NCBI GenBank assembly: GCA_021234155.1
Contig: JAJEKV010000027.1
Coordinates: 62,001-126,000, forward strand
Length of the DNA: 64,000 nt
Reading direction: 5' to 3'
From: Isoetes taiwanensis
Taxonomy: Eukaryota; Streptophyta; Lycopodiopsida; Isoetales; Isoetaceae
Part shown: positions 1 through 64,000 of the stretch, one piece after another
How positions within the stretch are numbered: position 1 is the first letter of the stretch
How the letters are laid out: every line of letters starts with the position of its first letter
Made by a program: the position numbers and the translations under genes
The notes under the pieces: generated by a model
Database searches by the model: none
What the model was told of the DNA's origin: nothing
What the model saw: the letters and a program-made list of their open reading frames with translations, nothing else

Positions 1-595
1 GATTCCCTCTAGATTCTATTAGATTTCCCTAGATTCTCCAAGATTCTATGAAGATCCCATTAGATTCATTTAGATTTTATGATATTGCCCTAGGTTCCCT
101 TACATTACATAAGATTCAAAGAGATTCTATAAAGATTCCCTTAGATACTCTTAGATTTCATCAACATTTTCTTAGATTCCCTTAGATTTTATGAAGATTT
201 CTTTAGATCCCCCAGATTTTAAGAGATTCTCTTAGGCTTGTAAATATTTTCCTAGATTCTCTTACATTTTATAAGATTTTCTTACATTCTATTAAATTCT
301 TCTGGATTCCTTTACATTCTATAACTTTTTAGAACATTCTAAGACTTTCTGGAACATTCTAAGACTTTCGATATATTCTAGAACTTTCTGGAAGTATTTC
401 CCTAGATTTCCTTACATTCCCGTAGATTCCCCTACATTCTAGAACATTCTAAAACTTATTAGAACAATTTAGAATTTTCTAGAAGAATTTTTTTAGATCC
501 CCCCTAGATTCTCTTATGTTCTAGAATTTCTAGAAGATTCTAGAACTTTCTAAAGCCTTCCAGAACATTCTAGAACCTTCTTGAACTAGCTAGAA
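1..595. repeat. Degenerate AT-rich short tandem array (TTAGATTC-like)
   Basis: The stretch is built almost entirely from variants of TTAGATTCCC, ACATTCTA and TCTAGAAC. They follow each other roughly every 10-13 bases without a fixed period. The first half is dominated by TTAGATTC words and the second half by ATTCTAGAAC words. The array is already in progress at the first base, so its left end lies outside the window. It resembles a decayed satellite or minisatellite. No coding frame is visible. Confidence 0.7.
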
Positions 596-671
596 TGTTA
601 TAATCTATTTTATCTTAATGGGAACATTACCCTTAAGTATACTTGAAATATAGATTATTTATGGAATTAAT

Positions 672-735
672 GCTTGGTCTAGTGGCTAGAATGGGGGGTT
701 CGAGGGTCAATGGCCAGGGTTCGAATCCCCCACAC
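672..735 (+). repeat. tRNA-like sequence (SINE head or tRNA pseudogene)
   Basis: A near-consensus pol III A box (TGGTCTAGTGG, 675-685) is followed by a perfect B box (GGTTCGAATCC, 718-728). The spacing suits a tRNA-derived promoter. The outer ends do not pair into an acceptor stem and there is no plausible anticodon arm, so this is not a working tRNA. It is more likely the head of a tRNA-derived SINE or an old tRNA pseudogene. No clear poly-A tail or target duplication was identified. Confidence 0.55.
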
Positions 736-783
736 AATATAAAAATTTTAAAAGCCTTTTCTTAAGGGATGAGCATTCAACTT

Positions 784-1065
784 GGGCCGTAGGATCTTGG
801 ACTCGATCAAGGGTCGAGATCTCACGCAACATGAGCCATAGGATCTATTACATATAATTCCCAAAGTCATGTACACCGTAGGATGTGTCCCAAAGCAACG
901 CGTGAGCCGTAAGATCTCTGGACCCACGCCATCGATCAAAATCAACTCCTCGACCGTAGGGATCGCTGCTATAATGAATTATATATAAACTTCCAGGCCA
1001 TCTGGGCCGTAGGATACGTCCCAAAGCCACGTGAGCCGTCGGATCTCGAACGGACGGTCGGATAA
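784..1065. repeat. Dispersed GCCGTAGGATC motif cluster
   Basis: About eight variants of GCCGTAGGATCT occur in under 300 bases, often followed by TCCCAAAGC and ACGTGAGCCGT. Spacing is irregular, about 30-60 bases. The cluster resembles motif-rich subterminal or LTR regulatory sequence of plant transposons, but no element boundaries were found. Confidence 0.5.
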
Positions 1066-1159
1066 GCGCGACAAACATAAGAACATATATAGAGTATATA
1101 TATAATATAGATAGATATTTAATATATATACGTTCACATATTTGTATATATAAAAAAAA

Positions 1160-1215
1160 AGCGGATAAATTTATATCAAGAGGAAGTCTCTCTCGATAGA
1201 TTTATACCGCAAGAC
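1160..1215. repeat. Two units of a 32-bp minisatellite
   Basis: Two copies of a unit with core ATAAATTTATA, flanked by GCGG or CCGC, lie 32 bases apart (near 1163 and 1195). The same unit forms a longer array at 5561-5828, so these two copies are an outlying piece of the same repeat. Confidence 0.6.
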
Positions 1216-3435
1216 TTTTTTTTGATATATATATGTAAATATATATGTTATATATCAAATGATATATCTATAGGTATATCGGATGGGGGGCATCGCCTTT
1301 AGGTGTATATAGACACAAATCTTGGTCGTCCATTTTAATGAGGTGGCATGAGGATTAAATCTTGGCCTTAGATATAGTTTGACGTGACATTCATTTATGA
1401 GATGGTGAATGACAACTTTTGATCTTGGCCATTGAATATGTAGGAATAGATCCTAGCCGCATAGAGGCATCCATGGGGTCATGGATGGGTGAAGATGGGG
1501 GCATGAGGTGGCATTGTTCGATGTGACCATTTATAAGAAAAATTAGGAAATAGTTATAGCTAATGAGGTGGCATCAGATTGGCGCGAGAGGCCATGTAAT
1601 TAAATGCCCCTTTAATAGCCCCTTTAATAGCAATTCAGGGCTTTAATTTCCTCGGAAATCGCATTTAAGAACATGGCATTTGCAAAAAGCTCGGCCTGCA
1701 TTCTAAGTGGTGCTCTCCTCGACCGCCATAGCCGCGTTTCATGGAGCTTTTAGCCAAGTTTTCCAATGGCGATGGGATTGTGGTAGGTTTTGATGGAGGC
1801 GGCATGGCCTAGGCTTCAATCCGGAACCCCCAGAAAGGCGGAATTTTGGAGATTTTGGGCACAAACATTACCGGTTGATCCTAAAGACAAGCTTCGAGTC
1901 CTTTGTTGAGCTCAGATGTTTGCGCTTGCTCGCTAGACTCAAGCTCGTGTAATAACTCCAGCGGAGCCAAAAGGGTTAATAAGTGAAGTTTGTTCGCACC
2001 CTCATCTATAACAGGGGGATTATGAAGCGGGATACCACCGGGCTATAAGGCGACGATCCGCAGCCTCGTGTATGAAATGCCGGTTACCCAATTTAAGGAA
2101 TTAATCCGACATCCATGGCAGCAAGGGGATCGATTTGGCATAGCCCTTTGGGGGCCATTTAGTCGCAAAGAAAACCGCTGAGCAAATATTTAGTTCCGAA
2201 GCTTTGGAGCCATGGAGCTTTGGAATGGTTTGTTCTTTTGCATTTTTAGCTTTACCTTAGTTTCTTGGTGGGATCTTCACTCACATAACCCATTTTGTTA
2301 TTTGCATTTTTCCGTAGATGCCGCCGGATTTGAGCGCTTTGTTTTTGTCGATATGGTGCAAAGGGGTGACTAGGCTTCCAAAATCAAGCGCGGATTTTTA
2401 AAGGCCGTGCTTAGATTTCTCGAAGCAAATAGGCGTGACGCTTGGATGGTCGAAAGCTCAAGGCTGCAACCTCAACCCTCGCCAGCAATTTTGTCTTCTG
2501 ATCGTCCCTAAATTGGGAGGCTCTAGCTCAGATCATTCCAAATTTGTGTGGTGGGCGCCTTAGATCATACTATACATCTAAACCATCTCTTATATTCATT
2601 TTCGACGGTAGTTGATGCTTAAAGATAGCAATGGAAGCTTGCTTTGGTGCTCTAACACTACAAACAATGGAAGCCTTCACGAGTATACTGGATGCATATG
2701 CTGAGCAACTATTTCAAACATTTCTGCAATATGCTGCTAATGTGGTGGCAGTAATAAGAACATTTCTGCAATATGCTGTACTCAAGCCATCGGCAAGCCA
2801 GGTATGTCTTAAATCTAAAATAAGTTGACAATCGACCTTTAATTAAAGAGGGAAGACTAAGAACTAGATGCAAGGACAAAGCGAGATTACTGACCAGTCC
2901 TGGACTTCAGTTTCTAGTGGCAGATGTTACATTGAATGCAAAGCTCACAAGTGCCGCCCATTTTACTTCAAATTGCACAAGCAAGTGCAGCAGGCAATTT
3001 ACAATAGCCTATATTAGGTCTGGCTTTAACAATGGCACTATAAAAAGTAAAAGTGGGCTTAGAAACTATCGTTCTTGAATCCTATGGATAAATGCACATA
3101 GTAGAGCTGATTTTATTGCCAACTAAATAAAGCAATGAAAACCAAAGGCTTTTTAATTTATGCATGTACATTAATTTTAGTTAACCGTGATTTGTAATGG
3201 TCTAGAGCAAGCGAAGCCATACATTTCGTGGATTTGGATGAAGTAGACTTATAATAGTTTATTTGAAGTTGCCTCTATAATAGTTTATTGGAAGTTGCCT
3301 CACAACCCCTCGCTTTTAATTGTTGCTTTTGTATGAAGATTAGAACGAGAAGATTGTTTGATGTTGTTCATTAGCACTTAGTCAGAGTAGATTTTCCATT
3401 CAGATCTTTTGGTGCATGTAATATTTAACGCTATA
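1216..3435. other. Intergenic, no supported gene
   Basis: Several GAGGTGGCAT words occur between 1340 and 1575. An 18-base direct repeat (CATTTCTGCAATATGCTG) sits at 2719-2736 and 2761-2778. No reading frame has convincing protein character. Confidence 0.5.
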
Positions 3436-3640
3436 CCAGGGATCTTCATGCTAACCATGGCCGAAGGGAAGAAACCCTTATGATGGGTCGAGGATAGATC
3501 AATATGTTGCTAGTGTAAACTCACGCCAAATAAATGACCAGGGATCTTCATGCAACCATGGCCGAGAAATGAAGAAACCCTTATGATGGGTCGGCATAGA
3601 TCAATATGTTGCTAGTGTAAACTCGCCGCCAAATAAATGA
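3436..3640. repeat. Tandem duplication, about 102 bp x 2
   Basis: Unit one (3436-3537) and unit two (3538-3640) both begin CCAGGGATCTTCATG and end AAATAAATGA. They differ by a few substitutions and small indels. Confidence 0.85.
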
Positions 3641-3790
3641 CCATGTCATCTCTATTTGTGGTCAAAGTTTTGTCCAATTTGCCACCATTATTATTCAAGG
3701 CCTCAGATTAAGAATAGAAGTATCAATGCCTATATTCTCTTCCAATGTCTAGGAATGTGATTAAGTGTTGAAATTGTGCATGCATTATCA

Positions 3791-3940
3791 GTGCATCCAC
3801 TTTTTCTTTAATGTGTGGCATATGTATGGGGTGTTCCAACCTATGTTGTTTCAAATAGCAATGAAGTGCATCCACTTTTTCTTTAATGAGTTGCATATGT
3901 ATGGGGTGTTCCAACCTATGTTGTTTCAAATAGCGATGAA
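3791..3940. repeat. Tandem duplication, 75 bp x 2
   Basis: Two adjacent 75-base units (3791-3865 and 3866-3940) begin GTGCATCCACTTTTTC and end TTTCAAATAGC(A/G)ATGAA. They are nearly identical. Open frames across them on both strands owe their internal repeats to this duplication and are not taken as genes. Confidence 0.85.
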
Positions 3941-3944
3941 GTCC

Positions 3945-5560
3945 GGACATTGGCCGCTAAATCTTTTACCGCAAAATAGTCATGTTTGTCTATGCCGATA
4001 TACTATACCTCTTGGTCTTTTCATAATTTTAGAGATGTCTTTCTTTTTCTTTTTACTATTGTTTTGTTTTTTGTTTTCCTTTAAGCACCCTACATATGCT
4101 GATTCAACTGCAATTAAGGGAACAATGTGTGTCAATCGAATTGGGAGCAAGACAATTGCTGGTTCAGCTGTTAATTTGATTGGGGAACAATTATTTGGCA
4201 TAGGTTTATTTCAATGGAGATATCAAGATGTTTGACTTGAGGACATGCAAAATTCGTTGGCAAACAAGCGTAAAAAATGGGATACATATAATAGAAGCTA
4301 TTAATTTGATTGGGGAACAATTATTTGACATGGGAGTCAGTTTTTTGGAGATTATTTATGTATCTTCTCAGTTTTGACTTGCCATGTTAATCTATATTGC
4401 CGCGTATGGGCACGTTTATGCTCAGTGGTTGTCTCATTCTCGCCGCTGATAAGAATAAATGTTGATTTCATATTCAGCAACTTGGTTTTCTCTCGTTATT
4501 TTGGACATGCCATTTTTGAGAAAATGGCACCTTAAAGGAACAAAGATTAGACCAAGAGCACAACCGTGTTTCCAACAACAATGACAGCTTATAGATGTAG
4601 ATTTTGCCCTTTGCAATGGAGATAGAGCACATCACCACAGAGCTCGCCATTTTGAACAAACGCCTCTCGATGAGAAATTTCTTAAAATGAATCCCTTTAG
4701 ATGATTATTGGAGACATTGAGAAAACTTAGGTCCGCCTCACAAAGGTGCAAATATGTAAGTTGAACAAGGTTTTGAAACCCCATGGGATATATAGTGCCA
4801 CACGATGGCAACCCGTGACATAGAAAGACCTATTGACTATTATGGAACTACTCCTTAGCCCTCATATCAATAATAGGATCTATTCTCCGAATTTTAGCGA
4901 TCTATTAAAAATTTCTTTATCACATCGATAGGTATGCTTATTATGTTTTGAGTCCATTGCATGTCTACCATGAACTTGGAAATCTACATATCTCTCGCAA
5001 AGCCAACACTCCCTTTCAGCCCACTCACGCTTTATAGTTGGATGATCACAAGCTTAAGATATCCTTTAGATGGTAGCTATTTTTTTTTAATTGCCTTATA
5101 CATCGATACGATATTTATGCATTGCCTAAACATTTTAGTACTTATCTAATTTTGTTAAAAGCTTTTATCATCCGGCAAAATCAGGGAGCTTTCCTCCTTG
5201 GGGAGCCCTTGGGGAACTTTTTTATGGGGGACCCCGTAACGCTTTTAGATGACAAAGATTGGTTGGATTTCGTAGAACAACTCGAAGTTTAAGTCAAATT
5301 TAGCAAGCTGAATGCACTCATATATAGGAGGATATGTCATCTACATTAAAGGGGTGGCAAAAACCCCCGCTTTTCTATTTGTCTTTACCCAATAGGATCA
5401 TTAATATAGATAAATAAAACTTTTGCTAAGATCTTCATTGTAAATTCCTCGTATTGTAAAATTTCGACAACTTAATGACCAAATGACTTGATACACTCAT
5501 ATTATTAAAACACTTGTATATTATATATTTTATATAATATACATATATATATATCTTGGT
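3945..5560. other. Intergenic, no supported gene
   Basis: AT-rich unique sequence. The phrase TTAATTTGATTGGGGAACAATTATTTG occurs near 4171 and again near 4302, a small local duplication (described here as a 27-base phrase split as TTAATTTGATTGGGG plus AACAATTATTTG). No protein family is recognisable. Confidence 0.4.
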
Positions 5561-5828
5561 ATAAATTTATACCGAGAAAACTCTTTGCGGTATAAATTTA
5601 TACGCTTCGTCCCTCTTTATGTATAAATTTATACCGCTTAGTCCCTCTTTACAGATAAATTTATACCGCCGAGTCCTTTTGTCAGATAAATTTATACCGC
5701 CGAAGTTCTTTTGTTGTATAAATCTATACCGCTCAAGTCTTCTTTATGTATAAATTTATACCGCGGTAAAACTCTCTAGCATACTATGTCCACATATTAC
5801 TATCTATTGAGGTATAAATTTATACCAT
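5561..5828. repeat. 32-bp minisatellite with palindromic core
   Basis: Seven or eight units carry the perfect palindrome GGTATAAATTTATACC or a one-sided variant. Unit starts near 5590, 5621, 5652, 5684, 5716 and 5748 give a 31-32 base period. Between the palindromes sits a spacer of the form TTAGTCCCTCTTTAT. Each unit could form a short hairpin. Confidence 0.8.
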
Positions 5829-7862
5829 CTTGAAATTTATTTGAAGAAACTAAGGACTACAGAGAACAAATAAGTTACAAAGTTTAAAAAGTCCGATTGA
5901 TACATACGCCGCCATCGCAGTATACGTAAGTCTATAGCAAGTTTGGAGGAGCAAATAAGAGCAAGTGTATAAAGCAAAGCTGCTAAGCATCTTCAACTTC
6001 AACTCGCGGTGAGGCATACTTTAAGGTGACAATATTTGCTTCATTGAGGCAATATCAAAATGTGTTGCATTTTTGCAATTTTGTTCATAATTTTGTAGTG
6101 AATTCATAAACTTTGAACTAAATACGTTTTTGGGCACTCTTAGCTTTGTTGTTTTTTTTTCAATGTCTATTTTGTTTTGTCCTTAAAAATTACTATTTCT
6201 CAAACCAAACTAGGAGGCCAAAAAATGGTACCAAACAATTTTGAATGAAAAGTCGAAGTTCAAATTCCCCTCCAAAAATGGTGCCTAAAATATTCAAATT
6301 GTCACACTTGTCACAAATATACCAAGAAAAGGGCATTTTTTAAGGGAATTTTAGGGAATCTTTCAAAGATTCCTTTTGAAGTGCGTTTGCAGCAAATAAG
6401 TGCGTTTCATTTTAAACTTTGTTAAGGGCTAACCCGTTAAAAAAAAGGGGTTTGATTAAAAGACCAATCCAGAGCTCCAAAAGGCCAGAATAGGAAGAGG
6501 CAACAAATACACAGAACGTAGCATCCATGCATCCGTCAATCGTGGCATTCTCCCAGCTACATCGGATAAGGAGAGCAAAAAAAGAAAGATCAGAACCCCA
6601 AAGTGCAAAATCATGCGAAAAGAATTTCTTCGATTTTTGGAAAGCCGAAAATTTATTCCGGTACCTAAACTCTCAAAAACCTTAGAAAAATAACATAAAA
6701 ATATTCCAAAAACATTTTTTATCATACCGGATAATCCCAAATTAAAAGAGTTGGTAGTACAATGATTTTTCGAGGTGTTCATAAATTATACTAATGTCAA
6801 TATTAACTAAACAATTTCATTATGCAAAATCGAAGTAACAAGTCTATAACACTAAAGCCAAAATAAGATGATAACTTATGCGCGGTCCTGAACATTGATT
6901 TTTGTTAGCCTCCATTATGCAGTAGTTATTTTATCCGCTTTGATTTCATTATTTTACGAGCAAACAAACTCAGAGGTATGTGCTTTCTGATAGAAATCCC
7001 ACACATCTCTTCCTCAAACAACACCGCTGGTTAGATATCTGGGAGCAATGGCTTCGGCATCACAGATCAACCTATTTCTGGCCTACTTTAGGTTATGTGG
7101 AAGGCCGATGTGGTGCCATTAAAAAAAGTGTTCATCGTAGGGCGGTTCAACCATTTGTATATTCTACCACCATTAAAAAGCCCTGCTTCTGCCTATCCTT
7201 CTGTGAATAATTTCTAAATGTATGGATGACGACGAGGAGTTTGATATAGTGGTGTGACAAACTCTTATCATTAAAAGGATGCATGCCTCTTTCTCTATAA
7301 TGTGGTGCCGATCAAGATCCGTATATTTGTAACTCTAGAATTCCAATGGTTAGTTGCTATATATGTATGTATGTGATAGAGTAGGAAGCTGACGCTGGCA
7401 GTCGATTTAGGGGAAGAAGCAGTATTTCTCTGTTGGTGAAGATGGGATTGTGGATAACATCGCGCGTGCCTCCTGGGCAGATGCTGGGCAGCCAAGGGGT
7501 TTCTAATTGCGGCTCTTGCAGGTGGCGGCATGGCCATGAAGTTGATCCGCTGCTGCTGCTTTGAAATTTGCAGCTGGGATCGGCCTCGCTTCTATCAGGT
7601 TAGCGTTTTGTTTCCTCTGTGTTGTTCTTTTTGTAGTTTTCTGTTATGTCTTGAGAAAGGCAGCTAGGAAGGGGAGGGGTGCGGCAGGCCAGGCCCCCAT
7701 CCCACCTGTTTGTCCGATTGCTCCTGCCATGTCTGGTAGTGCAGACATGAATCCTTTCCTGCCTCCTTTTTCATGCCTGCTAGTGCATAGATGAATCCAA
7801 TTCGCCCTGCTGTTGCCATGCTTGACACTTCTAGCTCTGGATAGATCCAAGAGCCCCCAGCC
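5829..7862. other. Intergenic with a few short open frames
   Basis: No recognised gene. On the plus strand, a frame from 7561 encodes a hydrophobic stretch (LAFCFLCVVLFVVFCYVL) followed by basic residues, but its first codon is TTG. On the minus strand, a 108-codon frame at 6456-6782 contains a hydrophobic segment. Neither shows family motifs, so neither is called. Confidence 0.35.
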
Positions 7863-8680
7863 ATGCCCAATTCATCCTTCAGTTGGGGGGCAATTGACGT
7901 GTCTGTGACATTAGACCTCTCAGGCCAAGATGTGCCCCTCAGTTTCTATGAAGCTCTATCATCTTTCTGTGACAGAAACCGCATAGCAGGGGTTGTTGCC
8001 TTTGCAGATCACAACTGGCAATGTAAACCAGCTGGTGTGGTTCTGGTCTGCAAGGCGCTGAAGAACATAAGGTTCCACTGCTTTGAAGGGATGGTGGGCT
8101 ACTGTATGAGGATATTGGCAAGGTGCATTATTTATGTCACCTGCATAATGTTAACGATTCCATGACACAGAAGGACAAAGATCTTTATTTGCGTTAGGGC
8201 GCTGGAGATACTACGGGCCTTTGTGTTCTTAACAATTATCGTAACATTCTTAATAAGGCAACACATTACGTTTTATATCATGGTGGACGTCGTGCCACAC
8301 GGAGCCTCACTTTTACCTTGGCTAGAATGATCAGGAGCAACAAGTATACCCTGTCCAGCAGCTGGATAATCCCTTCTAACACAGTCCACGTGAATGAACA
8401 CAGGGTCCCTGCTGCTTGGAGGATCCTCCTGAACCCTTCTCATTGCATGCCTTCAGATATCCGAACAATTCTGTATGGGCTGCCAGCTGGCTATGTGCCA
8501 GTTGAGAGAAATGGACCTGACAGACATAGGTATTGGAATGACTCCATCCCCGCTGATGAGGCTGATGAGAATTTCCATGATTTTTGTGATCCCATGTTCA
8601 ACCTTGAGGTTCAGATACTCGATCATGACGCTGATTACATTCCAGTTTACACAGGAGATCATACTATGGCCGTTGTCTAG
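7863..8680 (+). pseudogene. Unrecognised decayed coding region
   Basis: The first part reads from an ATG at 7863 to about 8095. The likely continuation is in another frame from about 8095 and runs through one TAG (8195) to a stop at 8678-8680. Together they would make roughly 270 codons of ordinary amino-acid composition, including FADHNW, YEDIGKVHYLCHL, YVLYHGGRR, LSSSWIIP and LYGLPAGYVP. The consistent composition across the frame change suggests a former protein gene with one frameshift and one nonsense change. No family was recognised. A pyrimidine-rich tract ending TTGTTGCAG at 8731-8739 could be a splice acceptor for a further downstream piece (to about 8958). Viral, transposon or host origin cannot be decided by eye. 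Confidence 0.4.
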
Positions 8681-11246
8681 GCCTATTAGTTGCTCTGTGA
8701 TTGTACAGTTTCCTTTATGTATTGCTATTGTTGTTGCAGGTTAGAAATGGAGGTTGATACGAATGCCCAGGATGGTGCAGGTGATCTTGTGGTGCACATA
8801 GATCCTTCAATTATCAGTTCTAGCGTGGATGCCTCTCATCCTGACGCTCGGGTTTACCCATCGGAACTGGAGGAGACATCCTGTGCCGAGGAGTTCGTGC
8901 ACCAGCTTGTTCAGATTGGCACTGAAATGCATAGGATGGCAGCTCACGTGATTGCATGAATGTACATATAGGACCTTTGCCTTGTAAGAAAATAACAGTT
9001 CCACTTAATTTGATTGTGTTACTTTGTCTTGTAAAGGAATAACAGGTTCACATAATTTACTTATGTTATGGTGCTGTATTTGCATGCTGGCCTCTTGTAT
9101 TTCGGCTTGGGACCATGGTTTTTGTGCAAGGGGTGCTTCTATTTAATGGGATCAATTTGACCCCATGTTGACCACAGACTGGTGGCTTGGATTCTCGCAG
9201 CCAACATATTCTCTGGAAGATGCTATCGTCAAACGCCCAAAAAACGATAATACAACTAAAAAAGATGACACAAATGGTAAGAGTTCGTTGAAACATTTCA
9301 TACTATACTTGATTGTTTTAGATTTCTGTTGTTGTGCAAAGATGTCAAATCAAGAACTCTATGTTCGGTCACTATAGCGCCAAAAGACTAGCAACATGGG
9401 GCGACTATATAGCTTATGGGCATGCAATAGAGACAAAGCTCCATAACTTAGAATGATAAAGTTCTCTTCTAGACAAAAACTATTGATCTCATTGATGGAA
9501 TATGTTCCATGTTCATCTATGGCATGCATATATTAGTCGATCAGTTGTTCAATTTGTAGGAATTGAACTTTTAAGCTATGCTTTGGCTGTGGTTATATAG
9601 ATGCTATACTGATTTTTAGTACGTAGAACGAGTCTCTCTGTTATACAGCCACAAAGATGCTTTGCCAACCTCTGTTATTTAATGAAGTAAATCTGTATGC
9701 TTATTCCTGGTCGTGAGGGCTGTTAAAGCTTAGCATGAAAATTGCATGTTTGATTCCTCAGAGGCATCTATATTCCTTTTGCTTCTTACCAGTTGTTCCT
9801 TAGCAACTACATATGTGCTGGTATTAACTATAATGATGGAGTGATTTTAAACCAAAGAATGCTTTGCAACCTCTGTCATTCATAGAGTTACCCACATTTT
9901 CAGCATTATAGGGTGGTTTCGGCAATGGCTTTATTGCCCAACCCTGGCATTCTGGTTGGTAGAGATTCTAAGATTAGCAGTATGCTTACTCTTGGTCGCA
10001 AGAGTTCCTCAAGTGGGTTTAGCATGAAACTGAGGAGCGTGTTTGATTCTTTTGAGGTATCTAAATATGCCTTTCACTTCTTATCAATTTGCTTCTTAGC
10101 AATTAGATATCGTCTGGTCATAACTATACTAAGAATCTATATTTCAATTTACTTATGATTAAGGAATAGTCATGAAAACCACTTTTCTTGAATGTAAAAC
10201 TTGTTGATAAGTAGAGGACCAGCACATGGTAGACATGATTACAAGTAGAAAATAAAATTACATGTCGGAGATACGTTCCTTTTTTCCTCTTCATGCCATC
10301 TGCACTGATAAGCATAACCTGAAGGCTTTTTAACTCTTCTTTTATGACAAACTCCAGTTTCATCATTCCTCCAAAATATCATTGATGTGCACATGGGTTT
10401 ACTCTTAAATTGAAATTTTGAACATGTTGATAGATTGCATTCATAATGGATTCACGAGTCTATTCATTCTGAAGAAAAAATGTTGTGTTATGTTAATAGC
10501 TGCAGGAATTGAAACAAATGCTTGAAAGCTATATTTGTAGTAAGCATAAGGATATTACAAAAGGTACATACTAGTACAGTATTAATACATATCGAGCATT
10601 TTTAGGAGGAAGTTTAACCCTTGATAGAATTTTGCTTTTTGCAAGGGGAAGCATTAAACCTCTAAGAAATAAAAGCATAGTCTGAGTCAAAGAAAAATTG
10701 AAATTCAAAATTTGCTGCCAAGATGTCCATCTTCCTTTGTCCTTTCTTCCCATCTCTCTGTTAAAATTGACGAAGTCACAGTATGGGCAATTGTAGAGAT
10801 GGCATTTGGCCAGGTTGAACCTCCCAACTTGATCAGTTGCCTTACAGAAGGCCTCTTCGAGTATTATAATTCATATACAGGAGCAATCACAGCTATAGGA
10901 GTCACCATGTTATACAATTGGAATTGCTCCAAATTGATCCAGCCAGATGGAATTAATCAAAAGGTTGATCCTGTCCCACTTCAGTGCTAGGACTAGTGTG
11001 TTACTATCGATCAAGTCCAAACTCCAAATTAGCAATTCACATTTGAAACCTTACACTTGTATTTTGCTTGTTTATGGGTTTTTATTCCAACGTTGAGTAG
11101 GAGCCATTGATTGTCGGAATATTCCTCCTATTGTGCCAAATCCATGGCTATTAACATTTTGCCAAATAATCAACATGCCATTTCCTATTGTCTCGATTGA
11201 ACATATCGGCTGAAAATAGCATTTTCCAAATAAGCACACAGTTTCC
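8681..11246. other. Intergenic with a diverged local duplication and exon-like pieces
   Basis: Blocks near 9655-9810 and 9853-10110 are diverged copies of each other. Both carry GCTTTGC(C)AACCTCTGT, then TATGCTTA(C/T)TC(C/T)TGGTCG, then CTTCTTA(C/T)CA. The second copy holds a short frame from an ATG at 9925 (MALLPNPGILVGRDSK...) ending at a possible donor GAG|GTATCT. At 10815-10960 a short frame (EPPNLISCLTEGLFEYYN...) looks exon-like. None of these pieces was assigned to a family. Confidence 0.3.
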
Positions 11247-11819
11247 ATGAAACTATGGTTTCAAACCCATGTTTTTGTACGTGACGTGGCCAAGACAAGG
11301 GGGAATGTACACGATTATAGAAATGATCCAAAAATTCAATCTGGCTCTGATTCGATTTGCCCGCATGCATCGTCTGCGAGTAAGTATTTGAAGCCCAACA
11401 GCCAAGACCGAGGAATGGCCGCCCCTGCTATGAACAATCTCGCCAACCCCTCAAAATTTGCAGAGGTCTCTAGAGCCGACAACAACGACATGGTAAGAAG
11501 AGCTGTCCGCCCAACAAACGTACCCATGTGTGCATTCCAATCCCTTCCTTTTTCATACCATGCACAACAATGCCAAAATAAACACAAACCTCAAGCCAAA
11601 CAAGGTTCTGCGCACAGAGGGTTGCCCTTCGGTGGCCCGAGAGTGTGTTTTCATGTTTCTTGCTGTCGTTTCGTTTCATGGTTCTTGTTGGGTCATTTGA
11701 TGTGTTTTGGGGTTATTAATGGTTTGAAAGGGGGGTTTTGTTTTGTGTTGTTTTATTTTCCTTTGTTTATGAATTGTGCATGGACCAAGCCTATTTCTAG
11801 GATGGTGCTAATGACTTGA
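11247..11819 (+). CDS. Hypothetical protein, 190 codons, doubtful
   Basis: An uninterrupted frame starts with ATG. Its N-terminal two thirds are polar and the C-terminal third is rich in Cys, Phe and Trp. No domain was recognised. Around 11600-11628 it shares a GCGCAC(A/G)GAGGGTTGCCCT phrase with a non-coding site near 40910-40938, so part of the frame probably lies on a dispersed repeat. It may be open by chance. Confidence 0.15.
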   Translation: MKLWFQTHVFVRDVAKTRGNVHDYRNDPKIQSGSDSICPHASSASKYLKPNSQDRGMAAPAMNNLANPSKFAEVSRADNNDMVRRAVRPTNVPMCAFQSLPFSYHAQQCQNKHKPQAKQGSAHRGLPFGGPRVCFHVSCCRFVSWFLLGHLMCFGVINGLKGGFCFVLFYFPLFMNCAWTKPISRMVLMT

Positions 11820-13197
11820 GATTCCTGACATGAGATTTTTATTATTCTTTTTGCCTGCAGGTTTACATACTTTGTAGGAAGAGGCGTTATTTGTTGTTTT
11901 TATGTTCTAAAGCATCAACAACAATTCAAGACCTAGATATGACACCTTTAGAGATCGTAGCCATATATGAGCATTGATGCAGGGGGTGCGGTGCAATGCA
12001 ATTTCTATGTTTTAAGTTTGGACCAGTGGATGACCAAGACCAAGAGTGCTAATTTGAAATTTCATTGATATGGTGTAAGAATGGTATCAATATGATGTAA
12101 GAATGCTTGAGTCATAACTTATAGCCTAGATGTGTTGTTGGATTCCAATAGCTTAAGTTTAAGATGTAATCACTTGCACAATCTCTAGCTTATAGTTAGA
12201 GGGAATGATGTAATACCCTTGCGAATTAAATTTCTAAGCATGTTAAAGTAGAATAATGAATAGTCTTCAATAACCGCATAAATCTTTGTAAGTTCAATAT
12301 TAAATGTAAGCCTGGATAAGGAAAAATATTAACTCGCAGATCTATTTTCCTTTCTATTGACAAGCAAATGCAAAAGGGATGTGTGAGGGCGGAGGGGTAG
12401 AGGGGTGAAATAGGATTTTTTTCTTTTAATGTCATGCCATATTTTCAACAATAAATTTTATCCTTCGAATATATAACGATTTATTAGAAACCACATTATG
12501 CTAGTTATTAAAAATCTATAGACCATCAGCTAGTTCATCATCACTATAAGTATCCTCATTTTCACTCATGACCTTTAGGAGTTCTAATAAGCAATTTTTT
12601 AAGCAATCAACAATTTGCTATAAATAAGCACATCATGATGCCATAAGATAGATAGATAGATAGAAGAGTGTGTAACTCAATGATTACTACAACATAGATC
12701 GCATGAGTGAGAGAGAGAGGGAGGGAGGGAGGGAGAGGGAGGTAGGTTTGATTGATGCAAAAGGCAGTGATGTTGCATGGTTGAAGTATATTCCCCACTA
12801 AATGAAGCTAGTTAAGTCATGAAATTGGTAGGGATGGGCAAATCAAAGATTGAAGTAAAGAAAAAGTGCATTTCTATTGTCGAGAGACCAACTGATCTTT
12901 GAGAAGCCACCCTATGAGAATTTGATACTTGAGGACAAATTCTGTATCTAAGTTAATCATTTGGCATTTTAGTAAAAAAGTCGATTATAGCTTGCATAAT
13001 TTTATAGGACAGCAGGACAACCCGTCCTCCTCTCCTTGCATATTACAATTATTACGCAAGGTCCTACGTATTGGCCTCTAGATGAACATTACTTCTTTGA
13101 CACTTTGGCTGCAGAAAATGCCAGGTTATACAACGGACAATCATACATAAAATATACGCATCTATGGTTTTAAGTTTCCAAGGCCATGAGAAGGAGT
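11820..13197. other. Intergenic with simple repeats
   Basis: A short GATA tract lies at 12648-12665. A GA/GGGA purine tract follows at 12710-12745, with GAGAGAGAGAGGGAGGGAGG as its core. The rest is AT-rich unique sequence without a supported gene. Confidence 0.5.
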
Positions 13198-13380
13198 TCA
13201 ATGCTTAACTACCCCATTTGCATTAGCACTGCTGCCATCAGAAGAGATGCAAACACACTCTTCTTTAAGAATATCCAATGGTGTAGAATGCGAGGCAGTC
13301 CCATTGGGCAGGGACCCATTTGCTACTGATTCAGTATTTTCCTCACCAGAGTTAATAGTTTTCAGGTTCAGTTTGAGTAC
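13198..13380 (-). other. Exon-like open segment, unrecognised
   Basis: The last part of a minus-strand frame has a plausible terminal-exon composition (INSGEENTESVANGS, then DILKEECVCISSDGSS) and ends at a stop near 13198. The upstream part of the same frame crosses a poly-A/T run at 13440 and looks non-coding. It could be the 3' end of a gene on the same strand as the NOT10-like pseudogene, but no family was recognised. Confidence 0.25.
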
Positions 13381-13807
13381 TAGAATGCAACTTCTCATCC
13401 CTTTCCAGCGACATATGTGCAGTGGGCATGGAACCCACTTTTTTTTTTTTTTGAATGAAAAGAGATCTTCCATTTTCCATTTGAACCTAGATCTAGTATA
13501 CGCTGCGAACATTATCATTTTCTTCTCCTCTGTTAATAAGGGAACCAAGTTTCATCTACAATTTGTCTGGTTGAAATGAATAGAATTACCCTCAACTCCG
13601 AGAAACAGAGCCTCAACTAGACCTCCAACTCCCAAAACTGCCACGTGAAGCCCTTATTATTGGGAATAAGAAGAATCAACTAGCCTTCTAACAAAATGCC
13701 AGTATACAAGGAGCACTACTGTTGGTGTAAGTAAACAAATGGTTTATGTGGTAAACTTACTATGATACAAAGCCAAGGTATCCATGTGCATATGCTGTCA
13801 ACATCCC

Positions 13808-14690
13808 TCAACCAATTTCCTCAATTTGGAAAAAGTTTAAAAATGAGGCCAACATTAGTCGGCTAACTTGTGGTCTTGTAACACGCAAGTGTCTGCTTCT
13901 CTTCAACATGGCTAATGCTCCTTGAGATATGCGTCGTGAAAGATCAACATAAACCATAGAAATGATTGCCAAGGGATCTCCTGGATTACTGGCAAGTGCT
14001 TGTGTTGCACATTGCCGGGCCTGTGAGAACTCTATTTGCATTATGTGGATTGACGCAACATTCACATAAACTGTTGCCGAGCCTGTGAGCTTGTGAATTT
14101 TAAGTACCTGTAGTTCTTTTGACTAGCCAGATTAGATTGCATGGCATTCTCACCATCGGCACCTGCTTCACTACTTTCTCCACTCTTCCACTTATGAACA
14201 TCTTCATCAAAGTCCATGCAGTCAATCATGCAGGTTGATAAATGATCTGCAACCTCCTTTGGCCGACCTAACATACAGAGTGCTTCAGCTGCATATACGT
14301 GCCCCAGATAAGTATAAACTTTCTTACATTCTGGTTGTGTTAGAAAGATTTTCAGAATACCGCAGAGCTTTTAGAGGATTTTCAAGATGCAGCTCCACAA
14401 AAGCAAGATCAACCAACAGACACTGCCGGATGCCCATCTCTGATTTCTTCTGGTCTTCCATGTATGCAAAAATTGCAGCTGCAGTTGTACTCCCATTCTT
14501 CCCATCACCATCTGCATTCACTATTGCAGCACTGATTGCATCCACTTTGTCATGGTTTTGTATACTAGCAGGCAATCGTTCTTCTGCATCATTGGTCTCA
14601 AGAAGTGTACCTTCTGTTAAGCTACCTGTGGACTTCTTCTTGCTGCGATCAAGAAGAAACATTGCATTTAACAGGCACAATCCTTAGGAA
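13808..14690 (-). pseudogene. CCR4-NOT subunit 10 (NOT10/CNOT10)-like, C-terminal part, frameshifted
   Basis: Reading on the minus strand, successive blocks resemble the TPR-rich C-terminal half of the CCR4-NOT scaffold subunit NOT10, which helps organise the mRNA deadenylase complex. Visible blocks are LCLLNAMFLLD, then a low-complexity linker, then LVDLAFVELHLENPLKALRY, then YLGHVYAAEALCMLGRPKE, then ATVYVNVASIHIMQ, then QALASNPGDPLAIISMVYVD. The blocks lie in the right order without obvious introns. At least two frameshifts separate them, near 14328 and near 14118. The N-terminal half is missing and the tail after LRVT is untypical. The assignment rests on motif order and is fairly confident; loss of function is clear unless the indels are sequencing errors. 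Confidence 0.65.
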
Positions 14691-14763
14691 CATCCTGGCG
14701 GGACTAGTAATAAAGTAGATAAGTTTGCATAAGCAATACTTTAGAAATAAATCATAAGCTTAC

Positions 14764-14870
14764 TTGCAAATATTGCATCACAACATTTGTTTTGCGCGGA
14801 AGCAACTCCAGGAAGGCAGAAAAAAATGAGAGGGGAGAGAGAGCAGGTCCTCAAGCCTCTCGAGAGCATC
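14764..14870 (-). other. Possible exon upstream of the NOT10-like pseudogene
   Basis: A 107-base minus-strand segment is bounded by an acceptor-like GCATGCAG and a donor-like CAA|GTAAGC. Its first half reads DALERLEDLLSL and its second half reads LELLPRKTNVVMQYLQ in another frame, separated by a poly-T tract. It may be a frameshifted exon of the neighbouring pseudogene or an unrelated remnant. Confidence 0.25.
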
Positions 14871-15061
14871 CTGCATGCACTATGTGTCCACATTGTGTCT
14901 TAGTAATCTCCAAAAAACCTGCATAAAATGAACAGAAATTACTAATAAACAAAGGCAGATCCATTGCTGCACCTGAGAAAGAAATGCAGTGGTATTACTA
15001 AGTAAAGTCTATACATGCAAAGAGTCTGATGGACAGAATTCCAATTGTCCTTACAATTCCT

Positions 15062-15461
15062 TTACAGGTTGAGTACTTTTTTAGCAACATGGTCCCCATA
15101 AATAACTGGCCCATATAAAGGCTTCCCAAGGCTCCACCTTTGCTTCAAAGTTGGGCTGCACGCGTTTGATTATAAAATCACTTAGCAAGATAAGGAGGTG
15201 TAATAGCCATAAGAGTAGAAACCTTCATACCTCATAAAAGAAAGGAATTGATACTCGATACTGCTTGCTGTTATTAATCACACGGTGGATTGTGGGCTTG
15301 TATTGGCCATTGCTCCATATCTGAAATAGTCATACTATAATTGCTGATTTTGAAGTGTTTAAACAACTCTCAATTCTCACCTCCAACATGTCGCCTATGT
15401 TTACTACAAATGTTCCTGGAATAGGAGGTGCCCATATCCACTCCCGAGAATTGTTCTTCAC
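15062..15461 (-). pseudogene. 2-oxoglutarate/Fe(II) dioxygenase, last three exons
   Basis: Three minus-strand exons with GT-AG boundaries are visible. Exon A (15461-15381) encodes VKNNSREWIW then PPIPGTFVVNIGDMLE. Exon B (15320-15231) encodes [17 protein letters not shown] and [10 protein letters not shown]. Exon C (15155-15062) encodes PNFEAKVEP and ends in AKKVLNL plus a stop. The HRV histidine is the distal iron ligand, and RVS is the 2-oxoglutarate-binding RxS motif of the plant DOXC class, which includes gibberellin- and flavonoid-type oxidases. Exon C needs a one-base frame change near 15127-15132 to join its two parts. The upstream exons with the HxD motif were not found within the next kilobase. 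This is therefore a truncated remnant; its substrate cannot be inferred. Confidence 0.75.
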
Positions 15462-15469
15462 CTGCATCG

Positions 15470-16540
15470 ATAACCCAACTATTTTTATAAATTCCAGTTC
15501 ATTGACATTTTTATATATTAAAAAAGACATGCACAGAAGGGCTCATAGACCAAAACTTGGAGCAGTACTTATGTTATATAGGAACAGTTATGGCCAAAAC
15601 TATAAAAAACCATGCTAATTAACCATAGAAGCAGGCATTTAGCATCAATCACACAGGAAACTGGGACAGTATGGCACATCTCTGAAACGCAGCCACAACT
15701 ATCAGAATAACCAATTAATTATAGCTGGAAAAATGCAGGTATCAAAACCACAAAAATAACTCAAAAAATACTAAGAGAGGACGGATATAACAATGAAAGC
15801 AAGAGAAGTATGAAATGATGTAGATTCAATTAACTTTTGTTTCTTCCTACCACATGCCAAAGCTGTATAATCCCAGAGCAGTAGAGCTTGGGCTCAATTC
15901 TGTCCACGAACTGTTTCCATTAACTCATGTTGCCATCGTAGATGGCATGGAAACATGCATGTACTACTAGTATGAAATGGTGCAATCTTCCCATTTCCAG
16001 AGTTGCCTATTGTTCAAGATATTAGCATGCAGGACTTTCCAAATCATAATATCCTAGGCCAGAAGAGAGATGAACCTGGAGAGCTTGTACATGGCCTACT
16101 TTATAGAAATCCTTGCGATCCATCATCGATATGATAGAGTTAGTTGTCTAAGAAACGAAAACCATTTTGATGCAGGAAACAATACAGTTAACATACCGCT
16201 AGCTGGATCGTATGCGCGCGACAACCGAAGTTTTTTGGTGAGGTTTTTTGAGCTTGCTTACAGATGGGTCCTGGAGGTAGAATATCTGCGATTGTCTAAG
16301 AGATCTAGTGCCATTATCTTTCTAGGCCATCTTAACAGAAATTTTCAGGCAATACCATGACAAAACACAACGGGTTTTCTATCGCTTGGTATCAAAACAT
16401 AAAAGCCTGTGGCACACACAGAAATAAGGAATGCAAGATTGGAGCTTCCTCTGTCTTCCTAGTTAGCCGGTTCAAGCATCCCTGACCCACAACGCAGGTG
16501 ACCGAGAATTTACAGGGAAGAATAGGTTTGTAGCAGTCAC
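15470..16540. other. Intergenic, no supported gene
   Basis: AT-rich unique sequence. No upstream dioxygenase exons and no recognisable transposon were seen. Confidence 0.4.
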
Positions 16541-16634
16541 CAGCATATCCTAGGGATATTCTAGCATATACCTAGGATATGCCAAAAACCCACATAAACA
16601 AGGGTTTGCCCCCTAGGGGCAACCCAAAAAGGAA
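16541..16634. repeat. Double-hairpin repeat, copy A
   Basis: About 90 bases comprise an imperfect palindrome (GCATATCCTAGG...CCTAGGATATGCC) and, after CCAAAAACCCACATAAACAA, a second palindrome (TTTGCCCCCTAGGGGCAA). A second copy with the same order and spacing lies at 58562-58656. Two dispersed copies with strong hairpins suggest a MITE-like element or the hairpin end of a larger element. Confidence 0.65.
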
Positions 16635-17053
16635 GATTGACCTTTAAATATCAACAAGCTTCTCAAATATGCAAAACAATTCTGTTTCCCATGCAATACG
16701 ACACCAAAATCTTAGCCCAACCATGCAAGAAAAGCCTTCCACAAGTACTAAATGAAATATTGCAGATTTATCATTATACATTAGGGACATTTCCTAGCAC
16801 AAGAAGAAACCCACATTTCATGCCCAACATTTCTATAGCATGATATTCTTAGAAAAATACTCTAATTTTTAACTTGTTTAAAACTTGCCCCCTTATTAAA
16901 TGGCATGCTCAATCAATCTAATGAACGATAAGTAAAACTTTCAGCTTGTTTTGCCGGACCTTGTGCATGGACTGATGACTTTTCTTTTTCTTGATAGGCA
17001 GATGGCGCACCACATTGAAGCTCAGAGTTATTTTCCCGAATCCCAGCGCCATT

Positions 17054-17190
17054 ATGTGTCAATTTCTTCGTGAACTGGGCTTGCTCGGAACATATCTCAT
17101 AGGAGAATTCAATTTGGCGGTCTTGCAAATTTGTGGCACCAGTAAGGTGCTTCAGAGGTAAGCAGATCCATGAATACATTGTTACAATTG
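17054..17190 (+). pseudogene. PPR protein gene, 5' part, before the copia insertion
   Basis: From an ATG at 17054 a frame leads into VLQICGTSKVLQ. After a one-base frame change near 17157 it continues GKQIHEYIVTIGL. This is the typical entry to the first PPR repeats of land-plant PLS-class RNA-binding proteins, which act in mitochondria or chloroplasts. The reading resumes directly after the copia element at 21911 with CQDRFLRNHLIEMYGKCG, so the two pieces were once one exon. A minus-strand open frame over the same bases is a shadow. Confidence 0.75.
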
Positions 17191-17195
17191 GTTTA
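17191..17195. repeat. Target-site duplication of the copia element (left)
   Basis: GTTTA directly precedes the 5' LTR and is repeated at 21906-21910 directly after the 3' LTR. A perfect 5-bp duplication is expected for LTR retrotransposon insertion. Confidence 0.95.
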
Positions 17196-17441
17196 TGTGA
17201 GAAATCATAACGAATATAGGTCTAATTAAGTTTAACTTCTATATTTGTCATCTTCTGATATTGTTAGTAGTGGCTATTTATGACTACAACAGTCATGATA
17301 TTTCTGTTGTAAGCAGACTATAAAAGAACAAGTCTCGGATGCCAAAAAGCACCAAGCCAAACGGAGCATTTTGTACTGCGTTTTGTATTCAAAGATTCTT
17401 CTTGTGATCTGTTGCATACATCTCTATTTCAAATTCTCACA
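17196..17441 (+). repeat. Copia 5' LTR
   Basis: The LTR starts TGTGAGAAATC and ends AAATTCTCACA, giving the TG...CA termini and a short terminal inverted repeat (TGTGAGAA/TTCTCACA). A TATAAAAGAAC box at 17320-17330 is the likely promoter. Compared with the 3' LTR there is one T/C change (TCATGAT/TCACGAT), a three-base cluster (CCAAACGGAG/CCATCCTGAG) and one G/C change (ACTGCG/ACTCCG). Confidence 0.95.
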
Positions 17442-17459
17442 GGTTATGGGCCCACGCAT
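17442..17459 (+). other. Copia primer binding site region
   Basis: The sequence GGTTATGGGCCCACGC begins at the base after the LTR, where the tRNA primer binds. It differs from the usual plant initiator-Met site (TGGTATCAGAGC). It may pair with another tRNA 3' end or be a derived site; the primer tRNA was not identified. Confidence 0.45.
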
Positions 17460-17574
17460 GTTTTTAGCTGCGTGAAGTTGTTCTTGCTTTCCGGGAAATT
17501 GTTGAGCTATTCTTGTCTTCCGGGAAATTGTTGGGTTATCTATTTTTTTCTGCTATTCTTTCTGTCATATTGCC

Positions 17575-18587
17575 ATGGATTCTGTTGCTGCTAATGGTAC
17601 GCTTACTCAAAGTGATTGGCATATGTTGCCACGTTTTAGTGGTAACAATTTTCAAATGTGGAAATGGCGAATGCAGATGATATTAGAAGATAAGCAAGTT
17701 TGGGATGTTGTGTCTGCTGATATTACAACATCCACCATTGCATCTGTATCTTCTGTATCTTCTGATCCTGACTCTGAGGCACCAAATGCGGTGCCTGTGT
17801 CCGTGTCTGCTCCAAAGTCTGATCTCTTGGAGAAAGACCGTAAGGCAAGACTTGTTATTTGTGCAAGTCTTGATGATACACCAGCTTGTCTGGTTAAAGG
17901 AGCTCGAACTGCAAATGAGATGTGGCAAGTTCTGCTCAAACATTATGAATCTCAGAATGCTGGGAATCGTTTGGCATATCTTCAAGAAGGGGGAGATGTC
18001 ATGAAGCATATCTGCACCATGAAGGAGCTGATTGATGATTTATGTGCTACTGGGTCTACTATCACAGAAGATGAAAAAGTCTGCATTCTATTGAATAGCC
18101 TTCCAAAAACTTTTGAAGGCCTTGTCATCAATCTTGAAGGGCGTCTTGCAGATTACACATTTGAATCTGCTATGGAGCGGGTCAAGAATGAAGCTTTACG
18201 TCAAGATCAGGGCACTGACTCAAAGTCCTCTGATACTTTAATGATTGCTGATCTCAGGGTCACTCCTATGAAGGATTCAGTCAAGAAAGATTCTCCAAAG
18301 AAAGGCAAGTTTGACCGAAATAAGGTTACTTGTTACAGATGTCAGAAGAATGGGCATCTTGCCCGGGATTGTCGTGCACCTGCACCCATACCCAAAGGGG
18401 AGACAGCATCACCTGCAATAGAGGAAGCAAGTCCAGTAATTGAAGAAGAACAAGATGAAACTCATGATTATCTGTTTTCTGTCATTGCAGATTCTGATGT
18501 AAAGCAACATGATTATTTCTGGTACATTGACTCTGGAGCAACATCTCATATGACTCCTTATCAAGAGTCACTCTGCAATCTCCACGA
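17575..18587 (+). CDS. Copia gag and start of protease
   Basis: The frame starts with ATG (MDSVAANGTLTQ). It holds a typical copia gag: GNNFQMWKWRMQ near residue 25, VLLKHYESQ, and ILLNSLPKTFEGLV. A CCHC zinc knuckle (CYRCQKNGHLARDC) lies near residues 253-266, for RNA binding in the virus-like particle. The protease catalytic motif WYIDSGATSHM lies near residue 319. The frame runs on to a stop at 18678, but its sense ends near 18585. There the expected protease continuation (RMGDNRHQNAVG...) switches to the next frame. The last 90 bases of this frame therefore overlap pol without being meaningful. Confidence 0.9.
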
Positions 18588-21500
18588 GTGGTTCGAATGG
18601 GGGATAATCGTCATCAAAATGCAGTTGGTGTTGGAAATGTGGTCATTCATTTCCAACATGGAGTCAAAAAGGTCATAAGGGGAGTACTTCATGTTCCTGG
18701 ACTGCATAAAAACTTGGTGTCTGTAAGTAAAATTACAGATGCTGGTCTTCAAGTTGTTTTTCTTCATAACTCCTGCCAGGTGTTGAATGCTAACCAGAAG
18801 ATCTTGCTTGCTGGAGAAAGAACAGGGAATCTGTACCGGTTACAAAATCAAAAGCCTGTTCTTGAATCTGTCAGCCTTGCCATTACCAAACCTGACAAGC
18901 ATAGTCTGTGGCATTATCGTCTTGGGCACATTGGTGCAGCACGTTTGCACATGCTTATTCATCAAGGTCGGCTGAAGTCTCCACTGTTCTCTGATCCCTG
19001 CAATGTCTGTCTCCAAAGCAAGACCACTCGAAGCTCCTTTCCAAGATCTGACTCTCATGCTGATAGGAAATTGCAACTCCTGCACACAGATCTAGTTGGC
19101 CCCATTAAACCCAAGACTTTAAATGGAGCTCAGTATGTACTAACAGTTCTAGATGATTTCAGCAGAAAACTCTTCATCTCTCTTCTCAAATCCAAAGGGG
19201 AGACCTGCAGTACAGTAATCAGACTTTCAAAGGAAATGGAGAGGCAATCCAGTCATACAATTGTAGCCATCAGAAGTGATGGTGGAGGAGAATTCTGCTC
19301 AAATGCATTCAATGATTTCTGCGCATCCAATGGAATTCAACATCAACTGTCTGCTCCTCAAACTCCAGAGCAGAATGGCAGAGCAGAAAGGGCCAATAGG
19401 ACTCTCATTGAGACAGCAAGAACTCTATTATTGGCTATGGAGGTTCCAGCTCATTTTTGGGGAGAAGCAATGAACACTGCAGCATATCTGATCAATCGAT
19501 CTCCACATAAGGCAATTCAGAATCAAGTACCAGAAGAGGTTTGGTCTGGATCCAATGTCTCATACAAACATTTCAAAGTCTTTGGTTGTAGGTCTTTCTT
19601 GCATGTTGCTAATCATCCAAAACTTGCTCCCAAGACAAAAGAATGCATGTTTATAGGGTACTGCACCAACAGGAAAGCCTATAGATTCTTTGATATTGAA
19701 AAAGGGAAGCTTGTTATCTCCTGCCATGCCACCTTTAACGAGTATGAATCATGCTCTTTATCTCGATCAGCAGGTACGTTATCAAGTTTTGTAATTCTTG
19801 ATGAAATTGCAGAATCCATACCTGCTGCAGCTCTCAGGCCTGAACCCTGTGTCTCTGATCATGTCGTCTCAGAGACTGTACAAGTCCCTTCATCAAGTCC
19901 CTGTCCTACAACTGATACATCTGAGCCTTGGTCCATAGATGAATCCCCTGTTGAACCAGCATTGCCTATTCCTGTTTCCACCTTGCCTATCCCTGTTTCC
20001 ACTCGGCCTATTCGAAATCGTAGACCACCAGTCTGGACCAAAGATTATACATTCATTGCTTCCGAAAAACCCACTGAACCACAAAGTTATCAAGAGGCTA
20101 TTGAAGGGCCTTTTAAGCATCAATGGATTGCAGCCATGCAGCAAGAAATGAATTCCATTCAAGAAGCTGAGACTTGGATCCTTGTTCCACGACCAACAAC
20201 TCGGCATGTAGTTGGATCAAGATGGGTATTTAAACTGAAATTTAACAGTGATGGAAGCATTGCAAGATTCAAGGCCAGATTGGTAGCCAGAGGTTTCTCT
20301 CAGATTGCTGGAATTGATTATGCAGAGACGTTTGCACCAGTAGCAAGAATGGTTTCTGTGCGTGTGATCCTTGCATATGCGACACTAAATCATTTCTTTG
20401 TACATCAGATGGACGTTACTAATGCATTTCTTCATGGTACCTTGAAAGAGGAAGTTTTCTTGGAGCAGCCAGAAGGTTTCAGCAAGGGACACAATAAGGA
20501 GATGGTATGTAAGCTAAAGAAAGCACTGTATGGTCTGAAGCAGGCACCTCGGGCTTGGTATGAAAGATTACATGACACCTTGATTCAGCTCAAGTTTCAG
20601 CAAAGCATCAATGATGCAAGTGTTTACTTCAGGCATGGTTCTCAACCTTTGATTGTCCTTTGTTATGTTGATGACCTGTTGATTGTAGCAGCAGATGACA
20701 AAGACCTTAAAAATCTCAAGGCTCAACTCCAATCAGAGTTCAAGATGAAAGATCTTGGACAAGTTCATTACTTCCTTGGCCTAGAGATTCATTATGATCA
20801 AACTCTTGGCTCTATGCATATCAGTCAATCTAAGTACCTGCAGGATCTATTATCTCACACCAATATGCTTGCATGTAACCCTGTTACAACTCCTCTTGAC
20901 CCTGGTCTTGCTATGCTTCCTACTGATCCAGATTGTTCCTCTCACTTGCTTTTCTATCATGATCAATATCGCCAAATTGTTGGGACCATAAATTTTGCTG
21001 TTACAGCCACTAGACCTGATCTAGCCTTAGCCTTTTGCAAACTAAGTCAATTCTGTAATCATCCAAAGGGGACTCATTGCAATTCGTTAAAGAGATGTCT
21101 GAGATACCTTGCAGGTACATATAATCATGGGATACATTATCAGGCCAGTGGGGGAAAATCAGAAATTATGGGCTACTGTGACTCAGATTGGGCAGGAGAT
21201 CAGCATGATCGAAAATCAACAGCTGGTTATGTGTTTGTGCTGGCAGGGAGTGCAATTAGCTGGGGCAGCACGAAGCAGAAATGTGTGGCTCAATCAACAA
21301 CAGAAGCTGAGTACATATCACTTGCAAATGCATGCAATGAGGCAGTTTGGTTACATAGGTTTGCCACAGAATTAAAAATCACTGGTCAGAACAGTTTGGA
21401 CATTATGGTTGATAATCAAGGGGCTATAGCAGTATCTCACAATCCAGTTATGCATAAGAGAATGAAACACATTGATATCAGGTATCATATGATCAGAGAT

Positions 21501-21641
21501 TTGGTGGAAAGTGGACTCATCAAATTACACTATTGTCCAACTGAAGACAACATTGCAGATATGCTAACCAAGGCCTTGCCACAGCTGAAGTTTTCAAAAT
21601 TTCTGAAGGCTCTCAACTTCGACAAGAATTTCATTACCTGA
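18588..21641 (+). CDS. Copia pol: end of protease, integrase, reverse transcriptase, RNase H
   Basis: About 1,017 codons are open without a stop. In order: the end of protease (GVLHVPGLHKNLVSVSKI), then the integrase HHCC zinc finger (WHYRLGHIG...CNVC). The integrase core D,D,E follows (LLHTDLVGP, IRSDGGGEF, PEQNGRAERANRT). Reverse transcriptase shows HQMDVTNAFLHG and the catalytic YVDD at 20664-20675. RNase H shows CDSDWAGD, STTEAEY and VDNQGAI. No start codon is expected because pol is normally made as a fusion with gag. In this copy a one-frame shift near 18585 separates it from gag, inside the protease. It is probably a mutation, since gag and pol are usually in one frame in plant copia elements. 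Confidence 0.93.
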   Translation: MVRMGDNRHQNAVGVGNVVIHFQHGVKKVIRGVLHVPGLHKNLVSVSKITDAGLQVVFLHNSCQVLNANQKILLAGERTGNLYRLQNQKPVLESVSLAITKPDKHSLWHYRLGHIGAARLHMLIHQGRLKSPLFSDPCNVCLQSKTTRSSFPRSDSHADRKLQLLHTDLVGPIKPKTLNGAQYVLTVLDDFSRKLFISLLKSKGETCSTVIRLSKEMERQSSHTIVAIRSDGGGEFCSNAFNDFCASNGIQHQLSAPQTPEQNGRAERANRTLIETARTLLLAMEVPAHFWGEAMNTAAYLINRSPHKAIQNQVPEEVWSGSNVSYKHFKVFGCRSFLHVANHPKLAPKTKECMFIGYCTNRKAYRFFDIEKGKLVISCHATFNEYESCSLSRSAGTLSSFVILDEIAESIPAAALRPEPCVSDHVVSETVQVPSSSPCPTTDTSEPWSIDESPVEPALPIPVSTLPIPVSTRPIRNRRPPVWTKDYTFIASEKPTEPQSYQEAIEGPFKHQWIAAMQQEMNSIQEAETWILVPRPTTRHVVGSRWVFKLKFNSDGSIARFKARLVARGFSQIAGIDYAETFAPVARMVSVRVILAYATLNHFFVHQMDVTNAFLHGTLKEEVFLEQPEGFSKGHNKEMVCKLKKALYGLKQAPRAWYERLHDTLIQLKFQQSINDASVYFRHGSQPLIVLCYVDDLLIVAADDKDLKNLKAQLQSEFKMKDLGQVHYFLGLEIHYDQTLGSMHISQSKYLQDLLSHTNMLACNPVTTPLDPGLAMLPTDPDCSSHLLFYHDQYRQIVGTINFAVTATRPDLALAFCKLSQFCNHPKGTHCNSLKRCLRYLAGTYNHGIHYQASGGKSEIMGYCDSDWAGDQHDRKSTAGYVFVLAGSAISWGSTKQKCVAQSTTEAEYISLANACNEAVWLHRFATELKITGQNSLDIMVDNQGAIAVSHNPVMHKRMKHIDIRYHMIRDLVESGLIKLHYCPTEDNIADMLTKALPQLKFSKFLKALNFDKNFIT

Positions 21642-21650
21642 TCTATATTC

Positions 21651-21659
21651 GAGTGGGGG
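21651..21659 (+). other. Copia polypurine tract
   Basis: GAGTGGGGG lies immediately before the 3' LTR and is the expected primer site for plus-strand DNA synthesis. Confidence 0.85.
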
Positions 21660-21905
21660 TGTGAGAAATCATAACGAATATAGGTCTAATTAAGTTTAAC
21701 TTCTATATTTGTCATCTTCTGATATTGTTAGTAGTGGCTATTTATGACTACAACAGTCACGATATTTCTGTTGTAAGCAGACTATAAAAGAACAAGTCTC
21801 GGATGCCAAAAAGCACCAAGCCATCCTGAGCATTTTGTACTCCGTTTTGTATTCAAAGATTCTTCTTGTGATCTGTTGCATACATCTCTATTTCAAATTC
21901 TCACA
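21660..21905 (+). repeat. Copia 3' LTR
   Basis: Same length (246 bp) and termini as the 5' LTR, with about 98% identity. It is followed by the GTTTA target duplication (21906-21910) and then by resumed PPR coding sequence. Confidence 0.95.
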
Positions 21906-21910
21906 GTTTA

Positions 21911-23500
21911 TGTCAAGATAGATTTTTAAGGAATCATCTAATAGAGATGTATGGCAAGTGTGGAGCTCTGGTAGAAGCTCGTGAGGTTTTCGAGAGCATG
22001 CATACCAGGAATACTTTTTCATGGAATATTATAATCATAGCATATGCCCGCATGGAATGATTGGCCAGCTAAACAGGTCTAAACAGATTCCTCACTGGGA
22101 CACTGCCCCTTACAATGCCATATGTCAACTTATACTAAACATGGTCGCTTGCAGGGAGCACTTGATATTTTTCTTAACATGCCTTAGAGGGATGTGATTT
22201 CTTGGGATTGTATGATTGTGGGATGTGCACAACATGGTCAAATAAAGGATGCCCTTCATATGTTTCAGCAAATGCCTCAAAAGCACATGGTATCTTCTAC
22301 TGTTATCTTGGAAGTGTATGTAGCTCGACGAAGCCTTGAGAATACTCCAGTGAGATACAACCTCCTCTTGTATGCGATGCAACATGGAAAATGAAATGAA
22401 GGACTCCGTCTCTTTCAAAACATGCCTTGTCAAGATGTAGTTGCTTGGAATGCAATAATTTCAGTATGTGCCTAACAGGGATTCAACAAGGAAACCCTTA
22501 CCTATTCCAGAAAATGCCCCAACGAGATGTGGTCTCATGGAATGCCATGATCACAATATGTGATCGGCATCGCCTATTGCAGGAAGCTTCCCAATTGTTT
22601 AACAGTATGCCTATGATCTCTTGGAATACAATGCTTTCACTTTATTTGCTACAAGGGAAATGGCAACTAGCCCTTGAATCGTTTCACCAAATCGGAGAAA
22701 AACCTTGTTTCATGGAATATGACGCTTGCCGCTTAGGCACAGCTGGGTCAGTTTGATTTTGCACAGCAGTTCCTTGAGAAAATGCCAGATCATGATACTG
22801 TTTCATGGAATATCATGCGTTCAGCATATGCTCAGCAAGGGCATGTTGTTGCAGCTTCTTCTTCATTTTAAGTGATGCCTCAACATGATCTTGTATTCTG
22901 GAATACAATGATTAAAGCTTATGGTGAGAAGCAGCTCCTAAAGGAAGCCTTCATGCGCGTTCAAAAAATGCCTGACAAGATTACCTATCTCAATATTATC
23001 AATGTGAGCACTAGCTAGGCAGCTCTCCCAGAAGGTAAGCTAATACACACTTATGCACTGAAACGTGAATGTGAGTTAAACACAGTCATAGGTAGTGCAT
23101 TTGTCAATATGTAAGATAAACACAGTCATAGGTAGTGCAGTTGTTAATATGTATGCAAAATGTGGGAATTTGAATAATGCAAATGCAGAATACCAGATCG
23201 AGATGCAATATTATATATTAGTCAAGAGCATGCTCTTGTAGCAACATTGTAATAGTATGATTGACATTTCTTGGTCGTGCTGGACAGGTACATGCAGCTG
23301 AGGCTTTGATAAATGGCTTGCCAAGTTCTCCTGATTCGACTTCTTGAAGTTACTTCTTAGTTCATGCACAGACTGTTGCGATTTGAAAAGTGGAAAACGG
23401 ATTGCTGAACAGATGCTTAAGACATACCCTGAAAACTCTGCAGCATATGATATGCTTTCAAACATCTATGTTAAGAACCATCGGCTGCTGACTGAGAAAT
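21911..23500 (+). pseudogene. PPR protein gene, 3' part, heavily decayed
   Basis: The segment starts with LIEMYGKCGALVEAREVFESM and runs through a chain of PPR motifs in changing frames. Examples are RDVISWDCMIVGCAQHG, LFQKMPQRDVVSWNAMI, LEKMPDHDTVSWNIM and MPQHDLVFWNTMIKAYG. It ends in an E-like motif (IAEQMLKTYPENSAAYDMLSNIY) near 23400-23470. Frequent -VSWN- and -MP-RD- signatures are those of PLS-class editing-factor PPRs. Many frameshifts and stops show that decay is older or faster than that of the copia element inside it. No DYW deaminase domain follows. Confidence 0.8.
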
Positions 23501-24237
23501 GAAATGGAATAGTGTTACCGGAGGTGTTATCTCATATGTGTTATGTGTATCTCAGATGTGTGTTTGAGATATGGTTCGGAGATGGAATCGTCCTATGTCC
23601 TAATCAATGTGGTATGGCGTTAAAGCTACTACCTCATTTTTATATTTTTGGGTCAATTTTTTTCTCTTCACCATGATTCGTAACTCTTGCAGCCATCATA
23701 TTACTTCAACAAACCTTTCCTTATGCATGGCCACTTGATCGAACCAGAGGTGGTGATTGTTGCCAGGTTTCAAGGTGAGTCCATAGCGTTATCAAATAAA
23801 ATGTAGTTGGACTAAAAGTAGAATGATTTCATATGTCTCAACAAAACAAAAGATGGGATAATTTGTTACACTAGCACGCTTGCACGCACGCATGCAAAAA
23901 AGGGAAAAAAAGCATTTATGAAATCATGTTTAAGAAAGTAACTGAAAAAAAAAACTATTTATATCATATAAATCCTCATGAGCATAGGCAAATACTTTAC
24001 TTTTCCACTTAAGAATACTTAGTTAAATATAGTCGTAGTCAACACCTTATCATTCCAATAACTATATAGTAAGAATGCTAAATATATTGATGTAGGGAAG
24101 TACTCTTTCCAGTAATTATCCATATGTAACTTAGAGTGAGACAATTCTTGGATCTGCAGAAAATATGAGTGAATACGAATTCCACTATAGCAGAATAAAA
24201 AAAATGAATGAAAATACAATAAGAGAGTTATATTTAC
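23501..24237. other. Intergenic, no supported gene
   Basis: AT-rich sequence between the PPR remnant and the LTP-like gene. A short CGCACG-rich run occurs near 23877-23893. Nothing else was recognised. Confidence 0.4.
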
Positions 24238-24582
24238 CTATAGATTCAAGTTGCACGCTTGGAAAAGGCTAGATATGCGGGTATTATTGATACAATTTGT
24301 AGAGGAGTATCGATAGAAGGGTGCAATAAGTGGAAAGAAGCAATCAAGTGTACTGTTCCTAATACCATTGCAACACCTTCGTGGGGATGCCATAGTAGTG
24401 TCCAAGATATAAGTCACGCAATCTACAACACTATTAATATCAAGATTGCAATTTCGGTTTGCAAGTGGCGATGGAGCTGGTTCAAGTGAAGACACTGGTG
24501 ATAGTGAAGACACCTTGGCTACAAGTAAATGTAGTGCTAGTAGCATCACTGTGGCTAGCATAGTGGATCTGATGAATGCCAT
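24238..24582 (-). CDS. Secreted lipid-transfer-like protein (8-cysteine-motif family), one cysteine missing
   Basis: The 114-codon frame begins MAFIRSTMLATVMLLALHLL, a good signal peptide. A Ser/Pro-rich spacer follows, then a cysteine pattern C-x9-C-x13-CC-x9-C-x14-C-x12-C typical of the LTP/2S-albumin/hybrid proline-rich superfamily. The motif normally has a CxC pair after the CC; here the second Cys of that pair is Phe (LDCFFPL), leaving seven cysteines. The spacing and hydrophobic residues otherwise fit. The start was placed at the methionine that gives the signal peptide rather than at earlier in-frame codons. Such proteins are secreted and bind lipids at the cell surface. Whether this one folds without the sixth cysteine is uncertain. 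Confidence 0.65.
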   Translation of the reverse strand: MAFIRSTMLATVMLLALHLLVAKVSSLSPVSSLEPAPSPLANRNCNLDINSVVDCVTYILDTTMASPRRCCNGIRNSTLDCFFPLIAPFYRYSSTNCINNTRISSLFQACNLNL

Positions 24583-24672
24583 AGTTGCAAAATGAATTAA
24601 GGATTGCTTGCTAGCTACTTTATTATATAACGTATTATCGGTAGGAATCAACCCTACACTTACCAACAACAA

Positions 24673-25340
24673 TTAATAGAGTTGCTTATTGTCAAGTTAT
24701 TTAAGAAAATCAACCTGGGAGAGCACTTTTTCTCCACCAACATGAAAAGCTTGGCTCATGTTTCAATCATGCATTTAACGCATTTAACGAGAAGGTGTCA
24801 CACATGTGTTACGAGCCAAATTGCAAACTTACTCCAACAACTCCTTAGATTAACCATAAAAGCAATGTATACACATATGCATCTACATAAAACTGTCATG
24901 GTGGTCCATATATGTGTTTTATATCATAATAAAGAATGTACATTTTTTTCCCAATATCTCATATCATTTGAACATATAGAAATCAGTTCCTTTTTCTTGT
25001 TTTGTTTTTCTAGCGCATGTACAAGATTTTTGTGGCCATCCTTTGTCCAACTATATACAGTAGACATCCCAACAAATGTTTAACACGGAGGCAAGAAGAA
25101 ATCAATTGTCTAGTATAAATGCCAAGGTCTATAATTTAGATTGGACCCCTTGTTATTTTGCACTTCCATATATAAGAATGTCTCACAAACAAACATTTTT
25201 ATAGTGTGAAAATTAGTTACTAGATAGTTATGGGAGGCCAAATGTCACGTAAATGGGCAAAATATGAGTAAACAAGATGTTGGGATACTAAGGATTTTCC
25301 TTCAATGATAAGCCTGTACAGATGTTGAAGCTATACGGCA
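24673..25340. other. Intergenic, no supported gene
   Basis: AT-rich sequence up to the truncated start of the LINE. An open frame at 24682-25083 has no family signature. Confidence 0.4.
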
Positions 25341-26722
25341 CTGTATGTAGCATTTATCGATTTTGCTAAAGCCTTTGACACTGTGTCAAGAAGAGGATTG
25401 AGTGAAAGAATGATACAGCTTGCAGTTCCAGAGGAAATTAGATATGCAGTCTCCCAATTATATGCAGAGGTGTTAGTCAAATTGTCACATGAAATGGATA
25501 CGGTGGTCAAGAATACAATAGGCGTTCGTCAAGGCTGCCCTCTTTCTCCGACGTTATTTGGCCTTTTCATTGATGAATTAGATGAATGGATCGTGAGCAC
25601 GCTCATTATCGTGGGGACGTGTTAGGCTCTTATGTTCTTCAATTGTTGTTATACGCTGATGATGTGGTGCTGTTAGCCAATAAAAAACAAGTGCTTCAAG
25701 CTCATTTAGATCATCTGCGGCTGTTTTGTGAGGCGAAACGAATGACAGTGAATATTGCAAAGTCTAAAATTATGATCTTTGGCACAAGAGACAGGCCAGC
25801 ATTCTTATACCAAGAACAAGAAATTGAGGTAGTGGAGAGTTATAAATATCTTGGTATTGACTTCTCTGCAAAGTATAGCTGGAAAGAATGTGTAAAGAGG
25901 AGAGCTACAGGAGGGAAATCAGCTTTGTACAGCATGCAAGCCAAATGCTCCAAAATATCCCTCTATGATTGGAAACTTAAGAAAAAGCTTTTTAAATCCT
26001 TGGTTCAACCTGTGCTGCTGTATGGAGTGCCGGTCTGGGGGCCGACCATCTCTGCAAGGCTTTGGGGGCAGATTGAAGCAGTCCAGAAGCTGTTCTTGCG
26101 TGAAGAATTAGGTGTCAAAATTCAAACACCATATGCTATAATATTGGCGGAAGCAGGTATGTTTCCTTTGGAATTAGAAGCATTATATCAAACCATCAAT
26201 TTTGTCAACAGGATTCGTGGGCAATCCCATGATCGCTTGTCTCATCAAGCAATGATGGCCTCTGAGCAACAAGGATGGATGCACGATGTCATGGAATGGG
26301 CTAGTAGATGGGGGGTGCAGGCGAGCAATTGGCCAGATTGTAAAATGGATGCCCGAACACTGGTAGAAAGGCTAGCAGTAGGAAGATTATGGGAGAATCC
26401 TGGCAGCAGGATGAGACATTACAGTCTTAATGTGAACCCAATGCAAGAATATAAGCACCAGGGATACTTGCTGGCAGACATTCCAAGATCCATGAAGCAT
26501 ATCATTGCCCACTACCGGACCAGCTCACACAGGTTGGAAGTGGAAACAGGCAGATGGTATAAGATACCAATGGAAGATCGGATCTGCAAATTATGTGAAA
26601 CTGGCAGTATTGAGGACGAAGATCACGTGTTTATTCATTGTCCGGCATATAGTGATATCCGAACTAGATCTAATTTCCAGTTTTTTAATTTTCAAGCATT
26701 GTTTTTCATTACCTTATTATAG
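25341..26722 (+). pseudogene. LINE reverse transcriptase, C-terminal part
   Basis: RT motif A (AFIDFAKAFDTVSR) at 25349-25390 is followed by motif B (GVRQGCPLSPTLFGLFIDE) in the same frame. A frame change near 25590 leads to the catalytic box (LQLLLYADDVVLLA) and the thumb region (VNIAKSKIMIFG, YKYLGIDFS). Near the C-terminus is a zinc-ribbon of the zf-RVT type (CKLCETGSIEDEDHVFIHCPAY). About 380 codons are open after the frame change. The protein would copy LINE RNA at nicked target DNA. Truncation and frameshift make this copy inactive. Confidence 0.85.
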
Positions 26723-26835
26723 TCTAGGACAGTATATTAAGACGGTGGACTCACACCGTAATTTATTGCTCCAGATCGGATGTTAACATGTACTAAGCAC
26801 TCCATGGCCTTTTAGGGCCCAAAGAGAGCTAGATC

Positions 26836-27055
<220 letters not shown>

Positions 27056-28825
27056 TTTGTGCAATTGCTATATAGTCTTAGATAATCCATAAAAATCTGA
27101 CATCAATTTTCACAAAGCAATTCCGTAGGAGGGAAGTCAAACTACTATTCTAGTTACTCGGTTGCAAATGACCCATTAAATTGTCGAAATAAAACTTAAA
27201 CTTGGGCACATTGTCCAATTTGCACCATGGGAGGACATTGCATCCCCATGAGGCAATATACAAATACAAACGAGTAGAAGTATGAAAGGGTGTTTCCAAT
27301 TCCTTCTTTGTGAAAACAAATGCACGACTTTAGAATACATTTCTCTAAAGAAATTGCAAAATTTTGAGCTGTCACGTCACCAAGAGTTAGTTCGGCATTT
27401 GAATTGGGGTAAACCCGAATCAAGGAGATAAATTCTAATCATGGTAAATCAAAATATTTTTTCCCTCATAAGAAATGGATATCATGAATTCAACCTTAGG
27501 GGCTCCAAAATTGAAACTTAAAACTATGGAGCACAATCTCATTGCCTTTTTGTGGTTCTTGACCATGGAATTCCTGTTGTTTTGTTTACCCTTGATATCA
27601 GATTAATTTTGTACATAATTTTCTGTTACTACTTATGCTCATGTTTACGGTTCCAAGTTCAAATTTCTCTCTTTCATCGGTTACTGCTATGCTCTGGGTT
27701 ATGGCTTCTGAGCTCAAATTTCTCTCTTTCATACTCTACCCTGAGGCCTCCATGAAAAGACATTAAAAAACTGAAAGTCTCGAATTATTTATGCTTGCTA
27801 CAAGTTTTTTCTTTTCTTTTTTTGTGAAATAGACACTAGCTCAGATTTGAAGCATGGCATTTACATTGTTTAGTTGAAATTGTTGATGCAGCTGCCTGTT
27901 GGCACAGTGGCTGAAGCTATTGGCAAGGTTGTTCCTGATAGTATGAGAGGAAATGTTGTTCACCTCGATTGTGAGGAGGGGATGCCAATGCATTAGACAT
28001 GGGAAAAAGCAAAGGAGGGAGGGGAGAAGATTGGAAGTGCAATATGAGAGGGTGTCAAACAGAGTATAAAAGCATTACAACAGCTTAATCAAAATGCCAA
28101 AATGGTAAGTTCCTTGTAGCTTTTAGTTCATATCCATGATTATGCCGATTCAGATACAACTTTATCTTCTTGAATCCAGCTGGGTACAGGAATCCTTCAT
28201 GTTGACTCATGTGGTCGTTTCATCACAGTCAATCATCATCAAATATTGTACCAAGTTCTGGGTCAGCGATGTCTGCCCCAGATCATTTTATTCCACTTTA
28301 TACACATGGCTATAGTTAGAATGGTTGTTTTTACTTCTATGTTACAGCCATGGTGCTTAGCTTTTGCAATTGCATCACCAACGACAATCCATTCACAACA
28401 ACACGCCATCAAAAAGAGCGCCGTATATATTCAGGGAGCGTCACATATAGGAAAAGAAGTAATTCTTATGACACCAGAAATTTTGTTCCAACTTGGACAA
28501 ACTGGTACATATGGTTTGAACTCACAGAGTTTGAATCTTGTGTGTTGTTTTCTGTCACTCTGAGGAATGCACAAGAATGAACTCCAATACTAAGATACTA
28601 AGCTACCTAAAGATTACAAAACGAATTTTCTTTCTAACCAAAATTTGTAATTAATTAGGCAAGGGTTCAAACATAAAATCATTCCTTTTGAAGGCAATCT
28701 AAAGCCAACAACATGTACACTGCATTTCAATGCTCAATTTTATTTGGTTGTTTCAAACATAAGCTTGTTAAGTGGTGTCATGTTATTCAAAGCTATGGGA
28801 AGACCTATGAGAAGCAGTGGCAGTA
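27056..28825. other. Intergenic with exon-like fragments
   Basis: At about 27891-28110 a segment preceded by an acceptor-like TTGATGCAG reads PVGTVAEAIGKVVPDSMRGN, then VVHLDCEEGMPMH, a stop, and SIKALQQLNQNAKM. It ends near a GTAAGT at 28106. It looks like a decayed exon of an unrecognised gene. The frames at 28246-28580 have no recognisable domain. Confidence 0.3.
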
Positions 28826-28957
28826 GGTCAAAGTCAAAGTCAAAGTCAAAGGTGGCGGGCTAGTGGTACCCTGGTGTTGCTGGGCTCGCTAGAAATCATC
28901 AGACACCCCCTGCCCGCCACTTAGGGTTTGCGTTGACCAGTCAAAGTCAAAGTCAAC
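28826..28957. repeat. GTCAAA (W-box core) repeat clusters around an inverted repeat
   Basis: Four consecutive GTCAAA units (28827-28850) are followed by GGTGGCGGGC. About 60 bases later the inverse GCCCGCCAC appears, then GTTGACCAGTCAAAGTC and further GTCAA units up to 28957. TTGAC is the core bound by WRKY factors. Without a nearby gene this may be structural rather than regulatory. Confidence 0.5.
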
Positions 28958-30107
28958 TAGGGCCGAAATTTAAGGACAGCAAGTCTATCTACTCCGGATT
29001 TTTAGGCAAGTTGGAGAACTTTCTATATGAAGGGGATGCACAATTTGACAAGTGGATGCGCCCAGATTGGAAAGCAAATATAGATATAAATACTGGAGTG
29101 ATGGATAGACAGGGGGCTTGCAGGTCGTGATATGGAGCAGGAGATTGTTTGAGCGCCTGATTGTATAATTATTATTGACTTGTTTATGATCATGTGAAAA
29201 TTAGTGAGCACTTTTTGGCTTTTCACTAAGATCATCGGATTGTAAATCTTGTTGTCAGTTTATTGAGTACATTATTTTCAAATTCTAACAAAGCTAATTA
29301 TATTTATCAAGTTTCGCCGCATGGCAAGGTTTTTCTGCAACAACCAAAGAAAAAACTAGAAGGCATGGTGCCTTCCGTCAGTCTACTTGCCACTTGTTTG
29401 AATAACCATAGTCAGTCACGATCCTACTTGCCACTTGTTCGAATAACCCTAGTTAGTCACGATCCACTGCTTGCTTTGCCAAAGGATGCCTAAAGAAATA
29501 TTCCAAGTGCTTTATGCACAGTCCTTAGTGTGGGGACGCCTTGTTGCAGCTAAGTCATTTAAGAGTTAGATCAAATCGTAAATCGTTGCTAAGCTTAGAC
29601 AGAGTTACGTGAGTCAATATGTGCAAAGGTGGAGGATGAGCCATACCAACATATATTGTAATGCCTTTCTGCATTTAGGGTAGAAAAACTTGGGCCTCCA
29701 ATCTTATGCAGATTATGAACCTTGTTTATAACTTTCTTATTTTGCTACAGTCACAACAAATTGGAACCACGAATTAGTTCAATATATAAGACAATCGGAA
29801 TACTACTTCCCTGATTTATTCGTAGCTAATAAAATGTAGTATTGTTACATTGCACAATATAAAAACTACTTGCATCCATGAACTTGAACTCCGACCTTTC
29901 AGCATGCACTGCTCCCATTCTATCCATCTCTTCGACATTTCCCTACTTTTCGCTTGTCTCAAGCCTGCACTACTACTAGTTTCTGTTAATTCTTTACCCT
30001 GCAGAAGACAACTAATGTGCTCAGCAAACCGTACGCTTGTGGATTATAATTATCAGACTTTGAAGTTCTACAAGTGTTGTGAAATTGATAGCCTCACGAT
30101 CAGGGAA
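28958..30107. other. Intergenic, no supported gene
   Basis: A 65-codon frame from the repeat cluster (FKDSKSIYSGFLGKLENFLY...) may be an old exon but has no recognised family. A GTCACGATCC phrase is duplicated near 29416 and 29456. Confidence 0.3.
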
Positions 30108-30680
30108 TAAATTACTAATCGCATATTTCTTATTAGCCAGAATGGCTTTAGCTAAACTTGCTCGATATTAATCCCAAAGCTTTCTGTGGTTTAGCTAAAC
30201 TCTACATATTTTTCCTCTCATACTTTCTAGCGTTTAGCTAAACTAACCCAAGCATCATCCCAAAAATTTCTATGGTGTGGCCAACAGAAAATATTAAGCC
30301 AAATTACTATACTTTTTTTCAATTGTTTCCAATTATTTTAGTCAATTTCTTTGGAAAATATTCTAAATAATGCTAACTAGCAAAATCTATGACTCAAATT
30401 AATTTATCATGCTAGAAATTAAACTACTAATCATATATTTCTTATAAACTAGAATGATATTAGCTAAACTAGCCCGAAATTCATTCTAAAAGTTTCTATG
30501 GTTTAGCTAAACAATACAAAATTTCACTCTTGTACTTTCTAGCGTTTGGCTAAAGAGCTCCAGGATTGGTGTAGTCCCGAAAAAAGTTAAGCTAAAATTA
30601 TTATTATTTTCCCAATTTTTTCCATTTACTTTAGCCAATTTTTTCCGAAAATATGCTAAAAAATTGCCAAATAGCTAAGT
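30108..30680. repeat. Diverged tandem duplication, about 300 bp x 2, rich in TTTAGCTAAAC
   Basis: Copy one starts near 30108 (AAATTACTAATCGCATATTTC). Copy two starts near 30417 (AAATTAAACTACTAATCATA). Both continue in parallel through repeated TTTAGCTAAAC palindromes, TACTTTCTAGCGTTT(A/G)GCTAAA and TTTTAG(T/C)CAATTT to about 30400 and 30680. The short palindrome occurs at least three times per copy, so this may be a MITE-type or satellite-type unit. Confidence 0.65.
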
Positions 30681-32069
30681 TTAGCCCTTAAATTATTCCA
30701 TGCTCACGATGTAACTGTTTATCTCTCCCACACGGTATTCTTATCCATGTTAAAGTTCAGAACAGGTCTACACTGGGTTTATTGGCCATGTATCAGAAGT
30801 AGTGTCGCCCCTCGGGATTCACGTATTCGAGAATACATGTGCGGATCCGAGAAGGGGTTTTTTGAAAAAAAATACGATATACCTGCAGATACACCGCGGC
30901 GCTCATATGTTTTGGCGCCCAGGATGTATGGATTTCCACGGTCCGGGGATGGATTTCTTCGAGCTGCTAAGGCGTAAGAGTACGTTTTGAGGGCTTTGAA
31001 TCCGAAGCTTGCTGCCAGAAAAACGTCAAGGGATTTGGTGTTTCCGAGGTAATGTTTTGAGTTTTTTTTGTCCTGTTTCCTTGCCCATAAAACTATGTTA
31101 TAGAGTTTGGTTATGAACGGAGGCCCTACTATAATGATTTGAGAAGTCAATGCTTTATTTCGTGGGTCGCTGATGTTGATACAACAATTTGGAGCTATGC
31201 CCGAATGGCGGATGTTAGATCTATCAACAATGCCAAAGAATGCTGCACAAAAGCCACGAAATACTAGTCAAATGCCGAATATGGCACTATCACATTTCGT
31301 TTTGCCTGAAACGATTAGGTCAGGATCGCCATAGCTAACTCTTGTTGGTTGTTGCGGATGAAGAAGAATAAACAAAACTACACATGCTAGTAGACATCTA
31401 AATATCCGCTTGAAGGCCCGCGCCTCGGCAAAATCGATGATATTGGAGTAGACCGATCGCTCTTATGAGGTTCCAAACATGTTAATAGCATTTTTTCCTT
31501 GGATGTTGCAGCTACTCAGAGCATAGTTGATGCTTATGCTATTCAAAAGCTAGGTTATTTGAGGGCGAAAGGACACCGATATGGCTAATATATTGTTTTA
31601 CATGAGCGTAGAGGTAAGCATCTTACCTTGTTTGTTCCTCGCAAGTTAGATGGTCTATTGTTCCCATATAACTTCGTTTCAGGATCATGCTTAGCTGCAT
31701 ATTTGATGGACAAGCAAGGGCGATGCCTCTTGATGATTGTTAGTTTATGTGGCATGGTATTGTCTTATGTACAATGAGATGACAGAAAAATATGCTGCCA
31801 AACTGAGTTTAACGTGTTTCCAACATACAGGTAGGCTACATGATACCAAACCTGCAATATTGAATGTTGACCATGTATTGCAGAGTTGGATATGTTGTCC
31901 TTACAAGTGTAGACAGAGATGACCTACATGAAGGAGGCAAGAAAGTTCCCTTACTCCTGCTATATTAGGTATCAATTTGTGGTATATGCTATGCTAACTT
32001 AAAAGTAAGTTACTTCATGTTCACATGAAAGTAGTTCTATGCTGAGTATGTTCTGGTTGCTTTGTGCAG
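30681..32069. other. Region upstream of the HAK pseudogene, no clear gene
   Basis: The sequence is less AT-rich near 30750-31030 but has no recognisable domain. The N-terminal exons of the HAK transporter expected here were not found, so that end is either lost or too diverged to see. Confidence 0.35.
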
Positions 32070-33411
32070 TGTTGTCAGTTGTTCAAGGTATTAAGGTTCA
32101 AGCAACATCTCTAGACCAAAGTAAGTACCTTTCCTGATTAAATGGTTTTTTTGAGGAAAATATTGACCAATTTTTTATGATTGCCCCGTATAACAGATGT
32201 GCCCAGCAGTATTTGTTTGGTTCGTTTTTATTGGATTGATTGGGCTCTATAATATTTTCAAATATGAGCCAAGCGTTCTCAAAGCATTCAACCCAATGTA
32301 CATTTACCACTATTTCAAATTAAACAAGAGACTAGGTTGGGTCTCACTTGAGGGAATTGTGCTTGCTATTACGGTTAGTGCACCCTCGCTATTTCCTTTA
32401 TATTTATCCTTTAGCATGTCTCCTTATCGGGGATGTACATCATCATGTACCGAAGCTATGTTTACGATGTGGGCCACTTTTCTGCTCCATCTATCCGGGT
32501 AAGTTGTTCTAAGAGGACCTTGGGTAGTAGGAGAAAGGTGTCTTTGAAAATGCATAGTTTAAACCGATGCACGGTTGCCTTCTACAAGGCGTTAGTGTAT
32601 CCCGCATTGATTGTTTGCTTATATAGGGCAAGCATCCTATCTAATGAAGTATCCGAAACATGTGGCGAGACATTTTACAAGTCTACTCAGGTATTAGCTT
32701 ATTATTCTTGGCATTGTTACTTTCTTTAAGCCTGCCGCACAACCTTTCAGAGGGTCCTCTCTATTGGCCAATGTTCGTTGTTGCTTGTTCTTCCGCAATT
32801 ATCGCTTAAGTCAAGCCATGATTTCTGCAACTTTTCAGATTATTAAGGGGCTTTAGCATTTGGTTGTTTTCAAAGGGTCACGGTCATTCACACATCTCGA
32901 AAAGTTTGTAGGACGGTGTATATACCGGAGCTAAATTATCATGTGTGCTAGTATTGCCATCACAAATTGCATTGAGAACTATAGACGATTGGAAATGCAT
33001 ATGATATGATTCCTACTTTCGCAGCTTTAAAGATCTTCATAACGGTTTACGATCTTGCTTTTCATGCTTCGGGCATATCGTACTTTCAACCATGTTTGTA
33101 ACAACAAATCAGTGACACCCATCATGTTAATGGTTTCAGCGAACAAATACTTTTCTTGCACTTAGTTTACGGATTATTTGGGGTGCATTTGAAGGAATTT
33201 ACTTGTCACCGTTTATTACAAGTTTACACATGGAGGATGGGTTCCAATACTATTTGCAGCATCCTTTCTTACAATTATGTGCACATGGTACTATACTGGT
33301 GCCAGAAAGTACAAGTATGAGCTACAGAACAAGATTTCAGTGGACTGGGTTATAGGTCTTGGTTCAAATCTTGGTGTCACTCGTGTTCCAGGAATTGGTT
33401 TATTCTACACA
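32070..33411 (+). pseudogene. HAK/KUP/KT potassium transporter, central exons
   Basis: Blocks of a high-affinity K+ transporter of the plasma membrane appear in order. Exon 32070-32120 (LSVVQGIKVQATSLDQ) has a GTAAGT donor. Exon 32197-32373 reads WFVFIGLIGLYNIFKYEPSVL, then YHYFKLNKRLGWVSLEGIV. TEAMFT followed by VGHFSAPSIR comes after a one-base loss near 32467. Then come FYKALVYPALIVCLY and GPLYWPMFVVACSSAIIA. Last is YTGARKYKYELQNKISVDW, then LGVTRVPGIGLFYT, ending at the inserted element. Stops lie within the third block (near 32808) and several frames change. The reading continues beyond the insertion at 36669. Both insertion and point lesions disable the gene. Confidence 0.85.
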
Positions 33412-33569
33412 TGTAACGGGCCCATGGTAGACCGCTCGAGTATTCGAACCTTGAATGTGCCTGTGGGGCGTTCCCGAGACATCGGCATAAGTGGGTAGAA
33501 GCGACTACTCATAAACGTCTAGACGATTTTGCCCAGTTGGTTAAGGGCATGTCGGTTAGGAACGTTACA
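33412..33569 (+). repeat. Left 158-bp terminal repeat
   Basis: Runs TGTAACGGGCCC...AACGTTACA. It differs from the inverted right copy at about four positions, all transitions, consistent with decay of methylated cytosines after a fairly recent insertion. No primer site follows it on the plus strand; the next bases are TTTGTGACGAGCC. Confidence 0.9.
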
Positions 33570-36066
33570 TTTGTGACGAGCCTGCCGAGTTGACCCTCCT
33601 GGAAACTTGGGATCTTGTCAAACTTCTATAATTCTAGGTTGATAATACTGGTGAAGAATTAAACCTTCCTTTCAATTGAACTTACTTACTCCAAATTCAA
33701 TGAACAAATGTTTATAAACTCAATATAATCAGACCACAACTGCACTGCTACCGATAGCTTGACCACCGCCTTGCTCATTCACTGCACATATGCACTCACT
33801 GGGGTTAGTCCTCGTGACTAAGTGGGGATCCCCGCTGCCACCGCATGCATGGAAATACTCAAAAATCTTGGGTAAGCACAAACACGTACGAAAAATCCTC
33901 GTGAGCACGCGATTGCTAAGACAATGACAACCTAATGCAAAGGAATATAACACATGAGCAAATGAAGCAAAGAACATAGCCAAAATATCAAATCATCATA
34001 AACATAGCTCCTGACAATGGGAAGCTCACCAGCCTATATACAGGCCCCCCCCGTTAGCGATGTTTCCCACCAGACTTACATTCCAAGCCCTCAGAAGGTG
34101 GTGGGTGAACCTCAGATATCGATACCCTCTCGCCCACGCCCGCAATGGAGGACCTCTTACCATGGGAGTTCACAAAGAGTTGATCGACGAGCAATCCCCG
34201 CCGGGAGAACTCCACGCGTCACAGAGTACAAGAATACAAAGATAGAACACAAGTGAACATGAGCATGCCGAGCAACCTAGGCCACCAACCTAGAAGCCCT
34301 CGGACTCCCGAGGTTCCAATAGACATGATCAAATACCAAGACAACAGGAACAATGCAAAGACCAAGACATGTGAAGTTCATTAGAATATTCCCTATACAT
34401 GTGCCTAGATCATACCATTGTCGAGGGGTTGCCCATACCGCTGGAAGTAGCTTTCCCAATGAACCCTACAATGACATAGAAGTATATCTCATACTTAGCA
34501 TTTTCACAATACTTACAACGCTAAGGCTTATTCCCCCATTAAGGAATGCAACTCCACATTAGCTTCCCCGATAAATCCGGTTGGTCATAGTAACTTACCA
34601 TACTTCTTACATATAATTCTCATCCAATACCATGTCGGAGTAGCTAAACTTCTTCGACACGGGTGATGATCACAATCTAATCATTCGATGAAGTCGCAAG
34701 CATGGCTATCATTGATGTAGCTCGACGCCACGATGCATTTTGGCGAACAAGGAAAGATACTACCAATCCACACAATGCAATACTTGCCTCATAACCATTC
34801 TCCATGGGGATAATCCATTAGCTATGATGCCTTTGATAAAATACAATGCAACAACTTAGAAACTTACATGTATACACTTAGACTAACAAAGGTCCAATTA
34901 TAGCCTCATCCGACACTCCATATATCTCATATTGCTCTCCCGCCCAACTTCTCCAGATCTCCAAAGTTCCAACATCTATTTCTTTTTTGAACCATTGTTA
35001 GCTAAGGTTTTTTAATATTCTAATTAAAAACCCACTAAAGATTTATTAATGCATCTTAATGTGGAAACTCCAAATCTTGCACCGGCTTAAAAATCCACGG
35101 GACCTCATGATGGCCCGGATATAGCCTCGCCAACTTACCATAAAACCAGGCCCCATCTCCAGGAACCACTGCTTCAATGCCTCATGTTACTTTAGGACCT
35201 TATCTTGTTGTTGTTTAATTCAACAAAGCATACTTAAATAACTAATAATGAAATCGGACCTATCTCCTCGCAGATCCCAGATCAACTTACTATTGTGGAT
35301 AGTTTGTGCTAGATCCCCGCCCTTTGTACTTCCATAGTTTCCCTTATACTCCTTGTATATTTATTTATCCACTTCTTATAACTTTATTTAAGGTGTACAT
35401 GACATTTGTTAACAAGACATCAAGGAAAAGGACAAATAAAACAAAAAACGACCAACAAAATGTACCTGGATTCTATGACCGGTTGCAACTTTTCGGAGCT
35501 GCCCACAATGCATCGGGGTTCTAATGCCCAAATCGGTCCTGTTCCATGTCATATCGGGATGTTTCCGGATCTTACGGCTCCGTCGTGACGATTCCGTCTG
35601 TTGCATGAAAAACCCGCTTTTTTAAGCCCATATAACTTCTCAACTAGATTCTTCCTGCATCAATTTCGCCTCTCCGTGCTCTTTTTTAGGATAATTACCA
35701 TGCATCTAGATTAGCTTCTATTCCATCTTTCGTTCCTCTGGATGTTTCTGCATGCCATACTTTCTCGAACATACATAGCCAAACCTTCTTATCAATTCAT
35801 GCATAAATCCAATCAGCCCATGTACCTCAGATTAACTCAACAAAACCCCACCTGTAAGAAGATGTTTGATGCCGTTCTTGATGTGATCTCCAAGCTCTTG
35901 CCTCTTTGGTGTCTCCAACAGAATCCTTCTATGCTCTGCAATTCGCTCCTTCTCAAAAACACAAGAAAACCCTTGCTTTTAAGCTCTCTACACATGCATG
36001 CATGCCATGCATGTATACATCTATTTTAAATCGATGCTGCCCCATCAAGTGGCCAGGTCCGTTACA

Positions 36067-36076
36067 GTCTCCCCTT
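36067..36076 (-). other. Polypurine-tract-like sequence before a TGTAACGG start
   Basis: On the minus strand AAGGGGAGAC is followed at once by TGTAACGGACC, which resembles the first bases of the 158-bp repeat. This looks like a polypurine tract plus the beginning of a second, diverged LTR inside the element. The similarity stops after about eight bases, so it is tentative. Confidence 0.35.
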
Positions 36077-36490
36077 CTAAAAATTAACCCATGTCCTCAT
36101 GGGTCAATCATAGATGCAAGCACTTCTCAAATCCCTTATAACTATCATGATCATGTATTCACCAAACTACAAGAGAAATTGTACCTCAACATTGTCAAAA
36201 GTTACTTCCATCGCTTACATGGAGAATTCTCCCTTATCACTTTATTGCTAACCACCAAGCCTCCAGATACTGCTCCTCCCTCTGAGGATACCATCTCCTG
36301 ATGTCTCTAAAAGAAAAACCATTAGCATCATAATTCCACAATCTCAACTTACTCTCTGATTTGCCATGTCAACTCCCAAAGATCCAACATTGCTCTGATA
36401 CCGAGCATCCAAGGCTATACCATGTCTATGTCATACCATGTCACAATGATTACCAAGTCTTTGCATCCATGGAGACTCGAACTCGAGACC

Positions 36491-36503
36491 TGCTCTGATA
36501 CCA
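36491..36503 (-). other. Primer binding site for initiator tRNA-Met
   Basis: On the minus strand TGGTATCAGAGCA lies two bases inside the right terminal repeat, exactly where a plant LTR retrotransposon carries its primer site. A second GGTATCAGAGCA occurs at 36391-36402, also on the minus strand. Confidence 0.8.
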
Positions 36504-36505
36504 AA

Positions 36506-36663
36506 TGTAACGTTCCTAACTGACATGCCCTTAACCAACTGGGCAAAATCGTCTAGACGTTTATGAGTAGTCGCTTCTACCCATTTATGCTGGTGTCTCG
36601 GGAACGCCCCACAGGCACATTCAAGGTTCGAATACTCGAGCGGTCTACCATGGGCCCGTTACA
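36506..36663 (-). repeat. Right 158-bp terminal repeat (inverted)
   Basis: Reverse complement of the left terminal repeat with about four transitions. It is followed by ACACA and resumed HAK coding sequence. Confidence 0.9.
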
Positions 36664-36668
36664 ACACA

Positions 36669-37274
36669 GAGTTAGCGCAAGGAATTCCAAGCATCTTCCA
36701 ACACTTCATCACAAATCTTCCTGCAATGCATTCTGTGCTTGTGTCTGTAGCTGTAAAGCATTTACCCATTAGCAACGTTTTACCCGAGTTCTGCCTCTTC
36801 GCGCGGGATCGAACAAGAGATTTTCGTCTTTACAGGTGTGTTGTGAGGTATGGATACAGGGACATACATGAAGAAAAAGACATGCTTCCTTTCGAAGAAT
36901 TACTGTTGGACACTCTTGCAAAATTTATTAAATATGAAGACGGTAGTCTTCCTCTTCCGGAGGAGGAAACCTGTGATTTGGACTCAAAGAGCTTAAATGT
37001 GTATCCATCAAACACAATGCCCGGGCCACAAGTTTCCGAGGTTCAATTGAATGATAATAATGAATCTGTGGAGGATGAATTGACGTTTCTAGGGAAATCT
37101 AAGGAGGCAGGTGTTACTTATCTTCTTGGACAGGCAGAGTTAATTGCAAAGCCAAACTCTGGAATTCTTAGCAAGATCGTTATTAATCACCTGTATGCAT
37201 TTTTGCATAAGAATTGTAAAGATAGTACTACGAGTTTAGGCATTCCAAATCAAGTGGGCACAAGGAAGCAATAA
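36669..37274 (+). pseudogene. HAK/KUP/KT potassium transporter, C-terminal exon
   Basis: The reading resumes as ELAQGIPSIFQHFITNLPAM, then VAVKHLPISNVLPEFCLFA, RDFRLYRCVVRYGYRDI, and near the end VTYLLGQAELIAKPNSG and KIVINHLYAFLHKNC. These are the soluble C-terminal blocks of plant HAK/KUP transporters in the right order. The frame is open for about 200 codons. The extreme C-terminus (IPNQVGTRKQ) departs from the usual ...VGMTYEV, perhaps through a small indel. Continuity with 32070-33411 across the inserted element is clear. Confidence 0.9.
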
Positions 37275-37372
37275 AGCCTTGGAGGAAATCGTTATGGAGT
37301 GTATGGGTGGTCTAGGTAGGCATGAGTTTCTTGGTAGGCTATGACGAGACCCTAGCCCCTAGCAACTTCCGT

Positions 37373-37634
37373 CTTCCTTCACCTGACATTAACTAATGAT
37401 GGATTTGACCCAAAACCATATGAAACTCAAATGAGCAAACCAACCAATTACAAGAGGACAAGCTTTGGCTTCCTTCGCCTGACATTAACTAATGATGGAC
37501 TCAACCAAAAACCATATGAAACTCAAATGAGCAAACCAACCAATTACAAGAGGACAAGCTTTGTTTAACTGACATTAAGCAATAATGGGCTAGAACCATA
37601 ACCATATGAAACTCAGTCCAACCAACTACAAGAG
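37373..37634. repeat. Tandem repeat, about 96 bp x 2.7
   Basis: Units begin CTTCCTTC(A/G)CCTGACATTAA and end ACAAGAGGACAAGCTTTG. Starts lie near 37373, 37469 and 37563; the third unit is shortened. Confidence 0.85.
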
Positions 37635-37656
37635 CTTGGGTCATTTATTGTGTAAG

Positions 37657-37746
37657 TTAAGAGAACATGGTGGCCTCAAGTTTTTGGCCCACAATTGTAA
37701 CTTAAGAGAACATGGTGGCCTCAAGTTTTTGGCCCACAATTGTAAC
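37657..37746. repeat. Tandem duplication, 45 bp x 2
   Basis: Two adjacent units of TTAAGAGAACATGGTGGCCT...CACAATTGTAAC (37657-37701 and 37702-37746), almost identical. Confidence 0.9.
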
Positions 37747-38946
37747 TCAAAATTTTAACTGATGCAACGGGGGACAAAGCCCTATAACGATAATGTAACA
37801 TTTAAAGCACCACCTTAAATGTCGCTTAATGTGTTAGTGCCAACATCCAACAAAATGCCAATGATAAATACTAGGTCCCAAATGGGCAAATATGCAGGAA
37901 ATCGATCAATAATCAAAATAAAATGCGACACCAGACAACATAGCAAAAAAAAAAAAACCTCTTGGCCAGAGAAAATTCGATGCCAGCAAAATACGTCATG
38001 CAAAAATAAAAGAACCTGTAAATAAACATAAACAGTTGCTATCCGCACACTAGAGTTAAGTTTTGCAAGAAAAAGACAGCAAATTAACCATATGCTAAAA
38101 CATGGCCGCAAATCTAAAGTTTAAAGCTAACCAAGTGTAGAATGACATGGTGTAAATGTGGAAATTCCCAAATGAATGCAAGAAAAAGCTAAATGCCTAG
38201 AAGAAGATAACCGAGAGTGAAGAAGAAAAAGTAAAGAAGCAGAAACTTGAACCCAGATCCACAAATTGAAAGGCTAGAACCTTAACCAGAAGAGCACCAT
38301 ACAACTACAAAATGAAAACATTGATCCTATAGAACATATGCCTATAGTTCCCAGCCTTCCTATCAACGATGTCTACAATGCTCTACAGCCGCTCCGCGGT
38401 TACAAATGAAACCCCAAATGTGCAATTTGGGCAAAATCCAGTTCAACTAATATGACTTTAGCATTGGCAATCGACAAAACTTGTGAAGCTTGCAACATTT
38501 GTAGCTTGGATGTAAATGTAAGGTAGAGGGTAGGCTACATGAATAAATACTGGACGTAAAAATAAGGTTAAGGGTAGGGTAAATTGTGCTTAGACTCGGT
38601 GTAAAAGTATGGAATCGGGTATTATGCTTCGACAACACAAGACTGTATACATAGGGGTTTCTATAGGAGCCGTATACATAGGGGTTTCTCCCGACCTGAT
38701 GCATGCACATGCCATATGCCCCTAACATAGAGGTGAACCCCCCGGGGTGTCGTCTTGCTGACTTTTTAGGTAATGTCATGTTGACACTATATACAGAGCA
38801 TGGCTATGGAGCCAAGGCTCTTCAGCTTTAGCATGAGGTGTATTTAGATAGATAAGTACATTCACCCCTTTTGGGAAATGAACATGTGGGCTCTCTAGTT
38901 GAATCTCCTCTTCAAGTTGTCTTAAAATATCAATGCAAGGCAAAAC
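37747..38946. other. Intergenic with a tRNA-like sequence and small repeats
   Basis: No supported gene. GTATACATAGGGGTTTCT occurs twice at about 38646-38687. The tRNA-like sequence is listed separately. Confidence 0.4.
38242..38310 (-). repeat. tRNA-like sequence (SINE head or tRNA pseudogene)
   Basis: On the minus strand an A-box-like TCTGGTTAAGG is followed, about 35 bases later, by a B box GGGTTCAAGTTTC. The order and spacing are those of a tRNA-derived pol III promoter. No cloverleaf with a paired acceptor stem was found. Confidence 0.45.
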
Positions 38947-38969
38947 TTACCTTCCATTATCTCTTTAGC

Positions 38970-39302
38970 TTAAGCAATGTCTTTTTGCATATGAATAGAA
39001 GCTAACTCATTCTGAATAGTTGTTGGTTTCTCACTAGCAGTAGGTGTGTCATAGTAATTAAGCTTGTTCTGCACTGGAGAAGACATATCAGTCTCAGCGT
39101 TTTGGACATCAACACTATCCAGATCGTCGTCACTTGCCGTCATATCAGCTATTTTCTCTGCAATAAAGAAATATGGTTCAACAAACCGTGATTGATTACA
39201 ATCATTACCTGTTGTATATGTAGGTTTGATGTCTGCATGTTCAGATGCTACTGGCTTTTGTAAACCTGCATTATGTACAACATGATGCATGACTTGCATC
39301 AT
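38970..39302 (-). pseudogene. Unrecognised exon remnant, copy 1
   Basis: The minus-strand frame carries EKIADMTASDDDLDSVDVQN and then ASEKPTTIQNELASIHMQ, acidic and Ser/Thr-rich. A related copy lies at 61021-61242. Just downstream on the minus strand KTLLKLEEIMEG would follow in another frame before a GTAAGT-type donor seen in copy 2. The parent gene was not recognised. Confidence 0.4.
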
Positions 39303-40095
39303 ATATATTTGAAGTCCCTATACTTTGACCCCTTTTAACTTTTTTTGTAGACAACTTTTAGCTCGAAGAAATTAACGTTCGAGTAGGGTACAACTTTAGG
39401 AAGCCGAATTTTGCAGCGATATTGTTCGCGGATTCTTCGTATTTTTCAATAAGGAGGAATTGTGCTCTTAAGTGTGCAAGACATGACAACCCTATCCTAG
39501 AAGAAGTAAAGGTCCATCAGTTTAGAAGATAGTATAGATGCTTTCCCTTCCTTGCGCATGCTGGATTTTCCTCATCCTCGTGTCCATTAACTAGCAATTG
39601 TTGTAAAGATATTGCAATATCAGAGGGAACAGTGATGTGCTGGCAATGCTGGAGTTAAATCACACAATATGTTTAAGTGAAGTATTTGGCATATTAATAG
39701 GGCTCTGACTAATAAATACAGCACCTTCTTGTAACATGATGGTTGCCCATAAACATCAGTTTATTGCATGTCACCAACACTCATGAAATGCCCACATTTT
39801 TTCTTAATAAGCTCGGGTTAATAACTGGCTCCCATCGGCGCATAAATTATATTGACCACACAATTTAGGCTATTAAATGGCATCCTAATTAGTGTTGATC
39901 TGAAATCAAGTAGCGGCATGCATTTATCAGGCTTCAAAACAAGACCAATAAACATAAACCAGCTATGATGCATTTTGAAGTCCTGACTTTTTCCTTAATG
40001 ACCTAGTCAAGTCGAATGATTCTCAATTGCAATAACCATGCTTAATTTAGTACAGCTTTATGAACAGTTTGTCATTTGTTCACCTTACAATTGAC

Positions 40096-40166
40096 AATGT
40101 TGACTTGAATCTGCACACAATGTTGACTTGAATCTGCACACAATGTTGACTTGAATCTGTGCAGTA
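40096..40166. repeat. 25-bp tandem repeat x 3
   Basis: AATGTTGACTTGAATCTG(C/T)(A/G)CA... occurs three times in a row. Copy 2 of the segmental duplication has only one unit at the matching place, so the array expanded or contracted after duplication. Confidence 0.8.
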
Positions 40167-42132
40167 CACTAAGTCTTTTAAAGCCTAACAAATTTGAGCT
40201 TACAAAAAGCTAAGCCTAAAGGCAAACTTGGCCTTGCAAAAACCTAAGTCTAGTTGAATGATACTAAGCTTAAATGCCTAACAATTTTGACCTTGCCAAA
40301 GCCTTCTGGTGTGCTTTTTGCTAGTTTATCTCTCTTTTTATAAGTTCGTCTATATTTTTAACTTTGCATGATCTCCTTTTCTTGTGCATAAGCAGTAAAG
40401 TGTACGTGTGATAGGTTTCATGGGTTTGATGCTGATGGAGTCTTGGTGCATGGAATACAACTTGGTTGTTTACAACTTCAATTTAGACTAACAAATTATA
40501 TTCAAGAACCATCCATTTGTACTAATCCACATTTATGTTTCTAGCAGTGCATTTGTAATACATTTCTATGTGTTGTTGCACTAATTAGAAGATAAGGTAG
40601 ATGGCATCATAAAGGTACATGCATGAACTTGAACTTTCACATGCACAGGAAGGAACAAATTGTAATTTGGTGAACATATTTTCATGCGCAGGAAGGAACA
40701 AAATGTGATTTGGTGAATATACTTTATGACACCTGGTACAGAAATGAATATGAATTTGCACATTACATAGGAGGAAACAAAATGTAATTTGGTGATCATC
40801 CTTTATGACATTTGATACAGTTTTACACGAGCTTACATATATAATGTTATTATACAATTCTAATCTCTATTTAATTTTCCATCGGGCTAACCCTTACAAA
40901 GCATTCTAAACAAGGTGCTGCGCACGGAGGGTTGCCCTCCATAGATGGAGGGTGAAGTGGCTTAATCATAGTTCAAAGTCATGTTTTGACAATCAATTCA
41001 AGGCAGAAAAGCAAGGATTCCTTTTATGTTGGTATTAGCAGTTTTTGTGCCATGTTATTCCATCAAGACTTTAGAGTTTGCTTTTATTGTTTAGCATAGT
41101 GCCCATGCCAATTTGGTTGGTTTTGTTCCAAGAATCTATTGGTTGATTGTGTTCAAAGAATGTATTGATTTTGTATAATGAAATGCATAATTTATTTACG
41201 AAATGACAACATGCGACATTATTGTAGATATTATTCTATTACATTGTAGTGGCATGCTAAGCATAAAGGTCTTTTGAATTTCAAAAACATTAGTTTTGTA
41301 TAGAAAACGAAGTTCACCATTGTTGGGCTAAGTTTGGAATCAATGAACAAAGACTATTCATAATATACATGATGATACTGCATGCATTTGGCCTAGATAA
41401 GGTTTCTCTTGTGCCCTAGGTTGGTTGTGCATTTAGCCCGTAGTGTTTAATGTATAAGACATTATGTTGGTTCTTTGTCTTTAAAGAGTTTTTGTTGGCT
41501 AGTCCCTTACATCATTTCCTTTCATTTAAATTCATTTTGCTTTCTTTCTTTTCCATTTCTTTGAAGTCAGTTTCTTGGTCATTGCTAATTTAAAAAGCTT
41601 TAGTTAACAATTATGATGGAGGCATTGAATTTGTTGAACGCTTTTGGATTGTAGTAATTGCTCGTAGAAGTTTTGACCTTGATGCCCACCTTAAAGAGCT
41701 TGAAAGAAGTTAAATAACAAACCTAAAATATAAATTGCCAAGCTTTCCCATCTTATTAATCTTCACAACGCTTAAAGAATAAGACATAAGGACATTATTC
41801 CAAGTATAAACTCTAGAAGGTGTGCTATTTTTGCAGAAATGTAGGTAGAACAACATTTCTCATGGATGTACAATGTGAACAATAAAAAGTGCCAATTTGA
41901 GATTTGAACATCAAAGTATGAGACAGTTCCAATGCTCGATTTTGTTGCCTTAATGTAAGCATACAGTTCCTGTTGTTTCCACCATCATTATTCTGTCAAG
42001 TTTGAAATGGAAGCTCGGTAATAAGAATGTGTGCTCATGTCATAAAAACGCAGAGATGCAAATCTCTATGGGTCTTGCTAGCTACATAAAAGAGCCCGCA
42101 AAGGAATTAGGATGTCCATCTATGATAACAGC

Positions 42133-42322
42133 CACGTGCCAAACTCAAAAGCTAATCATGACACAACTGTGCACTTGTGCTGCTAAATGTGGTCCAAATA
42201 CATACATAGTAAAAAAAATTGACTCAAAACACGTGCCAAACTCAAAAGCTAATCACGACACGACAAATGCAAGGATTGTGCACTTGTGCTGCTAAATGTG
42301 GTCCAAATACATACATAGTAAA
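42133..42322. repeat. Direct repeat, about 82-93 bp x 2
   Basis: Two copies (42133-42214 and 42230-42322) run CACGTGCCAAACTCAAAAGC...CATACATAGTAAA. The second has a short internal insertion. Confidence 0.85.
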
Positions 42323-44627
42323 TGCTTCATCGATTGTTACAATCCATTCAACACCAAGGTCTGCAAATAAAGGAAATGGGATCAAGCTACACCCATTGGC
42401 TACGGCATCTCTTTTTGAAATGTATGTGCACAACATTTGAATATCTGTATAGTGTGTATACATGTTAACGAATTTGACCAGATTAAATGTTAGGCCAGAC
42501 GTTGACCATAGTTTAGGCAACCATAGACATTGAAGACCATAAAAACTGGTCTAAAACTTCCCAATGTCTTCATGCTGCCCCGGCCAAAAAGAATTATGTT
42601 ATGTAATGTAATGAAAAGAATTTTATCTAAAGAAACTCTAGGCCTAGAAATATGCTAATATAACAGGTTAATGAAGTGCCATGGCATGCTTTTGATACTC
42701 CAACTAATATCCTGTAATGATATTTTCTGGCATGCTTTTGAAACTCCAACAAATACAATTGAAAAGTATGCAATTGTATCAGCCCCGCATAATAGAAATG
42801 ATAGAAATAAAATAAGAATGCAAAATACTAAGAAATGCATAATATAACCTTCATTTTGAGAACCTGAAATATACACCAGATATTGATTACATTGCCACTA
42901 TATACCTCATTGAAATAAAGCTGCGCATCATGCGTGGACCTGCCAAATACATGGACAACCACAAACGTCTATTGGAGTCTATTTGAGGACCATTAGGAGA
43001 GCCACAAACATTAGGACCTGGGGGGATAATGGCTATTACGAAATATGCCATTATTGTAAAAATTCCAGTATCATCATCCAGTGCCATTGTCCTGCCAAAG
43101 AATGTTGAATCATTTTAAGATTCTACAGATGGGCATATGATCACAAAAAAATTTATTAAGAGACTTAAGATTACAAACTGTTCTTACAGGGCTTCCAGCA
43201 AGACCATAAGATATAAACTGCTCTTTTCAGAATGCTATTTTTCTGGTAGTCCAGAGGTATGTAGTGCATCCTGGTGGCCATGTGTAAGGCATTCTTCTGC
43301 AACATCTAGCTGAAGCACGTTTTACATAAGATGTGCAGCCAGTTAACCATCTTCCAAGCTATGCAAGCCAAAGAAACCAGATTGCAAAGATCTGTCCTTC
43401 CAGATCTTTAAGAATTCAAAATCTGGCCACAAAAATGCCAATTCCCTTGCCTTCTTAGAAGGAAGAATTAGCATCTCATCTCTATTTATGGGTAACCATC
43501 CAAAGATCTCGATTAGACCTTTTTTGCAAAGATTGCCAATACACTGACCTACTTAATTAATCATATACAATAGGAATGATTTCATAATGAAAAAGTTCAG
43601 AAACATTGCAGCAATTTTGCTATAATTTCCACATCCCCAGACCGATTTAGCAATTCAAAATCACAATCCATGAAGCTTTTGTGAGGAAGCTTCTTGTTCC
43701 ATCAAGCACACAATCTAATACAGTATGTTTGTTAATGAACTCTCTGATCCATATAACAAAAATCTATCAATATTACACAATCAAGTTGATATTATCATCT
43801 TTCAAATGATCAAGTGTCATAGAGCCAACAAAGAAATAATATAGATGCCTCATCAATCTTGAGAAATAAAATATTTTACCGGACCCTAAGATGCCATAGA
43901 AACAATCATAAAGTGCTTCACGGCCGCAGCAAGTAGAGAAAATCTTGAAAATCCAAAAGTCATCTAAAGTCCGGGAACCAAAATAAGGCGTAAACAGAGG
44001 AATAATAATAGCTTAGAACCGCTTTATCTAATGGCATGAAGTGGTCACGCCCCGCTCAAACTTTCTTGTGTAATGTAGAATAAATTAAAAATTGAGAAGA
44101 TTAATTGCAAGGGCAAGGCCCGATTCTTATACATATATTTTATGTTCTTCTACTCGGGATAAAGCTCCAAGAACCAATTGTAAGGAACCGGATTTATGAG
44201 CAAGAAATTGAATTCTTCATGCCATTCTTAATCAAGGTCGGCTTTGCTCCAAGTGGCAATCTTTCAAGAAGTTTATAGCCCCAACATGTTGTGGTAATAA
44301 TTTGTTAACATATACATAAGATCCATGCCCTAAAACTTACCAATGTCTTGTGATATCCTCAAACACTTGATAAGGCCCACCGCAGGGATGAATGTCTCGG
44401 TACCTAGAACTAAAATATATGAAAAAAATATATTCAAGGTCGAATCGGGTGCTCCTATTCTTAGAAGTAGATGAGCATGTAACACATCCAAATAAGCAAA
44501 GTAAGATAATCTATCATACCGTAATAGTCCGATGTGTCTTGCACATGCCGGATGTCCCTTTGAACGTAAATAGATATTTGTAAAATGAGCCCAAAGATGG
44601 CAAGTCGGGCAACCCGCAATGGCGCTC

Positions 44628-44632
44628 CCTAG
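44628..44632. repeat. Target-site duplication of the gypsy element (left)
   Basis: CCTAG lies directly before the 5' LTR and again directly after the 3' LTR at 57663-57667. Confidence 0.93.
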
Positions 44633-46172
44633 TGTGACGCTCCAAACAAGATACCCCCCCGATCGCACATTGTAATCGCCACGCCACGCCGCACACGCCA
44701 CCCGATTGACGGTAACGCCAACGATAGCCGTAAGTAGCCCTAGGGGCAACTTGCTAGAGTGTTCATATATTATTAATGTGCACATGTGCACATTAATGAG
44801 GGCACACCTTCCATGTTGGCATATTTTTGCCACCTAGCCACTAAAGGCAAGTGGGGCCTTCCAATTATCCCACATGCCAAATTGGGTAATTGGAAACCCT
44901 AGCCTAAACCCCATGTCTATTTAGGGTAGGAAAACCCTAGCTTGCTAGTTTTTCGTCCTTAGGGTTTAGAGCTCGGGCTTTGGCTGCCCCTGTGAGCCAA
45001 AACCGCCCTCCCAGACGCTGCCTAGTTTAATTGGCGCCATCGGGCTTCCTTGACCAGCAAAACAGATGGTTGAACTCGCATCGAGGAGCCACTCAAGGAT
45101 CAGATTTGGTCAATTTAATAGCTTAAACCGCCTTCTAGTCATAGAATCAAGAGGTTTTAGACTATTAAATTGCCCATAGTAGTTATCTAGATCTTAGATC
45201 GACACCAACTAAAGAACCTAACTCTATGATTGATCTAGTTCTTTAGTTCTTCCGCGATATATTTTGGATGATGTATTTCGTGAACTCCTTGTATTGGGAA
45301 GGGGGTAGAGGCCCTAAAGCTTGTAGTTGATGCTCCTAGAGTAGCCTCTCTAGCACACCGTAGTTTCTACCCTGTGGTACAAGAGCCACACCGGGCCAGG
45401 GGTGAAGGGGCCGACCGCTAAAAAGGAGGTTCATGTCCCCGACTCTTGAACCATCCCCCTGGTGTGTAAAGCCTACCCGGGATCATTGTGACTAGGTCTA
45501 ATGGCTTACCACCGAAAAGTGCGGGTAAGGCATGGGCTCGACACCGCGAAGTGGTGTACACTTTCCGGGTTCAATAATACCTGCGCAAAGGCCCTCTAGT
45601 CACCTTGAGTTAGCATGCGATCTCCCGAGGGAGTGATCCCTACCGCCCCATCTGGAACCCGGGAGGATGAGACCCAGTGAATAGCCCCTTCGGCTATGCA
45701 TCCGGGCGGCTACGTCCCAACACTTTTCACCTACTACGCAAAGTGTGCATGGAGGGGCGGATGGAGTGGACAACCCTATGCCATGTTCTTATGCCAGCCA
45801 AATCCATTGCCATGAATTCGGCTCCGAATGAACTCGGAGACCCAAGCCGCCGTCATCCTTTGAGTCTCGAAGCCTGGGTAGGATCCCCTATGTGATGTGC
45901 CGATCTTTGTCTATGCAGATATGAGGGGACCATCCTTCGAGATGGTCACAGGATGTTGATGTATGTGCTAACACATGTATGTTTACGCCCGCAGCCTAGG
46001 TAGGCCCCGAGGGAGACGGGGTAGAATGACACCTTCACTCTCCCCATCGGTGACTCGTTAGCACGGGGCAAAGCGGATATGTGGAGGGCCCTCAGACGCA
46101 TGGAGCTGGTGTGGGGAAGAACTCGCTTGTATACCTGCGAGTGCAATCGATAATAAAGTAGGGGACGCCACA
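44633..46172 (+). repeat. Gypsy 5' LTR
   Basis: It starts TGTGACGCTCC and ends GGGGACGCCACA. It contains a 26-base perfect palindrome at 44772-44797 centred on CACATGTG. Two AAACCCTAG telo-box motifs lie near 44888 and 44931. A GCCCTAGGGGCAAC motif lies near 44738. All have counterparts in the 3' LTR. Confidence 0.93.
44772..44797. promoter_or_regulatory. 26-bp perfect palindrome in the LTR
   Basis: ATTAATGTGCACA is followed by its exact reverse complement. The same palindrome is intact at 56277-56302 in the other LTR although the surrounding sequence carries indels. Its position in the 5' part of the LTR fits a transcription factor site or a structural element. Confidence 0.6.
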
Positions 46173-46174
46173 GC

Positions 46175-46185
46175 TGGTATCGAGC
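46175..46185 (+). other. Gypsy primer binding site
   Basis: TGGTATCGAGC follows the 5' LTR after a two-base spacer. It matches the plant initiator-Met site TGGTATCAGAGC except for one missing base. Confidence 0.85.
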
Positions 46186-46375
46186 AATGTTCTTGGAGAC
46201 CAAGAGCAAAGCACCGACCATGTTCCCAAAGAGTACTAACTTGATAGGATCCTCAAGCCCCAAAAGTGGGAAAAAATTTTTCTCACCTTTGTAGTTATGC
46301 TAAGCTAGTAACAATTAAGTGAATTGGAATTTAACAAGATTAAAAAAGAACGAGCCAAAATTTTCCAGTGAGGTG

Positions 46376-46438
46376 GTCTCCATTTCGCGCCGCGAAAAAC
46401 TAACTTTTTGTTTTGAAGCGAGGCTAAAGCTATGAGAC
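46376..46438. repeat. Hairpin repeat 1 (before the H3-like ORF)
   Basis: GTCTCCAT ... ATGAGAC arms flank CGCGCCGCGAAAAACTAAC and GAAGCGAGGC. It is a worn relative of the best hairpin at 48411-48477. Confidence 0.55.
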
Positions 46439-46561
46439 ATCGAGCCAAGAACACCAAAAACATGATGAATTTGAGATAAATAATGTGGTAAGGCTAATTC
46501 TAAGGTAGGAATTAGTTAGAATAGCATGTTTTAATTACCTAAAACCCTAGAATGTATGATT

Positions 46562-46627
46562 CACGATACCGCTACCGGTCGAAAACTAAACATTAGTATT
46601 GGAACGAGGCGCAAGTCGTGGGAGACC
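46562..46627. repeat. Hairpin repeat 2 (before the H3-like ORF)
   Basis: A CACGAT arm pairs with GTCGTG. The loop side again holds AAAACTAA, and the right arm holds CGAGGCGCAAG followed by GGGAGACC. Same family as the other three hairpins. Confidence 0.5.
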
Positions 46628-46730
46628 AATGGGTAGAAAAAGTCTGAAATAAGTATAAGTTTTAGATAAATTGGTGCCTTAGCATGTTAAACAGAAAGCA
46701 ACTTGAGTTTTGACCTAAAATTCCCCAAGC

Positions 46731-46740
46731 TATAAATAGA
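46731..46740 (+). promoter_or_regulatory. TATA box before the H3-like ORF
   Basis: TATAAATAGA is a consensus plant TATA box 110 bases before the ATG of the H3-like ORF. An identical TATAAATAGA stands before gag at 48666-48675. This suggests separate internal promoters for the two reading frames. Confidence 0.5.
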
Positions 46741-46840
46741 TATAGAACCCTCATTTTTTTTCGCCCAAGCCCTAGAAATCCGGGCTCTCCCAATTTAGGC
46801 GATCTTTCTCGGCTTTTATCCCATTGACGATCCGTAAAAC

Positions 46841-48076
46841 ATGGCCCGAACCAAACAGGATCGCCTTAAAGCGCCGCCGCCAGCGAAACCACCACCCGAC
46901 CAGACGAGATCATTCGAAGATGCTTCGGAGAGGCTCGCAGGGGGTCGCTCGCCCTGGACGAAGAGCAAGACACCTCCGATTTGATCGATGTCTTCAACCG
47001 CCAGTGGAGGGAGGACGAGGCCACATCTCCAAACTCCATGGACGACGGCAGACGAGGGAGGTGTATGAGGAGATAGAGAGGGAGATCCGGCAGCTAGGAA
47101 CAAGCGTACTATCTGGGACGCGACCCACGGAAATCCTCGAAAGCGTGATGAGCAAGTGACCGGTCCGGGAGCCACCGAGGTAGCGCAATCTTTAGAAGAT
47201 TCATCGAAGTACGAAAATGGCAGAAGAGAAGGGAAGACAAAAAGAGGAAAAGGGAGGAAGAGGAACAAAAGGCGCAGAAGAAAAGAAGAAAAAGAAAGGG
47301 AAGTTCGTGGTCGCATAAGGAGAACGGTTGGACCGCCCACGAGGAAGAGGCCAAACCCAAATATTATCATTAAGGAGCGGCAACTGACGAACCCCCAAAC
47401 CCTTCCGACGACTCTTCCGATGAAGACTTCAACCCTAACGGGCCGCAGGTGGAAGCCTTCCAAGCACCCAGCGACGAAGCAGAAGTACCGAGCAGCCGGC
47501 ACCGAAGCAACCCCACCAAGACCAAGTGTAAGCCCCCAAATACCCGCATGGGATAGAAAGAAGAACCACTTACCGCCCCGAAGCCCACGCCACCGCACGT
47601 GGTGAAGATTTATGAGAGGAAGATGAGAGAGCACGAGGCCTACATGAAGAAATGGGAGGCCTATAACAAATATTATGAGGAAAACAGGGTTAAGTTCATC
47701 GAGGGAGGGCGACCAACGGCAAAGAAACCCTAAGGCCGCCACCACCGAAGCCCCAAGGTTCCCAAGCCGCCACCCGTGAAGAAAGCGGATAGGAAGGAGG
47801 TGGAGAGAAGAGCGTTAAGGGAGATTAGACACTTCCAAATAGCAGCTCGGTCTCCTAATCCCAGGTGGCCCCTTCTCGGTTTGGTGCGTGAAGTTATGCA
47901 GGCCTATAGAACAGACTTTAGAGTCACGCATTTAGGCGCAATGCAAGAGGCGGTTGAGGCAAAGATAGTGCAACATTTTGAAGATTCAACAGCCGCACTA
48001 TCCACGCTTTAAGCGGGTAACCTTAATGCGACAAGACATGAGTCTTGCGACCCGCATTAAGGGAGAACGCCCTTAG
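46841..48076 (+). pseudogene. Histone H3-like ORF inside the gypsy element (H3 tail, long linker, H3 fold)
   Basis: The ATG at 46841 starts MARTKQDRLK; the first six residues equal the histone H3 N-terminus, including Lys4. The middle (about 46900-47760) is proline-rich, then strongly basic (KKRRKRKGK), then acidic (NPSDDSSDEDFNP), then a charged helical segment (YERKMREHEAYMKKWEAYN). The C-terminal part (47776-48076) aligns with the H3 fold. ALREIRHFQ is alpha-N, LVREVMQAYRTDFR is alpha-1 plus loop 1, AMQEAVEAKIVQHFED is alpha-2, and KRVTLMRQD...TRIKGERP plus stop is loop 2 and alpha-3. The spacing from REIR to LVRE equals that of H3; loop 1/alpha-2 is about two residues shorter. EIRHFQ and RVTLMR recall CENH3, while LVRE and GER recall canonical H3. 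Total length is about 410 codons against 136 for H3. Frame changes in the linker, a TAA at 47731 and one frameshift near 47994 disable this copy. Confidence 0.85.
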
Positions 48077-48224
48077 AAACTTTTGTTGTAAATAATTAAA
48101 AATTTTGTAATATAGAGCAATTTTGTCTACTTTGATGACATAAACTTGAGTAATTAGAGCAAATTAATAAGTTTTAGCTTTTATTTCAAAGAAATAGGAC
48201 ATTTGGGGAGCCGAGAGACATGAT
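48077..48224. other. 3' flank of the H3-like ORF
   Basis: AT-rich sequence (TTGTAAATAATTAAAAATT near 48085-48105) resembling a plant 3' untranslated region or polyadenylation region. It has no long poly-A run as a retrocopied gene would leave. Confidence 0.35.
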
Positions 48225-48284
48225 GTTCACATTTCGCGCCGTCGCAAAACAAAAGTTAGGATTGAAGCGAGGCGAAGTCGAGAC
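48225..48284. repeat. Hairpin repeat 3 (after the H3-like ORF)
   Basis: TTCGCGCCGTCGCAAAACAA, then AAGTTAGGATTGAAGCGAGG, then CGAAGTCGAGACC. It is very similar in sequence to hairpin 4, with a weaker outer stem. Confidence 0.65.
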
Positions 48285-48410
48285 CTCCAAACTTGACCAA
48301 AACAGCTCAAATTGACCAAATAAGGGTCGATTCTGCCTAATTTGGTGAGCCCATCACCCTTACACCATTAGTTTACCCAAATTGACACCTTTAATCGAAA
48401 TGGGACTGAT

Positions 48411-48477
48411 GTCTCACAGCTCGCGCCTCGTCGCAAAACAAAAAGTTAGGATTGAAGCGAGGCGCAAGCTGTGAGAC
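48411..48477. repeat. Hairpin repeat 4 (after the H3-like ORF), best preserved
   Basis: GTCTCACAGCT (48411-48421) pairs perfectly with AGCTGTGAGAC (48467-48477). Inside it CGCCTCG (48424-48430) pairs with CGAGGCG (48458-48464). The loop contains GCAAAACAAAAAGTTAGG. Two further related hairpins lie on the other side of the H3-like ORF. Confidence 0.8.
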
Positions 48478-48665
48478 CTCTTACCAATTCTTCACCAGGA
48501 CTTGTCAAAGTCACCTTCAACCTACTGCATAGCATCTTTTAGGTAACCTAGCCTTGTTCAAGCATCTCCTATAGTCCTCAAACTCCTATTTTGACCTCAG
48601 ATAAGTTAGAATTACCCAATCCTAGGAAATTTCCAAGTCATCCAAAATTAGGGTTTCCCCTTTTC

Positions 48666-48675
48666 TATAAATAGA
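48666..48675 (+). promoter_or_regulatory. TATA box before gag
   Basis: TATAAATAGA lies 128 bases before the first ATG of the gag region (48794). It is identical to the TATA box in front of the H3-like ORF. Confidence 0.45.
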
Positions 48676-48793
48676 CCCGCCACTTCTCACATAGCACCCC
48701 TCGCAAATCTGCTCCCCCCGCCCTTCTAGCCGATTTCCTAACTCCCCGAGGCGCTCTTGCAACCATTTGTTACCTTCTTCTCGCAATTAATCA

Positions 48794-51780
48794 ATGGCAA
48801 CTTCGATTTCCAGATGGTACAGCCCAGGGCCAGCCATGCCGCCAGTCGACGCGTCGACCAAATCTTCCAGATTTTCAGGAAGGAGGTAGACGCCCAAGCA
48901 ACCTTGCACGCGACCCCCAGCCTTATAGTAGAGTCTTGATCGAGTTCCAAGCTAGGGTAGAACCAGCTAGTGCAACTCCTCCTTGTATAGGATATTTTGT
49001 TCCTAGATACCCCTCGTAGTAAAGATTAGACGATGTCCCTAACATCGCCAAATACCTCACAAACAAAGCGCACCGCGACACCCGGTAGCCAATGGTCCTA
49101 ACCACCAATGTGACCAAGTACTTCTTTTCAACACCGCCCGCAATCTTTCTCACCCACCGCGGTTTGTCGAACATTGTGGGGAAACCTCTATTCCCCCATG
49201 GACGGGATCCATTAGCCGAAGCAGAACAAATAAACGGCCCTCACACGCATGAACAGGAGCAGAAGGGAAGGAAGAAGACTCGATGAACAGGAACTGAGGA
49301 GGAGGAAGATTTATGTTGAGCTCGACCCGGCCAGGGAGCAAATGACAAGCGTAATGGAGTGGCAAGACTTCGAAGAAGCCTACAGACTTTCGTCGTCGCC
49401 ACCCACTGGTTAGGCATCACAAGCCCGCTCCCATTATCGCCGGTGAGGAGTTTCTACCCCGAAGCGACATTCAAAACCTCCCGAGTACGGTGGAAAGGGA
49501 GTAAGCCCACTGGCAGTTGCCGCACCAACTCCGAAGAACGGACTTGACGACTTCATCGTCCCAGGAGAGTCCCACTTTCCCTCCAAGTAAGGGAAGCCGA
49601 CACTTATTTACACGGAGAGTTTACCTCCGACATCCAGCCTACAAAGAACATCGAAAGTGATCATGGAGGCACAAGCTGAGAACAAGCTACCGACGGAGGA
49701 AGAGTTCCTTGCTCTCCAGAACAGATGGGGATCGCTATGCGACTCAAACATCCTAACGGCAAGCTCGTCCCATGAGAACCTCCCCGATAGGACAGCGACC
49801 ACCCCGTGAGGGCTTCAAAGAACGATCCAAGGACTACGTGGAGCTCACCACTGTGGAGGTTGATGATTTCGAAGCGCATACGAGCCGGATACCGAGTGGT
49901 TTAGGACCCATCTCGCAACGACAAAAGTCATTACGCTATTACCCGCCATTGCCGATGGATGGAAGAATAGCGGTTATCCACCGCAAGTTCACCCCCGTGA
50001 GGCGAGGAAGGAGTATCGCTGTCGATTGCACTCGATTCGCCGGCATGCACGGCTACCCCTTAACACCGAGTATGCAATCCCGGTGAAAAGAGCGGTAGCA
50101 CTCGACGCCTTCGACTTCGCCATACCTTACAAGCGGCAGGCAGACTGTCCGCTGACGCTGTTCTTACACCTCCCAATCGCAGAATAGAAGATTTAGCAAG
50201 AGCATTACAGGTGGATCTCCAAACAATGTCATAGGAACTTGGGCCATTCAGTGGGAACAGCCCAAGTGAAAAAGTTCTTGGAGGATAATCCATCTTACCG
50301 GCATCAACAGAAGTGATTAGCAGTAGTTGCAAGTTCTTGTATTAGTGTAATATAAAATATAAATATAACATTCTCTTGCACTATAAATGTTTTGTTGATA
50401 CATTTTGTGTCCCCTCAACCATGCCAACAAACATAAATAATGCAAGAAAGCAAGGAAAACTAACCATGTAGATATGAACCACTTGTGTATGCAGGCTAGA
50501 GGCCTGAGCGCCAGAGAATCCATTAACCGCGGAACTTACAGGGGAACGAGAGTCCACGCCTGTGCCACGCCTCCGCAAGGAACCCGCTTGAAGAGTTTGG
50601 ACAAATGACCTTAAGAAGAAATATCGCAAATGAGGACGCACTCTCAACGTATAAAGGCCTTGCTAGCCGCACGCGGTGAGCAGGTTCGGGGTAACGCCAA
50701 CGCCGCAAGCATCACGGAGAACGTGTAGAGACAGAAAGAGGAGCAAGAGAGGAAGGTCCCCGCTTGGACTCCTCCCCTAAGCTCGATTCGCACTCGGGTC
50801 CCGAGAAGAAGAAGAGCGTAACCAAGTCCGAAAGCGCATTTAAAGGCGAGGAACCACCCCGGAGGGACGACAAAGGGACACAAGAACCTCCTCGACTACC
50901 GTAAGAAAGTAGACTCCTGATTGGGAAATGTTTGAAGGCCAGAAGCTCGAAAGCAATTCTCAGCGAACGGGTCGTCGCATGGAAGCGCAGGCTTGGCTTG
51001 ACGAGATGAGCCAATCACGGCAATGCCTATGGTATGAAGGATAAGGATAAAGGCAGGGTGGCAACAAATAACCAAGGAGCAAAGACGCATTTGGTGGAAG
51101 GGCTATGCCAAGGCTCATGGCTTAAGCAGGATGCTTGCGTTCAAGAAGTTTGCTAAAAGCCTTCCAAGCCATTACGCCCAAGAGAGCACAAGTCCAAGAT
51201 GATGCAAAATTCTACAGTTGCAAAGAAGGCAACAAGTCGCGAGAAATACACATGAGGGAATTTATGAGGCTAAGGTCGTGATGTGCCAAAAGTTAGGTGA
51301 GAAGCATGCAAGTGGAAAGCTACATTGAAGGTCCGAATGAGGAGATCCGGCAGTTTGTAAGGGCAATAAACCCTAGAACGGCAGATCGGGCGAGTCCAAG
51401 GCAATAAGCTTGCAAGGGACAGGGACCCCGTGAATAGCGGGCGCGAGGCAACAAGATTACCAAGATAAAGGCAAGGCAAAGAAAGCGCTTTAGCCCGAAA
51501 CGGCAAACCGGGACCAGCTAGAGCCCCATATAGTGGCAATCAAGGGAAACAAAGAGAAGAAGCGGTGTCCTTCAAAGACAAACAGAAGGGTCAAACTACT
51601 CCAAAGCAAGCAGGTCGATCCTTTCTGCAGCCATGCCCAAGGAAAAGAGACAGAGTGCATAGAAAAGCTTTGCTTCCGTGTTTCCAGCAAAGCCATAGAC
51701 GACAAAAACCCCATATGTCATGAGTGCAAAGCCAGCGCGAAGTTGGGAGATTGGGACACTCTGTCCGGACGACGACTGAC
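48794..51780 (+). pseudogene. Gypsy gag region, decayed
   Basis: It starts MATSISRWYSPGPAMPPVDA. Later fragments include PDPLAEAEQINGPHTHEQEQ near 49200-49260, EAQAENKLPTEEEFLALQNR from 49663, and DAFDFAIPYKRQADCPLTLF near 50109-50170. The position between leader and protease, the charged composition and the absence of other domains support gag. No CCHC knuckle was found; frames change often. The boundaries are approximate. Confidence 0.5.
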
Positions 51781-51879
51781 AGGCCCGCGACTACATTCAG
51801 GGTGAGTGTCATATCTTTGCCGCAATAGATACGAGCAAAGCGAGAGCCAAGATAAAGTAATTTCCACAAGGAAAGGCCA

Positions 51880-52230
51880 AGGCCAAGTCATTTATAGTCC
51901 CAATAGATTCGAAGTAGCCATAACTTTGCATCTCCCGCATGGTTCAAATGTTGAAGTTGAAACCATTAAAGTCAAAGCCAAGGCCCGTTGTCTTAGCAAG
52001 TGGAGCAAGAAGGCGCGCATCTACAGTAAAAGAATCAACTTTGACATCGACTTTTTGGGGATTAAGATCCGTGATGGGGGCGAGGTAATGAGCATCGGCA
52101 AATATGACTTGATAATAGGTATGGAGTACCTTGGACCAGCAGGGGCCATTATTGATTGTGGAAGCGGAAGGTGACCTTCCCAACACCCGACGGCAAGATC
52201 ATTGAGATAACAAAAAGAAGTTGTCCCCAT
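51880..52230 (+). pseudogene. Gypsy protease region, decayed
   Basis: The C-terminal part of the retroviral-type protease is recognisable as GKYDLIIGMEYLGPAGAIID, matching the usual YDIILGMDWL...IDC of gypsy elements. It is followed by VTFPTPDGKIIE in another frame. The catalytic DSGA motif upstream was not found intact. Confidence 0.65.
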
Positions 52231-52549
52231 CATGCGCAGTATGTCTTCTAAACGGCTGCTCAAGTGCATCAAGAGTGAGCGGTAGCATACATCTTCAAGC
52301 TTGAGATTAGTGAGCCGAATTGGAAGGAAGCAAAGAAGACAAGATGCTCGCCAAGTTGCCGAGGCAAATAGCTAAGTTGATCACGGGAGTTCCACGATCT
52401 CTTTCCGATGAGATCAAGCAGCCCCTCCTTATAGGGGAGTCGAGTGCGAGATAGCACTTTCAACCGAACACAAACCGACAAGCAAGGCTCCATATAGAAT
52501 GACAACGCCAGAGTTGTCCGGAGCTAAAGAAGCAGGGCCGCTTTCGACC

Positions 52550-53180
52550 TAGGTTTCATTAGACCTAGTGTCTCGCCGCTTGGAGGCGCCCATTCTTTTT
52601 TGTCAAGAAGAAGGATGGATCTTTGAGAATGTGCATAGACTATAGACAGTTGAATAAGCACACCATTAAGAACAAGTATGCGCTTCCAAGATCGGACGAC
52701 TTAATGGATCAGCTTCAAGGAGCAAAGATCTTCTCCAAAAATCGACTTTAAGGTCAGGTTATCATCGATCACGGATAAAGGAGGAGGATATCCACAAGAC
52801 GCCTTCGTGACGCTGTATGGGCATTATGAGTTCACGCGATGCCTTTAAACATCAAATGCCCCCTTAACGTTCATGAGGCTCATGAACCGATATCTTCGAG
52901 GAGTTCCCGGACACCTTTGTGATTGTTTTCTTTGATGACATTTTGGTGTATAGCGATCCCTTGAAGAGCACGCGGCAACACTTGGAGAAGGGTGCTAGAG
53001 AAGTTGAGGAGGCACCGCCAAATCAAGTTGTCGGCGCCACCGCAAACGTAGAAGGTGGAATACCCCTTGGTCATGTGATCTCGGCGCAGTATCTCGACCC
53101 TTCCCGCCAAGATTGAAGCAGCTGATTCAAAGGGCGGTCGTACCAAGAATGTGCACGAGGTCGGTTTTCTGGCCTAGCAG
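52550..53180 (+). pseudogene. Gypsy reverse transcriptase, decayed
   Basis: [20 protein letters not shown] near 52590-52660 is the gypsy RT fingers motif, followed by [10 protein letters not shown]. The catalytic box is VIVFFDDILVYS at 52919-52955. Several frameshifts separate these pieces, and part of the palm around motif B is scrambled. Confidence 0.85.
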
Positions 53181-53249
53181 GGTACTACAGAAGTTCGGGT
53201 GGAAGAACTTTTGCTAAGATAGCAGCCCCGCTAACGCACCGGACGAGGG

Positions 53250-53700
53250 CGCAGAAGGTGAAAGATTGGGTAGAGCATTGGCACAAGAAAGCCCAAAAGG
53301 GATTTGAATTGTTGAAGGAAGCTTTAACAACAGCCCCATCCTTAACCCGCCGGACCTCGAGAAAGATAAGCTTGTAGCAACGGATGCAGTAAGATAGCTA
53401 CAAAAAGCGCGGCTTATGCAAGAAGAGCGCGGTGGTAGCGATGATTCCGTGAAGATGAACGACGCCGAGACGCCGCTACCCAACGCCGCGATCGAATTGC
53501 TTGCGGTTGTCGTATGCTAAGAATATGGAGGCACTACCTCTTGGGAAGGAAGTTCCAATTGGATACCCACCATCGAGCCTCCAATATGTATTCACGCGAA
53601 CCACACCTCAACTGAGGCAAATTTGAGATGGATGGAGTTCCTCGAGGAATACGACTTTTGATATAGTCTACAAGCCGTGGAAACTCAATGTGGTAGCAGA
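53250..53700 (+). pseudogene. Gypsy RNase H region, decayed
   Basis: Fragments such as FELLKEALTTAPSL, then a block near 53380, end at VVADALSRHPRQL (53686-53720). That last motif is the conserved end of the RNase H/connection region in gypsy elements. The segment between is too frameshifted to show all catalytic acids. Confidence 0.65.
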
Positions 53701-53879
53701 TGCGCTTTCAAGGCATCCCCGACAACTAGAGTGCATTGCAACGCAATTTCGACGCCTCCAAATTTTGGTAAGAGGATTGAAGAGTCCTTGCCAACGGATG
53801 TGGGATTTCGGGAAGTATGGGCAAGCCTCTCTAAGGAGGCTAGAACAGATAAAGAGCCGGGAGGCCTTCAAGCATTATA

Positions 53880-54800
53880 AGAAGGAAGGCAACCCGTTAT
53901 ACCATAAGAACAAGTTGTCGCGCACCAATCATCGGTGTAAGGAAGTTGATCCTCCATGACACGCGACAAATGTTCCCCAATAGCCGGCCATCGCGGATTC
54001 ATGAAAACATATTTCAAAGTCTTGCAAAGCAGCTATTATTGGCCGTGAATGAAGAAGCAAATAGCTTCGCTACATCAAGGAATGTCGCCTATGCCGAGCG
54101 AAGAAGGCAGAAAGTGCTTCGAATTCCAGGGGGCATTAGAGCCATTAGCAATGCCAAATGCTAAGTGGGAGGTAATCAGCATGGATTTCATCACGACTCC
54201 CAAGAACGGCGAGAGGCAAGGATGCCTTGATGGTAGTGGTCGACAAGTTGTCAAAGATGGCACATTTTGTGCCTTGCGGGATACGATCTGACTATGGATA
54301 CAAAAAAGCTCTTCACCAAAGAGATCTTCGAGCTTCATGGCATGCCAAGGGAGATTATCTCCGGCAATGAGATCCGGTTCATGAGTGCCTTTGGCAAGAC
54401 CTCTTTATGCGACAATTCGCACCAAGCTATCCATGAGCACGGCGTATCATCCTCGAGACGGATGGCGGGCGGAGCGGACCAACGATCTTAGAAGACATGC
54501 TACCAAAACTATGTCCGGAATAAGCAAAGTATGTGGGAAGAATTTATTCACTTGGTGGAGTTTGCATACAATAGCACCAAGCAGAATCGTCCCCAAATGT
54601 CGCCATTTATGATCAATTATGGCTATCGGTGCCTAACTCGCATTACTTTGGCACAACCCCGTGTCAAAAGTAGAAGTTTCGCCAGCCAGATGTTACCGAT
54701 ATCATGGCAGCTTCGTGGAAGAGGTTCGAGGGTATCCGCTAGCGCAAGAAGAAGTCGACAAAAAGAGCATCGCCGATAAGCATCGAATCCGTAAGAGAGT
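53880..54800 (+). pseudogene. Gypsy integrase, decayed
   Basis: Recognisable pieces are CRAKKA (zinc-finger region) and [10 protein letters not shown], where the core Asp is seen. Next come [17 protein letters not shown] and [20 protein letters not shown]. The last usually reads IISDRDPRF, so the second catalytic Asp appears changed. FIHLVEFAYNSTKQNRP near 54540-54590 carries the end of the core. Frames change repeatedly. Confidence 0.8.
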
Positions 54801-55073
54801 TCAAAGTTGGAGATGATGTATGGCTCAAGATAAAGGTGAAGCGGTGGCTCGGATTGGCAATTGCAAGAAGCTTGCTCCAAGGTGGGCTGGACCCTTGAGA
54901 ATAATCAAGAGAGTAGGTAATCAATCCTACAAGTTAGAATTGCCAAAGACACCTAAAGATTCATAAGGTCTTCCACGTGAGTTTGTTGAAGAAGCATACT
55001 CCAAATCCGCATCGTTTTGGACACTCAACGCTGTTGAAATGATCGGAGGAAGCAACTGGAAATAGTTCCGTAA

Positions 55074-55295
55074 ATGATTCTTGATAAAGCTTTCAAGAAG
55101 ACAAGGAGGCCTGAGTTCCTCCAATACTTGGTCAAGTGGAAACACTTGCCGATGGAAGACGCTTCGTGGGTACTTAAGAAGGATTTGGTAAAGCAAGCAC
55201 TACGCTTTATGGAGCAATGGGACGGCAAGGTCATCTCCCAAGAAATCGGCTCGTGCATGTCGATTTTGGCGAGGGCTAATTCTTGTATAGATTAA
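55074..55295 (+). pseudogene. Gypsy C-terminal chromodomain
   Basis: ILDKAFKKTRRPEFLQYLVK, then WKHLPMEDASWV and KKDLVKQ fit the chromodomain of chromovirus integrases: an aromatic-lined fold of the LVKWxxLPxxxxSWE type. Upstream, near 54962-54990, the usual HKVFHVSLLKKH linker is present. Chromodomains of this class can bind methylated H3 tails and guide insertion. Confidence 0.8.
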
Positions 55296-56124
55296 TCTCC
55301 ACGATGCAACCTATGCTTGGTATGGGTCGCATGCTTGTTATCGATGATGAGACCACTACGGTGATCTCTAGGGCGGGTGTAATGTCAATGTAGGCATGAC
55401 CGCTTTCCGCTTAGGCGAGTGGAAGGTAGATTAGAAAGTCTACTTCTGTCCCACCCTAAGGAGACGGCCTCCGAGAAAAGAGGTCATTAAGGAATGCATT
55501 GATAGGGAAAGCACCTTTAGCCCCATATATGCTTTGATAGGAGGAATCCATCCTTCACGCGCCCCACGCCGAGAAGGATATCCTCCACCGGCAACTAGAG
55601 GTGTAGGCATGAGCGCATATAGGCATATAGGGGTGCTGTCTCCCGGCCATTATGGAAGATTCATCCTCTTCCTACGCCGGGAGATTAGCCATGCATTCAT
55701 GTAGATAGGTGGGGTGGTCACCATATAACCAAAATTTATTAAACAATTAAAACGGTACTAACGTAGTGTCGACCAAGCAGCCGAGAGCCCCCAGGGCAAG
55801 GAGGTCGAAGAGCTAAAGACTTGCAACACAAGTTTTGTTGGAATGTGTTGCAAGGAATGAAAGAGTACCTCTGACAAGAATTATAGATATGAAATGCTGA
55901 AATTTTGTCTAACTTAACATAGTGAATAACTTGTTAATGGTGTTATGAATTGATAAGTATTCCATAATATAATAACGTAATAATGTTCTAAAAGTAATTA
56001 CCTTAGAGTAATCGCGATAAATGTATAAAGATTATATTGTAGGTATCACGTTGATTGCGTGTGCGCGTGTTAGGAAGATCCCAAGGTGGGGGAGACCCAC
56101 GATGCCGCTGACGAAGATCATTTC
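55296..56124 (+). other. Gypsy 3' untranslated region
   Basis: No coding character was seen between the chromodomain and the polypurine tract. A CCGGGAG/CTCCCGG pair near 55641 and 55677 could form a hairpin. Confidence 0.5.
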
Positions 56125-56137
56125 AAGGTGGGGAGAA
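56125..56137 (+). other. Gypsy polypurine tract
   Basis: AAGGTGGGGAGAA directly precedes the 3' LTR. Confidence 0.9.
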
Positions 56138-57662
56138 TGTGACGCTCCGGCCGATATACCCGTCAGACGTACATTGTACCGCCATCGCCACGCGCCACGC
56201 CACCCGATTGACGGTAATGCCAACGGATAGCCGTGTAAGTAGCCCTAGGGGCAACTTGCTAGAGTGTTCATATATTATTAATGTGCACATGTGCACATTA
56301 ATGAGGGCACACCTTTCCATGTTGGCATATTTTGCCACCTAGCCACTAAAGGCAAGTGGGGCCTTTCCAATTATCCCACATGCCAAATTGGGTAATTGGA
56401 AACCCTAGCCTAAACCCCATGTCTATTTAGGGTAGGAAAACCCTAGCTTGCTAGTTTTTCGCCCCTTAGGGTTTTAGAGCTCAGTTTTGGCTGCCCCTGA
56501 GCCAAAACCCAGCCCGACGACGCCGCCCACTTAGTTTCATCTGCCCGATCATCACAGCAGATGGTTGAACTTCAGATCGGAGGAGCCACCAAGGATCAGG
56601 TATTTGGTCAATTTAATAGCTTAAACCGCCTTCTAGTCATAGAATCAAGAGGGTTTAGACTATTAAATTGCCCATAGTAGTTATCTAGATCTTAGATCTC
56701 GACACTAACTAAAGAACCTAACTCTATGATTGGATCTAGTTCTTTAGTTCTTCGTGATATATTTGGATGATGTATTTACGCGGAACTCCTTGTATTGGGA
56801 AGGGGGTAGAGGCCCCAAAGCTTGTAGTTGATGCTCCTAGAGTAGCCTCTCTAGCACACCGTAGTTTCGCCTTTGTGTACAAGAGCCACACCGGGTTGTG
56901 GGTGAAGGGCCGACCGGGCTAAAAGGAGGTTCATGTCCCGACTCTTGAACGATCCCCCGGTGTGTAAAGCCTACCGGGGATCATTGTGACTAGGTCTAAT
57001 GGCTTACCACCGAAAGTGCGGGTAAGGCATGGGCTCGACACCCCGTGAAGTGGTGTACACTTTCCAAAGGTTCACCGAATACGCAAAGGCCCTCTAGTCA
57101 CCTTTGAGTTAGCATGCAGATCTCCTGAGGGAGTGATCCCTACCGCCCCATCGGAACTGGGAGGATGAGACCGGTGAATAGCCCCTTCGGCTATGCATCC
57201 GGCTGGCTATCGGTCCCAACACTTTTCAGCCTACTCAAGCAGTGTGCACGAGGGGGCGGATGGAGTGGACAACCCTATGCCATGTTCTTATGCCGCCAAA
57301 TCCATTGCCATGAATTCCATGCACCTAACGAACTCGAGACCCAAGCCGCCACCATCCTTTGAGTCTCCCTTGGGTAGGATCCCCTATGTGATGTGGGCCG
57401 ATCTTTGTCTATGCAGATATGAGGGGACCATCCTTCGAGATGGTCACGGGATGTTGATGTATGTGCTCTTGACATGTATGTTTACGCCCCAGCCTAGGTA
57501 GGCCCCGAGGGAGACGGGGTAGAATGACACCTTCACTCTCCCCACCGAGACTTCGTTCGGGGCGCGATATGTGGAGGGCCCCAGTATCATGGAGCTGGTG
57601 TGGGGGAAGAACTCTGTTTGTATCACGGTGAGTGCACCGTATACGAGTAGGGGGACGCCACA
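56138..57662 (+). repeat. Gypsy 3' LTR
   Basis: It starts TGTGACGCTCC and ends GGGGGACGCCACA, followed by CCTAG. It matches the 5' LTR along its full length with many short indels. The 26-base palindrome (56277-56302) and AAACCCTAG motifs are conserved. Confidence 0.93.
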
Positions 57663-57667
57663 CCTAG

Positions 57668-58561
57668 CGCGAGTCTCTTGACGCCACATATATAGCTTAA
57701 AGAAAAGTGGCTATGGCCAAATATAATCTTCCCCAACCCTCCTCCCTCATGCACTTTTTGCTTCCTTACCTTAAAGTCTCGATAAATATATTATGCTACA
57801 CAGGGCACGTATATGCTATTCTCTCCGGCTTCTAGCAGTCAAGTATGGATTTGCAATATTCCAAAGAAAGAGAATATGCATTGCTTCCGTTATAGAAATC
57901 CCTTTACTCGATATATAATCTTTGCGGTACCAAGAGCATCATGAAGGAGCCCATCCCCGCATAGTTTGCTAAAAAAAATTGCGGTCCTCTAAAATCTTCG
58001 CACGAGAACCCAATTCTCAAAGCTAGAATCGCTTTGAAAGCGAGAAATGACGTGATTTTCAAGACACACATATGTTTGCTCTTGAACTTCGCAGATAATT
58101 GCAACCGATCGCTTCTTCTTGTTCAACGTCCCGCTTCTTCTTGTTCACAGTAAAGCCCTTCGCTAAATCCTCCAGTTTAAGGCGCTTTTGTGAAGCAACG
58201 ACTCCAAGGATTTCCCCATAGCTCACCGTAGGACGCCATAGCCGAGCTCTATAGATTGTAGCTAATATGCTTTGTTTCGACAAACGCTGGTCTGGAGAGA
58301 AAGTATAGAGGCATATATCTTAAAACCTGTTGTGCAGCTATGGCCTCCAAAGCTTGAACAAAACAACTGCTCCAACATCCTCAAACTTAGCCTCCAAACC
58401 GGCAGGCACGTGAGCTACAAACCACCGCGATTTGGTAATAGAGGCGAAATCCATAGGTGCTATTTCGGATCCTAACTTCCTAAGTAGCCCGTATGCAAAC
58501 TTACCGCGGCAAATGGGATGACCTAACATTTACAAATTTTTACAAAGAGGGTTTTTAGTAG
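57668..58561. other. Intergenic, no supported gene
   Basis: Minus-strand frames at 57904-58104, 58059-58283 and 58338-58529 are open but show no recognisable domain. A CGCTTCTTCTTGTTCA phrase is duplicated near 58107 and 58131. Confidence 0.35.
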
Positions 58562-58656
58562 CTTTGGCATATTCTAGGTATATGCTAGCATATACCATGA
58601 ATATGCCAAAAACCCACATAAACAAGGGATTGCCCCCCTAGGGGCAACCCAAAAAT
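58562..58656. repeat. Double-hairpin repeat, copy B
   Basis: GGCATATTCTAGGTATATGC pairs with GCATATACC...GAATATGCC as a 42-base near-perfect palindrome. After AAAAACCCACATAAACAAGG comes TTGCCCCCCTAGGGGCAA. This matches copy A at 16541-16634 in order, spacing and sequence. Confidence 0.7.
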
Positions 58657-58689
58657 CCTCCTATGAAAGTTAGTCTAAACATTTTAAGA

Positions 58690-60300
58690 CCTGAAACCAA
58701 CTTGTGTGAGAAGGTTGAAGGAGAGAAATACATGCTTGTGCATGAAACATGAGCAAATGAATCTTTTTAAAAAAGCTTTCAACAGAATGAGATCAAAGTT
58801 GGACGAGAATTGTACTTGCAATTGCCCAATCTGCCTTGTTGATAGCCATGGAGGTATTTGCCAAGCAAAGAATAGTACATATAGAGTTCATTATGGGGAG
58901 CCACTGTTTGTAACAAATATATTAGTACAGAATGGCATGTTGTGGACTACCTGAAGGGTATATGCAGCAAACATGGGACAAAACAAGTTGCAATATGTCC
59001 TCAAAAAATTGCAAATGCTAGTGAATTAGAACAGGTAGAATGTGAAGCATACCAATTTGTGAATGAGAAGTCAAAAGGGGACATCTATGAGATTGAAATT
59101 GGTAATAAAAGCAGCAGCACTTGCTATCATGGTGAAGATCATGTTTGATCATTTTGCTAAGTTTACCATACATAGCTTCACCTCACGCTGGCAGACCGAA
59201 CGATTCAAAATTTGTGTGGACAACTTGAGAAATATTGTTGTGCTCTCAATTCTAGACTTTTCAAAGAAACACCTTAACCTGGTAGGGAGATCCAGTCTCA
59301 ATATTGGCACAATCAGTAGGTAACTATACTGGTCCATATTACCATGCTAAAAACGATAGACTTCATGACTTCTGATGATAGACGTCATGACTTCTACTTT
59401 TTAATATGCATTCAAATTGCATCAAGCTTAATTGCAAGATATTGGGACTACACACATTAGATATCATATTGTATGGTTATGCTTCACAATTTAAGCGTGT
59501 GTGTATCTTCTTGTTCTTGGGCAAATATTTCTTGATGCATAGAATCAGAATGTGCTGGAATTATTTTGCATCAACATATGGTAAGGGAGAGCGTAATGCT
59601 GAGTCTGCCAAGGCAAAGAATGCTTTATATGATAAGCAACCTAAAGAAGAAGGTCTGCCAATAAATGGTGCTACCACAACTTGTGTGTCCTTGAAGAATA
59701 AATTCCCGTCATCAAAAAGTGGTCCAAATAGGTTGTTTTGGGAGGTCAAGCAGAGGAACTAGGTAGAAATGTGCCATATGGTTGTAGGATATTGTCAAGG
59801 ACCTTAGCCTTACGTTCTGTAATGGCTCTTAACAAGTCAAGTCCTGCTATGATAATGACTAGTTCACTTTCTTGTTTCTGTTTTACTTGCATGATAATGC
59901 AATGGAAAAGTTGTGAAAATCTGCTTCATGCTTAGTACTTGGGATATCAAAGTTTATGAATAATAGTGCATCTAATGGAGAAGACAAACAGACTGAACAC
60001 GCATTGTTTGCATATAAGGAAGGCGTTCCATCAGCTGACATTTGTCGAAGTTGCAAATATTTTTGCCTCCTTTGTAGAGAGATTATTTTTTGCTTATATG
60101 CAAGAAAGAGAAGAGGACACTACAGGTGGCAACTAAAGATGAATGATGTTGTTGGGGCATTCTACTTTGAAAAAATAAAAGGGTGTCATAACAAGTACAA
60201 ATTGTTTCGAAATAAAACCATGTTTATTCATACGTGCTCCATTATTAGAGTGGTTGAAGTTAAACATAAAATTAAGAGTCTATGCACTATCAGAGACTAA
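58690..60300 (+). pseudogene. Decayed transposase-like gene (SQFK / GKGE family)
   Basis: Fragments on the plus strand keep a consistent order. CTCNCPICLVDSHGGICQ is a Cys-rich N-terminal part. FTIHSFTSRWQTERFK leads to VLSILDFSKKHLNL. YGYASQFKR is followed by WNYFASTYGKGERNAESAKA, then PSSKSGPNRLFWEVK and LGRNVPYGCR. The series resembles, from memory of the pattern, a poorly characterised transposase-like family. There, a WQ motif, a DF(S/A)xNY motif, DGAxSQFK and FF(A)xxHGKGxxDGxGxxVK occur in that order, probably as an RNase-H-like DDE core. The acidic residues of DGAxSQFK and GKGxxDG are altered here. Many frameshifts and stops make it a pseudogene. The family assignment is tentative. Confidence 0.45.
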
Positions 60301-60638
60301 GTACGAAATGCTAGTAGCAAGTGTACCAATAATTGTTGAAGCAAATGAATAAAATGATTTATTCTTTTTCAATACGAATTGTATTCATCTGAACTTGCAG
60401 CTTGATTTTCATCTAAACTGAATCAATAACTCATTTGCAAAAGGGAAGGGGGATAAAAGAACTAACCTGCAAAAAGCAATCATTTTATTTCAAGCCCACA
60501 GGCGTCTTTACATGTACACCATATACAAGATGTACAAGTCACAAAAAGACAAAACCCGTATATGCATTCACGAAAAACAAAAGGGAGGGGGGGGGACAAC
60601 AAAACGTTTGAGATTTTCATTTTAGATCAAAATTTTCT
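60301..60638. other. Intergenic
   Basis: AT-rich sequence containing a G-run (GGGAGGGGGGGG near 60583-60594). No supported gene. Confidence 0.4.
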
Positions 60639-61242
60639 TCAGTTCCTCATGCTCGGCTTCATCATCAATTTTTTCAAAACATGTATCTGCATTAAACTGC
60701 TACTGTGGAATTTATCCCATTCGTGCGTAGTGCTGTGGATTTCGTTCTGACCAGGATTAGCAATATTGGCAATTAAGTTATCAAGATGAGCATCTATTAC
60801 TGAAGTTTTTTTGTTGGATTCCCCTCCATCTGCTAGTTTTTTTGCCTTCGCTGTGAGAATAGGTGAAATGCTTATCCAAAAATTCAAAAAGAAAAAAAGA
60901 AAATGGCATGAAATAAATTACTTACCTTCCATTATCTCTTCTAGCTTAAGCAATGTCTTTCTGCATATGAATAGAAAATGGCATGAAATAAATTACTTAC
61001 CTTCCATTATCTCTTCTAGCTTAAGCAATGTCTTTCTGCATATGAATAGAAGCTAACTCATTCTGAATAGTTGTTGCTTTCTCACTAGCAGTAGGTGTAT
61101 CATAGTAATTAAGCTCGTCCTGCACTGGAGAAGACGTATCAGTCTCAGCGTTTTGGACATCAACACTATCCAAATCGTCGTCACTTGCCGTCATATCAGC
61201 TATCTTCTCTGCAATAAAGAAATATGGTTCAACTATATGCAC
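60639..61242 (-). pseudogene. Unrecognised two-exon remnant, copy 2 of the 38.97-kb fragment
   Basis: The upstream exon (61242-61021) carries EKIADMTASDDDLDSVDVQN and then ASEKATTIQNELASIH, as in copy 1. KTLLKLEEIMEG before a GTAAGT donor (near 60996) lies in another frame. The second piece (60887-60639) reads ISPILTAKAKKLADGGESNK and SVIDAHLDNLIANI and ends PSMRN plus stop. The donor and 5' part are tandemly duplicated at 60898-61047. No family was recognised. Confidence 0.4.
60898..61047. repeat. 75-bp tandem duplication
   Basis: AGAAAATGGCATGAAATAAA...CTGCATATGAAT occurs at 60898-60972 and again at 60973-61047. It duplicates the splice donor of the minus-strand exon. Copy 1 of the segmental duplication has a single unit. 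Confidence 0.85.
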
Positions 61243-61590
61243 CTGACAAACCGTGATTGATTACAATCATTACCTGTTATATATGTAGGTTTGATGTCTG
61301 CGTGTTCAGATGCTACTGGCTTTTGTAAGCCTGCATTATGTACAACATGATGCATGACTTGCATCATATATATTTGAAGTCCCTATAATTTGACCCCTTT
61401 TAACTTTTTTTGTAGACAACTTTTAGCTCGAAGAAATTAACGTTCGAGTAGGGTACAACTTTAGGAAGCCGAATTTTGCGGCGATATTGTTTGCGGATTC
61501 GTATTTTTTAATAAGGGGGAATCGTCCTCTTAAGTGTGCAAGACATGACAACCCTATCCTAGAAGAAGTAAAGTTCCATCAGTTCAGAAG

Positions 61591-61625
61591 GAAGGAAGGA
61601 AGGAAGGAAGGAAGGAAGGAAGGAA
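61591..61625. repeat. GAAG/GGAA microsatellite
   Basis: About nine GGAA units lie at one end of the insertion in copy 2. On the minus strand they are CTTCC repeats at the 3' end of the inserted piece, like the simple-sequence tail of a LINE. Confidence 0.9.
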
Positions 61626-62163
61626 GTATATTTTAACGTCCACGGAGGCCAACTGGCCTATGAGACAATGATACAATATAGCGGAAAGTTTCCAAACACA
61701 AAAGAAAACCACAGAAACCCTGTACAATGTGTCTCTACCACCGGGATGAAAAAAACCCCCATGTGGGAGGAAAAACCCCTTGTAGTAGCGCTCGAGAGGC
61801 CCTATCCGGCGCCAAATTCCCTCGTTGTGAGGGACTCTCGGCGGTGGAGACTTGCGTAAATGTAGGATGCGAGGCGTGCAACCATTGGCCGAAGCCGGCA
61901 GCTTGATGAATTGCTATCTCGAGCATCCGAGATCGGCATGAGCCGCTTTCGGATGTGTGCATATCTTTGGGCATTCCCTCGTAGAGCATGGTGTTCATCT
62001 TCTACTATTCCGCATGTGACAACACCGTATAATCTCATGCCGGGATTCCCCGCCTCCATCCGTACCCCCAAATTGTCTCAATTAAGATGGTGGGACCACG
62101 TCCCTTATTGCATATAGCTCTCCTCGCTTCTTGGTAGAGATGTGTGCCTTCAAATACTGGTGG
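61591..62163 (-). mobile_element. LINE-like 3' fragment inserted in copy 2
   Basis: The insertion is absent from copy 1, which shows the empty site. On the minus strand CGIVEDEHHALRG then QRYAHIRKRLM resembles the zinc-ribbon end of LINE reverse transcriptases (C...EDE-H...C..Y..IR). The minus-strand 3' end is a simple repeat. A target duplication of about four bases (AAG/GAAG) is hard to separate from the repeat. This looks like a second, 5'-truncated LINE unrelated to the one at 25.3 kb. Confidence 0.5.
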
Positions 62164-62797
62164 AAGATAGTATAGATGCTTTCCCTTCCTTGCACATGCT
62201 GGATTTTCCTCATCCTCGTGTTCATTAACTAGCAATTGTTGTAAAGATATTGCAATATCAGAGGGAACATTGATGTGCTGGCAATGCTGGAGTTAAATCA
62301 CACAATATGTTTAAGTGAAGTATTTGGCATATTAATAGGGCTCTGACTAATAAATACAGCTTCTTCTTGTAACATGATGGTTGCCCATAAACATCAGTTT
62401 ATTGATGTCACCAACACCCATGAAATGCCCACATTTTTTCTTAGTAAGCTCGGGTTAATAACGGGCTCCCATCGGTGCATAAATTATATTGACCACACAA
62501 TTTAGGCTATTAAATGGCATCCTAATTAGTGTTGATCTCGAAATCAAGTAGTGACATGCAGTGGTTTATCAGGCTTCAAAACAAGACCAGTAAACATAAA
62601 CCAGATATGATGCATTTTGAAGTCCTGTACTTTTCCCTTAACCACCTATTCAAGCCGAATGATTCTCAATTGCAATAACCATGCTTAATTTAGTACAGCT
62701 TTATGAACAGTTTGTCATTTGTTCACCTTACAATTGACTATTCAATGTTGACTTGAATCTGTGCAGTATGAGTGACTTTGTGATACCCATTTTACAG

Positions 62798-64000
62798 TCA
62801 TACTGTCATGACTTTGCGCACCTGCATACAGTTCCACGCATCTGCTCCAGCATAGACATTGGACATCGCTATGTATGCTGTGATGCTGTAAGGATCCAAT
62901 TCAAGGACATTGCATGCAGCACGTCCAGCTACATCCTTAATGCCATGAATTTGACAAGCACTAAGTAAACTTGTCCATTCAACAATATCAGGTAAAAATA
63001 GTAGATTGCTTATCAAATCCTCCACCTCATGTACAAGACCCATTCGACCAAGCAGATCGATTAGGCATCCATAATGCTCCCCCATAGGAGTAACGCCATA
63101 AGTATTACTTAGAGAAGTAAAGTAATAAAGACCCTCGTCCAAAAAGCCCCCATGATTACATCCACAAAGAAAGCTTACAAATGTGATCTCGTCAGGTCTT
63201 GTGCCAAGTTCAAGCATAGCTTGTAAGATATCTGGAACTTCCTTCCCATGACCATGTTTCGCATATGCATCGATCAAACTATTCCAAGAAACCTTATTTT
63301 TTTCCATCAATTTTTCAAAAGCATTAGATGCCTCATTTAAACTTCCACATTTCCCATACATATTCACAAGAGCGTTCCCTACAGTGACATCTGATTCAAA
63401 TCCGGCTTCATGAATATAAACACATAACAATCTTCCCTCTGCAAGTGTTGCACATACATCCAGTGCTGTAGCAAGAGATATATTATCTGGCTTCAACCCT
63501 TCCCTTTGCATCTCATGGAAAAGCATCATTGCCTGCTTCCCACATCCACATTGACTGTACGCAGCAATTATTGCATTCCATGAAATCAGATTTCGGTCTG
63601 ATATGTCATCAAATGCATTACATGCACATTCTAGACATTCACACTTTCCATACATATTGACAAGTGCAGTCCCGACAGCCACATCTGAAGCGAGAGCTGC
63701 CTCAAGAATGTCAACATGGATGGACTTGGCTTTTATCAGAGCTGAAGGGGTGCAGCATGCAGTGAGAGCGATGATGAAGGTAATTTTCTCCGGTTTTACA
63801 TCTTCTACCACCATTTGTTGAAAGAGTTTCAGGGAATTACTTTCTTGGCCATGTAGCACATATGTTGCAAGCATAGCATTCCATGAGACAACATCTCGTT
63901 CATGCATGCTTTCAAAAATAACTTCTGCATCTTTCACACTTCCGCATTTCCCATACATGTTGATGAGTGCATTTCCCACAAGAACATCAGTTTCAAGTTC
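62798..64000 (-). CDS. PPR protein, PLS class, partial (N-terminus beyond the window)
   Basis: About 400 codons are open from the window edge to a TGA at 62798-62800. Repeats follow in order: VGNALINMYGKCGSVKDAEV, VVSWNAMLATYVLHG, KPEKITFIIALTACC, VAVGTALVNMYGKC, NLISWNAIIAAYSQCG, KPDNISLATALDVCATL, VTVGNALVNMYGKCGSLNEA, KVSWNSLIDAYAKHG, RPDEITFVSFLCGCNHGG. The E-type end is MGEHYGCLIDLLGRMG, VEWTSLLSACQIHG, ITAYIAMSNVYAG. Such proteins bind organelle RNA, often for C-to-U editing. The frame stops soon after the E motif without E+ or DYW domains, next to the boundary of the duplicated segment, so the 3' end may have been cut off. A shortening lies in the CATLAEGRLLCVYIHEAGF repeat. Confidence 0.9.
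   Translation of the reverse strand, partial: ELETDVLVGNALINMYGKCGSVKDAEVIFESMHERDVVSWNAMLATYVLHGQESNSLKLFQQMVVEDVKPEKITFIIALTACCTPSALIKAKSIHVDILEAALASDVAVGTALVNMYGKCECLECACNAFDDISDRNLISWNAIIAAYSQCGCGKQAMMLFHEMQREGLKPDNISLATALDVCATLAEGRLLCVYIHEAGFESDVTVGNALVNMYGKCGSLNEASNAFEKLMEKNKVSWNSLIDAYAKHGHGKEVPDILQAMLELGTRPDEITFVSFLCGCNHGGFLDEGLYYFTSLSNTYGVTPMGEHYGCLIDLLGRMGLVHEVEDLISNLLFLPDIVEWTSLLSACQIHGIKDVAGRAACNVLELDPYSITAYIAMSNVYAGADAWNCMQVRKVMTV

Follow-up and report, generated by a model that had tools for sequence, protein, structure and literature searches.

Introduction

Histone H3 is a protein that plants use to wrap their DNA, and core histones are normally host property. Mobile elements that multiply an H3-like gene have been described in fungi, where H3L genes are borne by hAT elements in Pyrenophora tritici-repentis (PMC3538342) and in Pseudocercospora fijiensis and others (PMC6710886). 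According to the available text of these papers, the carriers are DNA transposons with terminal inverted repeats, and the H3L copies are either near-identical (PMC3538342) or captured host H3 genes inactivated by RIP (PMC6710886). In orchids, Ty3/gypsy elements carry an ORF for an AlkB m6A demethylase, a captured host gene that has likewise become a conserved extra ORF and perhaps acts against host surveillance; in the available text the captured gene is an RNA demethylase and not a core histone (PMC9289625). In its screen of 121 angiosperm genomes the same study detected 15 extra domains; neither of the two mentions of 'histone' in the main text as available refers to a detected domain (PMC9289625). 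The plant chromoviruses CRM, Tekay, Reina, Galadriel and Tcn1 have the LTRs, tRNA primer site, gag-pol order and integrase-end chromodomain that we describe below, and the available text of their descriptions reports no histone ORF (PMC6317226, PMC2864245, PMC3350952).

Here we analyse a window of 64,000 nucleotides from Isoetes taiwanensis (contig JAJEKV010000027.1), a species for which the main text of the genome paper, as available, nowhere uses the term 'histone' (PMC8566536). Among the literature matches listed in our searches, which cover few subscription papers and no bioRxiv preprints, none describes an LTR retrotransposon with a histone ORF in its title or the opening of its abstract.

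Results

A chromovirus carries a broken H3-like ORF behind its primer site

The initial annotation of the window had recognised a Ty3/gypsy chromovirus, and our analysis bears this out, with LTR pair, target-site duplication, primer site, pol region and chromodomain all present. The element lies on the forward strand between two copies of the 5-bp duplication CCTAG (44628–44632 and 57663–57667). Its 5' LTR (44633–46172, 1540 bp, TG...CA) pairs with the 3' LTR (56138–57662, 1525 bp) at 88.3% identity, and is followed by a primer-binding site, TGGTATCGAGCA (46175–46186), which begins TGGTATC and which we take to be of the initiator-Met type. A decayed pol region from reverse transcriptase to integrase (52395–55179) was aligned to six other H3-bearing elements; its pieces have no Pfam match in a Pfam search except the chromodomain at the integrase C-terminus (55074–55292, PF00385, 8.8e-9). 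The polypurine tract AGGTGGGGAGAA (56120–56137) stands directly before the 3' LTR. Since the pol DNA is only 66–70% identical to that of each of the six other elements, the window element is a relative of these and not a copy of the same family.

Between the primer site and the rest of the element lies an H3-like ORF, ORF1 (46841–48076, forward strand), that is broken in this copy. It opens with MARTKQ (46841–46858), the N-terminus of canonical H3, missed in the first reading and shared with host H3, and continues through a lysine/glutamate-rich part and an acidic part to the H3 body. The linker, with basic and acidic residues, occupies one frame with two stops (47152–47730) and matches no Pfam family above cut-off. 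The body itself, from the VKK region through helix 2 (47734–48009), matches PF00125 as a 92-aa frame piece at 2.7e-6 (3.1e-6 for 47740–48011), and a 78-aa part of it finds 157 distinct PDB sequences at E <= 0.1, of which the best 60 are all H3 types (top E value 1.2e-9). The C-terminus, KRVTLM...GERP with its stop, is read in a different frame (48011–48076); its 21 residues match the last 17 positions of the Histone model (0.0057, below the model cut-off), and tblastn gives 65% over 20 aa.

The H3 motifs first claimed for this ORF are thus all present and in order, the REIR-to-LVRE interval aligns to H3 without a gap, and the stop coincides with the end of H3. Chance similarity is ruled out by shuffling: against each of six H3/CENH3 reference sequences, all 1000 shuffles of either piece scored below the true piece. 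The proposal of an extra ORF related to H3 between primer site and gag is confirmed, with the caveat that the ORF is not open in the window copy, where reading it uses all three forward frames and passes several stops. Constraint tests on this copy alone were not significant (P = 0.15; 174 of 2000 neutral runs without a stop). The window element is a diverged, broken member of the H3-bearing elements whose ORF1 still begins MARTKQ.

The leader of ORF1 has a layout that recurs further downstream: ahead of the H3 ORF, and again ahead of the next ATG at about 48795, stand a pair of diverged quasi-palindromes and one TATA-like CTATAAATAG. The upstream set, all on the forward strand, comprises a quasi-palindrome containing TTTCGCGCC (46381–46441), a second unit (46562–46626) and the TATA-like site (46730–46739); the downstream set comprises a unit with the second TTTCGCGCC (48220–48286), one forming a strong hairpin (48408–48476, z -7.1) and the second TATA-like site (48665–48674). 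CTATAAATAG occurs twice in the window against 0.20 expected, with at least two occurrences in 3 of 100 shuffles, and the 9-mer TTTCGCGCC, presumably an E2F-type site, also occurs twice, once per leader. The pattern is not repeated in the leaders of five other copies, which together hold one TTTSSCGS match and two TATAAA[AT] matches. We regard these units and sites as no more than leads to possible separate transcripts.

Several other features share the window with the H3 element. A direct repeat, 94–95% identical, brackets it at 38945–40113 and 60995–62761, 22 kb apart, and may be either the LTR pair of an outer element or a gene flank present in duplicate. A Ty1/copia element at 17196–21912 has 253-bp LTRs that are 98% identical, and its open frames measure 390 and 1036 aa. 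Elsewhere there are a perfect (AAT)73 microsatellite (26837–27055), a piece of a potassium transporter gene (36567–37271; K_trans_C, 2.2e-17) adjoining a 162-bp inverted repeat, and, on the reverse strand, a PPR gene (62801–64000) whose best named matches are mostly from the lycophytes Diphasiastrum and Selaginella at about 36–46% identity.

Base-calling error probably inflates the apparent decay

According to the available text of its description, the assembly was built from Nanopore reads, polished with racon and pilon, and consists of 204 scaffolds plus 909 unplaced contigs that total 1658.30 Mb (PMC8566536). The two LTRs of the window element differ by 160 substitutions (84 transitions, 76 transversions) and 41 small indels, and 82% of the differences fall within 4 nt of a CpG, compared with 46% of columns. 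Enrichment of LTR differences near CpG was also found in all five other copies tested (L029–L038), making six of six with the window element; small indels are many in most of these six. Transitions and transversions are about equal in number in C928, C1034 and C1018, and transitions outnumber transversions in C1047 (35/25) and C985 (28/13). CpG depletion is weaker in the window element than across the whole window (observed/expected 0.68–0.91 vs 0.61). Because the differences cluster at CpG in an element that has kept more of its CpG, in an assembly based on Nanopore reads, they probably reflect base-calling error at methylated CpG, as does, probably, part of the breakage of ORF1 in the window. 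LTR ages and broken frames are therefore not to be trusted here.

H3-bearing elements recur in the Isoetes assembly

A Histone-family profile search of the assembly (1,658,258,908 bases, 1110 contigs) returned 8705 first-look candidates of unknown kind; 150 were scored, and all 150 were above the cut-off. The top 15 look canonical, covering Histone positions 2–122 in open frames of 139–232 aa, and each of the eight that were fetched proved to be canonical H3. The remaining 135 H3-like places include 55 with an open frame of at least 300 aa and 36 with at least 400 aa. Thirty of the 135 were examined, 20 picked by hand, mostly with long frames (L009–L028), and ten taken at roughly even steps along the list (L041–L050), all 30 having been selected for H3. 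A common N-terminal domain was detected at 28 of the 30, a known family LTR upstream at 23 (several stretches being too short to reach an LTR) and a second ORF, ORF2, downstream at 26. The probes were drawn from sampled copies, so that five of the 23 LTR matches are self-matches of a copy to the LTR taken from it; the probes for the N-terminal domain and ORF2 came from L009, L010 and L018. The ten even-step loci alone gave the N-terminal domain in eight, the LTR in seven and ORF2 in eight.

Both LTR and ORF2 are missing at two loci, L044 and L027. At L044, an H3 body and a tail-like stretch occur with no N-terminal domain, LTR or ORF2 nearby, and this locus is possibly a truncated copy or a host-side remnant. 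At L027, a 567-aa LINE-like reverse transcriptase frame (2799–4499, recognised by eye) lies just downstream of the H3 element copy.

The initial annotation had allowed for the case that no other copy carries the ORF. That case did not arise: relatives with an intact H3 ORF were found in the same genome, and these other ORF-bearing elements rule out a one-off insertion of a host H3 gene. We are thus nearly certain that Ty3/gypsy elements of this genome carry an H3 relative as ORF1. Beyond this assembly, one protein database search returned only a pair of Uranotaenia sequences and another returned none, negatives that are weak because the search engine requires shared 5-residue words. A relation to the Uranotaenia protein was rejected, as it is an H4-H3-H4 gene model when read by eye. 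In IMG/VR, 31 stretches fitted the search pattern and none was confirmed as a relative.

An LTR-length repeat lies upstream of the H3 ORF, and pol downstream of it, in all six longer contexts. Five of these have one clear LTR pair at 89.6–95.4% identity; the sixth, C101, contains three LTR-like repeats and looks rearranged. Perfect 5-bp target-site duplications flank the window element, C928, C1034 and C1018, with four of five bases agreeing in C985 and ambiguous ends in C1047. The complete domain order was established in C985 only, and reads LTR, primer site, ORF1 (H3), ORF2, gag, protease, reverse transcriptase, RNaseH, integrase, chromodomain, LTR. This copy has a 459-aa ORF1 frame (Histone, 8.9e-43), a gag with Ty3 capsid and zinc knuckle, and a chromodomain matched at 3.4e-8 (Pfam). 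The hallmarks of hAT elements, transposase and terminal inverted repeats, are replaced by LTRs and reverse transcriptase.

ORF2, between H3 and gag, was mapped at L039:3379–4827 (reverse strand) and L035:5544–6422; it is a single 483-aa frame in C101 and two frames in C985, with acidic stretches. It has no Pfam match at 0.1 in either copy, and the C101 frame has no PDB match at E 1. The window element has no recognisable ORF2, and its ORF1 has no clear N-terminal domain in common with the sampled copies.

ORF1 encodes a long-tailed H3 with a nucleosome-type body

Copies with an intact start encode about 417–459 aa. A lineage-specific N-terminal domain of ~230 residues comes first, then a charged linker and a tail-like stretch (KHPSTGGKS...), and the H3 body closes the protein. 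The linker is basic, rich in glutamine and glutamate, and predicted with low confidence to be helical. The histone fold that had been proposed is upheld by profile search, Pfam Histone being found both in the window piece and in other copies, which match at 8.9e-43 in Pfam and 7.6e-50 in PDB. By tblastn, the 30 loci examined are 64–88% identical to an Arabidopsis H3.3 over the matched stretch, the low values including the tail. Two AlphaFold2 models were poor (pLDDT 58.7 and 52.4; pTM 0.29 and 0.33), with no histone among the PDB matches listed for them.

Of 22 body residues checked in 18 full-body copies, 20 are kept in all 18, including R40, R49, R69, R72, R83, K115, R116, T118, C110, H113, D123 and L126; R63 is kept in 17 and K64 in three. 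We take these residues to be the ones that contact DNA, H4 and H3'. Two types of body are distinguishable, MPRFK in 15 of the 18 copies and METPK/MEEVK in three; positions 87 and 90 are F and L in the MPRFK type, and H and L in the METPK type, presumably as in Arabidopsis H3.3.

The N-terminal side is markedly different from H3. The sampled copies have an extension of ~340 residues in place of a short H3 tail, and none of the fetched loci L009–L050 starts with MARTK; the window copy begins MARTKQ. K36 is replaced by R in 20 of 20 copies, and no ARK[ST] occurs within 90 residues upstream in any of the 20, so that K9 and K27 have lost their standard contexts.

A phylogeny recommended with the initial annotation gave a divided answer, in that the element H3s form a weakly supported group of their own (aLRT 50, bootstrap 82) outside CENH3, but the window piece, on a very long branch, could not be placed. 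The window body piece scores 106–110 against H3 and 66–81 against CENH3/CENP-A. For the 35-aa C-terminal piece the scores are 66 (H3), 71 (rice CENH3) and 48–60 (the other three). Loop 1 is two residues shorter than in H3 in the window copy and of the same length as in H3 in the other copies. A CENH3 type was rejected on body scores, loop 1 and the tree, the short C-terminal piece alone being slightly better with rice CENH3.

The H3 body is the most constrained part of the protein

Purifying selection across copies, which the annotation had proposed as a check, proved strong among the other copies, with H3-body dN/dS medians of 0.035–0.046. For 18 copies, in which 93 of 153 pairs were usable (dS 0.05–1.5), the median was 0.046 and the maximum 0.16, at a median dN of 0.029 and a median dS of 0.71. 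Within eight intact MPRFK-type copies, the H3 body had the lowest median of the protein (0.035; 28 of 28 pairs usable), followed by the N-terminal domain (0.119; 20 usable pairs), the tail-like stretch (0.133; 23 usable pairs) and the linker (0.276; 14 usable pairs, one above 1). Picking copies by top Histone-HMM score biases these dN values downwards, and base errors in the assembly push dN the opposite way. Compared with two host H3 genes, the element copies differ at 55–71 of ~66 synonymous sites, at a dN of 0.10–0.14.

Judged from sequence, an LTR-retrotransposon lineage maintains a long-tailed H3 that is devoid of the standard silencing-mark sites, as the low H3-body dN/dS, the kept nucleosome residues and the K36R replacement indicate.

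Discussion

The body is the most constrained part of ORF1 and its nucleosome residues are kept, suggesting that ORF1 is most likely used as an H3. A mobile element may therefore supply part of its own chromatin. We propose that ORF1 is an element-encoded H3 variant that would pair with host H4 and be built into nucleosomes, with the greatest benefit on cDNA and new copies of the element itself. With its tail replaced by the long extension, and with the K4, K9, K27 and K36 contexts missing or changed in the sampled copies (as distinct from the window's), nucleosomes of this kind would be unable to receive the usual marks of silencing. Chromatin on its own DNA that escapes methylation at K9, K27 or K36 would be the most parsimonious gain for a retroelement. 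The N-terminal domain might decorate these nucleosomes as an element-specific tag, or tether other element proteins, and the element would in sum evade silencing or bring it under its own control. Taken as a whole, with identity and mechanism blended, this account is in our judgement about as apt to be right as wrong; its mechanistic part, an element-encoded nucleosomal H3 that escapes or controls silencing, is more tentative and falls somewhat short of even chances. The furthest-reaching version, in which the element loads its own mark-free H3 onto its own DNA and so creates a chromatin state that the host cannot methylate as usual, is doubtful. The initial annotation had offered chromatin marking, cDNA packaging and competition with host H3 or CENH3 as possible functions.

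An independent origin of the two H3 forms would be compatible with this proposal. The window subfamily, with MARTKQ and a different N-terminal part, and the main family could each have taken up H3 separately: they have no N-terminal domain or ORF2 in common, and the window H3 is no closer to the element H3s than to host H3. The H3 nevertheless sits at the same position in related elements, whose pol DNA is 66–70% identical, and we lean moderately against two captures while keeping them in serious consideration.

A different use of the nucleosomal protein would be as a beacon for integration, with ORF1 placed in host nucleosomes and its N-terminal domain docking the element's own pre-integration complex, together with the chromodomain, so as to choose insertion sites. 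The elements do bear a chromodomain, and the N-terminal domain fused to the nucleosomal protein is conserved (dN/dS 0.12); other chromodomain elements, however, manage without such a histone, and we consider this reading unlikely. Packaging is less probable still. ORF1 would then be a structural nucleoprotein of the virus-like particle whose H3 body, with or without H4, compacts RNA or cDNA, in keeping with its location upstream of gag in the same element and with its basic, glutamine/glutamate-rich linker, for which a helix is predicted at low confidence. The kept residues facing H4, H3' and DNA, in the roles we assume for them, exceed the needs of a generic basic packaging domain, and an ordinary gag with a zinc knuckle is already present.

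The near-complete H3 body, and the ARTKQ retained in the window copy, would also suit a decoy that sequesters host H4, chaperones of H3 or enzymes that modify histones, thereby weakening silencing in trans with no lasting deposition; decoys have no need of the DNA-contact residues, and we rate this quite improbable. Finally, a host H3 gene captured once and hitch-hiking with no use to the element, as might be suggested by fungal hAT elements that carry H3 copies, all captured copies in Pseudocercospora fijiensis being RIP-inactivated (PMC6710886, available text), is very improbable, since a neutral passenger is not expected to combine dN/dS of 0.035–0.046 (in copies chosen by histone score) with saturated synonymous divergence from host H3, and H3 has been kept by two diverged types.

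Should the element-encoded nucleosomal H3 be confirmed as long-kept and selected, a mobile element would possess a chromatin protein of its own, and the silencing conflict a new weapon. Element-made nucleosomes could then form a noticeable part of host chromatin, given the 135 scored places (30 examined) and the 8705 first-look candidates. The element H3 raises the testable question of whether an element can resist H3K9/K27 silencing by means of an H3 lacking these sites, and ORF1 offers a natural long-tailed H3 for nucleosome biochemistry. A practical warning also follows: in such genomes, element copies can swell the count of H3 genes and crowd H3 phylogenies.

Set beside known H3 proteins, the element H3 has the nucleosome residues of canonical plant H3 and differs from it in ~340 extra N-terminal residues, K36R and the lack of an ARKS/T motif, and over its body it is not like plant CENH3. 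Its carriers are LTR retrotransposons, in contrast to the DNA transposons that bear fungal H3L, and unlike the hAT-borne H3L it combines a long N-terminal fusion, synonymous saturation relative to host H3 and signs of selection. What seems new here, against the literature listed in our searches, is that the captured gene in an LTR element is a core histone, synonymously saturated relative to host H3 and apparently under selection.
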